This document shows, in pieces, positions 1 to 64,000 of a stretch of DNA of 64,000 nucleotides. Every line of letters starts with the position of its first letter. Position 1 is the first letter of the stretch. The position numbers and the translations under genes were made by a program. Source of the DNA: Luidia sarsii (Eukaryota > Echinodermata > Asteroidea > Paxillosida > Luidiidae); assembly GCA_949987565.1 (NCBI GenBank), contig OX465103.1:25785725-25849724 (forward strand), read 5' to 3'. Below the pieces are notes generated by a model. That model saw only the letters and a program-made list of their open reading frames with translations. It did not search any database and was not told the DNA's origin.

Positions 1-169
1 ATGTGATACTTGTACAGAAAACATTGACACTCCTCCAGTAACGAGATCAGTCACCTCCAAGTCAAGGTAAGGGAAAGTACCACAACAAAAATATTATTTG
101 GGAGAAGTTTGGGCCAAGCATTGCCAAGTGGAGATATGGTAATGTTCTAATCATAAGCTGTGGCTTATA

Positions 170-335
170 CAGTGGAACTTCGCTATTACGAACGCCGATA
201 TATATACCAATCATTCGGCTATAACGAACATGCCCTTTGGCTCCCGATTTAACGTCCATGGATATGCGGTCGCAACTGTTATAACGAATGGCCGCTATGT
301 CGAACAATGTTCGTCGTTATAGCGACGTTCCACTG
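170..335. mobile_element. MITE with pogo/Tigger-like ends
   Basis: The segment starts CAGTGGAACTTCGCTATTAC and its far end, reversed, reads CAGTGGAACGTCGCTATAAC. Both ends abut a TA dinucleotide, as expected for a Tc1/mariner-pogo target duplication. It is 166 bp long and has no coding capacity, so it is a non-autonomous element. The CAGTGGAAC...TATAACGA end is typical of pogo/Tigger families (family knowledge); the assignment is by end sequence only. Confidence 0.72.
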
Positions 336-1105
336 TACTACGTATTAAAGTTTACTGTGGTTGGTTACTGAGCCTTGAAGAATCAAAATTGACATCACAC
401 ATGTCCATGTATGGGACATCCAACTCATTGGCAATTTGTCAACGGATTGTAAACACAATAATGCCAGAGTGCCAGACAACTGCCAGTAACTTCTACTAGC
501 GCGCAGGGCATAATGGAAAATGCACGAACTGAGTTCGCAAATCAACCACACGCGATCCATGGCACTTGTTGGCCTTCAATACGTTCATGCTTTTTGACTC
601 CACAAACAACTCGATACCTCTAGTCTTCCTCGTGTAGTCTGGTGTCGTCTCATATGCATGCACACATATTATCTGGTTTTTGCCTCCACTGGTGCATTAA
701 CACTGCGATAGCCACAACGTCATGGCTTCACCAGTCTCTGTGTTTATGACACATGGAAGACCCCTGTAAAGTGTGAACATACAGTAGGTACCATTGATTG
801 AATGCTGCACACACTGTGAGACCTTGTTGGGGTCCAGTGAAAGACGTCTTCAGTAGAAAGCAGGAATCACAGTTCAGGTCGAATCGGGTTCGAATCTAGC
901 CCAAGTTGCCTTCGCATTTTTTTTTGTCTTCCAAGCAGGCAATCAGTCAAAGCACCGTGCAGTACTGATTATTTGCATGGAGGGCAAATCCACCTTGAGT
1001 TACCTTTCTGTCACTGATGCAATATCCTAATCACGATAATAACCCTTTTTTTCTTTTTTTTTTGGTTTTGTTTGGTGGTTCTTTTTTTTTTCTTCTTGTA
1101 ACTAG
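336..1105. other. Non-coding interval with a degraded SINE fragment
   Basis: I see no supportable gene here. Around 865-975 the text resembles the tail of a tRNA-derived repeat seen elsewhere in the window: a box-B-like gggttcgaatc, a T-run, then an 'aagcaggcaatc...caaagcac' segment. The last 70 bases are T-rich and lead into the acceptor of the exon that follows. Confidence 0.4.
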
Positions 1106-1382
1106 CTACAAGTCGCGGGTGACGCAAATCATCGACCAGGAATCCTCAAAAGCTCGGCAGCGGAGTGTCACGCCCCAGAGGAAGACGGAGACGACCTCCT
1201 CCACGACGACGACAACGACGACGGTGACCAAGGGGACGGCCGGCGCGGAAGGGAAGGGCAAGTGGAAGCCCCGGGTGCCCGTCTGGCTCCAGATTCTCAT
1301 CTTTCTCCTGGTGGCCGCCTTCCTGCTCCTCATCTGGTACACCATGGAGTCGGGCCAGTCCAAGAGTCCCCTGGTGACCTAG
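1106..1382 (+). CDS. Probable last exon of a LAP2/thymopoietin-like inner nuclear membrane protein (partial)
   Basis: An open frame ends at TAG 1380-1382. A strong polypyrimidine tract followed by AG at 1104-1105 marks a likely 3' splice site, so the coding exon probably begins near 1106; an AG at 1111-1112 is an alternative. The exon encodes a basic, Ser/Thr-rich stretch with a run of threonines, then a KPRVPVWLQ segment leading into a hydrophobic helix of about 20 residues and a short tail of about 13 residues. This matches the C-terminal layout of LAP2-beta, a single-pass protein of the inner nuclear membrane whose last exon has a basic linker, a transmembrane helix and a short lumenal tail. 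The similarity is concentrated in the membrane segment, so another tail-anchored protein is possible. Upstream exons, including any LEM domain, would lie outside the window. Confidence 0.45.
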
Positions 1383-2097
1383 GACTCGCAAATGATTGTA
1401 GCCGCCGTGAGGGAGTGCGGGGAGGCGAAGGGAGGAGGGGGGGGGAAGGGGAGGGGGCAATCGCTGGCCCGAGGAGGAGAGGAGAAGGGGGAGGGAGGAG
1501 AAGTTGGGACCAGTTGTTGTTTTCTTACAGCTTTGCAGTGGCGTAGCAAAGTTCCAATACAAAGGCCTCTCCCCAGTGATACAGGATGGCTGAGTAAAGA
1601 TTCAGGCGATATTCGTCAGTGGTGTTGATCCATACGATTTTTTCTTCGATAGCAGAAGCTCTTTTTGGCTGGTGATCTCTTATTTTCCCCCTTTCCCCCT
1701 TGAGCGAGGGATTTTATTCTTCCACTTTGCTCTGGGAGCTGGAGAAGTGGGAGGCTGGCATACGTCGATGTTTGCCGCGGTCTCCTCAATCAGCAGTCAG
1801 CCGCATTCCAAGATCATGAGTATGGTGTGCTGCTATGGGAGAGACAGTGCACAGGAACGTGGGACAACCGACGCTCATTGCTCGGTCCGCAGACCTGCCA
1901 ACAACTGCCCAAGCAGGAGCCAGTGGTGCCGGTAGAGGGTGGCCCAGGCTGAAGTGGTCCGACAAATTTTGCCAGTGACCTTCTCGATACTCCGAAGAAA
2001 CGGTCCAAGTCGGTTTCTGTGTTACATTTGCCCATAGGCGTGAGCTCTAGTGTGTTCAGTGGAAGCCCGAGTCTGTTTGAACCGGCTGAATTTCTTC
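1383..2097. other. Downstream region of the LAP2-like exon, no gene seen
   Basis: A purine-rich stretch (about 1407-1505) follows the stop codon and is probably 3' untranslated sequence. No further exon is evident up to the TTAA element. Confidence 0.4.
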
Positions 2098-2834
2098 TTA
2101 ACCACTTCGCGCCGGGGGGGTTTTCAGCGCCGATGACCGCCATACGGGGGTTTTTCAGCGCCGATGACCGCCATACGGGGGTTTTATGAACAATGCATCA
2201 TTTTCAAATCTCGCTAAAACAATTGGAACGATATATTTCTGTGAAATAAATCAATAAGGGTATACTATGGGTACAAGAGAGTAAAACCTGGGACAATTCG
2301 GCTGTCGTTCTGGCTTTTGTCAAGAGATTACCCGTTCGAAAAAGGGCCCATTGTGCATCGTCAATGGACCGTAACCGACTTGTGTGTGTGTGTGCGTGTA
2401 CGGTGCTGTCAATCCCTGACCGCAGACTCCAGCCTCCACTCCAGGCAGTCAAATCTTCGAGTTGGTCGGCCACAAACGAGCGTACAGATTACGGTAAAGA
2501 ATGTGGGGGGAATTCCAATGTCAGACCGACGACCGTTGGGCTGTGTGGCATGCAAAGACAATGTCCCCCGCGTGCTTTCAGCTGCAGCGCGGTATCCCTC
2601 GATCCTCCACAGTAAAAGTCCCACAATTGCACAATTACTGCTGCTAATCTTGCAATTCATGTGGCAACTTGCGTCAAAAAGGGTCTTTGTACTGATTCGT
2701 ATTGCTTTGTTCTAAGCTGAAACGAGTCTTTGTTTAGAATGTGGACAATAGTGGTGCCCGGATTCGGAGGGCCCCGTCGCATAGTCAAGCCAATGGAGCT
2801 CCGGATTCGGAGGTCCCCGGCGCGAAGTGGTTAA
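2098..2834. mobile_element. TTAA-flanked MITE, family 1, long copy
   Basis: The ends are inverted: TTAACCACTTCGCGCCGGGG at the left and CCCCGGCGCGAAGTGGTTAA at the right. The flanking TTAA suggests a piggyBac-type target. A block of about 27 bp (cgccgatgaccgccatacgg...) is duplicated at 2130-2182. A 430-bp relative at 15796-16225 has the same ends and lacks an internal stretch of about 300 bp. A diverged third copy at 11277-11628 retains the internal part. No transposase frame is present. Confidence 0.8.
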
Positions 2835-4758
2835 GATAATGTGTACCGGTATGTAATGAGTCAGAGCCAAAGCCGAAGCCACACACAGCCCTAGACTGGG
2901 TCCACCTATGGGAACCAGGTAAGGCCTGTGTCAGCCAGCCAGTCTGTGACAACTTAATGCCCGTGAAGTTGTTCGCCATCTCTTTCACCAGGCACATCGT
3001 CATTCCAGTTCTTCCTTTCAGACGACCTGTCTGATACCTCAACCTCTTCTCAGATCAAACTCCTGGCAGTTTAGTACCGTGTACATGCATAATGTATCAC
3101 GGTTGTGCTATCTTGCGGTCCCGCCATGGATTACAGATCAGATATTGGACGAGTATTAAGCGCCACAATGCACACTAGAAACAGAAGTATTACCACAACC
3201 ATGTTTGATTTACAAAGTGTTAGGGATTGCACTGACTAGACTGCTGTCATATTTAGGGCCCCCCCATACCACTTGGCTGCGGCCACTGAGGTAGCAGTTT
3301 TGTGGTCGTTGTCTTGGCTCGGTTGTCAGTTTCAGCGCACATTTTTTGCACATGCATTTCCATTTGTTGACACCGATACCATTGGAGAGTTCTGTAGTGA
3401 GTTTCTACGCGTAGCTTCTTCTGACCAGCGTGCATTTGAAAGGAAAACAGCATTGTGTTCAAACTATGACACATATGTGAAGTACATGCACATGTATCTC
3501 TCACAAGAGCTCCTTACGTACATGCATCTTGAATTAGATTGGTTGGATTAGATTGTGTGAAAAGTATATATGGGAAACCAACTGCCCGAGTCTGTACACG
3601 AGGCAAGGTGTGTGATTTCAGGCTGGACTTTTCCAAGAGGAGGTCCGGTCAGAAGAGACTGGCAGAGTCTGTGCGTGGAGGGCACTCTCACTGCTGAGCC
3701 CGTGAATTCTCCGGATGCATACTTGCCCGCAGGCAGTACGATGCCGTGCCCGAGATTTCTCGGGCTAGTAATAGTGCCGTGGTTTGCCGCACTCTTTGGT
3801 TCATCAAGCATTGTAACATTTATACTGTGCACAATGAAACTAAAAATGCATCAGGTATTGCAGAGTGGAATCATTTTTTTAGGTTTTCTTCTGCTGTTTC
3901 TGTGCAAGGATAGCAGTGTAAGAAATGCAGCAGTGATAGTGTTCAGGAAAAAAAAAATGCACTTAGCAAAAGTCTTCCCCGAGACGAACGGGATCACCGA
4001 CCAATTTTTTGTCGGTGGTTGGTTGCCATGGACGTCCATTCTGCTAGTATAGTGTACGGGCATGGCCTTCACTCAGGGCGTTGACCGATTTTGTATGATC
4101 AATTCTTACGAAGCAAAGCTTTTTGTGGCCCGACGTTTTGGGTGCATCCAAATTTTGGCGAGACTTGCCGTTTTTTTTGTATTATTCAAGGAAGGCAACG
4201 GCTGAGCATCGATTGAACCTTGTGGAGAGAATGATGTTTTTTAACGCTTGGCAGTTTCTGTTGAAATATTACATTTTAGATTTACTGGGTTTGTTTTTAA
4301 TCCAGAATTTTTGTCTGTATCAATGAACTTTGAACTTTGTCTGTATCAATGACCTTTGTTTCCAACCTGTGATTTATTTGGATACGAAGCAATGTTCCAC
4401 TCCTTAGCGGTGGAGTAGTGATTAGCAACCTTTTTGAGTCTGTAAAACCTGTTTTGTAAATTTCTAAGGCTAAAATGAAATGAATTTGTACATGAACATG
4501 CTAGGTTTTTAATAAGACATATTTTTATATTGTGTCATTCTAGTTATCCAAATAAGTAAAGTACCTAGTAATCCGCATATTGGACATTTACAATTTCTGG
4601 TTAGAAATTCTTTAAACGGTTCCCTCAAAATGTGTGACTTTTGCTTCAAACCCGACTCGTGTATGCTGTATCTTCAATGCTTTGAAAAATAAGTCACAAG
4701 TTAAACCAAAAAAAAATCAATATCAAGCTGATTATTAAAGAGCAACACTTACGGTAGG
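2835..4758. other. Intergenic, no supportable gene
   Basis: Short open frames on both strands lack recognisable domains and splice context. The region is AT-rich towards 4.7 kb. Confidence 0.4.
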
Positions 4759-4828
4759 GGAAGGTTTGCGGTGACACCATGTACAGTGTACATCTCTTGT
4801 GAGACGATGGTGTCACCGCAAACCTTCC
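4759..4828. repeat. Perfect short hairpin, GGAAGGTTTGCGGTGACACC family
   Basis: Two 22-bp arms (4759-4780 and 4807-4828) are exact inverted copies around a 26-bp loop. The same arm sequence bounds the larger hairpin at 8977-9206 and recurs near 40.2, 40.4 and 56.39 kb, so this is a dispersed foldback element reduced to its ends. Confidence 0.75.
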
Positions 4829-5050
4829 ACTCTGTACTTCACCGGGCAAACCCTTCAAAACCTATTCCAATGTCGCGAACTGGTCGCTGATATCAGTGAC
4901 CATAGAAATCTGGCAAAATCCGGCCGGCCTTTTGTAGAAGTTGCATGTACGGTGCTTTTTGCAATACCCTTAGAGTGATATCCAACATGCAGCCCCCTTC
5001 TCCGCTCATAAACTCACTGATGTTCACAGGAGCCTGGTGTTTAGCAGGAG

Positions 5051-5473
5051 CCTTTCTCTCTCTCTCTCTGCCTTTCAGAGAGGTCCTGCTTGGAGGGAAG
5101 CAACGGAGCCTCGTTTGACCTTTGGAGAGCTGCCCCTTTGAATCCCAGAAAGACTTGATCCTTTAACTCCCACACCCAACCACCACCACCCCAGAATCTG
5201 CCGGGGAGCTCTCTCTTCCTCTCTGTCTCCCCTCTCGCTCTCTTTCCCTCTCAACCACTCTCTCCCCCTCTCTCTCCCCCTCTCTCTCCCACGTTCTCCC
5301 CCCTCCCTCTCTCTCTCTCTTTCCCCCCCTCTCTCTCTCTCTTTCCCTCTCTACCCCCTCCCCGTATCTACCCCTGTCCCTCTCCTTCCCTCTCTATCCC
5401 CCCTCTCCCCCCTCTGTCTCCCTCTCCTTCCCTCTCTATCCCACTCTGTCTCCCTCTCTCTCTCTCTCCCCCA
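5051..5473. repeat. Pyrimidine-rich (CT)n/(CCT)n tract
   Basis: Several hundred bases of ctctctc and ccctctct runs, densest at 5205-5470, with almost no purines on the plus strand. It is low complexity and potentially triplex-forming. No gene lies in the surrounding 4.83-6.12 kb. Confidence 0.8.
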
Positions 5474-6124
5474 TATGTTTGTTTGAGCTTTAGAAGTAAC
5501 TAACTTCAAAACTTTGTGTTACTGATGATTGTATTTTAACCTAATTTAGCAGTTTTGTTTGTACATGTATACACGAATGTCATAATCTTTTTTAAGTACT
5601 TGTATGTAGTAATTCAGTAGGTTTTTTTTTTAAATGTGTGACATTATGTTGATAATGATATAATCAATCAATTAATAACCTCTAATCAAGTTTTTCAAAC
5701 TCTTCTAATGGTACACCGGAGCAAACACTTGCTGCAAGCAAGTATGCTGGAAATCAGCGAGGGACTTCGACCTCATTCTGGTTTTTCAATTTTCACCTTG
5801 CTGCCAAATTTGAACATTGCAATCCAGTGTTTTGAATAAAGAGTTCTCAAAACAAACTCATTTTGTGTCCAATGTGGCTGCTTTATTTGATGTAAGTATA
5901 ACTGATTTTTGTAGAGGTTTTTGCAAATGTGCAACATTTTCGGGACATTTGATTTCAGCCAGTGTTTCAGTGGCATTCAGGTTAACAGTTAGCCTGCATG
6001 ATAATAGCCTTTGATCAAGTTGTTGGACGTGCTTTGCGCAATACCCTTCTCCGCTCATAGCTTGCGCACATCGTGCACTATTCCGCATCCCATAGCTTGC
6101 ATGCGCGCATGTACACGACTAGCG

Positions 6125-6962
6125 CGCACCAAAGATCCTATAGCGCGCAAAGCGCGCAATCGCACCCATCTGGATTAATGCTGTGTTCCAATCACGTCGT
6201 GTTTATGGTGTTCACGACCAGTTTTTCCCAGTTCACGAGTGGGCTGCATTAGCGCAAAGGCCGAAGAGCTATAGTTGCTACGCGGCTGGTTTTCACTATT
6301 CGCAGCTATAATGTAATGGAAACTATTAGTCCTGACAAGTGACATGTGCGTGTAGAACAGCGTATAGTAAATTAATGGTAAATTCACCTTTTCGTCCCTG
6401 GCTGCAGAACCAGCCACCGTATGTATCGCAATCTTATTGTAACTTATGCACATAATATACATGTGTATGCATCGCATCGATGTTGATAACAACTTTTTGC
6501 CCTTTGACCTGCTGACCCAAGTTGACCCCATTTTGTTGTCAAGTCGTGAACTGGAGGGAAGATTTCTGCCTCCAGTTCACGACCGGCGACCACGAGTTAC
6601 CAGACGATTGGAACGCCTCTTCGCGACTAGTCAACTCGTGAACACGGTAAGCACGACGCGATGGGAACGCGGCATGTGTATACGCACTGGACGCCATTTT
6701 TTAGTAAGCACGCGTTCTCTCCAATTCGGGGTCACATCACATCGAAAGTTATCGCAGTCTGTTCATCGCATTCTGTGCATCACGCATCCGAAGTTGTTTC
6801 TTTAAATTTTTACTGTTTGTGACTCTCGCTTCATTTTCGGAGCACCGAAAGCAGAGGACAGATTCCGTTGCTTACTGAAAAACAAATGGTGTCCAGTGCG
6901 TACCACCTTTTGCTTGGATGAGTCCATCTTGCGCGCTTTGCGCTATAAGATCTTTGGTGCAC
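6125..6962. mobile_element. Outer MITE of a nested pair
   Basis: The left end reads gcgcaccaaagatcctatag and the right end, reversed, reads gtgcaccaaagatcttatag; both continue into gcgc(gc)aaagcgcgcaa. This inverted pair of about 35 bp encloses a second, unrelated inverted-repeat element at 6178-6675, which indicates one element inserted in another. No coding capacity. Confidence 0.65.
6178..6675. mobile_element. Inner MITE of a nested pair
   Basis: The left end atgctgtgttccaatcacg and the reversed right end atgccgcgttcccatcgcg stay similar for nearly 40 bp, through ...gtgttcacga. The element is about 0.5 kb and non-coding. It lies inside the outer inverted repeats of 6125-6962. Confidence 0.65.
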
Positions 6963-7406
6963 ACTTTTTATTGACGTCACCACGAATGGCGCACTCGTGG
7001 TGAAGTCACGACGCCCGTCACGTGCCTGGTTAAGGTTGTAAATGAACGTGACCTAGCTGCAACGGCTGCTAATAATGCGTGCCTACGGAAATATTGGCTA
7101 TAATTAATGTACATTAGGAATAGGTTTTTTTTTCGAAACTGCGGCTCTGGCTTTGGCTCAGTCACCGTGCCCATTTCTGACAGCCGTCGCTGGGTAAAAG
7201 TGGGGCCACGACTTTGAAGCAAAACATTCTGGTTCAGCGCAAAGGTGTAGAAAAAAAGCTACATTTCCAGCGGCGATAGATGACGATGGACGAAGCCTCA
7301 GCCCAAGCAGTGTTTTAGGAAGAGGCCCTACAGTCCTGTGTGTAATTCGAAGCCGTAGCCAGTCTCACCTCCGAAACGTAGGAGGACGTGAGACGTCGGG
7401 AGACTA

Positions 7407-7646
7407 GGGCCCTGTTCCAAAACCCGGCTTAGGCTCAGGCTCCGGCTTTGTCTCTGGTTCTTTCATCTATTTCAAGTACAAGGCATGAAAACAGGAAGCC
7501 TTTGGCATCATTTTTGAATGTTTTGCTGAGTTTTGAAAAGGAAACCAATTTAAGCTTCAACTTCAACAAATAACTCCAATTTCAGCATTTGGATAACTGA
7601 GACGAAGCCGGAGCCGAAGCCTAAGCCGGGTTTTGGAAAAGGGCCC
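7407..7646. mobile_element. MITE with GGGCCCTxTTCCAAAACCCG ends
   Basis: A 240-bp element. The left end is gggccctgttccaaaacccg; the right end reversed is gggcccttttccaaaacccg, and similarity continues through ggcttaggct. A second copy of the family at 19049-19821 has been split by another MITE. Confidence 0.75.
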
Positions 7647-7667
7647 AGGTAGGGGACGGGAACCAGC

Positions 7668-8159
7668 CTAGGGGTGCAGCACACAAACTCCACCCAAGAC
7701 GGCTCCGCCGAGCTGATTATCATAAAGTGTGTACCCACAACTTTTTTTTTAATAAGGGGTCTTTGGAGGCGAATTAACTGATAACATTGTAGAAAAAGTG
7801 AAGCTTAAGACAACCTGGGGGTTCACTCTTCAATTTGGTATGTAATTTGGACCATATCTGGCTTTAAATGCGGCCCTATTTGGCTGTGGAAGTGGAGGGG
7901 CCCATCCCAAAATCCTTGCAGAAATTCGGCTTGGACGGCTACACATTTTGGGGGTGTTTTTTTCTGGGGGTAATTAGCAAAAAATCTAATCGGCTAAGAG
8001 CACTAAAATTTAAAAGAATCTGAGAGATGAAGGTCCAAACTGCAATTTTAAGTATAGCTACAAGAACTGAGACTTTTGGGCATGGGATAATTGGCTTTGA
8101 AAGTGAGTGTTTTTGTACACTGTTTAATGGGAGCTCTATTTAGTGTTCTGCACCCCTAG
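7668..8159. mobile_element. MITE with CTAGGGGTGCAG ends, copy 1
   Basis: The element opens CTAGGGGTGCAGCACA and closes with the inverse of CTAGGGGTGCAGAACA. A second copy at 36688-37147 matches it along most of its length. The CTAG or TA at the ends suggests a TA or CTAG target. No transposase frame. Confidence 0.75.
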
Positions 8160-8976
8160 TGTCGGAAAAAAAACACCAACAGCGCCCTCATTTGTCAATA
8201 CAATTATTACAACTGGCGACAAGCAATTCAAGACCTTCAGAAGTTGTTTTCAATTTTCCCGAGTTTATTCGTTATTTTTCCAAAACTAGTAATAATGACA
8301 ATAGTTTCCATATATATTTATTTATTCAAAAGAAGCAAAGGTACCAAATCATCCTCACTGAAACAAGAAGGCTAATTTGTTTCCAATATTTAAACCTGAT
8401 TTCGCTGGCAATAGGGTAACTCACTAAATAAATTCTATGGTTTGCATTTAACACAAAACCAGGCGTCATTTGGTAATAAGATTGAAGAAAAACAAACCCC
8501 TCAATTTAACCACTTTTACATTAATTATTAGCACTTACACATCAATTCATAATTCAAAAATGTGTCAGGATATGTTGAACATTTAGACAAACAAACATTT
8601 TAAAAACAAATTCTGGGAGATGAATCAGTTGCTACAATCTTTCAGTTTAAGTGGATGCATCCTAAATCCCTTAATATATTATGCGGACAATCTTGTGAAA
8701 TTCTTCCAAATCATTCCACAAAGTACATGTATATCCTTCATGAACTTTTGGCACTGACAATGAGAGTTTCACCTTTTCACGTAAGCACTCAAAAGTTTGT
8801 CAAAATAATTGTCTGGGGAGAAAGGAAAAATAAAAATTTAAAAAATTTGCTATTTGATTTGATTTTTTTTTTTTAATAAACCAAAAATTATATTGCCTGG
8901 AGCAGCTGAAAGACTCAAGCCCTATCCAGCCTGCGACCCACGGAACCTTAACACAGTGCATCCAAATTCAACCTCA
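8160..8976. other. AT-rich intergenic, nothing recognised
   Basis: AT-rich sequence with poly-A and poly-T runs. Short open frames have no domain features or splice context. Confidence 0.4.
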
Positions 8977-9206
8977 GTGGAAGGTTTGAAATTGCGGTGA
9001 CACCATGTAGCATTTCTCTATTGAGAAGGAGCGTGGCTCTGAAAAGAGCCGGTAACTCAACGTTTCAGGAAGTGTGTACACTCAGCCAGTCTCCTGAGTA
9101 CAGGGCAGAGTACACACTACCCGAAACATTGAGTTACCGGCTCTTTTCAAAGCTACATTTCTTCTCGAAAGAGAAGCACTACATGGTGTCACCGCAAACC
9201 TTCCAC
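8977..9206. repeat. Foldback element of 230 bp, GGAAGGTTTGCGGTGACACC family
   Basis: The two halves are near-complete inverted copies: gtggaaggttt...gcggtgacaccatgta at the left, tacatggtgtcaccgcaaac...ccac at the right. Inner arms share gagttaccggctcttttca with segments near 35.24 and 40.26 kb. It is the fullest copy of the hairpin family here and is non-coding. Confidence 0.75.
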
Positions 9207-10362
9207 TTAGTATTTCCACCAAGCAAACCTTCAAATCTAATCCAACCTTAACTCATCTCGTGGCAAATTATTCGTTGCCACCCCAGAGGAGCAAAAACAA
9301 AACTCCAGGGAAGAGACCCTGAATCCAGCATACCCCAAAATGTATCAGAAAATATCAAAATTTTCTAGTTTTCAGTCGACATTGTGAATTGTGGCGTTAT
9401 CAACATTTTTCATAAAAATTCTAATTTGCAGAATCCCTTGAGAATGGTCCTATGGGCTTGTTTTTTTCTCTCCCATCAAAGACATAATAACAATAAAAAA
9501 AACACACACCAAGGAATGTTTAGGCAATTAAAAAAAAAGTAAACAATAGACACATTTATATATTATGCACTACTTTCAGGAGTGAGTCAGATTTTACAGT
9601 ATATATCGTGCTCATTCATAGGAACACTCGTGAATTTTCTCTTTAAAAAGATCTCGAACAGGGACAGACACACAACCGTAGTCATTTAAAAAGTACTGTA
9701 AAATACAAATGAAACAATTTTCTTTTCTACAATTGAAACAGCTCCTCCCCTCCAAAATAAGACTCTTGAATAGAATCCCCCCCCCCCATGAAAAAAATAA
9801 TAAAAAAAGGTTGGTATCTCATCTGCTGTGTGTTTTGTTGCGGACCAATTTTTTACCAAGTACCAGTACAAAACACACAACCACCAAACTCACTGGTAGA
9901 TTCCACGGGTGTCCTCTCCATCCAGCGTTGACCTTGAGCTCAAAGATATTCCAGCGTCTTTGTCAAAGAGATTTCTCCTCAAACCACTGCTCCATCGCTC
10001 AACGGCGATCCGATATAGACATCTTGATCAAGTCCTTTTTTTTTTTTCAGGCAATAATTCTTTGGGCTGAAAGTCATTTGGTCCTTTTTTTTTTTGAGGG
10101 GGGGGGGGTGTAAAATACCCATATCCACACAGGGACGAATCAAATTGTTGGGTTTTTTTTTTAAAGAAAAAAGAAAAAAAAAGGCAACATTTGTGGTCCA
10201 AATCAGACGCGACATGCGCTTCCTACACCTGGAACTGTCCACCACCACCGGCGGTCGGTGGTCAGAGGGAGGGCGCTATTCCCAGGGACAAGGAGTGGCC
10301 CTGCCAGGGTCCCCGGAGACGCCGCCGCCTCTCGGCAAAGAGGTGAGCGGAGCAGAGGCGGC
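9207..10362. other. 3' flank of RENBP, homopolymer-rich, no gene
   Basis: Contains runs of C, T, G and A (for example 9780-9787 and 10083-10109). Part is presumably the 3' untranslated region of the minus-strand RENBP gene. No clear polyadenylation signal was assigned. Confidence 0.4.
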
Positions 10363-13300
10363 CTACTCTCCTTTGAGGAGCTTCTGCAGCATCTGCGTGC
10401 ACATGAGAAGGCAGCGGGGAATGTGGAAGCAACCTGCGGCAGGGCAAAAGGGGAAGGGGGGAAGGGGAAGATCAATCGGAGGGAGTCAGTCTCGGTAGCG
10501 CCAACTTCATTTCATTGTCTCTCAGGCCGAGCAAACAGAGCGCAATACAAAATGACAAAACTAACCAGTGACGGTAACAAACGCCCCCTAAATACCACGA
10601 TGTCTTTGCGATATTGATATGTATACTTGGGTTTTGGGATTGTACAGTAGTTTATTTTTACTGTAATAGTTTATTTTTAAACTCTGTTCATCACTTTCTT
10701 TTGTGGTTGTGTTTGTAAAGCACTTTGAGGTTTTACGTAAGGCGCTATCATAAATATATTATTTTTTATTATCATTATTTTAGCCTAACACTAAGGTGCC
10801 CCCAAAAAATTTCTGGGTCATTAAGTTCACCTTTAATTATTGAAGAAGGCTTTACTTATGATGGAAATATAAACTATTGAACATTAAATATGACTGGCAC
10901 TGCAAAAAAAAAAGGCCTTTAAGTCTAAACAAAAAAAGCCACAGTCAGAAAGAGTTTTTTAACAAAGGAAGGAATTGTTCCGGTTCGGCGATTCGGCTCG
11001 AATTCGGATTTCCCTCCTCACCTTTGAACGGTCCTCCTTTGAAGTTGTGCGTCACCTTCCCTTCCCGATTGAGGTAACCAAACCACTCTCCGTGCTCTGG
11101 GTCAACAAACTGTTCAGCGACAAAAAAAAAGAATGACCAAAACCCACAGTAAATAGTCAGCCTGGGTCAACACAAAATAGTGGCCGGAGTATCAGAAGGC
11201 CACTAAGAAGACTGGCAATGGCCAGTTGAAACTGTGGGGTCAGGTGATGTGACTTGCCACCAAAAGGTCACGGAGATAACCACTTAACACCGGGCCACTT
11301 TTCAGTGCCCACGACTGTCACACAGTATTTTTTTTAAACTAATGTGCCATTTTCAAAACTCGCTATACAATCGGGAACAATACAAGGTACAAACCTGGAA
11401 TTCAAGCAATAAGAGAACCCCGGTATACATTTGTACTATGCGAGTCAAACCTGGCACAATCGGATGTCTGTGTGGCTTATGTCATGCTACGTATTGTTTT
11501 GTGGTGGGCTGAAAAGTGTCTTTGGTTAAATCTTGGGACGATAGCGGCGCCAGGATTTGGAGGGACTGTCACATAATGCAGTAAAACCAGAGCGCCACGA
11601 ACGGGGTTGTCCCTGGCGCAAAGGCACCACGCATTTTAGCCTGACTTGAGTCTCCCCACCCTCTGAATCAAGTTGAACAATGTTGTCGACCTCCTAGTTG
11701 GTGGGCCCTGGTAACTGGTCTCGCTCTTCTGATTGAGCCCAGGAGAACGACAACAACTTGAGACAGCAGCACCTCTAATTGCTGCTTGCCTCATACGCAA
11801 GAAGAAGAAGAAGAAGTTGAACAAAACCATTCACATCACAATTTAAAAAAAAAAAATAAAAAAAAAAAATAACTTGTACGGGAAACCTCCTGCTGTGAAC
11901 GCGGTAGTCCCCGCGCCGTAATGTGACCGCACTCACCCGGGCAAACGTGTAGTCAAAGACCTTCTCGAACATGAGGAAGAAGCGGTCCTCCTTGGTCTCG
12001 CGGTAGGCCATCAGGGTGGCGATCAGGGCCTCGCAGCAGGGCCACCACAGCTTCATGTCCCACTCCAGCTGGGTGGGCGGCAGGCCGTCCACGTCCAGGA
12101 AGGAGAAGAGGCCGCCGAACTCGGCGTCCCAGCCCACGTTGAAGGGCTTGGCGATGAAGTTGTCCAGGGCCAGCTTCTTCAGCTCCTCCAGGTCGTGCTT
12201 CATGCCGCACTGGAGCAGGAACCAGCCCGTCTCGATGGCGTGCCCTGATGAAGAAGAAGGCAGCGGGGAAACCCCCCCCCCAAAAAAAAACCACACAGAC
12301 GTTTTACAGCTCAACCAGAATAAGACCACTGCCAATGGACCTTTCCCATGAAATATGCAAATAAGAGCTGGCGCATGCGCTTGACTAAATTGGTGGGCAA
12401 ACGAGTGCGCGTTGCATGCAGGTTTCGAAACGGTAAATAGCCAATGACCGCACGCCAAACTGTTAGTGAGAAGGAACGCGTGCACGCCCGTGGAAAACTA
12501 TGATTGGTTGGCAGCCCGCTTGCCCACCAATTTAGTTAAGCGCATGCGCTAGGTCTATTTTGCATATTTCATGGGAAAGGTCCATTGAGATTCTCCTTAA
12601 CTAATTTCCGACCCGCCAGAGCTGCCTTAACTAAAACAAACAAATATTCAAGTATAGCGGCAGGTACCGTATTGCATCATAGATATAACATGATTTTCGA
12701 ATCCCGCCCAAGTTGCCTGATATTTTTTTGGGCAAAGCACTGAATACCCAGTGCTTACTATCGGTACGTCGAGCAGGGCAAACCCTCACTGAAATAGTTT
12801 TCAACCAGAGATTGACATTGAGATTCTCCTACCAAATTTCCCAGTGAAAGGTAGAGTCTACGCACAGAAACATTACGAAAAATTACTTTTAACAGTGGCT
12901 AGCCAACTGTGGTGGGCTGGCAGGCCTCTCTCCAACCCTGCCTGTGGCCAACCAATGACCCATACTGGAGAGTAATCCATTTATTACATGTAGATATGCA
13001 CTGGGAATAAGTGAAGTTTGAACGAATGAATAACTGCAAATTGGGAGCCATTTCTTTACAGTAGCCAGTCACCGGTGGGTTAGAACCCTCTCTCAAACAA
13101 CTGCCTGGTGTCAAGCAATGACCAAAACTGGAGAGTAATCCATGCAATGCATTAGAAATACACTGGGAAGAAGTGAAGTTTGAACGAATGATTGACTGCA
13201 AATTGGGAGCCATTTCTTTACAGTAGCCAGTCACCGGTGGGTTAGAACCCTCTCTCAAACAACTGCCTGGTGTCAAGCAATGACCAAAACTGGAGAGTAA

Positions 13301-16300
13301 TCCATGCAATGCATTAGAAATACACTGGGAAGAGGTGAAGTTTGAACGAATGACTGACTGCAAATTGGGAGCCATTTCTTTACAGTAGCCAGTCACCGGT
13401 GGGTTAGAACCCTCTCTCAAACAACTGCCTGGTGTCAAGCAATGACCAAAACTGGAGAGTAATCCATGCAATGCATTAGAAATACACTGGGAAGAGGTGA
13501 AGTTTGAACGAATGATTGACTGCAAATTGAGAGCCATTTCTTTACAGTAGCCAGTCACCGGTGGGTTAGAACCCTCTTTCAAACAACTGCCTGGTGTCAA
13601 GCAATGACCAAAACTGGAGAGTAATCCATGCAATGCATTAGAAATACACTGGGAAGAGGTGAAGTTTGAACGAATGACTGACTGCAAATTGGGAGCCATT
13701 TCTTTACAGTAGCCGGTCACCGGTGGGTTAGAACCCTCTCTCAAACAACTGCCTGGGCCCAATTTCATAGAGCCGCTTAAGCGTGAAAACCTGCTAAGCA
13801 GGAAAAGTCTTCCTTGTGTTAGCAAGGATTACAGGCTGCACTGCGATGTGATGTCAGTTGCTTTTGACTTGTATCCGACTCTTCTTTGCTTAGCATGAAA
13901 CATCAATGAAGTTTGGGTTGGCAAGGGGATCCTGTGGCTCCTGTTTTTGCGCTTAAGCACATTTTGGCGCTTAAGCGGCGCTATGAAATTGGCCCCTGGT
14001 GTCAAGCAATGACCAAAACTGGAGAGTAATCCATGCAATGCATTAGAAATACACTGGGAAGAGGTGAAGTTTGAACGAATGACTGACTGCAAATTGGGAG
14101 CCACCAGTGGCTTTAAAAGCTTCTCTCCAATACTGCCTGTTACCAACCAATGGCCAAAACTTCATTCCTCCATTCATTCATTCAAAAACTCATTCATCCA
14201 ATCATTCATTCAAAAACTCATTCATCCATTAGATATACACTGGGGAGAGGTGGAAAGTTTGAACGAAGGAGTGACTGAAAATTGGTGGGGTTAGAAGCCT
14301 CAATTCAACATTGCCTGTTGACAACCAGTGAAGATAATGCTTCCATTCATTCGGTCGATTCTCTTTGCAGTTTTTGCGCTTACCGGGATTCATCAGTCGG
14401 CCGCCGGAGCCTGGTAGTTCCTTCCCTTCTGTGCTGACCGTCTCCAAGATTGCATTGCCATCTCTCTGCATGGGACAAGGACAGAAGGTCAAGGGTGAGG
14501 ATTTTTTTGTTCACGTTCTCAAGTGGTTGAGAAAAAGGAGAGAGAGAGAGACTAACGCTTTGCACCTTCCACAAAGAACAAGTACTGTTTAACACACTTT
14601 ACCACAGTGCACTCAGGGGTGCAGGCTCACATACATGTACCACAGAATACCACAGAATACCACAAAACCCAAACTGGTATACTTTGGTTATAATGTGCCT
14701 TATCCTACCCCACTGCATTAGCGGGTGCAGGGCAATATACCACATAATACCACAAGCATTGTGTGTAGAGGACTATACTACAACATACCACAGTACCATG
14801 TGTGGTAAATTGTGGTATCCATGTAGGTTAGGATTAATCTGTGAGGCATGTAGGCTGTAACATTTTGGCACGCCCAAGACATCAGACACATCTGCTCGCC
14901 CCCCCCCCCTCACTCAGGGCTCGAATTTCAGAAAACAAAATTACTAGACAACAGGTCTAGTAATTGAAGACTCCTACTGGAGCTGAACTATTTTCTACAA
15001 GACCTGTGCCATAAATAAGGAAAAAAACACACCAATTTTTCGACGCAGTGAAAGGAATACCATGCTGTTTACTTGTACAGGTCAAAGTCAGTTATATTTG
15101 AGTGCCATTTTCTTTTTGGTGCAAGGAAAAAAGACCCCGCTAGACAGCCAGTCCAGTCCAGTCGCACTCGGCACTAGACCGCTGCTGAAATCACTAGAGT
15201 CGAGTACAAGGTCTAGTGGGTATTTCGAGCCCTGCTCACCCACCACCCCCCTCCCCCTCACCTGCATGTGCTGCAGCGACTGCTCGATGCTCCACTTCTC
15301 CAGCGAGGCATACTTGTCCTGCAGCTCGGGGTCGTCCACGGTCAGCTCGTCCAGGAGGTTGAGGAAGATCATGCCCCTGGAGAGGGAGTTGACCCTGGGC
15401 GCCCCCAGGAGCTGCGGCCGGCCCAGCCCCGTGTCGTCCACGCACACCCAGTGCTGCAGCTGGTCCAACATCTTCACCGCCTCCTCCTGCGGGACGGGAA
15501 CCATTTTTTTTTTTTTCAACCACAGAATATTCACATGATGTTTGTGGTCGAGGAGGATGTAATTCAACGAGGACTTGCCCTGGTCGACGTTATAAGCGCT
15601 GAATACTCGAGCAGGGCAAACCCTCATTGAATTAGTTTTCAACCAGCTGGTGAAAAAGAATACGTTTCACCCAACTCACTAATTACCTCGGTGGGTAGCT
15701 GATTTTCATAGGGCTGCTTAGACCACTTCGGGCAAAGACTCTTTTTTCAGCCCACCACCAAACAATGGGTAGCATTGAAAAAAGAAGAAGCCACTTTAAC
15801 CACTTCGCGCCGGGGGGTTTTTCAGCACCGATGACCGCCATACGGGGGTTGTCAATTGGTCGGCCACAACCGAGCGTACAGATTACGGTAAAGAATGTGG
15901 GGGGAATTCCAATGCCAGACCGACGACTGTTGGGCTGTGTGGCATGCAAAGACAATGTCCCCCGCGTGCTTTCAGCTGCAGCGCGGTATCCCTCGATCCT
16001 CCACAGTAAAAGTCCCACAATTGCACAATTACTGCTGCTAATCTTCCAATTCATGTGGCAACTTGCGTCAAAAAGGGTCTTTGTACTGTTTCGTATTGCT
16101 TTGTTCTAAGCTGAAAAGAGTCTTTGTTTAGAATGTGGACAATAGTGGTGCCCGGATTCGGAGGGCCGTGGCATAGTCAAGCCAATGGAGCTCCGGATTC
16201 GGAGGTCCCGGCGCGAAGTGGTTAAGGTCCGCTTGTGTCAGGTTTGACTTGCTCGTATGCATGGTGTACGGTACTCTTACTGATACATGCTGTTCCCAAT

Positions 16301-19300
16301 AGGTTGGCAAGTTTCTAAAATGCACATTTCCAAGAATTGAACCTGTGTGGCAGTCATGGGCACTGCAACGTGGCAATGAAACGTGGAAATACGCGCTCCA
16401 CTATTGCGGAGTTGACTGCTTTTTATGCTTGAGCAAATTTTTGGTACTTTGGCGGTCAAATATTGTTCAAAGCTGACCGGCCCTGCTAATCAGCCAAGGA
16501 GTAATGGCCCACCTTGTATTTGTATTGTTTGGGACTTGTATTCCACTCTTCTTTACTTGAAACATGAAGTAAAGTTTGGCTTGGCAAGGTGATGCTATGA
16601 ATCGTGAATTTTCGTGCTTAAGCAAAATTTCAAAATTTGCAGGCATGCAACTCTTGAATTGTAAACAAAAGAGGAAAATGTCCGAATGAAACTGCGAGCG
16701 CGAAGCACGAAGCCCTTAGGGTGTTTGGTTTAGGGCCGCTTAAGGGCCCCCAAAAATTTTGGATTCTAGATGCTCTGTGCTGCATTCTGAGCAGTTTGTG
16801 ACAACTTATGACTTTAAGCTGAGTGACAGATTTTAACCTTTTTCAAGGAATACACCTAGAAAATTGATTTTTTTTTTACACAAAATGAAAAGTAAACATC
16901 AAAGTTTTAAACCTGATCTCAGCATGTGTTTTAAATAATAGTTAGGGAAGAAGAAATATCCAGATGCATTTCTTTTTTATAAATTTTAATTTTTAATTTT
17001 TTTTAAATTTGTTTTTATTTTTAAATTGTTTAAAAAAATTTAAAAAAATTGTTTTACGGCTGAATAAAAAAAACCGCGGAAATCCGCGGATCCGCGGAAA
17101 AGTTGCATGCCTGAATTTGCCGCTGAAGCAGCTCTAACAAATTGGCTCCAGAATAGCAGAGAGGGTCAGTCAATTTTTGTTTTTGGGGGGGGGAGCTGAC
17201 CGCAGCCAAGGAGTAACAGCCCACCTTGTATTTGTTCTCTCCCGTGGCCCTGGACAGTTCGGACATGGCCAGCATGTAGAAGCACTCGCTGAAGATGGTG
17301 CGCTGGATCTTGACTGCCTTGCCCTCCTTGGTGACAGCAAAGTAGCACTTGCCCGTGGTGGGGTTCTTCACAAAACGCCTGAGAAACTCCCCGCCTGAAA
17401 GGAAAAAAACAGAAAGAGTGAGAGAGGACGATTTCAGCACTCACCATAGGATCAACTGCACAATGGAGCCGCGAGCAAGATAATGTTGGTAAGTGTTAGT
17501 CAGTATTCAATGAGGGTTTGCCCTGCTCGACGTAATATTATTATTATTATTATTATTATTTATTCGGCCAAGGAAAACAAACAAGAAGTACATTCAGGGT
17601 GAGAAAGGTCATACAGTCTATATCAGGGAAATTAAGGATGGGAAATAAATTGATGAATAAATACCAAACAAGGAGAAAATTATGCACATGTATCAGAGAT
17701 GTGATAGGTCAGGATGAGAAGGGGAAGAGATGGGGCAAGGACTGGGGATGAGGGGAAGAGATTGGACAGGAGGGTAAGAGGGAAGGAGAAAACAGAGTAA
17801 GGACAATCCAAGGACAAGCAGAGTAAGGACAATCCAATCTAAGATGGCCAGGAGGAACAAAAGTGAAAAACACTGTGACTCAAAAGCCTGTTCCTCCAGT
17901 CCTAGGTTGGTGAATAAATAGGTAATAAGCACTGAATGCCCAGTGCTTTGCCCGATGCCTGATGCAAACATTTCATTCAGCTCGGACGACATTCTAACCC
18001 ACGACTCCCGCTTTCTAGTGTAAACCACTTTACCACCGAGCTGGTCGAGGTCGTGTGGCAGATTCGAATAACATATATAGCGGCATCCCAGTGCTTATCA
18101 CGTTAAGCCAAATGTGTACCTTTCTTCACAAAAAGCATTAGCCACACACAGTTTATGCTTTGAAAAGTTTTTTATCTCATTGCTTATCAAAATCAATATC
18201 ATAATCACGTGGTATCAGAATTCAGAGCCTATGTGATAAACAACATAGACAAATCATCTTAATGAACAGTGATGATTAAGCATAGATTTTCCAAAAATTG
18301 AACGTGCACACTTTCAACACACCCAGTGTCCCAAAATCCACATAGTTATTTATTTGTGCATTGCATGTGTATGCCTGACTGCCTGTACGCACCTTTTTTA
18401 GCTGCCTGCAGTATTTCAGGGGTCCGGTATTTTGGAATGGTGTTATATAACTTGCTGTACATCCATACCTGCGTAAACACAACGGGCGATTATTACTCAG
18501 TAAATGCATGCTGGACAGAGAATGCTGGTCAAAACTCACCGTGTCATCACGGTCTACAGTATGTCAATGAACGAACAAATGAACCGGAATGCGCTGGAAA
18601 AATGGAGTGGGAATGACACGCGTTTGCTCAATAGGCCATGGGCCAGGGCAAGATTTAGGGCTTAGTTTTCGAGTTCCGTGATACACCTTTAGAAAGTACC
18701 TATAAATGCACTAAATATCTCAAGTGGAAGAATATAAAGCATATGCAAAATGTTCCCAAGTTTGAAGGATAGCATTGTACCCAAACCCGCATGAGTTTGT
18801 GTCAGCATTTGGCGTTGATAGGACCAGCCGTCTGGAATGGATAGGGGTTTTACACGTACACATGTACACATTGTTCCATCTGTTCTATGTTGTGAAATTA
18901 CCCTTCTACAAAGCCACACAGAGACCTTCCATCCCTGTGGAAAAAGTCCTTCTCACTTGCAGGCCTGGTGGGAGCACCAAAGCATAGGGAATCCCCCCCC
19001 CAAAAAAACAACAACAACCCCAAAGCACAAAAAACAAACCCAAGCCAAGGCCCTTTCCAAAACCCGTCTTAGGCCGTGTCCGCACTGGACTTATTTTTTA
19101 CCGAGCCCGTGGGTAACATTCCAATGGGTAAATCTTCCCGGCGTCCGCACTTGGACTTTTCGACTCGGGTAAACTAACCAAGATGATCGGTAAAACTAAC
19201 CAAGACGATCGGTAAAACTAACCAAGACGATCGGTAAAACTAACCGACTCATGTACATGTGCATGTACTGTAGGTACACAAACACGTTGTTACCCTGCGC

Positions 19301-21351
19301 CCGCACGAGTCTTGCATACAGTAACGTAACGTGTGGGGCGCCGGATGTGGTTTTTTACCGAGTCGTTTACCGAGACGTCGTGTCCGGATTGGACTTATCG
19401 ACTCGGTTAAACTGACCTGGTCAATTTAACCGGGCAGAAGTTGGTCGGTTAAACTACCCACTGGAGTCGGGTAAGTTACCTGGGAGGAAAACTTCCTGGG
19501 CTGTCCGCACTGGACTTAAAATGATCAATTTACCCATTTGCTCGGTTAGTTTACCCATTTTAAGTCCAGTGCGGACGTGGCTTTTGGCTTCGGCTTTGGC
19601 TTCGTCTCCATTACCCAAACCCTGAAAACACAGGTTGGGGTTCTTTGTAGAAGCTTTGGATTTTTTTTTTCAAAACAGTCTAATGATTAAGACAAAAAAA
19701 CAATGAAGCCAAAGGTCTTCCGTTTTTATGCCTTGGACTTTTAAAATGGACGAGAGACAGAAAGAAAGAAAGAAATGAAGCCGGAGCCCGAGCCCAAGCC
19801 GTTTTTTGTGTGGAAAGGGTCTAAGGCAGCATCTGAATTCACTGTCTATGGCTCCAAATGTCGAGTCCTGGTAGACAGCTAGGTAACGTAGCGGCCACTG
19901 CCGGCTCCTATGGACTCGTGTGTTGTAGCTGGTCAAAGGCGATGAATTCTGACATGGGCTGAACTGTGTATCGCAGGTCTGGTCGGCAGTGTTGCGCGTA
20001 ACACGATCCAGTGGCTGAAATAAGCAGGCTGATTGCTGTACTCCAATTTCCCGCTCAACTCCACAGAATCTGACCCTTTGTTTGTCTCGCTTAGAATGGC
20101 AAGATTATCGTTGCCAACTGGAATCTGAGACCGACAAAAATAACACGTGGACTCGGAATCGAAAGACTCTGTTTAGGCCGCCACCGTCTCGGATGTAGAT
20201 TTGACCGGATTTGTGCACTATCCTTACCTGTCTACCCTGCAGCCAGCAGTACTTGGTATCGTCGTATCTCTTCCCATCGCGACCGAGGCACACAAAGAAA
20301 CCACTGCAAAAAAACCCCACAAAACGTGAAAATCCAATTGTAAAACACAGAGAGCACACTTACGAAGAAGTCTCTCAAAAACCCCACAACAGAACAAAAT
20401 CTGCTGTCAGTATCTTTTGTCGGTATGCTCATCTTAATAGAGATTTGAATACTCAACCATGCATGCCTAAAGTCAAATTTTCTAGAGACCCCACAAAAAG
20501 CTAAAATGTCTTTGGCAGATGGAATCTTGATGGGATGTAAAGAGCAATCAGAACTTGTTCTTAACAACTTCAGGCCACTAGCCTTACAGAGGCCACTAGC
20601 CTTACAGAGGCCACTAGACTTACAGAGGCCACTAGCCTTACAGAGGCCACTAGCCTTACAGAGGCCACTAGCCTTACAGAGGCCACTAGCCTTACAGAGG
20701 CCACTAGCCTTACAGAGGCCACTGGCCTTATAGACGCCGCTGGCCATTTCCGGTGGCCACGGTCTGTCTCTTAGTGGTTGCTGGCCCCGATAAGTTATTC
20801 CAAGGGCAAGAGTACTGTGTTTGATCATTCGTTAGTGCGAGGGCTATCTTACAGTGGTTTGTAAGCTACACTTACCTGCAGTATCTCCTTTAGAATAAAT
20901 CTACTTAGTGTATCAGTCCATGCCCCGATTGTCCTCATTGTTCTGTAAAGGGTGCTCATCATTCATTGCTTTTTTTTTTGCGTGCTAAATATTCTGTGAT
21001 TAGCTTAATACATCGTAGATTGATGCTGCTGGGAAAAGTCAACGTTGTAAACCTAAACCTGAATCTAAATGTGAAGGTCCTTGTGTAGCCAAACGATGGT
21101 CTCGTCGTTGAGCTCCCGCAGTCCAGAGGCAGCGTGGGGGAGGGGGTGTGGGCTGGTTTGTTTACAGGGCGGGCATCGACGATAGTCCTCTGTGTACTTT
21201 ATTACCCTCTCAGCCGTGCTAGGCCACTGCTCTCAACTCACCCATTGGCAGTGTCGTGGGAATTCTGCAGCCAGAAGTCCACCACTCTCGTCATTTCCGT
21301 CTCCATCTTGTCCAGGAATTCGGGCAGTCGCGCCTTCGCCTGTGCCGCCAT
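10363..21351 (-). CDS. RENBP: N-acylglucosamine 2-epimerase (renin-binding protein), nine exons, complete
   Basis: Catalyses interconversion of N-acetylglucosamine and N-acetylmannosamine in the cytosol, linking amino-sugar salvage to sialic acid metabolism. Reading down the minus strand, exons are 21351-21242, 20303-20228, 18468-18393, 17394-17225, 15486-15262, 14465-14384, 12244-11937, 11109-11022 and 10433-10363. All junctions are GT-AG and the frame closes at 402 codons (401 aa), close to the vertebrate length. Matches to the family occur in order: [52 protein letters not shown], a GHAIETGWF segment, [36 protein letters not shown], and the C-terminal GCFHIPRC, which carries the cysteine reported as essential in mammalian enzymes. 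The start ATG at 21351 opens a typical N-terminus. The gene appears functional. Its introns hold several MITEs and minisatellites, but none touches an exon. Confidence 0.95.
10500..10790. repeat. Possible LINE (L2-like) 3' end
   Basis: The text gtaaagcactttgagg...aaggcgctatcataaat followed by AT-rich simple sequence resembles the 3' tail of L2-type retrotransposons. It is a fragment only, with no reverse transcriptase, and lies in RENBP intron 8. Confidence 0.3.
11277..11628. mobile_element. Diverged third copy of the TTAA MITE, family 1
   Basis: Internal text (cattttcaaaactcgctata, cctggcacaatcgg) matches the segment near 2190-2310, and the degraded ends (aaccacttaacaccggg; ccctggcgcaaagg) recall the family-1 ends. 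Located in RENBP intron 7. Confidence 0.5.
12333..12587. mobile_element. Near-palindromic MITE in RENBP intron 6
   Basis: The terminal inverted repeat runs about 29 bp and begins CAATGGACCTTTCCCATGAA at both ends. Inner parts (ttgcccaccaatttagt, gcgcatgcgct) are also mirrored, so the 255-bp element can fold on itself. Non-coding. Confidence 0.8.
12899..14110. repeat. 162-bp tandem array (minisatellite) with an open frame
   Basis: About six monomers, each 162 bp, of which the central four are almost identical. Because 162 is 54 codons, one minus-strand frame stays open for about 300 codons and reads as 54-residue repeats containing [11 protein letters not shown] and [10 protein letters not shown]. 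The array sits within RENBP intron 6 and one monomer is split by a MITE (13756-13996). A looser related stretch continues to about 14340. I read this as non-coding, with the open frame a by-product of the period. Confidence 0.85.
13756..13996. mobile_element. MITE inserted into one monomer of the 162-bp array
   Basis: The ends are inverted: gcccaatttcatagagccgc at the left, and ggccaatttcatagcgccgc when the right end is reversed. Intact monomers read aactgcctggtgtcaag at this point. Here the text is aactgcctgg, then the element, then cctggtgtcaag, so CTGG or CCTGG is duplicated. A degraded relative lies near 16540-16640 (ttgtattccactcttcttta...gcttaagcaaaatttc). Confidence 0.82.
15796..16225. 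mobile_element. TTAA-flanked MITE, family 1, short copy
   Basis: Bounded by TTAACCACTTCGCGCCGGGG and the inverse ...CCGGCGCGAAGTGGTTAA. It is colinear with 2098-2834 except for a missing internal block. Lies in RENBP intron 4, between the exons at 17394-17225 and 15486-15262. Confidence 0.8.
17925..18070 (-). mobile_element. tRNA-derived SINE, family 2
   Basis: On the minus strand the text reads ctcggtggtaaagtggttta then gggagtcgtgggttagaat, matching tRNA promoter boxes A and B. The tail ends in gggcaaagcactgggcattcagtgcttat. Related copies are at 34440-34590 (minus) and 61535-61690 (plus), with tails near 12705-12800. Confidence 0.6.
19049..19821. mobile_element. MITE (GGCCCTTTCCAAAACCCG family) split by a second MITE
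   Basis: The left end is ggccctttccaaaacccgtc; the right part ends agcccaagccgttttttgtg tggaaagggtc, the decayed inverse. Same family as 7407-7646. The element is interrupted directly after its first 24 bases by 19073-19581. Confidence 0.65.
19073..19581. mobile_element. Inner MITE, GTCCGCACTGGACTTA ends
   Basis: The left terminus is gccgtgtccgcactggactt; the right terminus reversed is gccacgtccgcactggactt. Internal repeats of the same phrase occur near 19140, 19380 and 19501, together with tandem 'actaaccaagacgatcggtaaa' units at 19176-19240. A fragment with the same terminal phrase lies at about 23455. Non-coding. Confidence 0.78.
20575..20735. repeat. 18-bp tandem repeat
   Basis: Nine or so copies of gccactagccttacagag in RENBP intron 1. 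The period is a multiple of three, so short repeated frames stay open on both strands. Low-complexity minisatellite. Confidence 0.85.
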
Positions 21352-22048
21352 TTTGCTGCGATTTGGTTCACAAAGAGAAAAGCCGCAGACTAACAATGAA
21401 AAGGAAGAAAACCACCACCAAAAAAAACTAACTGAGGCTCTTGGTCAGAGATTTTGAAACTGGCCCACGAGTTAAATGGCGGAGTGCAACTTGGTATTGG
21501 TAATGCGGCAATGACAGTGCAAGGTTAGAAGATCCTCTCCCTCAAACTGAACCTTGAACCTTCACATTGACCCGTGGACTGCCATTGTTCGTATAAATGC
21601 AAAGCACCGTGCCTTTCATGGAGTGGAAACCTCAGATTTCAAACAGGATGCTGATAAAGAATTCCAATGAACTCTCTAATCTCACTGCGAACTTTCCGCG
21701 GGTGAACACTTTTGAGTATCCAAAGCTATGCAAACATACGTTGAAGGTTCACTGTGACAGGGTCATGACATAACACAGCGCTATCTTTCCATATTTCTCC
21801 ACTAACACCATCCTTAATAAACAGGAAATTGATGGTCAACAGTGTCTGTGCATGTATTCCGTACATGTATGTGTACCGTACAATTACTGGAGAGAGAAGA
21901 GGATTATATTCTCAACCAGGCTTATGGCAAATCAGAAATGTGATGTGTATCAATATTATGAAAAAATACTGGCTGTTCAATGTACTGGTACAATAGCAGT
22001 ACATACTGTATGGCTGTGCGTGCATTAAATAATCTTTTTTTAACTGGT
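21352..22048. other. 5' flank of RENBP, no other gene seen
   Basis: The RENBP promoter should lie here, just above 21351 on the minus strand. I see no TATA box or other site that I can assign with confidence. Confidence 0.35.
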
Positions 22049-22425
22049 TTGAGGGAGGGAGGGAAGGGGAGGGAGAGGAATAGAGAGGGAGGGGATAAAG
22101 AGGGAGGGGGAGGGAGGGAGGGAGGGAGGGAAGGGGAGGGAGAGGAATAAAGAGGGAGGGAGGGGGAGGGAGGGAAGGGGAGGGAGGGAAGGGGAGGGAG
22201 GGAAGGGGAGGGGAGGGAGGGAGGGAAGGGGAGGGAGAGGAATAGAGAGGGAAGGGGAGGGAGGGACGGAGGGACTGAGTGAGGGGAGGGAGGCAGGCAG
22301 GGAGGCACAGAGGCAGGCAAGGAGGCAGGGAGGCAGGGGGAGGGAGGCAGGGAGGCAGGAGGGAAGCAGGGGGAGGCAAGGAGGGAGGGATGGGGGCAGG
22401 GAGGCAGGGAGAGAAAGAGGGGGAG
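22049..22425. repeat. Purine tract (GGGA)n
   Basis: About 375 bp of gagggaggga and gggaggcagg units, nearly all purine on the plus strand. Long proline/serine-rich frames on the minus strand are artefacts of it. It is potentially triplex- or quadruplex-forming. Confidence 0.85.
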
Positions 22426-24360
22426 GCATACTGCAGAAAATTAAATGTACATGTACATCGTATGTACAAATACTTACCGCTTAACCGAGATACATTATCT
22501 GATGTACATTATACACGTTATACGTAAATAAAACCACAGCACTTCCATGGAATATGTGCACAGGGATTCACAGGGCATTGGTAGTGTGCATCCTTGGATT
22601 GTAACAAGTATGTACACTGTACATGTACATGTAGCCAGCCCCAGTGTGTCCCAGGCCCGTGTGATTAAAGTAACCCGGCCCATACAGTGTTCCCATGCAG
22701 CGCACTCAATCTGTTTACCTGTAAATTGGTACACTGCACAGGTGCAGGCCATGCTAAGTCCGTACTACACAAATGATATTTTATAAAAAAAGAAGAAAAA
22801 AGCAAACAATACAATATTCAGCCTGTAAAGTGTGTATGGTGCTGATGGTGATGGCCATTGGGAGTTTGAGGCGTAGAATATGCGGATAGAAAGCCCAGCT
22901 CCCCAACGTGTCAAAGCCGAACAATAATGAAAAGGGCCCCTTTGTTGACCGGACAAAAGCGACACAGAAATCAAGGGCTCCACTGACAATGGCCGCTTGC
23001 AAGACCTGTATGCACCCGTGGACATTTTTTATGAAATGAGCCCGGACTGCATACAATGCCCACGATGCACACATGTTCATTGGTGTGAGCTCTGCGTTTG
23101 CTTGGATTAAATGTTCAAACCGCCACAACACCAGCTCAATATATATATGTACAATTTAATTTTGTATACTGTGCAGTTGTAGGGAGTAATGTGAAGCTGT
23201 GTACTCAAATTTAAGATTTTCAATCCCTCCCAAAAAATTAAATCCAAAATCAAAATGTATATTTACACAAAAATCTGATTAAAAACCCCACTATTAATTA
23301 AATCAATACTTCAACAACCTTTCTGATGGATGTGGGTGTGAAATGTGCATACACGTAATTCTGATTTTGACGCTAGGATCCAATTCTATTTCAAAACAGT
23401 GCTCAGTGCATTTTTCCCAATTAAGCTTACATGCACACATTAGGTGAGCGTTAAGCTGTGTCCGCGCTGGACTTCTATCTCGACTTCTCTCACCGTATTG
23501 GTCGAGTCAAACCTGCTGATTTGGCCACCTTGTCAACGCGATCGCGCATTCTTTTCACTTCGCTTGTCTTTTCGAGTTGACGTCACACCCCAAGAATCCA
23601 AATAAAATCCATGTCTACAGTCATTTTCTTACTGGTCATGGGTGAATCGAACATTGGTGGATGAAATGTACAACTACATGTACATGTACTGTACAGTATA
23701 TGTAAAGTTACAATTTTTTTTCAAATTTAGTGGGCCTGATGTTTCGATCCTAGCAGGACCTTTCTCAAAGGCAGAGAGTTACAATTTGTTAAAAGGAGAA
23801 AATAAATTTACATTTAGGCCTATGATGAAATGTGTGTGTTCTCAGCACCCCTTTATTCTCTCATTGAACTTATTAAATTGATTTGTGCACAGTGCACTCA
23901 CTTGATATTTATCCACATGTAGAAACATGCACGGACACATGTCCATGTTAACACGTTTATGTTGATAGTTGAAACCATTATTAAAGAGGCCCTCTCTTCA
24001 TAGTGGCCAAATTCTCTGGCCGCTACATGCAGGTTTGACTGTATACCAAAAACAAACACTGTGCTCAGTCTTTGTTTGACTTTGGAACCAATGTTCCCTG
24101 GGCTCTCTCCCCATAGCAAAAGAACAGGATCTTGACGACTCCCACAATCCAGCTATTGTGGCATCTCAACCATGCAGCGGGGTGATATCTGTTTAACTAG
24201 CAGGATTATCAGACAATTGCAAAGATCGGTCAACCGGAGCAATATCAGTGCCAAACAGGCAGGGCATCATCGCGGCGCACGCGTGCGTACACAAACTGAC
24301 AAACAATCTACAGATGTCAGTACAGATGGCATCTGGCTAATTGAAAAGGTTGCCATGGAA
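22426..24360. other. Intergenic, dispersed-repeat fragments only
   Basis: Holds tacatgtacatg microsatellites, a fragment of the GTCCGC...GGACTT MITE near 23455, and at 23725-23780 a copy of the 'cctgctaggatcgaaacgtcaggcc' repeat on the minus strand. No gene supported. Confidence 0.4.
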
Positions 24361-24540
24361 GGGCTGGCTGGATAGCTCAGATGGTAATGGCGCTGTCAGT
24401 ACGCAAAACCGCAGGTCTCTAGTCCTGGACCAGTCAAAGTTTTCTTTGCCATTATTCACAAATTATTCCAAAAGTCCCAGTTTTTCCTTTTTTTCCCCCA
24501 ACAATCATCTTATTACATAATAGGCCCCAAAGTTTAACAA
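24361..24540 (+). mobile_element. tRNA-derived SINE, family 1
   Basis: The head reads ggctggatagctcagatgg, a good RNA polymerase III box A. A degraded box B follows (aggtctctagtcctggacc) and then a tail beginning ttttctttgcca. Copies of the family are at 25390-25640 (minus), 57650-57840 (plus) and 60370-60720. Confidence 0.6.
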
Positions 24541-25389
24541 AGAATATTCAGAGTACCTTCCAGACATTTTATGAGTAAATAAAAGAGATTTATCGAAGAT
24601 AAAAAATTAGCCAAAATTAATTTTACTATTTTCTGCGCTGCTATGTGAATATCTCAAATTCAGTTTAATTTGTTATATTATATATAATATATCTGGGGTC
24701 CTCAGACATAAGAATTAGATGAACATTAGATGCACATTTCTTTATTTGTCAACCCCTTGTCAAATATATTTTCGTCATAAATCATCTACAGGTACCCACC
24801 GCCCCCCTGAGACAGTTTGAATATAAAACTGCCACCAGTACTTGTCACTTTGAACGTGGAAATGTTCTCGATCCTTACCCTCAAGTGTCGAAAACTCACA
24901 AAACAACAGCACAGAGGGGTGGCACTGACATTCATTCCTGGGTCAAGGGTCAAGGCCGAGTCTAGTCCCATGACTCCCCCAGTGCTGACCTCGGCCACAA
25001 ACAACTTCCGAGCGCTCAGTGCTCATACAATCACCAGCGTCACTTATCAATGCAGCTGGAGTGCAGCCAAATTGGTTTTCATGCTGGACTGTAAAGCATA
25101 GTGCCTGGGCAAAATTTGTTGGAAGCAAGCAAAGGAAATTTTTTTTTTTTTTTTTAGCCATGAGGAAACTTGGGTATAGCCAAAATGAACACGAGGAACT
25201 TGTATATTTTATGGGTACTATCGGTTAAGCTGGTCGTGTATTAGAGTTGGGCGCGAACTTTCAGCATTGCGCAATCGTAGAGTTTGCGCAAACTCTAACC
25301 TTCCGGAGGGCTCATCCTGGCAGTGTGAAATTACGCAAGAGTATTAAAATTGAGCAGTGTCTCGCTTATGATTACTAGTGGCTTGCTGG

Positions 25390-25640
25390 GATTTTATCAG
25401 AGGCCTTGTCAATCTCAAGAATTTCCCCCCAATTTTTTTATTTAATATATCTAAATTTCTTGCCAACGTTTCTCGCATCCTGAGTGTTGATCTCCTTTGG
25501 ATTTGTTCCTGAAAATGTCTGACATCAACTGACAAATTGGCAAAGAAATCTTTGACTGGACCGGGACTTGGACCTGAGACCTCAGGATTAACGTATCGGT
25601 GCTCTTCCATCTGAGCTATTCAGCCCTTAGCTGGTGGCCT
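25390..25640 (-). mobile_element. tRNA-derived SINE, family 1, minus strand
   Basis: On the minus strand the text is ctgaatagctcagatggaag agcaccgat...ccaagtcccggtccagtca, giving clear box A and box B spacing like a tRNA, then aaagatttctttgccaattt. The flank before the head (ccccggcaaagactagttga) is shared with the copy at 57650, so the repeat unit extends upstream of the tRNA-like part. Confidence 0.65.
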
Positions 25641-27635
25641 TTCCAAATAGTCAACTAGTCTTTGCCGGGGTGGGGGGCAGTTTTAAAGATTTTCTAACCA
25701 TTGCAAAGAGTAGGCCTACTGTGCCTCATTATTTTTTCAAGGATATAAAATTTCTTTCCATGTGTTGCCGAAATCCAAAGTTACGGCAAAAGAAATTTGA
25801 CGAGCAAACACGCAGTCACAGACACCACTTTCCAAGGCAAACAGCTCTAAAGTTTGAGGTCATGCACAGGGCGTGCCGACAAGGGTTGTAGGGTGTACAC
25901 ACACATGTTTTACAAATTCTCCTGATTTTTCATTATTTCCAGACTTTTTTTTCTTAATTCTTTTGGACAGATGATTCGCTTGTACATAAGCTTTTCGAAA
26001 ATGTAAAATAATTAGAATTTATTTGGACAATAGTCACAATACTACTTTCGACGCCGTTTACTTGAAAACGACTTTTAAAGTATTGACGCCATCTTACTTA
26101 GCCTACATTAGTACTAGTCCGAGTAACTTGGACCCTTACAAAAAAGTGCGATTGTAAGGGTCCAAGTTACTGGGACTACATTAGTACAAATGTACATGTG
26201 ATGTAGGTCACATTTGTGCATGACACTAGCACTTGTAGTTGTACATGTACTACAAAGTACTACTTCTAGCAGTAGCAGTCACATTTCTGCATCGCACTAG
26301 CACATCACTAGTTGTATGTAATATACAGTATATGTACTACTAGTACTAGTAGTAGTACTACTAGTGCAAGCAGTAAGCACTAGCCATGCACTAGTGCAGG
26401 GCTTACTTGCACCGTACACAACACCATGGAGGTAGTAATAATAACAGTAACACAGGAATGTATACAGCAATGAAAACAATGTTGAAAGCCAGTTGTGTAG
26501 TGAATATTATGGTGTTGGTGATCAAATCAATGAGGGCAGGTTCTGTGACATTACTCATTACAGTGTGCGTGGATCCTGGTTAGTTGAGAGAGTAATCATT
26601 GCCTTTCATGTTTGGTCATTAGCTCACTGCCTCCCACATCGCACACACAGTGGCCGCTCAGCCCTCGCAACTGTCATGTGACGCGGTGTACACTTTTAAT
26701 TCACATGCCGTCCTCTCCTGGCCCTGTGCACAACACACCGACACCGCAATTCGTATACAATGCAATGCTTCGGTGGTACACAATACAAGATCTGTGAGTG
26801 GCCCCGTCCGTTGCTTTTCGAACGGGTGCTTCCGACAAAACCATTTACCTGGCTGCGATTGCCTCGCCTCCCTCCGATGACCGGGATTTCTACTCGGCCA
26901 GTGACGGTCAACTCCTGTAAGTGCGTTCTTCGGCCGAGCTTGGCAGCAACAACATCGCAGACGACGGCCCAACACTTGCCACTTCACCACGATCACCCAC
27001 TACTTCCGACAACAATCCGCAGGCAGCTGCGCGACCCTTGACCCCCAAATTTGCATGGCGCGTAGCCTTTTTTCCAGCCTGCGCTGAAGGGTGAAAGGCG
27101 CAGTAACCCTCGTACTCGTAGTCGTATGTACATGTACATATCCATACACGGTACATGCAATAATGATTATGCTGATTGGATTTGCCTGGTAAAGGGCATT
27201 GCGCGTAATCATGATCATGGTGCAATTCACTCTCTTTCCCCAAAAGTAAAAAGGTCTGGAAATAATTCATCCTGTAGCCTCCACGAAATCGCGTTATTTC
27301 TGCTGTAATCGAACTGGATCGAAGATGCTGTCCATCTGCACAAACCAAAGAAGTAGGTCAGATATCAATTTAGATTTCTAAAACCAAGAAGTCTTGCCAA
27401 AGACATGATATTGCATTCTTTAAACAAAGAATCCTCAACGTACAGTTTCTTTTGAGTAGGAAGTGTTTGAAACACGCACACCGAGTGACTCGATCGTTTC
27501 TATAGTCACGCCGTGTGCCTCTGCATGCTCCAGAGGTACAGCGCTTGACGAAAACGACTGTCATAATTTTCTGAGTTGTGCTTTCTCTGGTGGCCTCATC
27601 TCTCAAGTAATTGGTCCTCTGCTCCTCTTTGCTGT
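25641..27635. other. Intergenic; palindrome and TAC/TAG microsatellite
   Basis: At 26113-26177 two arms of about 25 bp (agtaacttggacccttacaa and its inverse) form a hairpin. From 26200 to 26420 there are actagtactagta-type repeats. On the minus strand a polypyrimidine tract and CAG near 27335 would make a plausible 3' splice site for the FLYWCH gene, but I cannot confirm it. Confidence 0.35.
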
Positions 27636-28400
27636 AACCAGTCTTTCAGGCTGGACATCCAAGTCACCCTTCTCTTTCCTCTACTCCTCTTTCTTGTAAA
27701 CCAGTCTTTCAGGCTGGACATCCAAGTCACCCTTCTCTTTCCTCTACTCCTCTTTCTTGTAAACCAGTCTTTCAGGCTGGACATCCAAGTCACCCTTCTC
27801 TTTCCTCTACTCCTCTTTCTTGTAAACCAGTCTTTCAGGCTGGACATCCAAGTCACCCTTCTCTTTCCTCTACTCCTCTTTCTTGTAAACCAGTCTTTCA
27901 GGCTGGACATCCAAGTCACCCTTCTCTTTCCTCTACTCCTCTTTCTTGTAAACCAGTCTTTCAGGCTGGACATCCAAGTCACCCTTCTCTTTCCTCTACT
28001 CCTCTTTCTTGTAAACCAGTCTTTCAGGCTGGACATCCAAGTCACCCTTCTCTTTCCTCTACTCCTCTTTCTTGTAAACCAGTCTTTCAGGCTGGACATC
28101 CAAGTCACCCTTCTCTTTCCTCTACTCCTCTTTCTTGTAAACCAGTCTTTCAGGCTGGACATCCAAGTCACCCTTCTCTTTCCTCTACTCCTCTTTCTTG
28201 TAAACCAGTCTTTCAGGCTGGACATCCAAGTCACCCTTCTCTTTACTCTACTCCTCTTTCTTGTAAACCAGTCTTTCAGGCTGGACATCCAAGTCACCCT
28301 TCTCTTTCCTCTACTCCTCTTTCTTGTAAACCAGTCTTTTAGGCTGGACATCCAAGTCATCCTTCTCTTTCATCTACTCCTCTTTGCTGTAGTCCTCTAC
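27636..28400. repeat. 63-bp tandem array, about 12 copies
   Basis: The unit begins ctttcaggctggacatccaa and is 63 bp long; central copies are almost identical. As 63 is 21 codons, the array is open on both strands: 21-residue repeats with SFRLDIQVTLLFPLLLF on plus and TWMSSLKDWFTRKRSRGKRR on minus. With no start context, homology or splice sites, I call it a minisatellite, not a gene. Confidence 0.85.
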
Positions 28401-29961
28401 CCAATTACCTACTAGTCATGCGTTGGTCCCACCAGTGGCCATCTTATGGCAGTGAAACAAATGCGCATGCGCACTGCCCCCAAAGGGGGTAAAGTCGTCC
28501 ATGTGCGCTCGCTCGGAAACCACGTGTCGCTGCGCATGCGTGTTTGCCCGTCTGCAAACCTGCAGTGAAATTTAGAGACAGCTATCCAATTACAAGACGC
28601 CAGTGTCTAGCAGCAATAGCATGCTCCAGAATTACATAAATGCAGAATATCTGTTGGCGTACCTGAAGCAATGAGTACCATAGACTCGAAATGGCTGCGA
28701 TGCAATGCCCCTACTTTGAACATTTTAAGAAGCCGTTAATTGCAACTTAGATTATCACATTTCTTATTAATGAATGCAAATCATTTGTTTTAAATGCATC
28801 TTTTGGTACCATCAATAATGCATACAAACTTTTGTTTTCATATAGTACTGTACCTTTTTTTTTAAACTAGAAAAGCACTCGGAGAGCGCAGACTTCCGCC
28901 ATAATTACCAATCACCATTTACCGCAATAGTATACACACATTTCAAAGTGATCCAGAATCCAGGATTTGATCCGGATCGTCACCAAAAAAGAATCACCCC
29001 GAGCAAGTGAGAATACCGACATACTTCAAAAAATTGTCAGAACGATACATTCATGACTTTGTTAGTTAATATATTGAAAACAGAGAGACAGACAGACAGA
29101 GAGACAGGCAGACAGACACACACACAATCACAGATAAATTACACAGAAAGACAGACATAAGGTGATATACAAAAATGTTGCAAACTGCTTACTGACTAAA
29201 ATTACCAAAATGTAAATCTTAAAATTTAGTGGGCCTGACGTTTCGACCCTAGCAGGACCTTTCTCAAAGGCAGAGTGACAAGGACAAAACAGATACATGT
29301 ACACGGAGGAAGGGGGGGAGTGAATAGGACACGGATGAGAAACAAAGGACAAAGAGTGAAGCTGGTAGGGAGAGATCAAAGGGAAGGGCAAGCGGTGGGG
29401 TAGGGATTAGTGAGAGTAGGGGGAAAGATCAAAGAGAAGGGCAAGGAGAAAGACAGACAGACAGAGACAGAGAGACAGACAGACACACACAATCACAGAT
29501 AAATTACACAGAAAGACAGACAGAACAACACACGCCGATGGCAAAAACATAACCAGGTAATGATTATGCAGGCTACATTGGAGTTATTGGACACATACTT
29601 TGCCTGTATAATGCAGCTAAGGCTGTGGATTTGAGAAATGTACGAGGAATGTGGACAGTATAGATCAAGGCAATCTGTTTAGTTGATGAACTGGTTACAT
29701 CATCGATAAACTCTAAGTAGCTCATCAGGGCTTCGTGATTGATTACATGTACGGAAAACTCTTTAGTAATCTTGTGTATTCCGGGGAATCGCTATCAAGT
29801 ACGTAAAGCTTTACGATCACTCGTTGTTATTGTGGGATTGTGCTATTGTGTATTATTTTGTACGCGGCTTAATGGTAGTCCTGCAGTGAGTTTAAAGGTG
29901 ATAAATCATACAGGTATTGATAGTGCTGTGGGCGGCATTGGGTTCAGTACGTAGGGGTCAG
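28401..29961. other. Intergenic or FLYWCH gene intron
   Basis: Includes agacagacagac microsatellites (29080-29125 and 29450-29525) and a minus-orientation copy of the 'cctgctaggatcgaaacgtc' repeat at 29215-29280. If the FLYWCH gene continues past its exon, this is its intron. Confidence 0.4.
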
Positions 29962-29965
29962 TTAC

Positions 29966-31047
29966 CTGGATTGGAGGGAATGCACATAGACGATTCTCGG
30001 CGGGCCAATGGCGGGACTTTCAACGATTGATTTGACCACTGTGACGGGTCCTTGGTTGAAGTGCTCCCGGATGTGGACCGGGGACTGGCGCCAGATGTAC
30101 TGGTCGTCGATCACGCGGGGCGAGGAGGAGGACGAGACGCGGATGCCGTCGTCCCTTCCCTCAGCACCGTCGGCGGCGGCGGCGGCGGCGACGGCCACCT
30201 CGTAGAAGGGCGGCGGAGAGGAGAGCCGCCTCCGCTTGGCCTTCTTGGACAGGTCGGGCGGCGGGTGGTTGTGCGTGTTGTTGAAGACCGTGGCGCCCTG
30301 CACGTGGCTGGCCACCATGGCCCGGGCGTTGCAGCCGCGTTCGCGGCACCGGAGGTAGGTCTTGCCCTGCTGCTGCCGGTTCTTGGTGTAGGCGAAGCCG
30401 TTGATGACGAAGGCCATGGAGCGCTGCGTGCACACCTCGGTGTAGGGCAGGAGGGTGTCGTCGCCCCGCTCGTCCGTCGCGACGGACGGGTAGCCGCCCG
30501 CCGAGTCCCCGTCCGAGCCGAAGGGGGAGGAGCGGTCCGAGAGGATGGTCAACTCCTCGTCGTCGTCGCCGTCGCCGGCGTACTCCGCCGGGTATAGATC
30601 TCCCCCGCCGCCCTCGCTGTCGGCGATCTCCTCGCACTGGAGAGTCACGTGCTCGCGTCGTAGTCTCGTCTCCCCTGCTGCTGCTGCTACTGCTGCTGCT
30701 GCTGCTGCTTTTGCTGATGCTGATGCGGTCGTCGGGGTCTTACCGGGACGGGACTGCTTGGAGGACAGAGCGACTGACGCCGAGCTCAGGTCCATGGGGG
30801 TGCCCGCGCTAGGCAGCGGCAGCCGCTTCACGCCGACAGCTGTCGGCAGTCTGTCCCCGGGAATGAAGGCATTGTTCTCCAGGACGGGACTGGTGGCCGC
30901 CGGGTCGGCCGGGTACGTCTCCACGATGTAGCCGAGAGGCATCCGCGGCGGGCTGATGGCCAGCAGCTTGGTCTGATGACGGCCGTCCCGGAACGAACTC
31001 TTCTCATCACTGTCCGACAGCACTTCCTGCTTCACCCGAACGCTCAT
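29966..31047 (-). CDS. FLYWCH-type zinc-finger protein, 5' coding exon
   Basis: The exon starts at ATG 31047 and encodes about 360 residues. Features in order: an N-terminal VKQE sumoylation-like motif (residues 5-8), an alanine tract (about 112-124), an acidic stretch with EYAGDGDDDEE (about 155-165), a FLYWCH domain at about 205-263, then a nuclear localisation motif KKAKRRR (268-274). The domain shows GFAY, GKTYLRC, and the zinc ligands C234-x4-C239 and H259-x-H261 (HNHPP). FLYWCH domains bind DNA or protein partners in nuclear regulators and are also found in Mutator-type transposases. Directly before the in-frame TAA at 29962-29964 there is CAG|GTAAC, so the exon probably ends at 29966 and splices onward. 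The sequence is very GC-rich with host-like codon choice. No gene name is assigned. Confidence 0.8.
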
Positions 31048-31116
31048 AGTCGGATCGCGAGCCGGTGATGACAGACGTTCAGAGCTTTACTGCGCTGAGA
31101 ATGATGAAGCTGGGCC

Positions 31117-31126
31117 TATAATATAC
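31117..31126 (-). promoter_or_regulatory. Possible TATA element of the FLYWCH gene
   Basis: On the minus strand the text gtgtatattataggccc lies about 70-80 bases upstream of the ATG at 31047. Position and composition fit a TATA box; there is no other support. Confidence 0.25.
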
Positions 31127-32848
31127 ACGCCGGCGTTCACAATGAGAGACGCCGTTACAACAAATCTTTGTCAATGTAAAGTGAAAACTCAACGGCAATG
31201 AGCCTTTCCAGCGTGTACCCAGCCGCTATTGTTTCCGTCATTGACGTACAGCGTGGCCCAAGTTACAGCACCACGGCGATTAAAATGCACGCCAGTATAT
31301 GGTCTCTCCGGGCCGTAGACTAGACAAGCGCAAAAATAATGTAGACAAGATCTGACGCACTCTGTCTACGGCGAAGTGTACGCCACATATAAAAAAAAAT
31401 GTCACACACGCAGGTACTGCGCTTATACTCAGTCCCGTATACGCACAATGATAACTGGCGAGCCTGTTTTGTTGTAGACCATTTTTGTCGATGTATACTG
31501 CCGACGATGAAGGGAGAGCAAGGCAGCTAGGCTATCGAACGCCGGCTTTCATACTGTTTGCGGTGATGAATAGACCCAAGCTAGACCCATTGTGTAGACC
31601 AGTACAGTGAAAGGGGTGTTCTTACAATCCCCATTCACGAGCAATTGAATGGGCCATTGTGCCAATCCCCCGGCCCGGCAGCGGGCTCGCTAAGTGCGTG
31701 CCCAGTCGAGGGTCAAAGATGGCGTTGTCTTCGTTCGAGGAAATTTAAAAAAAAAAAAAAAAAAACGAAACAAAGAAAACACCAAGAGAGAAAAATCCAG
31801 GTTTAAACATACAATGTGATATGGAGGGGGGTGGGGGCACCGCACAGAAACCTACGGGCTACATTCTGCATCTCCTGCAAATGATGTTCAAGCCTGTTTT
31901 GTGGGGGAAACCTCGAAAACAGGTCTGTGTGTGGTAAATCCGAAATCATGCATATCCGCGGTCATGTGAGTGTGTGTGTGTGTGTGGGGGGGGGGGGGGA
32001 GTATAATATTATTATGTTCAAAGGCAACATTATTCGATTGAGCGTCACACGCTATTCATCCAAAAGGCATAGAGGGAACATTGTGTTACACACAAAGAAT
32101 TCACCAGGAGTTAATGGCAACTGTGCGTGGAGGTATGGCGGACGACTTTGTTTTTTTATCATACAGCACGTCAAATAGAAAATAAAAAAGCCACCCGGTT
32201 GTGCTCTATGGAAAACAACCTAACTTGGTTGATGATGAAGGTACATGAACCCGGCATGATGAAATCACAGGGGAAACTTTACACGGGTCTGCATAATCAC
32301 TGAGAGACTGACAACAAAACAGGAAATGTATTTTGTTCAACATTACAAAAAATATAAATCACTGATACAGGTTTTCGGTTGTAGTGTGTTATTAAGCGGG
32401 CCTAATAGATTCAAGCGTGCACAGAGACTGGGAAGTTTAAATAATTAACTGCCTCAACAGTTGAAATCGGTCGACCTAGCAATGGAGCGTGTAAATGTAT
32501 GCTGAGTGAAACAAACAGCATTTCTCCTGCACTATAGCGTTCGCCGGAATTATGTTGAGCAAAGGGATTACAGGGTTCGATGGTAAATTCACGGCGAAGC
32601 GGCTGTGTGGGGGTGCGTGTGTGTGTAGGGGGGGTGGGTGCGTGTGGTGTGGGGGTCGGGTGTGTCTGAGGGTGTACGTGTGGGTGTGTAGGGCCGGGGT
32701 GGTGGGAGGCGGACAGGCAGCGCACCGGTCGAAACGAAGAGCGAAGCTTTTCTCCGTCATCCGTACTGATCGATTCTCGCTGCATGCAGTGTGTCGCTAG
32801 TTGCTCGCTGCTTATTGTCGAATTCGCTCCCATCATTCGAAGTCATAT
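31127..32848. other. Upstream region of the FLYWCH gene, no gene seen
   Basis: Holds a poly-A run (31745-31765), (TG)n/(G)n at 31973-31999 and a GT/G-rich stretch at 32603-32710. Proline- and histidine-rich frames opposite the latter are low-complexity artefacts. Confidence 0.4.
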
Positions 32849-33003
32849 GTGACCCGGCACAGCATAATGAGGAATAACCTCACTTTTGAGATTTTGAGAT
32901 TTTCTAATGATGTGAAATAGTATGCCATTAGCTTTCAAATGATATAAAAATATAATATCCTCTAATACTTAAAATGTCCGAAAATAAAAAGAAAAGAAAA
33001 TTT
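32849..33003. mobile_element. Truncated MITE, GTGACCCGGCAC family
   Basis: Starts GTGACCCGGCACAGCATAAT and follows the copy at 58027 for about 150 bp, then stops without the right end. The region after it (33046-33085) carries a plus copy of the 'cctgctaggatcgaaacgtc' repeat. Confidence 0.65.
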
Positions 33004-34439
33004 ATGGGACAGATAAAAACACCAAACACTGCATAGAAACATTCTGCCTTTGAGAAAGGCCCTGCTAGGATCGAAACGTCAGACCTTAATTCAATATAAT
33101 TTATTTACGCTATATAGAAGGAAAAAAAATGTTTATCCTTTATTTCAATTTGTTAGACTGACATCAAAACTTACTGAAATGATTTATGGCCTTTGTAACA
33201 TTGAATGGAATGAAGAGTTGATCTTTAATGGTTGCATCGACAAACTCATTCTCATATCGAGTTGTCAAAACATAATAAAAGAGCGTATTACTATCTAAAT
33301 ATTATTGTATGGAGGACATTCACCGTCTTTCTTGTGTAACACGAGGATTCATTTCAACTCGCTTCCATGTATCACGGACGTATAGTTTTTGTTTATATAC
33401 GTGCCTGCCATGTACTGTATAGTATAATGTATGGCAGTAAGCGTTCCTTATTAAACGCAATAACGCGGCAACCTCTAGCGCCCTCTTTCGACCACTAAAC
33501 ATTTCACATTGGTCGGGAATAACGCACGAGTCTGACCGTTTTGGAAATGCATCTGCATGGTCCAAACCTCGAGTATGTTTATAGGGTCACGGAAATGCGA
33601 AAGGCCAAATATGTGCCAGACGGACTTGGAGATTATTTACTCTTTCTCGAGTTAATTTTTTAAAAAACCCTGGAGATATAATATGCAGACCGACGTATGT
33701 TGCTCAAAATTACAAACCTGGCTACAGTAGCTCGGGGATCACACACAAAGTGGACGCAGCGTTTTCTTTTCAATTAAAGTCAGACAGATAAAGGAAAAAC
33801 TGACTGGACCCTATACAAATGTATTTAGAAGAATTTTGGTTATTGAAGTAACGTCACGGCGTCACAGTGTCAAAAGGACAGACAGAGGAACTCGATACTC
33901 GAACCATAAACTTGTGTATTTATTTTTTGAAGTTGTGTTGTAACCGCAGTAAAGAAAACAGGGACTAGGATAGTTCACATAAAACGGGGGCACTTTTGGC
34001 CCAAGAGTTGTCGAATTCAGGGGTAAGGCCTGTTCACAATGGCCGCAATTATACCAGCTTTCCCCCCTTTGTCCGCCGTTAGTCAACCGTTCCCCTTTCA
34101 CCTCTGCCCTTCCCTCATTCATTGCCTCTGAGAAAGTTCCTGCTGGGAGCGAAACGTACCCCTTAAAATAGACTCGACCTTGGGCTATTTTCGTATAGAG
34201 CCGGTTAAGCGAACAAACCTATTTATAAGCAACAGCATGCGATTGGTGGGGACCGATCAGAATGAACAACCCTAATTTGTTATTCCCATGCGATGTTAGC
34301 TCCCTGGAGTTCTATCGGGTCATTGCATGCTCATCATATATACACAGAAGTGGAGCTTTTGCTGAAAACCTGATTTTATTCAGTCGATCGAATATAATTT
34401 TAAAGATTTTGTTTGGGCCAGTGCAAGTTGAAATTCTCT

Positions 34440-34590
34440 GAGGGTTGACCCTATACTGAACGTGATAAGGTCAGTGCTTTGCCCGATTGCCTGCTGAACA
34501 AAATAATAGCGGACAGCTCGGGTGGTCTTATAACCACTGGACCACGGAGGTGGTCGAGGTCGTTGGGCGGATTGGAATCTGTGCAGCGGC
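34440..34590 (-). mobile_element. tRNA-derived SINE, family 2, diverged
   Basis: On the minus strand: cgacctcgaccacctccgtg gtccagtggttataagacc, then a tail with caggcaatcgggcaaagcactgacc. Same family as 17925-18070. Confidence 0.55.
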
Positions 34591-34621
34591 TGATACCGCG
34601 TTGTATACATAATTATAATAT

Positions 34622-35081
34622 GTGACCCGGCACAGCATAATGAGGAATAACCCCCACTTTTGATATTTTGAGATTTTCTAATGATGTGAAAGAGTATACC
34701 ATTAACTTTCAAATGATATCAAATTTATTTCCGTGTGAACTTTGTTGTAAATAGTACAAGGGGACTTCGCTCGTTCATTTGGCACCAGACACAATAATAG
34801 CAGCGCCATTCTAACTCCTCGAAAGCGGCCATTCAAAAAGGCAGGAACTTTACATTTTCATGAAAACAGTACACAAACACTCCCCCGAAATCCTCGTTTT
34901 TTCAACATTTAGAGACGGATTTCGGAAAAATCCTTTGGACGTAATATACTCCAATACATTAACTTTCCGGAAAATAAATAAATTGATTTTTAATCGAAGT
35001 GAGAAGATACTTTGACTTCAGGCGTTGTTTACTCGAAAAGAGATTTGGTGGGACATTCCTCATGTCGCTGTGCCGGGTCAC
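34622..35081. mobile_element. MITE, GTGACCCGGCAC family, full-length
   Basis: Bounded by GTGACCCGGCACAGC and the inverse GCTGTGCCGGGTCAC, with ATAT on both sides as a probable 4-bp target duplication. It is 460 bp, longer than the 251-bp copy at 58027-58277 because of an extra internal stretch. Non-coding. Confidence 0.78.
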
Positions 35082-35339
35082 ATATTGTTTTTGCTTTGAG
35101 GAGAGTGCACTGTAATTCCATAAGGGTTTGCCCTAATCGACGTAGGGAAAAAACCCCAAAGACAGGTTTGGATGCCTCAACAACTCTATGACATTGGTAC
35201 CAAGATGATCATGGTATACCTGTACACACTACCCGAAACGTTGAGTTACCGGCTCCTTTCAGAGCCGCACTCCATCCCATATGGAATTCCATCTCTGCCA
35301 AGTTACGCGGCGCATGCTTCGCATTTATATCCGGATCTC

Positions 35340-35745
35340 CCAAACATGCGCCGTCCACGGCGCATAGTCGCGTCGTGCCGTCGCATAGTCGCGTCGTGCC
35401 GTCGCGTCGTGCCGTCGCCCCTTTTTGCACTGTGTGTATAGGGCCGTTTCGGCGTCGCGTCGTGCCGTCGCATAGTCGCGTCGTGCCGTCGCATAGTTGC
35501 GTCGTGCCGTCGCATCGTCGCATCGTCGCATTTTGTTTTTCAGGGTCTCTAGCCGTTTAAGCCGTCGATGGCACATAGTCGCGTCGTGCCGTCGCATCGT
35601 CGCATCGTCGCATAGTCGCATCGTCGCATCGTCGCATAGTCGCATCGTCGCATCGTCGCATCGTCGCATAGTTGCGTCGCATCGTCGCATAGTTGCGTCG
35701 CATCGTCGCATCGTCGCATCGTCGCATCGTCGCATTTGTTTCACA
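35340..35745. repeat. CpG-rich (CGTCGCAT)n minisatellite
   Basis: Irregular tandem units of cgtcgcatagtcgcgtcgtgc, shifting into gtcgcatc units after 35500. It is dense in CpG. A short unrelated insert (35425-35455 and 35535-35570) interrupts it. Open frames on both strands reflect repeat structure. Confidence 0.8.
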
Positions 35746-36064
35746 TCGTGAAGCTGACTAGCCTACTTTTCCCTTGTACTGATGTCATATAATTATAGGA
35801 TTGAATCGAGTGGTCTTTTAGCCATGGTTATCGATGTGAAGAAATCTAGTATGGCACGAACATATTTCTGCGCATGCGCAATAACCCGCAAGTTTACGAC
35901 CTTCACATACCGTTAAATTAATATAGCGCCCTCTATCTTAGCAGATACAACCAAAACTATTTTTTTCTTAGGGTTAGTTTGAAGTAATGCTTTATACGGG
36001 CTTTAAGGTTTCCATAATTGCATTGTACAATGCTCATGATTCTCTGTAGACTCGGTAGCATGCA

Positions 36065-36134
36065 CAGAAAACTGGTATACATGGTCGTTCCAAAAAAGGA
36101 TTTTTTTGGAACGACCATGTATACCAGTTTTCTG
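36065..36134. repeat. Perfect 33-bp-arm hairpin
   Basis: Arms 36065-36097 and 36102-36134 (cagaaaactggtatacatgg... and its inverse) meet almost without a loop. No copy elsewhere in the window was noticed. Confidence 0.75.
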
Positions 36135-36687
36135 TAAATTGTGGTAAATTGTGATAACAACCGTAGCCTAAGTAAATGGTAGGCCGGTGGCTTTGCGGGG
36201 AGGGGAATAGGCTTGCCCTTCTCCCGGAAAAAATCCTTCTTTGAAGATGATGTTAGGGCCTATAATGTTAATGATTATTTGACCACTGCTGGAACCACGT
36301 CATAATTATGCCATAAATTAAAAATGCCAGTCATCAATAAGCAGTATGCAGTACTAATGAGTCCATCTGGGCTAACCAACCAACAACTTACTTGAAAAAA
36401 TATTCCTTTCTTACGGCTCACTTTTCCGTTCCTCTCTGGACAATTCACTGCTGCACACGATTTCACCATTGTTCTTTTCGAATTTTCCTATTTTAATCGT
36501 GTATGTTTATGTTTTTTTCAAAAGATGACTATTTGAAGGAAACAAATGCGTTCACTTCTGTCAAAATGTCCATTCAAATATGTGCGCGCAGCAAAACGAA
36601 ACGTTCGTTTCTTACCCTCTTGACAAAACGCACACGCGGACGCGTATTTTACGCGCTGTCCTATCCAGTCTTTATTATGGAGATCAA

Positions 36688-37147
36688 TAGGTGCAGCACA
36701 CAAAATCCATCCAAGATGGCTCCACCGAGCTGATTATCATAAAGTGTGTCCCTCCCTAATTAACTAATTAACTGATATATTGTAGAACAAGTCAAACTTA
36801 AGACAACCTGGGGGTTCACTCTTCAATTTGGTATGTAATTTGGACCATATCTGGCTTTAAATGTGGCCCTATTTGGCTGTGGAAGTGGAGGGGTCCATCC
36901 CAAAATCCTTGCAGAAATTCGGCTTGGACGGCTACACATGTTGGGGGTGTTCTTTTCTGGGCGTAATTAGCAAAAAATCTAATCGGCTAAGAGCACTAAC
37001 ATTGAAAAGAATCTGAGAGATGAAGGTCCAAACTACAATTTTAAGTATAGCTACAAGAACTGAGAGACTTTTTGGTGTGGGATAATTGGCTTTCAAAGTG
37101 AGTGTTTTGTACAGTGTTCAATGGGAGCTCGATTTAGTGTTCTGCAC
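36688..37147. mobile_element. MITE with (CTAGG)GGTGCAG ends, copy 2
   Basis: Aligns along most of its length with 7668-8159, including aacctgggggttcactcttc and cagaaattcggcttggacgg. The terminal CTAGG is decayed at both ends, so this is probably the older copy. Confidence 0.72.
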
Positions 37148-37450
37148 CACCCTGCGTCAGTGCAGTGCGGCCTAGCTTCTGTACGTTTGTGCACTGGCTC
37201 CGATAATCAACGGCATTTTGGGGGGTTGGTTGGTTGTTCAGCGATAAGTAGTTTCAATGCTTTCATTTTGATTCCGGAAAGGGGGAGGGTTTCCCAGTTG
37301 GAAGATATCGTCTACCGGTCGGTCGCTCGGTGGGTGAGTCTGTCGGGTGGTCGATCAATTGATTAATTGATTTGTGATCGATAACTCGATGTGATTGAGT
37401 GCTCATTTCCATGTGGGTTCAAAAGTCAGTAATATATCGTGGAGGGCCAA

Positions 37451-38900
37451 GTTTTCGACGGTACGCGTTTTCGACGCTTGGCCTTCCAACTCACATCGCA
37501 CGATGAAAACAACTCCGTACACTTCTTATTTTCGGTTTGTTTCCTGCTCTTGTCAGTCACCAAAAATGTGGAAAGTTAAGGCTCTTCCGGTAGGTCAAAC
37601 TCGTGTGATTCAAAAAGATGCTGTTTTGGGGTCTAGTTTTCCTAGGTACAAAATTGGCAGTTGCTTCGAAGCTCTAGTTTTCTTCATTGTTGGTCCTAAA
37701 ATATCTGAGTGTACCTTAATAAACCCCAACATCCGTAGAAAAAAATGTCACGCAACTTGAGGCAGTCCGTTCTGGGTAAAAACTATGGAGGCTCCTAAAG
37801 GGCGTCTCGCTTATATATATTTTTTATTTGTTTAATTATCATTTAAAGGCATTAAGTAACCTGGCCTAATAGGCTTTTTAAAAAGATAAAAAAATAAAAG
37901 GGCAGCTAGAGAAAGTACCAAGAAGGAGGAAATGTGTCTCTTGAGTGACATTGGGAAATGTAATAACTGATGAAGCAGTGAGAAATAGGATTGTGGATTT
38001 TTTAAAAACGTTACAGAGGAAAACACCAACCTGATAATAAATACAAACCCACCAAAAGGACAAAGAAAACAAAATCTGCTTCCATGGCTGAATCACAATT
38101 AGCTTGGACCAAGCCGAAAAATCACATCCTGCCTCAATGTATCTTCTGATGTGGAAATTAACAAGGATGAGAAATGCTACGTGTGTCACTCATAGATACC
38201 GCCCTACCGTATTTCACCTCTATGGTTTACTTGAAGATCCAAATTCAAAAAAGTTAAAAGATATCTTTCAGTTAAATCAACTTCTTTTCGCATTTTAAGA
38301 AAATAATTCTCAATTTGAAATATTCATTATGGTGATTAAATTTATTTCCTTATTATTATGAGGACAGTTTGATGATTTGGAAAAGGATGGGAAAGGAGAG
38401 GGTAGCATGAGTGAAGGGAAAAGAGTTGATAGGTGATAACAAAAAAGTCAATCCAATTTCCCCATCTCAAAGTGGCTCAGGGCAATGGGACAAAATTAAT
38501 GCAAACCAATAATGCATAAATTATGAATGTTTTGAGGAAAGTGTTAGAATCAGTGTCGAAACCCCCCCCCCCGAAAGATGTACAACAAAAAAACATACAG
38601 GGAAGAATTGTACAGTGCCACACAGCATTTGAGTTATTTTAAGAATTTATTTTGCGTTTGGCTGCACTGGGACACCTTACTAAACACCACCGTCGAAAAT
38701 AGGTCACGATGCTTACTGCGCGGTGCGCCGTGGACATCAACAAAACCGGGTAATCTTACGGAAGTGACAGGCTTGATCAACCTTCTCTATGATTATTCTA
38801 ATAGTCTGTGGTGTGGAAAAAAGTGACCGAGAGCTCTTTTAGTGTGATACTTTCGTTCACATTGGTCAGCTTGAAGAAAAGGCCTTATATCGTCGAAAAC
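37451..38900 (+). mobile_element. Inverted-repeat DNA element, GTTTTCGACG ends, copy A
   Basis: The left end has the 10-mer gttttcgacg twice (37451-37460 and 37467-37476); the right end has its inverse at 38891-38900. A colinear, shorter copy lies inverted at 44957-45958 and shows the same doubled end. A short open frame near 37503 (MKTTPYTSYF...) is only partly kept in the other copy, so I see no intact transposase. Interrupted remnants include PRYKIGSCFEALVFF at 37645-37690. No superfamily assigned. Confidence 0.7.
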
Positions 38901-40139
38901 CGGTAACTGGAGAATACATATAACTGAACGTGAAACGGCAAACGGCAGTTCAATCACGAGCAAGCAGGACCAAATTAAAGTTCATTTGATTCAACCCCTT
39001 CATTTGTTGCAAATCGGGCTAATGTACAGTATTGTGTAGCTCACGCATTCAGCGCAAAAGGATTCGACGCATGGACACAAGTACCGCAACTGCAGACAAG
39101 TTACCAGTCTAATAAATATACAGATTGTATTTTATTTCGTTACTAGTCTGCATGATCGTATACAAACATCTTAGCTGACTTATATCCCACTTGGTGTTGC
39201 GAGTCTGCGAGCTAGCCGACGGGACCAGGGCCCTTGATGCGCGGGACACGGCTCGATCCTCGGGGTACCAGTGACACACTGAGGCCTGCAGATCACCCCA
39301 ATCACCCAACCATATACTTGAACTTGAATCGAGTGCACTGATTTGTTATTGGCACAAAAGGGCACACCGTAGGTTGTTATTTACGCCAGATAAACCCATA
39401 AAATAATACACACACCATCCCACGTGCACATTCTATTTGACATCTATGATCGAAGTATTCTTGTAGGTACCAAATCAATCTACATGTATACGGATGCTTG
39501 CAGTGAACTGTCACCCCAATTTATCCAACCAATTTTGAGGTATATATGTACATTCTCAATACTTTTCTATTAGACTTTGAAACGGGCTTTTAGTGGCGCA
39601 AATGCCCGATTTGTGCTATCAAACGTTTATGAGGGTTGAGAGTAAGCCGCGTATATATGATTTGAATGTATTAATGCTTTGCTCATATGGAATTCCATGT
39701 GAAAGTTTTTGTCATACTTGACGTATGATTCAATAAATTATGTGAAAGAAAGGAAAATAACACTTACAAGAGAAAAAAGGAAAGATATACTGTTGTTTTT
39801 TTTCTTTCAAAATGAAATGAAGAGAAAGAAAAACAAAGTACAAATACCACATAAAATGATAATAATCAGCAGGCATTGAACTATCTGAAAATCCCTCCAA
39901 TCACACTATTTCTACTAAGGACACGCCTGTATGATTCTAAATATGTCTTTACATATGCAAATCGTAATTTTAAAATGCTACCTTCACCGCATAAATCAAG
40001 CTATCGTGCTACTAGTTTGCCAGTTTACTTGCATTACATGCCTGCTTGTCTGCTTTGCTTGTTTGCTTTGTGTGACTTCTGCCGTGATGTATAAACCACT
40101 CTAATTGATGAAAACCCTGGTTGACTTAACAGTTTTATC
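38901..40139. other. Intergenic, no gene seen
   Basis: AT-rich single-copy-looking text. The right part from about 40070 is homologous to the flank downstream of the second P450 (about 56575 onward), marking the edge of the duplicated block. Confidence 0.4.
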
Positions 40140-40490
40140 TGGAGCGGTAACCGTTTTCACAGCCACACTTCGTCTCAAAAAGAGATGTGCTGCAGGGTGT
40201 CACCGCAAACCTTCCGCTGGGTACTTCCACCATGGAAACCTTCGAGTCTTATCCCTTTCAGTGAGTTACCGGCTCTTTTCACAGCCACACCCCATCTCAA
40301 AAGAGACGTGCTGCATGGTCACACGGTACACCTTCCGCTTGGTGCTTCCACCATAGAAACCTTCAACTCTTATCCCTTTTAGTGAGTTACAGGCTCTTTT
40401 CACAGCCACACGCATCTCAAAAGAGATGTACTGCATGGTGTCACCTCAAACCTTCTGCTCGGCGCTTCCACCATGCAAACCTCTTATCTG
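40140..40490. repeat. Three tandem units related to the foldback family
   Basis: A unit of about 120 bp (ttttcacagccacac...cttccaccat.gaaaccttc) is repeated three times, and a single unit is present at 56645-56745 downstream of the second P450. It contains the caccgcaaaccttcc arm of the hairpin family. Amplified after or lost since the P450 duplication. Confidence 0.65.
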
Positions 40491-40758
40491 TCCCAACCTT
40501 GTTTGTTGTTAGCCTACATTCATAATCCCCGAAGCCTGCATCTGTCCATGTCTGTGCATTTGGGTGTTTGTTTAATCTGGTTAATTGGTTGGTTGGTTGG
40601 TTTGATCATGGAGGTAGAGGGAATAGAACGACCTTGTCATCAAAGCCTTTCCTCATGTTTCCTCCAGGTCCGACCCTCATCCTCTATCAGGCCGACTGAC
40701 TAAGAGGTTGTAGCATCCATAATTATATACAGTATCTCTGTATCTGCAGCATTATACT

Positions 40759-43700
40759 TCAGTCCCTTGGCTCGGCCTGTAGCCGATACTCTGGCGGGCT
40801 CACCCACAGCCACTGCGACTCCAGCTTGGGCCTGGGGTCTTCATCGGGCAGCTTGAACTTGAACTTCTGGATCAGCGTGATGTAGAAGAGGAAGAACTCC
40901 TTCTGGGAATGCTGCTCGCCGATGCAAGTCCTGCGTCCTGTATCGACGAGAGAACAACAACCACCTAGATATAAAACAAAATACGCCTCTCGCTTGGAGT
41001 CGTATAAAGGTAAACCCTTTTGTCGTCTTAACCACGGCCAGTGACCGAATGAACGAGCGGTACATGGAGCACAATAATGGTACTGGTCGACAGATTGTTG
41101 TCACCATCAATGGTCTACAAAGCGGCAGCTTCTATACAGAGAACCGTCTGCATGGTCGGGTTCGTACTGCATAGGGCTCGGTAGAGTCTGCACCATATTA
41201 TGGCCTATGCTTTGTTTCTGTAGACACATAATGACGTGCTGACCAACTCGTTCATAATGTGAAGGACTGGTTTCCCTATTTTCTCCCACACAAAGTCATG
41301 CAATTACCCTGAAAAGTAGGGCTGCATAAAAAGTAAGATGTTATGCTCATAGTATATACCCACCAGTAGAGTACGGCATGAAGTAGTCTGGTCGAACGAT
41401 GCGGCGTTCCTCGTTGATGAACCTCTCCGGTCTGAACCGCTCGGGGTCGCCCCAGAGCTCCCGATTGAAGTGGACCTCGTAGATGTTGGGTATGACTGTG
41501 GTGTCCTTGGGAATCTTGTAGCCGAGGATGTCCACGTCGGCGGCGGTGAAGTGCGGAACCAGGAGCCAGAAGGTGGTGTCCATGCGCAGGGTCTCCAGGA
41601 TGGTAGCCTCGGTGTAGGGCATCCTCTCCTTGTCTTGCAGCCTGGGCGGACGGTCCCCGATGACGTCTTGGATCTCCTGGTAGACGCCTTCCTGCACCTC
41701 GGGGTGGAGGGCCGTGGCGAGTATCAGGAAGAGGAAGACTGCGGTCGCCGTGTCCCCCTGGTCGGGAATGAAGAAGAAGATCATCCACAGGAGTTTCTCC
41801 TCGTCGAAGTCTCTCAGGTCGCCGTTGGGGTCGCCCTTGGCCATCTCGATCAGGCAGGCGTCAACCATGTCCCGCGGCTGGTCGGGATCCAGAGTGGCCC
41901 GGTGGTGCTCGATGTGCTTGCGGACGAAGTCCATCAGGTCCGAGGTGATTCGCTTGCCTCGCTCCAGGCGCGGGTGGAGACCGAGTTTGTCCAACAGCGG
42001 CAGGAACGGCTCCAGGGGATACAACTTAAAGACCCCCAAGAACCACTGGAGTATCTGGTCCTGAGTTTGAGCGAACTCTTTGTCGTCCTCCTCGTACGTG
42101 GTAGAGAAGATGGCAGAGAAGGTGACGTTCAGGAGGCAGAGACTGGTGGGTAGCGTGGGGTCGAAGGGTTGGCCCTTCCTCTTCTTGATCAGTTCCACCA
42201 AGTGGTTAGCCTCACGATGGATGGCCTCCTCAGCTCCCGACGTACCGTAGCCAAACTGACGGACGGTACGCAGCATGTACTTCTTCTCTCTTTTCCAGGA
42301 ATCGGTGAACGCCTCCAGGAAGATACCTAATGACCGAGATCGAGCAAAGCAGTCACAATTCCACCATTTGTAAGTCTTTCTCAAGACAGAACGTATATTA
42401 TAAACAAAAACATACACATGCTGGAACGGGGGTTGGGATGGTGGGTGCACGTACCAACATTTCTGTGTTTTTTGTTGACGTAGGTAAAGGGCCAGGCACT
42501 GGGACGATCGGACACTACGGCAGAGTTAGCCACGAAGGCTTCCTTGATGGACTTGTAGCTGTTTAGAATGAGCAGGGGCCTGTAGAAAAAAGGGGAACAC
42601 GTCACCTTGAAGAACCACTGGACAGATTTACAAAAGTACATAGGCCCAGACCAAAGTTGCAATGCGAAAAAAACTTTCCAGACGGGTTTCTGAAACCCAC
42701 ACAATGGTGAAAAGGGCTTCTGTTGGACATTTACTTCAATTAGAATCCAAATAATAATAATAATGGCTTTTTCTCTCTCAGATCTATTTTATGATAGATC
42801 GCCAAACACAAGGCCTTACAACTTACAAGGCCACTCGAGGACACTATGAACATCTGAACCGTGAAAATGGGGTGAAAATGTCACTTAGCCGTGAAAAGAA
42901 AATTCACCGCTATTTCATGGCACACAGTTAGCCAAGTCATTTTCAAGGTGTTTTCACCAGTTTCTCCAAGGCCTCATTCCTGGTGGTAAATGGCTACAGG
43001 CAATTTAGAAGTATCTGGGAGTGACAGTTACAAGGACACTATACAGTACCTGTATGGGGGCTGGCGGTCCCTACTGGTAATTGAATTAGCCATCCCCCAA
43101 GGCTGGAGCTTGCCACCCCAGATATACACTTTTTTCTTTAGTGACCTGAAGATGTCCTTATCAGGTCAGAGAGGCGATTATTTTCATTGAGAATTCACTG
43201 TAAAATGCACCTTGAAATCACAGTGACTTTTTAGTTTCACGGCGAAATGACATGTTCACCCCTTTTTCACGGTTTAGATGTTCATAGTGGGAGATGGCTA
43301 CAGTAAAAAAATAAAATAAAAGAGGAACAGACAGATAATATAAAGAAAGACAAGTCAAAGTGATGGAAGAAGAGTCAAAGGGAACGAAGGTATCTATTCA
43401 CGTTCCTCTTGAACAGATCCACTTTGTACGAAGATGGAAAACAGGATGTAGGTAGAGAGTTCCAAAGCGCATAGCAGTACGGGGGAAGAAGCTATTGGAA
43501 CATTTCACAGTACTGCACTTCGGAACAGAAACAGTAAAGGGGTGCGAAGCTGTAGCAAAGCGTGTGCTGCGAGCACCAAAAACCATCAACTCAATTGTTT
43601 GATACGCTTTCTCGTATCATGCATTGTTTGGACCCAATGCATGATGATAGCAAACATTGTGATGCCTGTGGTTATCCAGTGATGCTAAAGTCCGCCGCAC

Positions 43701-46700
43701 ACGAGAGCTATCTGCTGAGCGAAACATTATCTCGAGGTCGTTAGCTCAGCACGTAGCTCACCGTGTGCGCTGAACTTTTGGTGGGATTTCTGCCTCAAGA
43801 GGCCGTGAGAGGAATATATGTCCTGTTTGCCATTTTGGAAACCACGTGAACAGGGCGTGCGTTTCCATTGGCCAGGAGTTTGTTTAAGTTGGCCGGCGCA
43901 CACGGTTAGTGTGTTTTTCACCCGAGGCAGTTAAAATCAGACAGACCACTCTAAACTAATCAAATACCCTTTTTTGTACGAAGAAGTCAAATCTTAAATA
44001 GAAACCCTTCATCACTAGGCCAACAGTGGGTTAATGTGTCCACCAATAAGAAAATACAAACAACAGTTGCAAACTGCTCACTGACTAAAATGACCTGAAA
44101 TACATAAATCCATATGCTGAAGTGCCTGACGTTTCGATCCTAGCAGGATCCTGCTAGGATAGAAAGGTCAGGCCCTCTAGGCTTTTGTAATAATCTTACA
44201 TACTTGTAAAAAAATGTTGCAAACTGCTTACTGACTAAAATTACCAAAATGCAAATCTTAAAATTTAGTGGGCCTGACGTTTCGATCCTAGCAGGACCTT
44301 TCTCAAAGACAGAGTGACAAGGACAACACAGATACATGTACCTTCCTTCGTGTACATGTATCTGTGCTGTCCTTGTCACTCTGCCTTTGAGAAAGGTCCT
44401 GCTAGGATCGAAACGTCAGGCCCACTAAATTTTAAGATACTTTAGACCACTGTAAACCATCCTTGGACTTCATTGTTGTATTCTAAACATCTGACTCTAC
44501 TAAGTTTCAAAAGCATGCTGCATATAGTCTCTGCTGAACTCAGCTATAGTCCAGTGTGCACTGCAGTTAAACATTAGCTTCAGATGATCAACAAAATCAA
44601 ATTTATATCTCTCACTTTAAAACAGATTTTCATTTAGTGTCATGGTGTGTGATTCGTATTTCATTTCTATTCATCATGTGCATTAATTAATGTACATTAT
44701 TCACAGGCGTGAATAATGTACATTATTCGTTAATAATAATAATGTTCATCATTCACGACACTTGTTTACACCTGTAAATGTGCACAATGTACTTTACATG
44801 GACATGTATGCACAATGTTAGTAAAAAATACATGTACATTTCAAGCGTAATAATTAAATTCCTGTACATCATGTGTACAATGTAATATCATAGAGCGATG
44901 TAATGTTCATGTACATGTACTGAAGGCCTACATGCACATGTATCCTCCAATAACCGGTTTTCGACGATATAAGGACTTTTCTTCAAACTGAACAATGTGG
45001 ACGAAAGTTTCACACTAAAAGAGGTCCCAGTCACTTTCTCCACACCACAGACTATTAGAATAATCATAGAGAAGGTTGATCAAGCCTGTCACTTCCGTAA
45101 GATTACCCGGTTTTGTTGACGTCCGCGGCGCACCGCGCAGCAAGCATCGTCACCTATTTTCGTCAGTGGTGTTTAGTAAGGTGTCCCAGTGCAGCCAAAC
45201 GCAAAATAAATTCTTAAAATAACTCAAAATGCTGTGTGGCACTGTAAAATTCTTCCCTGTATGTTTTTTTGTGTTCATCTTTGTTTTTGTTTTTCCACAC
45301 TGCTTCTAACACTTTCTTCAAATCATTCATAATTTATGCTTAAAACGTATTGGTCTGGTTGATGTCTTCTTTTGTGACGTTTAAAAAAAACTCCACAATC
45401 CTCTTTCTCGCTGCTTCTTCAGTTATGACCTTTCCCAATGTCACTCCAGAGACACATTTCCTCCTTCTTGGTACTTTCTCTAGCTGCCCTTTTATTTTTT
45501 TCATTTTTTTAAAAAGGCTATTGGGCCATGTTACTTTTTGTCTTGAAATAATAATAAAAATTAAATTTAAAAAAATATATAAGCGAGACGCCCTATAGGA
45601 TGCTCCATAGTTTTTACCCTGAACGGACTGCCTCAAGTTGCGTGATATATTTTTTTTCTACGGATGTTGGGGTTTGTTATGGTACACTAAGATTTCTTTT
45701 AGGACCAACAATAAAGAAAACTGGAGCTTCGAAGCAACTGCCAATTTTGTACCTAGGAAAATAGACCCCAAAAGAGCAACTTTTTTAATAACACGAGTTT
45801 GGCCTACTGGAAAAGCCTTAAATTTCCACATTTTCGGTGACGGACAAGAGCAGGAAACCAACTGTAAGATACGAAGTCTGAGATCGTTATACGGAGTTGT
45901 TTTCATAGTGCGATGTGAGTTAGAAGGCTAAGCGTCGAAAACGTGTAGCGTCGAAAACGGGGGTTCCCACGATACATGTCATGTACAGTACATGTACATG
46001 TCATGTACAGTACATGTACATGTACATGCTTGCTGTACAGTATTGTGTACTTGTAAAGTGCATGTGTCATGCTTACATCAGACATGAAGGAGGGAAATTT
46101 CACCAGCACTATGCAAATACATGTACCCATGCATGTACATGTACATGTACTTTCCTCTCTATGCGTGTACTGTACGCGCACAGTCAATACACTACACCCG
46201 CGTCAGCCCTCACAGATGGTTAGTTCGTTGACCTCCATGCATGGTTGGCCGGCCCAACTGTGGGGGCATTATCTGCATAAGCGCGCCCTTCATCGGGCTA
46301 GCACCGGATGTTGTCACTCACGTTGGTCGCCCTTTGATCGCCCTCGCGGGATCCAGTGTAAACGCAGTCCTCCATGGTCTAATCGCCTAATACCTCCTTG
46401 GTCTAACCATGGAGGGTCTAACCAGTGAGCTTGCGTCATGAGATAGAGATTTCCACAGTCAATGCTAGCTATAGTAATATTACTAATAACATGGCATGTA
46501 CATGCATGTAGGCCTAATACACACTGTACTAGTATTACTATTACTTAGTAATTATGCCAGTATGCAGTATCTATATTACTATATTATTACTACATTACAC
46601 TACAGTAAGCCTACGCTTCACGTTTCCCTGTTACCATGGAGGAAGTACTTATTCCTCCATGCTGTTACCAACATGGAGGGCAAGCCGGAATTACCACAGT

Positions 46701-47167
46701 GCTCCCTTCCTCATACATGTATTTATTGTATTACGATCGTTTAGGGGTTCAACTTCACGGCGACGGACAGAACCTGCAGCTGAACCCGCCTGCTTTTGGG
46801 TCATATTCCCCAGCCAATATAGATGCCATCTAAATGCGTACGCGCCTGCAGCGGGCCATACCTTTCCAATTTCCAGTCCGTGCATAATGCATACTACTCA
46901 CTTTCCAGCGGTCATGGTCAGCGTGAACATATCGGGGTGGTACTTCTTGCCCAGACGGGTGATGTTCTCGCTGGTCTGGCCAGACTCGGGGCTGATCAGG
47001 AGCACGTTGCCCAGAAAGGGCCAGCCCCAGGGGCCGGGGGGCCAGCTGTACTTTCGCCAGCGGGCCAGTCGTCGGTACACCAGAGCGGCCAGCAGGAACG
47101 CGGCCAGCAGGACGAGGCCAGGCGACCAGGTCAGCTCCATTTCGCTCAGGGAGTCCACGAAGGCCAT
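40759..47167 (-). CDS. Cytochrome P450, CYP2-clan-like, copy 1 (four exons, complete)
   Basis: Haem monooxygenase anchored in the endoplasmic reticulum; substrate unknown. Exons down the minus strand: 47167-46902, 42579-42455, 42326-41364 and 40937-40759, all GT-AG, giving 511 codons (510 aa), normal for a microsomal P450. An N-terminal membrane anchor (about residues 16-31) is followed by basic residues and the proline hinge WPPGPWGWPFLGN (42-54). Other marks are the I-helix segment with GDT at 321-323, ExxR as E375-T-L-R378, the DPERFRPERF meander, and the haem loop YSTGRRTCIGE with the ligand Cys456. The haem loop is split by intron 3. The I-helix has Asp-Gln where Ala-Gly is usual, and Tyr449 replaces the usual haem-loop Phe; both changes are also in copy 2. 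Intron 1 is 4.3 kb and holds transposon copy B. ATG 47167 is preferred because the anchor follows it directly. Confidence 0.93.
44257..44436. repeat. 180-bp palindrome of the 'GATCGAAACGTCAGG' repeat
   Basis: Two head-to-head copies of the dispersed repeat (cttaaaatttagtgggcctg... and its inverse) meet at about 44346. Single copies occur near 23725, 29215, 33046 and 44120. Located in intron 1 of the first P450. Confidence 0.75.
44957..45958 (-). mobile_element. Inverted-repeat DNA element, GTTTTCGACG ends, copy B
   Basis: An inverted and internally deleted relative of 37451-38900. The doubled 10-mer cgtcgaaaac is at 45933-45942 and 45949-45958; the single end is at 44957-44966. It lies in intron 1 of the first P450, and no counterpart appears in intron 1 of the second P450. 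Confidence 0.7.
45970..46160. repeat. tacatgtacatg microsatellite
   Basis: Interrupted runs of catgtacatgtacagtacatg. The same motif is scattered through the window (for example 22440-22460, 26220-26250 and 52210-52260). Confidence 0.7.
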
Positions 47168-47462
47168 TGCTGGTCGTTTGTGTGTAGGTATCGGTGTGGT
47201 GTGCTTAGTGCCAACTTCTCGTGGGCATGATAGGGGATTGCACTGCGCGCGATGCGGTACGTGAACTTGTTGTCCTTGTTTTGAGATCGGCAAAGCTTGT
47301 ATTGGTGACGATCACTGAACCGTCTGAATGTGACCTCCATGGTATCACGCCAATGCTTGTGTATTGAGAGCCGCTGCAAACATTTATTTCTTAAGCGACG
47401 ATCCAATTTAGAAGTTATTTTAGATCTTCATTAGAAGTCATTAACAGATATAATATATGATT

Positions 47463-47545
47463 CAGAGGTGGGTATGGGTGGGTGGGTGGGTATGGGGGTG
47501 GGTGGGTATGGGCGGGTGGGTGGGTATGGGGGTGGGTGGGTATAT
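47463..47545. repeat. GGGTGGGTATGG tandem repeat
   Basis: G-rich units upstream of P450 copy 1 and about 230 bp outside the left end of the RAG1-like element. A larger, related GGGTGGGTGTGTATG array lies just outside the right end. Potential G-quadruplex former. Confidence 0.75.
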
Positions 47546-47771
47546 ATGCGCTAGTGTAGGGTGGGTTGTGGGGCACCAGAACAAGATGTGTACTCAGAAC
47601 AATGGGACCGCTCCTTGTGGGGTACATTTTTGGTACCCCATAAGGTTTTCACGAAACTGGTTATTTGGAATTAACTCAAAAAGGAGGAATTTTCGAGGTA
47701 TGTTTATCCGTCGCAAACAGAACTATATTATAATTATAAGGGACGTTCGCTAGAGATGTCAGCCTAGGAAA

Positions 47772-47786
47772 CACGGCCGTTTCAGA
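47772..47786. repeat. Left terminal inverted repeat of the RAG1-like element
   Basis: CACGGCCGTTTCAGA, preceded by the target duplication GAAA (47768-47771). Confidence 0.9.
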
Positions 47787-48307
47787 GCCATTGCCATAAC
47801 GTAAACAAAGATTCTCTGTTTGGTTGTTCACATTTTTCTTAACTCCAATTATGACGCACAACAAGAATCCAAGATGGCGGACCGTGGCTCGATTTGTGTC
47901 ACGGAAAACGCCACGAAAAACCTCAAATTCCCTAACCATTGAAACATTTTCCATTGAGATTTTGGCGGATTCATGTAAAAACGACAAAATTCCTTAACTG
48001 TAATGTTTCACTTTGTTGTTTTGGGACCAGATTATTTATTAAAAGGCCAAAATTCGGTCCGTTTACGTGAATGATTGTTCGCGTAACATCGCACCGCGAT
48101 CGAATCGCTTTGTTGTGTAAAATCATTGTTTGTCAAGTTTGTTTGGCAGGGTGAACAGAAAAGATGGAAGAAATACACGCATATGTTTCAGTAATGGCTG
48201 TATCGGGAAGTCGGCAGCTCTATTTTTAATGTTAGAGGTGATAAAACTTGGGGTAGTTTGGCCGCCCCTTGAACGGCGTACGCCATTTCGTCTGCGCGAT
48301 GTGCGAA

Positions 48308-48459
48308 GCACGTACTACACGTAAAAATAACTGTGTTAGCACAATCAACAAAGCGTGTATAAACCGTGCGTATGCAAAAGGCCATTAGAACGCGTAGCTC
48401 GTGGTATGCAATTTGTATTGCGCTGTGTGATGCACGTACTACACGTTAAAATAACTCTG
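48308..48459. repeat. Direct repeat in the 5' leader of the element
   Basis: A 28-bp sequence starting gcacgtactacacgt occurs at 48308-48335 and, with two changes, at 48432-48459, a spacing of 124 bp. It lies between the left end and the transposase ATG, so it could be a promoter element or a subterminal protein-binding site. Function unknown. Confidence 0.55.
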
Positions 48460-48600
48460 CGGGCAAACACAAGAACGTATAGTTCGTTGTGCGTGGCGCG
48501 AAAGTTAAATGTTTGTTTACTAATAATAGGCCTACATCATACATGTAGGCGTAACGCGCTATGACGGATGCAGGGCCAAGAATTCCTTTGATGCTTTGAA

Positions 48601-51600
48601 ATGGAAAATCACCTGAGAATTTTAGCCCAATTGTGTCGTGTTTGTGGAAGGAGACTTCAAACTGCACAACAGATTAAAGCTGCCAAGGGAAGTACAAAAC
48701 CTGTCAAATGTTATGACTTTGTCAAGGAAATTTATGCAGCATTTAACATTGCAATATGGGACGATGAATCAGAGGTGCATCCGACACACGTTTGCTACAA
48801 ATGTTCTAGAGCACTTCAGTACACTGGTAAAAGGGACAGAAATGTAGAATCATCTCACGAGTCTGCAATAAATGTATGCAAGATAGAATGGCAGAAACAT
48901 CCTAGAACTGGACCATGCAAAGTATGTGAAGCGTACAGGAATCAGACGAAAGGTGGACATCCTCCTCAGCGTAAGAGGCCTGGAAGAGTAGCGGGTCACC
49001 ATGGTGATATGTCGGGTAACCTTCCTTCATGTTTGGAGAATGTCGAGAACATGTTCGACACTGGCGGTGAATTTCTGGAAGTGAACCCCTTATTGCAGAT
49101 ATGTGGCAAGTCCCCTGAAGAGGAGGCACTGTTTGTTTGTCCCATCTGTCTGTGTATTTTGGGATCTCCAACTGTTCAGACCATGTGTGAACATAGCTTC
49201 TGTGCTAAATGCCTTACTAAGTGGTTTCAGCATAAATCAAGTGCACAAGTTCCTTGCCCCGTGTGTCGAGAACCAATTAATTTTCGGGAGATCACCCCAT
49301 GCTCGCGGATGCTCCGAGTTCAGTTGTGCTCGCTGATCACAGCATGTACAAAGTGTGGCACAATGGGAAAACTAAGTCAGATGGCTCAACATCAGTGCCC
49401 AGCTAAACCAGCCATTTGCCACTGCCAGTTATGCCCCCCTTCCCGAAGCCCATCCCCTACAAGCCCCTCTCCCAAACCCAAGTCTGAAGTATCCAGGGCT
49501 ACCACAATTCTAAAACAAGTGGCATCCAACCATGTCAAGGGTACACCTATCCCCCCTGAAATTGAAGCTGTGACCGATCACTGGACATGGCTCAAGCTTC
49601 AGAATGCAAGCAATCCCAAGCTTAGGACACCAGGAAGGGTACGTAAACATCAATTAAAATATAAAACTATATATATTTTTTACAACTTTAAGAAAACACA
49701 GCACATTCAGAAAGTTTGCCTTCATAACAGTTTATTTCTGTAATTCAAAAATCGTACAATACCTTCCAAACTGTTTGAAAACAAAGTGACATTTTAATTG
49801 CACTCAACAAGCAGCCTTGTTTATCCCTCAACCATATTTGTATCAAAATAATGCCAAAATATTTGCTATGATTGCTAATTTTTTGTAGTACATCGGGTTT
49901 TGTCCTCCATCGATGTGAATTAACAATGTATACTTGTGCACTACCGCCCAAGTGATAGATGGAATGATCACTCATGTGACTCAAACCCATGACTTCCTGC
50001 TTACTAGTGAAGTCGTGAGTTCGAGTCCCCCCCCCCACACACACACACAGTGATCTTTCCATCTTTCACTTGGGTGGTAACACACTAAGTAAAAGTGTTA
50101 ATTCATGTTAGTGGAGGGCAAAACCAATTATTGATGGATATCACCCTGATGCAAAACATGCATTATTATGAATTGCTGATTTTTGTTTTAGCCTACCACA
50201 ATACAAACTGCCCGGCAAACGTCAGCTGCAACACAATCAGAAAAGCCCACACCTTGCAAGAGTCAAGAATTGACTGCAGATCGTTCTCTGGCCATGATGA
50301 GAGACTGCCAGTTTGCCTGGGAGCAACTACGTAAACTTCGAAGGTAACACTAAATTTTAAATTTATTAATGCATTTTCCTTGTATACATGTAAGCAGAAA
50401 GACATAAACAAGACCAAGCTTACATGTATATGAAACAGAGTGGGCTTATTCTGTATGTATTCCAAAAGATGCATATAATTTACATTTACAGGTACCTGGG
50501 AACACTTGGTGTCACAATGGCTTCTGAACGAAAAATGAGAAAGCGACAAAGCGACCTACTGCAGGATAATCTGGAGGGTTCTCTTGAGCCGATGCTGTTT
50601 CCCTCAAACAAAGCAAGTGGAACTCATGGCTTTGAAACTAGAGATGTTCCATATGTGCAAGTCAAGAATTTGTCTGCAATGATTGTGGATTACCTGGATA
50701 AGCATGAGTTGTAAGTACTGAACATGTAGAGGATTCCTATACTAGAATACATGTACAACCATATGTACATGTGCTATGTACACATGTAAACGGATGATTG
50801 TCATTCTTTGTAATTGTCAGTATTGAGTGTAGCCCATTTTTTGTTATTCCTCAGGCTGGGATCTCTGACGTGGCATGGGGGAGTCATTCCAGATGATGAA
50901 ATCTGGTTGAAATTTGGTGGTGACAAGGGAGGGAACTCTTTCAAGTTTTCCTTCCAAATCGTCAATACTTCTCATCCAAATTCCCTCATGAATACTGTGG
51001 TCATTGCCTGCTTTGAAGCCCCAGATTCTAGTGCAAACCTGCAGCTACTTGCCCCCATCTTAGATCAGATATCAGCCATTCAGCAGAGCCTTACATGGAG
51101 GTAAATCATATTTGCTTTAATTTATACATATATGCATGTCATGTACATGTATGCATGCCATGTACATTTACTCATCACATGTACATGTGTGTTACCTATG
51201 TATGAAAAATTGATTTTTTTTAATCTCTAATAGACAGAAGAAAATACGCCTTTTCGCATTTGGAGACTATGAGCTTTTGACCAAATTGTACGGAATTTGC
51301 AGTTGCAATGGTAAGTTACAGTTACTTTACCTTAATAAGTAAAATCACTGCAAATGCCAGTTTGGGAGTACTGATTTTTGCTTTGCACTTTTTTTTTAAA
51401 CAGCTCGTTACTGTTGTCTGTACTGTCACACGACCAAGCAGCAAATGCAGATCCCCACTGAAGAGAAAGAGATCTCAGTCCAGTCCCGAACACTACAGAC
51501 ATTGGCTAATGATTACCTCCGGTATGTGGAAGATGGATCCCACAAGAGCCATGCGAAGGACATCTCCCATAGCGTCATTGCTAAGTCTATGATGCCTATT

Positions 51601-53384
51601 CAGATAAGTCATGTGCGTACTATATATGAACTTTGTATCCAAAACTTCCTCATAGCCGTGAGCACTTTCTTTAAAACAAAGTGTTGCAATATCACAATAT
51701 TTCAAATGAATGACTTTCTGAATCCTACATGTATATACAGTACATGTACAGTTTGTACTTCCTGTGACATGTTGGTTTCTTTTGCATGTACATGTATGTA
51801 ATATAGGTTGTTCTGCCAACCCTCCATATGTCCCTTGGGATATACAAGAAATTGTTTGACCTGTTTGAGAGTAGATGCCATGCAATTGATCTGAAGCTCT
51901 ACAAACTACGTGTACAATACACGGATCAGGATGACATGCTTCAGGAGACTTCTAACTTTGACGAGAAAGTTGCTGCTGAGTGTGTACGCCAACACAAGCT
52001 TGACAAGGAAAAAGCTGAAAAGGAGCAGGAGCTTGAACAGCTGGAAGAGGAATTACCTCTTCGAGTGCTTCAGCACCTTAATGTTTCCAAGTCAGCGTTT
52101 CAGGGAATGGCCAACAGGGCATTTGTGCTTCGACTTCAACTCCAGGAAATGGTAATTTATTTCATGAAATAAGGGTAATTTTGTTTCCTGTGTATATTTT
52201 CTTGCATGTGCCTTACATGTACTGTACATGTATATGCACATACATGTACATGTACAAATTAACACTCATACATGTATATTCACCATGTCTTGTTTCTTGC
52301 TGTTTCATCATGTTCATTCAGGAAACTCAAGCAATTGATCTTCCGTATGGCACCGGCCCAATAGCTGGCTGCTTAGACAAAGCCCTTCAAAAGCACCACG
52401 TACAAAGACAAGCTTATCATGGGAAGGCTTTCGTGGGTAATCATGTACACAAGTGTTGCCAGGTAACTTGATTTGTTCTGAAGCTATGAATTTCTGAATA
52501 TCTGCGTCAGGGCGATGTTCATCAATAATGGTATTGCCCTATACTGCCTTGATATAGAATCCTTAGTCATGACATGGGTTTCTATGTTCAACTTACCCTT
52601 TATTTGCATTCAGGTCCAAGTCATCACTGACCTTACCTCTGCACCATCAGAACTACTACGCAACCTGCCATGTGATACTCTCCCACTGGGACGCCATAAA
52701 GCTTTGGTCGAAGAGACGGTAGCGATTGGTAGATTATTTCGCGACATCTTTTTGAAGTTTGCAGCTGTCCATTCTGCACTCAACCATAGCAGAGCTGTCA
52801 GACCAGCTGACCTGGATCACACTGGTAGGAACCATAATAAACCATTACCGCTGTCTGCTATAGAACAATATATAAATTTATTAGAGTATTGGACAACTGG
52901 TCAAGTGAGGGCAGTAGAGCTGCGGTGTATCTTCTTTGTTCTATTTGGGGTTACCTATTGTGACTTCACGTCAAGAACAAAGAAGATAACATCGCAGCTC
53001 TACTTCCCTCACTTGGCCAGTTGTCCAATACTCTAATAAATTTAATGTTCCAAACATGAATTGTCCTTGGCAGATGAGTGCATCAAAGAGTTCATGGCAA
53101 CATATAGAAGGAGCTTGCCAGGAGAGTCCATCACTCCCAAGATGCATCTCCTTGAGAACCACGCCATGGAGCAGCTTCGCACATTTGGAGTTGGGTTTGG
53201 CCTGTTAAATGAGCAAGGGGGTGAGCTGGTCCATACGGAGTTCAACCGGACAGGCCGGGTTGTCCATGGCATGAAGAATGATGTGCAGCGCCTCCTGACC
53301 ACCATGAGAAGACATCACACCAGTACTCTTCCTCAAATTCAGGGTCAAATTATCTGCAAAGTAAAAAGGAAACAAGAAGAGTGA
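48601..53384 (+). CDS. RAG1L: RAG1-like transposase, 982 aa, ten exons, intact
   Basis: Exons: 48601-49638, 50192-50343, 50492-50710, 50855-51100, 51234-51310, 51404-51612, 51807-52151, 52322-52462, 52614-52824 and 53074-53384. All are GT-AG and the joined frame is 983 codons with no break. An in-frame TGA at 48589-48591 fixes ATG 48601 as the first possible start. N-terminal part: C12xxC15 and C65xxC68 with HPTHVC, then EWQKHP...CKVC (C106xxC109), as in the RAG1 N-terminus; a C3HC4 RING (C180, C183, C196, H198, C201, C204, C219, C222); then a CxxC...HxC finger (249-266). Core: D493 in FGGDKGG, D563 in FGDYELL, zinc pair C582xxC585, H904-x4-H909, and E930 (or E926) in NEQGGELVH. These correspond to RAG1 D600, D708, CxxC 727/730, H937/H942 and E962. 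Predicted to cut and join its own element ends, and possibly to act as a ubiquitin ligase. A charged heptad-like stretch (KEKAEKEQELEQLEEELP) lies in exon 7. Codon use is AT-leaning, unlike neighbouring host exons. Confidence 0.92.
52874..53043. repeat. 170-bp hairpin in the last intron of the RAG1-like gene
   Basis: Arms aaatttattagagtattgga... and its inverse are nearly exact for about 70 bp. It lies wholly within intron 9 (52825-53073) and does not disturb either splice site. Probably a foldback MITE inserted in the transposon, or an intronic structure. Confidence 0.8.
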
Positions 53385-53555
53385 AAAAGAGTTGGCAAAA
53401 ATGTACATGTATGTAAATAATAAGGTGGCCAAGGAGATTTTCTGTGCAGTGTTCATGCACATGCATTGATATGCCCTGTACTGACATGTCTCAGAAAAAA
53501 AAAATCGATTAACATATCTTTGGCTTGACTTTCACTGGTACAGGCGTGTGCTTGA

Positions 53556-53561
53556 AATAAA
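53556..53561 (+). terminator. Polyadenylation signal of the RAG1-like gene
   Basis: AATAAA lies 172 bases past the stop codon, with T-rich sequence following at about 53578-53605. It is the first such hexamer downstream of the stop, so the transcript probably ends here, inside the element. Confidence 0.55.
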
Positions 53562-55287
53562 TGCTGTATATATTAATCACTTTTACGTATTTCTATCTTT
53601 CTTCACACCTTGCCACGCCATTCAGTGATTTTCTGCCATTCCTTCTGGGTGTTCACTTATTCCATTTTTTTATAAATGAATCTTCTAATTTCCAATACTT
53701 GGCCTATTAATCATTTTAAGCAGCGAAACAGATGACTTAGTAGTGCAATTATGTATGAAGAGCAGTAGGCACATCTGGCCGGTTAAAAAAAGAATAGCCA
53801 AACATGCCTACATAAAGTACATGTACTAACAAATTTTCCATGTACAGTCATGTATATTAATAGTAATTGTCAATTTTAATTATTTGCATTTTTTAAATGT
53901 TTTGGTGCATGATCTACATGTAGATGATGTGATGTTTATGCACACGTGTTAACGTGCATGATAGTGACCAGCTCCCTAATGTGACTGCTACTTCGCTACA
54001 ATGTATTCTGTTGTAAGTGGCAAAATTAAGAACATGGAGACTATACAGTCATACACATTACAGGTCTAGAGGGGTTCTAAATCATACATGTGTACACATG
54101 GCATTGTTGGAAAACCTTTCTCCGTTTCTCATCATGTTCACTTTTGCTTCATAAATTTTAAAATCAACTCGTCGGCATAAATTAATACTTGCTCGCTAAG
54201 ACCTGCGGGATAAATGTTGCAACCTGACGCCACTTTCTAAACCAAATTCCCAAGTTTGTCACTTTTATCTTGTCTTTCATATAGTATACTTGCATGTGAG
54301 TACTGTTTGGAGTTTGTGGGGGGCAAAACTCGGTCAACGTTGTGCATTTGTCAATGTGTGGACGCCATGTTTTGGATGTACACAGTCATGACAGTGACAA
54401 TGGTGTGTGCAAGTGAAGGATATGATGATTTATGAACTTTGAGGAACCTTTTCAGTGTCCGATGTTAGTTTCTTACACATGTGTAGAGTAGACCTACTGT
54501 TGATACATGCATGTTTATTGTAGGGAACACTGAATTTAGTTGTTGCCCAATTTCCGGACACCGCTATGTATACAAATGACCGAAAAAAATTGGTCATAAA
54601 ATTTGTACAACGTGATTTGTGAAAGTGCTAGGCCTAACAATGTTTCCATGTTGTTTAACAAAGTAGCTTTGGTAACACAACAAAGAAACTCAAGTGGCTG
54701 TCTGGTCGGAATGCGCAAACACCGTGTGCATGCATTGATGTATCATGTACTAGGCTAGCTAGGCCTACTGTACGTGTATACGTACGTAAATGTGTGTACG
54801 ACCCGCAGCGAGAGTGTGCACGGAGTTGAAATAAACACACCGAACAAAACTGTTTTTCTCGTAAGAAAATGCTGGCGACTTCTTAAAAATCTCTTATAAT
54901 ACAGACAAAGACCATAATGATTACCGGTTAAAACCAAATCAGCCAAATAACTTACCTTCGTTGCAAACAATCCCGATAATTTACATCCATTTGTCGACGC
55001 TCGGTTTACAGCAACGTGGCCCGTCACATGGTTGCACAACCCGAGAATCCAAGTATGACAGGTCATTAATATTCATAAGCAAGTCCGAAATAAACGTAAA
55101 GAATATATAAACAACTTAATGTTTTTCTTATTTGCATTTTTATTCTCCACCAATGAAATAGTTGCATTTTGGTCATCGATATGCATATTCCAAGTTGACA
55201 AAATTCACTCTGCAAAGGGCGCCCTCGCTCGTCGGGAAAATTTACACTGGCACCAATTGAACACTGAGGGCGCGCAGATTTAACGCG
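53562..55287. other. 3' non-coding part of the RAG1-like element
   Basis: AT-rich, with tacatgta motifs. Minus-strand open frames (54755-55066 and 55066-55377, the latter crossing the element end) have no kelch, PHD or other recognisable motif. I see no RAG2-like partner gene. Confidence 0.6.
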
Positions 55288-55302
55288 TCTGAAACGGCCG
55301 TG
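55288..55302. repeat. Right terminal inverted repeat of the RAG1-like element
   Basis: TCTGAAACGGCCGTG, the exact inverse of the left end, followed by the target duplication GAAA (55303-55306). Confidence 0.9.
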
Positions 55303-55408
55303 GAAAGTGATTCTGGTTCGAAAGGGAGCGATTTGAATTAGGCTTTTCTGGGAGTGTTTTTTAGTGCACGAGAACAAAGGAAATACCCCACAAGTATACG
55401 CGTGTAAG

Positions 55409-55720
55409 GGTGTGTGGGCGGGTGGGTGTGTATGTGGTGGGTGGTTGGGTTATGGGCGGACGGGCGGGTGGGTATTGGGTGGGTGGGTGGTGGATATGGG
55501 CGGGTGGGTGTGTATGTGGTGGGTGGTTGGGTTATGGGCGGACGGGCGGGTGGGTATTGGGTGGGTGGGTGGTGGATATGGGCGGGTGGGTGTGTATGGG
55601 GGGGTGGGTGTGTATGTGGTGGGTGGTTGGGTTATGGGCGGACGGGCGGGTGGGTATTGGGTGGGTGGTGGTGGATATGGGCGGGTGGGTGTGTATGGGG
55701 GGGGGGTGGGTATGTGCGGG
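55409..55720. repeat. Higher-order G-rich minisatellite
   Basis: Units such as gggcgggtgggtgtgtatg and ggttgggttatgggcggacg are arranged in larger repeats of about 110 bp, three times over. Valine/glycine/tryptophan-rich frames are open in all three plus-strand frames, a sign of repeat structure, not of a gene. Strong quadruplex potential. Confidence 0.85.
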
Positions 55721-55740
55721 TACTGATTGGACTTCCTTGA

Positions 55741-56384
55741 GAAACCCCCAGAACCAAAATTTTATATGTAAATCGTTTAATTTGAAAGCTCTTGAAAGGG
55801 CCTTCTTTTCATAATATTAAACCAATGTTTTACAACGTACAGGATAAAACGTAAAGATATATGGCCTTTGACATTGATTTTAAAAAATGTGTATTTTTCA
55901 ATTGTTTTATTTTTTCCATTCAAAGCTGAAAATGCAATCATCCAGTTTAAGGTAGGGTAGACCTTCACTATTTGCGAAGGTTAAAGAATCGCTTCCATAC
56001 CCAACATAATTAGGTGCAATAGCACGGCTCAATCTGTCAAATCAAATCTTAATACCTCGGCTATACACAGTACGGTACCGTGCCTAGAAAATATTTCATA
56101 AGACTTACTACATCAAAAGACATAACATCCAATAGATTGATAACTGCGAATAGACAAGCCAACAAGAGAAGAATCGCTTTCATACTTTGTCCAACTCAAC
56201 ATAATTATTTGTAAACTAACACACCTGCGTAAGTTTTGGCAATCTGTCAAATCAAATCTTATATATCACCACGGCTTTACACTTTACCATGCCTAGAAAA
56301 TAATTCATAAGACTCACTACAGAAAAGGACATAACGTCAAATAGATAAGACTTAAGGCTTTGCATGGTGGGTGAAACAATATAA
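55741..56384. other. Intergenic, AT-rich, no gene
   Basis: Contains a local direct duplication of about 150 bp (near 55985-56120 and 56165-56310, both with 'gaatcgctt.cata' and 'ctgtcaaatcaaatctt'). Confidence 0.45.
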
Positions 56385-56530
56385 CAGGGTTTGCGGTGAC
56401 ACCATGTATAAGGTCTCTTAAAGAAGAGGTGTGGTTCTGAAAATACCCCGTGTGGTAACTCGACGTTCTCTTGATGACGGCCAGAGCATACTGGCCGGAA
56501 CGTCGAGTTACCACTCGGGTTCTTTTGTAT
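56385..56530. repeat. Foldback element copy near P450 copy 2
   Basis: Begins gtttgcggtgacaccatgta and has the inner inverted pair gtggtaactcgacgttc / gaacgtcgagttaccac type sequence around 56453-56512. Same hairpin family as 8977-9206, but its right outer arm is missing. Confidence 0.6.
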
Positions 56531-57012
56531 GCATTATGAATGGATCTCAAACATCACGGTATATATGTGCTTTGTATGACTTCTGCCGTGTTTTATAAAC
56601 ACCCTTGGTTGGTGAAAACAGCCAGTAACTCAAGAGTTACCTGGAGAGGTAACTCTTTTCACAGTCTTAAAAAGAGATGTGCTGCATAGTGTAACCGGTA
56701 ACCTTCCGGTCGGTGCTTCCACCATGGAAACCTTCAACTCCTATCTGTCCCGAGCTTGTTTGTTGTTTGTCTATTTCTAATACAGAAGCTTGCGTCTGTG
56801 CATTTGGATGTTTGTTTACTCTGGTTGGCTCAAAATTGAACGGCCCTTTTTCTTTTACTTTCAACTGTAATTGTCATCAAAGCCCTTTCCCCATGTTTCC
56901 CCGTGTTTCCCCATGTTTCCTCCAACCCCACCCTCTATCAGGCTGTCTGACGAACACTAGAGGTTGACCGTCAAATAGAGTATAGCATCCATTACCAGTT
57001 TAGCATTATAAT

Positions 57013-60000
57013 TCAGTCCCTTGGCTCGGCCTGCAGGCGATACTGGGGCGGGTACACCCACAGCCACTGCGACTCCAGCTTGGGCCTAGGGTCTCCGTCG
57101 GGCAGCTTGAACTTGAACTTCTGGATCAGCGTGATGTAGAAGAGGAAGAACTCCTTCTGGGACTGCTGCTCGCCGATGCAAGTCCTGCGCCCTGTATCGA
57201 CGAAAGAACAATAAGAACCAGATATCAATCGCAAGACGCCTCTCACCTGAAGTCGAAGATTCCTCCAAGAATGACATGTCCATGCAGCGGACCCGGCCAG
57301 CAGATAATATGTGAGAGCGCCTAATAAGGCAATGAGACCAGGGAAACCTTTAAAAACTTTCTTAAGTCATTAACATTATATTTAATGTTCATTGATTATC
57401 AGGTCACATTCTACCCTTTCTATTTTTTTTCTTTCTGCTTGACCGTTCTCTTTGATGTGCGTCTTGAGCAGCTGTTTGATTTTGGCACAATAATTGGCAA
57501 ATCTGCATCCACTTTGTGTAATCCCAGAGCTACTGTATATAGCCAGGTTTACAACAAATGGTTGTTTGCATCTGAATGAAAGCGGGGTTGTGATCCCTGG
57601 AGATATATATATATACGGCAGTTAATGGTTGAATTGCTTCTGACTGGCGCCCCCACCCCGGCAAAGACTAGTTGACTATTAGGGAAGGCTGCCATCTATA
57701 AGGGCTGGATAGCTCAGATGGTATTATAATACTAAGAGCACCAGGTTCAAGTCCCGGTCCAGTCCAATTTTTCTTTGCCAATTTTTCAATTTGTTCAAAA
57801 GTAGATTTCCAATTTTAAGTTTTTCCTTTTTGTTTGGCAATAAAAATCTCATGCATTATGAAAGACCAATTGGCGGACAACCGATTACCCGATTTCGCAG
57901 AGATCCGCCGTCAACGAATCCATCCGCCGTCACATTGGAGGCCATACCGTATAGATAAACCCATTTTTGTCGTCTAACCACGGCTATAGTGACCAAAATG
58001 TCCAAGTGGTACACGGAACACAATTGTGACCCGGCACAGCATAATGAGAAATAACCTCACTTTTGAGATTTTGAGCTTTTCTAATGATGTGAAAGAGTAT
58101 ACCATTAGCTTTCAAATGATATCAAAATATAATATCCTCTAATACTTAGAATTTCCGAAAATAAAAACAAAAGAAAATTGATTTGTATTCGAATTGTGAA
58201 GATACTTTAACTTCAGGCGTTGTTTACTCAAAAAGTGTTTTGGTGGGACATTCCTCATGTCGTTGTGCCGGGTCACAATTGGTAGACCGATATGCTGTCA
58301 TGCAGCACATCAACGGTCCCCCAAAACGGTAGCTCCCACACAGAGCCGTCTGGTCGGATTCGTACTGGGTCTTGGAAGATATAATTATGGACTTTTAATT
58401 GTCTGCACCATTATGGCCTATGCTTTGTTTCTGTAGCCGCACAGTGACGTGCTCACCAACTCGGGAGGGACTGGTTTCCCTAGTTTCTCCCACACAAAGT
58501 CATGCAATCACTGTACATATGTATAGACATCACCTTGGAAAGTAGGGCTACATACCAGTGGAGTACGGCATGAAGTAGTCCGGTCGCACGATGCGGCGTT
58601 CCTCGTTGATGAACCTCTCCGGTCTGAACCGCTCGGGATCGCCCCAGAGCTCCCGATTGGAGTGGACCTCGTAGATGTTGGGTATGACTGTGGTGTCCTT
58701 GGGAATCTTGTAGCCGAGGATGTCCACGTCGGCGGCGGTGAAGTGCGGAACCAGGAGCCAGAAGGTGGTGTCCATGCGCAGGGTCTCCAGGATGGTAGCC
58801 TCGGTGTAGGGCATCCTCTCCTTGTCCTGCAGCCTGGGCGGACGGTCCCCGATGACGTCTTGGATCTCCTGGTAGACGCCTTCCTGCACCTCGGGGTGGA
58901 GGGCCGTGGCGAGCATCAGGAAGAGGAAGACTGCGGTCGCCGTGTCCCCCTGGTCGGGAATGAAGAAGAAGATCATCCACAGGAGTTTCTCCTCGTCGAA
59001 GTCTCTCAGGTCGCCGCTGGGGTCGCCCTTGGCCATCTCGATCAGGCAGGCGTCAACCATGTCCCGCGGCTGGTCGGGGTCCAGAGTGGCCCGGTGGTGC
59101 TCGACGTGCTTGCGGACGAAGTCTATCAGCTCCGAGGTGATTCGCTTGCCTAGCTCCATGCGTGGGTGGAGCCCGAGTTTGTCCAACAGCGGCAGGAACG
59201 GCTCCAGGGGAAACAGCTTGAAGATCTCCACGTACCACTGGAGTATCTGGTCCTGAGTTTGAGCGAACTCTTTGTCGTCCTCCTCGTACGTGGTAGAGAA
59301 GATGGCAGAGAAGGTGACGTTCAGGAGGCAGAGACTGATGGGTAGCGTGGGGTCGAAGGGTTGGCCCTTCCTCTTCTTGATCAGTTCCACCAAGTGGTTA
59401 GCCTCACGATGGATGGCCTCCTCAGCTCCTGACGTACCGTAGCCAAACTGACGGACGGTGCGCATCATGTACTTCTTCTCTCTTTTCCAGGAATCGGTGA
59501 ACGCCTCCAGGAAGACACCTAAAGCGACCGAGATTGAGCAAACCAGTCATCATTCCACCATCTAGTCTTTAGTCTTCCTAATTCTAGAACGTATTAAAGA
59601 AAACACATTATTTAAGTCCTTCTCTCACTCACTTCTCACATTATGTAGCCTAGCTTTCTCTCCTTAGATACACCCATCCTTTTCAAGTAACTTTCGTCAT
59701 CTCTTCTATTCAATATTGTTTATTTACAGTTTCATCGCTGCTTTCGTTTTGTCTTGATTATCCGGTCTGAGTCGTATTGTTTGTCTTGTGTCACCTTGTC
59801 TGTTTGCTCTTGTATTTATGTCTAATTGTCTGTAAAGGCTGTTCTCTACAAGCCTTGGCTTATATGAATAGCCCCATACTTTCACACCTTCGTTCATTTT
59901 AAGTCCTTTATATATTCACATTTGCTAGTTATCACTTATTGCTATCACTTAGTGTTATTTTTTATCATATGGATATCATATATCATATAAATTATATATT

Positions 60001-62264
60001 ATGATTCACTTGATCTACTTTGATTTGCATGTTTGTGGGAAGTATAGAAATAAATGTTTCCTGAATTGAATTGAATTGAACTTTAACTTTCTAATTTAAT
60101 TGAACTTTAACTTTCTGATGGGACGGGGGTTGGTGGGTACACGACTACACGTACCGACATTTCTGTGATTTCTGTTGACGTAGGTAAAGGGCCAGACACT
60201 GGGACGATCGGACATCCGAGTAGAGTTATCCACGAAGGCTTCCTTGATGGACTTGTAGCTGTTTAGAATGAGCATGGGCCTGTTGGTAATAGGGAGACAC
60301 ATCACCTTGAAGACCTACTGGACAGATTTATCCAAAAATGCGTAGCTGATTTCGAGAAATGGCAAAGAAAACGTTTACTGCATGGACGGCGGGACTTATA
60401 TGCAGTGACGAGACTTCTGGTTTTGCTACCAGCGCTCTAACCATCTGAGTTATCTAGCCCTTAGATGGCAGCCTTCCCAAAGAGTCAACTGACTGAGCCT
60501 ATAGTTGACTATTTGTCAACTAGTCTAAGCCGAGTTGACTATTTGTCTAAGCTTTGGTCAACTAGTCTAAGCCGAGTTGACCAAATACATGTAGTCAACT
60601 ATAGTCTAAGCCTAGTTGACCAAAATAGTCAACTAGTCAAAGCCTATAGACTGTTTGGGTTCAAGTCCCAGTCCAGACAAGGGTTTTCTTTGCCATTTTT
60701 TTTTCAAAATCATAAATGAACAAATAACTGAAAGAACGGTGAGGGAATCGGGGGAGGTTACGTTAGTTAGTGTGCCACTACTTTCAGGATATCACCCACA
60801 TCCACAGCCACAGCCACAGCCAACAGAGCAGCAGTGCATTTTCTCTGCTGAGCGGCCTTTGAAGAAAGCGATCCAGACTGAGATTGATGTGATGTCCATG
60901 AGGTATTTGACTTGATAGTAGATTACTGCAATATCTACCCAGTCCTTTGATTTTGTTTTAAAAATAAAAACTGATGTGCCTGTAGACACTACTGAGTCGT
61001 TAACACATGTAAATTACAGTGTACAAGGGAACTACGACTTTCTGTGTGAGCATGACCTTCCCAAATAGTCAACTAGTCTTGATTACCCGCGATTACTCGG
61101 CTTCAAGTCCGGCGTCACACACACGTCACCAAATATCATTCATTATTTTATTAAGAAAAACAAATCCGGCAAGTGGTTGTGCCAGACAATGCTGTTGTTT
61201 ACATACCGGTGTAGGTATTAGACTGAAATGCTTCCGCGGGATTGAGTGGTGTAACTAACCAGTGAGCTCGCGTACAGAGGACAAGCTTTCCGTCCTTATA
61301 GATATAACATAATGTTTGCGTCGAGGAGAATGTAATAAGATAGTCGCGTAAGTAATAAATGTTAACACGGCTCTCCATACTCTTTTGTGTTGCAAATATT
61401 GTATAGAAGCCATTATACATGAACTTGTGTATGTGTGTATAGGCCTATGACGCATTATACAATCCCCTCGCATAATATAATTATGTACACGACGCGCTAT
61501 AGGCCTACTGCAATAATAATTATTCGAATCCACCACACGACCTCGTGCGACCAGGTGGGTGGTCAAGTGGTTAAGACGCCGCCTGCACTAGAAAGTGGGA
61601 GCTTCCTGAATTGTTTTCATCAGGCATCGGGCAAAGCACTGTGAACACTCAGTGCTTATTACGTCCAGCAGGGCAAAGCCTCGTCGAAGGCTTCTGTTAA
61701 ATTTTCCCAGTCAAAGTAAAATGTATGCCAGTACATAGGGCTTCAGTATATACAGTATACGCTTCACATTTCCCTATGTACAACGTACAACATGGAGGGC
61801 AGGATATACTAACCCCTGTACTTCCTCCCTCATAATGATTACAATCATGTATAGAGGCGAAACTGCGAGGCAAACTGCAGCTAAACCTGCCTGCCATGCT
61901 GTTGGGTCGTATCCCCCAGCCTATGGCGCCTGTGGTACGCGGGACTACGATTGCAGTCCGGCGTGCATAATCATGACCATACTCACTTCCCGCCAGTCGA
62001 AGTCAGCGTGAACATATCGGGGTGGTACTTCTTGCCCAGACGGGTGATGTTCTCGTTGGTCTGGCCAGACTCCGGGCTTATCAGGAGCACGTTGCCCAGA
62101 AAGGGCCAGCCCCAGGGGCCGGGGGGCCAGCTGTACTTTCGCCAGCGGGCCAGTCGTCGGTACACCAGAGCGGCCAGCAGGAACGCGGCCAGCAGGACGA
62201 GGCCAGCCGACCAGGTCAGCTCCATTTCGCTCAGGGAGACTACGACATAGTCTGCGTAGGCCAT
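57013..62264 (-). CDS. Cytochrome P450, CYP2-clan-like, copy 2 (four exons, complete)
   Basis: Paralog of the gene at 40759-47167, in the same orientation. Exons: 62264-61987, 60279-60155, 59518-58556 and 57191-57013; 515 codons (514 aa). Exons 2, 3 and 4 have exactly the same lengths and intron phases as copy 1; exon 1 is 12 bp longer, giving MAYADYVVVS where copy 1 has MAFVDS. Anchor, WPPGPWGWPFLGN hinge, DQGDT I-helix, ETLR and YSTGRRTCIGE haem loop are all kept. I count 16 differences in the 321 residues of exon 3, over half of them within copy-1 residues about 225-270, which include substrate-contact regions in CYP2 proteins (family knowledge). Both copies appear functional. Intron 3 carries a MITE (58027-58277) and a SINE (57650-57840) not present at the corresponding place in copy 1. 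Confidence 0.93.
57650..57840 (+). mobile_element. tRNA-derived SINE, family 1
   Basis: Head ggctggatagctcagatggt, box B ggttcaagtcccggtcc, tail aatttttctttgccaatttt. The preceding ccccggcaaagactagttga also precedes the copy at 25640. Inside intron 3 of P450 copy 2. Confidence 0.65.
58027..58277. mobile_element. MITE, GTGACCCGGCAC family, in P450 copy 2 intron 3
   Basis: 251 bp with inverted ends GTGACCCGGCAC, flanked by AATT on both sides. The matching place in P450 copy 1 (near 41070) reads cacaataatggtactgg without the element, so insertion came after the gene duplication. Confidence 0.82.
60370..60720. mobile_element. Cluster of SINE family 1 parts and TAGTCAACT repeats
   Basis: A minus-strand head (box A in ctaaccatctgagttatcta) lies at 60370-60465. 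Then come tandem copies of agtcaactagtctaagccga up to 60650, then a plus-strand box B and tail (ttcaagtcccagtcc...ttttctttgcca). Looks like nested or rearranged copies. Located in intron 1 of P450 copy 2, ending just above exon 2. Confidence 0.5.
61535..61690 (+). mobile_element. tRNA-derived SINE, family 2
   Basis: Reads gaccaggtgggtggtcaagt ggttaagacgccgcc...gtgggagcttcc, then catcaggcatcgggcaaagc actgtgaacactcagtgctt. Same family as 17925-18070. In intron 1 of P450 copy 2. Confidence 0.58.
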
Positions 62265-64000
62265 TGCTCGCTGGTCGTTTGTGTGGTGTGCCAGTGCAGT
62301 GCGCACCGACGTATGGTGGGCATGCTAGGGGCACGGACCTATGCGTTAGGCCATGGAGGAATAAAAACATTCCTCCATTGTTAGACTGTGTATGGTGACC
62401 TACGCGATTCGGATCGATTCATCTTTTGATCTCGGTTTGGAGACCTTTGTCAGGGGTATTCAAGACAATACATGAGTATGGAGAGCCGTTTCAACATGTA
62501 TTACTTTTGCGACGATCTTATATTAAGATATAGACGAGATATGTATCTCTAATGTAGAGGTGGGTGTTCGTGGATGGGTAGGTATGCCGCATGTGCAGCT
62601 CGATCCTCAACGTGAACAGGCTTTTCAACGTCAGCCTCCCCTAGCTGCCTAAACAAATAAATTGTCGGACAGTGTGGACCAAGCCCGCTCGCTGTGCAGC
62701 ACGGGTACTATACCTGACCAAAGCATTGGAGGACTTGAAAATATATCGGTGGTTGGTGATTGCAGCGTTATTACTACTAAGTACTAGACTGTTTGGCCAA
62801 CCTCCCGAATCCGGACTTGGGGATAATGTAAGTAGTTTTGTAGGTCAAACAAAGATCGATCTGGTCACGCTAGTTCAGTAAAAAGTACATGTAGTATTCA
62901 ACTAATATAATACCAGGTACAACATCAAGCTGACAGTGACACTGTGGCACGGGGAGGAATATACCGTGGCCATAGCGGCGCGGCGGCTGCCCTACTTACT
63001 GGGGTTAGACAACCACTGGATACATTCTTCTTCAAAATAATCTTCAAACTCAAGGGGATTTGATAACCTATTAGTCATTTTTATAGTCAAAGAAGGAAGA
63101 AGGGGAAAACAAGGAATGATGACTGAATGTTCCAAACAGGTCTTGCGGGGCTGAACATTATATTTTATTGGAGCAGACCCCGGCCCTTGGTTCTATGAAG
63201 ACATCTACAATGTAGGATATAATACGGACGAAACTCGGACGAAAATTATTTGAGGCCTTTACGTATGAAGCCTGTGTGTAGTTTTTCACAAGATTTAAAT
63301 GAGTCCCATGGGACTCAAAAGCTTAGCCAGAGGAAATAGCGCTCTTCTATTAGACTCGTATACGGAAAGCTATTATTTCTTCGCTGGTTGCACTGCATGT
63401 CCTGTATCGTACCGTTAGCTTTATGGCCATTGTGTGGGGAACCAGTTCGCTGTGCCGGTGTCACGATCTCACACGGGCTCCGAGTGCTGAGTTGGGCCGT
63501 GACGTCACTGGCTCGCTTTAGAACGTTGCAGCAACGTTCTCAGCTGCTCAGCGTGCTAAGATGAGTCAGTGAACCAAGCACGTGGGGGCGCCCTTCATGT
63601 GAATGTTATTTATGATTTTCCGCGAACAAACACAGGCTAGGCCTAGGTGTCAACGAAGAACGAACGTGCCTGAAAGCGCTGCATTGCCAATGGCCGTATC
63701 GACTCAGCACGGCCTTCAAAATGGACAACTACCATATGAATTGCTCATGGTAATATGGCAACGGTCTCGTTTGAGCATGGGACCCGGATCAGACCACACC
63801 GGGAACAATTTGCGCCCATTGAAATCGTACTTGAAGGTCCCTGGCACTCTAACCATGGGTACTCTAACCATAACTAATGTATTGCGCCCTCAATCCCGAG
63901 CACAGGCCATCTGCCGCCTGGCTAGGGCGCCCCCTGTCGTCTTGAATGACACGCGCTCTGTACTCGCACTATCCCAGTGAGTGACTCGTGTAGGAAATTG
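62265..64000. other. 5' flank of P450 copy 2 and unassigned sequence
   Basis: Up to about 62590 the text is homologous to the flank of copy 1 (47168-47560), including tggtcgtttgtgtg, gagagccg and the final gaggtgggt. This is the upstream edge of the duplication and holds the shared promoter region. Beyond it I see nothing recognisable; an open frame at 63603-63980 has no domain features. Confidence 0.45.

Follow-up and report, generated by a model that had tools for sequence, protein, structure and literature searches.

Vertebrate RAG1, which cuts antibody genes, is a fixed host recombinase that requires RAG2. The origin of its N-terminal half and RING finger is still disputed: in one view, set out in PMC8355894, two transposons fused, and in the other an old Chapaev/Transib ancestor already carried all the parts (PMC4411706). 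Sequence resembling the RAG1 N-terminus makes up the whole of the Aplysia transposon N-RAG-TP (Panchin and Moroz 2008), as cited in PMC8355894 and PMC2996935. RAG-like and Transib transposons leave target site duplications that are “almost always” or “invariably” 5 bp (PMC7204232), a size also called “typical of Transibs” (PMC4411706), and the ends of protostome RAG-like elements follow the consensus CACTWMCAAACKTYKBB (PMC7204232). Chapaev, a distant cousin of the lineage of RAG1 itself, is characterized in PMC4079192 by a 3- to 4-bp target site duplication and by the transposase motifs C(2)C, LH, and H(4)H. A 2014 survey assigned the domain DUF1280 to the Chapaev transposase (PMC3985635), and two Chapaev subgroups bearing a RAG1-like “Chapa” domain and a RING were reported in 2015 (Kapitonov and Koonin, PMC4411706).

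The element described here is a complete-looking single unit of 7.5 kb from the sea star Luidia sarsii, lying at 47772..55302 of the window, i.e., the whole 64-kb stretch of DNA that was analyzed (Table 1). It is very probably a single-gene DNA transposon, likely of the cut-and-paste type and most likely a RING-bearing Chapaev, with a predicted transposase of 982 residues. Its architecture is already known from RING-bearing Chapaev; what is new is the sea-star copy, which is apparently intact.

Table 1. Features of the Luidia sarsii element and its borders, in window coordinates.
Feature	Position	Strand	Remarks
Left target site duplication GAAA	47768..47771	.	read in sequence
Left terminal inverted repeat CACGGCCGTTTCAGA	47772..47786	+	
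5′ non-coding region	47787..48600	+	3 overlapping ORFs scanned
Exon 1	48601..49638	+	residues 1-346; zinc region of the RAG1 N-terminal type (about 2-119), RING finger (180-223)
Exon 2	50192..50343	+	start of DUF1280 match (residues 372-546)
Exon 3	50492..50710	+	
Exon 4	50855..51100	+	candidate catalytic D493 (GGDKGG)
Exon 5	51234..51310	+	candidate catalytic D563 (FGDYE)
Exon 6	51404..51612	+	C(2)C zinc motif C582/C585
Exon 7	51807..52151	+	LH motif (L653-H654)
Exon 8	52322..52462	+	
Exon 9	52614..52824	+	
Near-perfect hairpin, 172 bp	52873..53044	.	MITE-like, intron 9
Exon 10 with stop	53074..53384	+	H(4)H H904/H909; candidate catalytic E926 or E930 (NEQGGE)
3′ non-coding region	53385..55287	+	7 overlapping ORFs scanned
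Right terminal inverted repeat	55288..55302	-	
Right target site duplication GAAA	55303..55306	.	read in sequence

The two terminal inverted repeats are identical at 15/15 positions, both begin with CAC, and a search of the 64-kb window with up to 3 mismatches allowed finds the 15-bp sequence at these two places only. Exact 15-bp inverted pairs spaced 0.5-20 kb apart number 439 in the same window, and 40 dinucleotide shuffles gave a mean of 1.1 such pairs, with none next to a 4-bp repeat. A 4-bp direct repeat flanks 22 of the 439 pairs on the outside; a single one of these 22, the present element, starts with CAC, the remaining 21 being known by count alone. Past the first 15 bp, the likeness between the two ends does not rise above that of shuffled sequence. 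Within these borders, the gene model comprises 2949 nt in ten exons, free of internal stops and with GT..AG at every internal border, and the other two frames of the spliced sequence contain 33 and 70 stops. The splice sites follow from GT/AG rules and homology, the exons aligning with named echinoderm proteins, and the ten-exon gene is presumably spliced as drawn. An earlier, sequence-only reading of this DNA had claimed perfect 15-bp inverted ends, a GAAA duplication and a frame unbroken across ten exons, and all of these stand.

No second gene was recognized among the ORFs scanned in either non-coding region. Of the 3 on the 5′ side, two had no match and the third matched HEV_ORF1 (E 0.042); the 7 on the 3′ side gave one match, Fijivirus_P9-2 (E 0.013). 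Both matches are under their cut-offs and were taken as chance. The 10 ORFs scanned, a selection of those in or overlapping the two regions, yielded no kelch or PHD match indicative of a RAG2-like gene, a scan that a multi-exon gene could escape. An NCBIfam search returned no match and a tRNA scan no tRNA. Hairpin-like repeats are present in two introns of the gene.

The transposase domain belongs to Pfam DUF1280 (PF06918; 59.6 bits, cut-off 25), which is the domain attributed to Chapaev (PMC3985635), and the three motifs that PMC4079192 lists for Chapaev are all present in the protein. D493 and D563 are invariant in 6/6 aligned sequences, as are E926 and E930; the two aspartates with one or the other glutamate are a candidate catalytic triad, and the predicted protein may be catalytic. 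Pfam includes a RAG1-core model, and the predicted protein does not match it at E ≤ 1. In the PDB profile search, a second stretch over the core reached i-Evalues of only 61 (zebrafish RAG1) and 4000 (mouse RAG1), so that neither Pfam nor the PDB profile detects the core similarity to RAG1 that would mark a Transib or RAG-like protein. The core instead appears RAG-type by the predicted fold of a relative: the best Foldseek matches of the model of a 45%-identical protein (mean pLDDT 58, pTM 0.51) are RAG1, BbRAGL, and HzTransib, with 13-16% identity to RAG1 across the structural alignments and with loose whole-chain superpositions (TM by query 0.21-0.37, rmsd 9-16 Å). The RAG-type DDE core of the sequence-only reading thus survives as a predicted fold and not as a RAG1-core sequence match. 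The structural match on mouse RAG1 mostly starts at residue 458-461 (426 once, 450 once). No counterpart of the nonamer-binding domain was seen with the weak N-terminal models, which is not evidence of absence; in the model of the Asterias protein P0001, pLDDT is below 50 across nearly all of the first 299 residues.

The N-terminal region is homologous to its RAG1 counterpart, and RING homology is likewise shown. The RING finger lies above the Pfam cut-off, and the RAG1 N-terminal region (RAG1_imp_bd) scores 29.2 bits, above cut-off, when scanned alone, but 19.0 bits, below cut-off, in the scan of the whole protein; both domains had been named beforehand from the letters of the sequence. The first 144 residues alone match RAG1 at E 0.0051-0.037. 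A whole-protein PDB search brought up RING proteins, RAG1 being absent from the best 60 of 87 matches; in the PDB profile search, the strongest stretch on RAG1 stops at profile position 245-300 of 973. The predicted structure of exon 1 (mean pLDDT 44) is too poor for use.

Set beside known systems, the element comes closest to the RING-bearing Chapaev of PMC4411706, with which, likened by description, it shares the Chapa domain, the RING and the Chapaev core in the same order, Chapa being judged by homology to the RAG1 N-terminus; it differs by its host and reads intact over ten exons. Among the literature matches listed, no sea-star or RING Chapaev appears beyond that report. Chapaev in general has ends with CAC and duplications of 3-4 bp, and the 4-bp GAAA falls within the range given in PMC4079192. 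According to the same source, Chapaev3 has the CAC ends and the three motifs in common with the element, whereas the Chapaev3 copies that it examined are flanked by TWA duplications of 3 bp. In Asterias amurensis, two uncharacterized proteins with DUF1280 (P0001 and P0002) are 44-45% identical over 99-100% of the query and show the same domain order; compared at the protein level, they are separate families by sequence. N-RAG-TP, compared by the description cited above, likewise carries RAG1 N-terminal-like sequence on a transposon, that sequence standing alone where the present element adds a full core. Vertebrate RAG1 has the N-terminal zinc region, RING, and DDE core in the same order and the same spacing from D708 to C(2)C, and its nonamer-binding domain is the part for which, with weak N-terminal models, no counterpart was seen.

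The sequence-only reading had placed the element with Transib/ProtoRAG, a placement that our analysis does not support. ProtoRAG, RAG-like, and TransibSU elements do share with it a RAG1-type N-terminal zinc region, the RAG core fold, and the CAC start. They differ by their 5-bp duplications and by a RAG2-like partner, of which none was recognized here in the 10 ORFs scanned. A RAG-like (ProtoRAG/TransibSU) transposon that had lost its RAG2-like gene would explain the RAG1 domain order and the top fold matches as well. Such an origin is nonetheless highly improbable because the duplication is 4 bp and not 5 bp and because the ends differ beyond CAC. By eye, CACGGCCGTTTCAGA agrees with the protostome consensus, the one RAG-like consensus compared, at 5/15 positions (CAC and positions 6 and 7), and lacks the AAA conserved at positions 8-10. 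The transposase domain is DUF1280, from another transposase family; the structurally aligned identity to RAG1 stays at 13-16%, vs. >30% in TransibSU (PMC4411706); and the RING region is missing from echinoderm RAG1L proteins (PMC7204232). A RAG1-like domain order is by itself no proof of close kinship with RAG or Transib.

The gene could also have been domesticated by the host, a former Chapaev transposase maintained through selection and no longer mobile, which would suit the unbroken ten-exon frame, the single copy within the 64-kb window, and the hairpin nested in intron 9, which suggests a copy not necessarily very young. We consider this improbable, since the ends and duplication are perfect where loss would be expected after long domestication, and P0002 represents 20 database member sequences, as for a multicopy element, a number that isoforms may inflate. 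Rather less unlikely, and compatible with the RING-bearing Chapaev preferred here, is a dead copy whose gene is only apparently intact, its loss of function being masked by an erroneous exon model or by a defect in regulation: the exon model comes from sequence alone and two introns hold hairpin-like repeats, set against 982 codons without stop or frameshift and the presence of all listed motif residues.

As a RING-bearing Chapaev, the element would be moved by a transposase dimer binding both 15-bp ends, with an active site of D493, D563, and E926 or E930, stabilized by the zinc-binding motifs C(2)C and H(4)H. Cleavage would fall beside CAC, likely via hairpins on the flanking DNA as for RAG1 and Transib, and the freed GTG-3′ ends would be joined to target DNA 4 bp apart, repair then yielding the 4-bp duplication. 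The RING might, like that of RAG1, work as a ubiquitin ligase whose substrate could be the transposase itself, and the N-terminal zinc domain might serve nuclear import or partner binding. The element may be mobile, and may have moved recently.

With its readable ends and apparently intact gene, this probable RING-Chapaev offers a single clone for testing the views on the origin of RAG1, and it raises the questions of hairpin cutting by a RAG2-free transposase and of the role of a RAG1-like N-terminus and RING in transposition. We tentatively entertain, as a rather doubtful proposition, that a still-mobile element carries all RAG1 parts in one gene and no RAG2, so that the architecture would predate the RAG1-RAG2 pair, and that the RAG1 N-terminus is related by descent to the ZAD dimerization domain of animal zinc-finger proteins, either as its derivative or through a common ancestor. 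If true, the complete RAG1 architecture would be testable biochemically in a living element.

The 64-kb window contains no further copy of the element, and no relative was found on viral contigs, where 60 stretches fitted a pattern and none was a relative. No paralogous empty site is visible inside the window because the tandem similarity on the upstream side fades by ~47494/62586 (last pieces of 64 and 31 bp), before the insertion at 47771 is reached. The P450 genes on both sides of the element are tandem copies. No published link between RAG1 and ZAD figures among the literature matches listed, of which PMC9004415 matched solely through items in its reference list. RAG1-type N-terminal domains, that of mouse RAG1 among them, give a weak ZAD zinc-finger score.

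The element is most likely a Chapaev rather than a member of the Transib/ProtoRAG lineage to which the sequence-only reading had referred it. Published Chapaevs generally duplicate 3–4 bp of target, begin and end in CAC..GTG, and carry the motifs C(2)C, LH and H(4)H (PMC4079192); the element displays every one of these traits. In the Chapaev3 branch examined there, the duplications are 3-bp TWA (PMC4079192), whereas that of the element is 4-bp GAAA, which therefore points to the remainder of Chapaev. On the other hand, RAG-like, ProtoRAG and Transib elements almost always or invariably generate 5-bp duplications, and complete RAG-like elements have a RAG2-like gene (PMC7204232; PMC4411706). 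Against close kinship with these elements stand the 4-bp duplication and ends that share just 5 of 15 positions with the protostome RAG-like consensus, CAC and two more. No kelch or PHD domain was recognized in 10 ORFs from the element's non-coding ends, a scan that could miss a multi-exon gene. A 2025 study groups EnSpm, Mirage, Chapaev, Transib and RAG1 together on common C(2)C and H(3-4)H motifs, mostly CA..TG ends and 2–5 bp duplications (PMC12730594), which accounts for the match to the RAG fold without any need for close kinship. Moreover, in two described Chapaev subgroups a RING comes after a RAG1-like “Chapa” domain (PMC4411706), the same N-terminal order as in the element. Given the Chapaev traits and the existence of these subgroups, the element is best regarded as a new RING-bearing Chapaev, placed by published descriptions of that kind, and it is useful in that it appears whole.

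The transposase core is recognized by the Pfam domain DUF1280 (residues 372-546; 59.6 bits, cut-off 25), which was matched in all six aligned proteins. Invariant in the six sequences are D493 and D563 (candidate catalytic residues), C582/C585 (C(2)C motif), H654 (LH motif), H904/H909, and both E926 and E930. Profile alignment pairs D563 with D708 of mouse RAG1 and C582/C585 with C727/C730, with an equal 19-residue spacing, in a stretch that by itself falls short of significance (i-Evalue 4000 with mouse RAG1, 61 with zebrafish). Run against the PDB as a single sequence, the complete window protein matched RING proteins, with no RAG1 among the best 60 of 87 matches.

The RAG1-type N-terminal zinc region and RING finger proposed earlier were both recovered. 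The Pfam model RAG1_imp_bd (cut-off 23.3) scored 29.2 bits on residues 1-144 scanned alone and only 19.0 bits when the whole protein was scanned, and it was matched at E ≤ 1 in the N-terminal fragments of the window protein and four relatives (5/5). These five sequences all conserve the cysteine pairs C12/C15, C65/C68 and C106/C109. With a RING-less profile of this region, the top PDB matches were RAG1 chains (21wb_A, E 6e-9; 6oem_A and 9jpu_A, E 5.4e-7), the next of the 16 matches listed having an E of 0.19; the window fragment alone placed the same three chains first, at an E of only 0.0051-0.037. An hhalign comparison with the mouse RAG1 fragment spans 97 columns at 30% identity, with a probability of 97.3%. 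The RING finger follows at residues 180-223 (zf-RING_2, 32.8 bits, cut-off 27.3). The zf-AD (ZAD) model matched below its cut-off in all five fragments, reaching 26.0 bits against 28 on window residues 1-90 (48601-48870) and a weaker, likewise sub-threshold 17.8 bits on the mouse RAG1 fragment; it gave no match in P0004 scanned as a whole protein. Judged from sequence, the RAG1 N-terminus and ZAD possibly have a common origin, and such scores could also arise by convergence through shared CxxC zinc pairs.

The gene is predicted to have ten exons with GT..AG borders, and the spliced 2949 nt read through 982 codons with zero stops, against 33 and 70 in the two other frames, so that the unbroken frame claimed earlier stands under this predicted splicing. 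Two Asterias amurensis proteins, P0001 (45% identity to the window protein's translation, 100% coverage) and P0002 (44%, 99%), align along the length of that translation; proteins of Amphiura filiformis, Antedon mediterranea and Strongylocentrotus purpuratus also align, with lower coverage or identity. The first search retained 5 proteins at E ≤ 0.001 from 3922 candidates, and an alignment-based second search again retained 5, namely P0001, P0002, two N-truncated Asterias forms and P0008, a 53% identical protein extending just a few residues beyond the point matching the end of exon 1.

The matched ends and target duplication were likewise borne out. With 3 mismatches permitted, the end sequence matched only at the element's own two ends in the 64 kb. 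The window is repeat-rich, with 439 exact inverted 15-mer pairs 0.5-20 kb apart; an outside 4-bp repeat accompanies 22 of them, only the element's pair starting with CAC, and 40 shuffled windows contained no pair with a flanking 4-bp repeat. Past 15 bp, the two ends have no similarity exceeding that of shuffled sequence. Related TGGG-type minisatellites lie 0.1-0.2 kb beyond the ends, at 47467-47543 and 55408-55711.

Features of the window
Feature	Position	Strand	Remarks
Element	47772-55302		exact 15-bp inverted repeats, 4-bp GAAA direct duplication
Weaker fold-back	49896-50125		intron 1
Near-perfect hairpin, MITE-like	52873-53044		intron 9; 172 bp; arms 56 and 15 nt, 95-100% complementary
P450 gene, left of element	41350-42525	minus	Pfam p450, E 2e-62
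Left P450, likely first exon	46901-47311		ORF, read by eye; the gene would start near 47167
P450 gene, right of element	58551-59546	minus	Pfam p450, E 8.1e-63
N-acylglucosamine 2-epimerase gene, likely exon	11778-12497	minus	47.8 bits, cut-off 23.4
162-bp tandem repeat array	12882-14103		
63-bp satellite array	27615-28391		copies nearly identical
ORF with FLYWCH zinc finger	29965-31086	minus	33.2 bits, cut-off 23.6

The perfect ends and unbroken frame are consistent with a young insertion. P0002 stands for 20 member sequences in the protein database, in keeping with a multicopy Asterias family, with the caveat that some may be isoforms. Given the hairpin and the fold-back in its introns, insertions may in turn have entered this copy or an ancestor of it. 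The element lies between tandem minus-strand cytochrome P450 copies (40064-47184 and 56568-62285), one stretch of 1.2 kb being 92.6% identical, and is probably some 0.6 kb upstream of the predicted start of the left gene, whose putative first-exon ORF itself has no Pfam match. The right gene is closest to proteins of the sea stars Patiria miniata (75%) and Acanthaster planci (73%), the only species among the 6 species-named of its 12 matches at E ≤ 1e-60, which points to a sea star as the likely host. The left P450 region also holds an inverted repeat (37432-38919 / 44938-45977) whose 0.4- and 0.6-kb blocks are 86-91% identical and stand about 6 kb apart; it may be an inverted duplication or a further mobile element.
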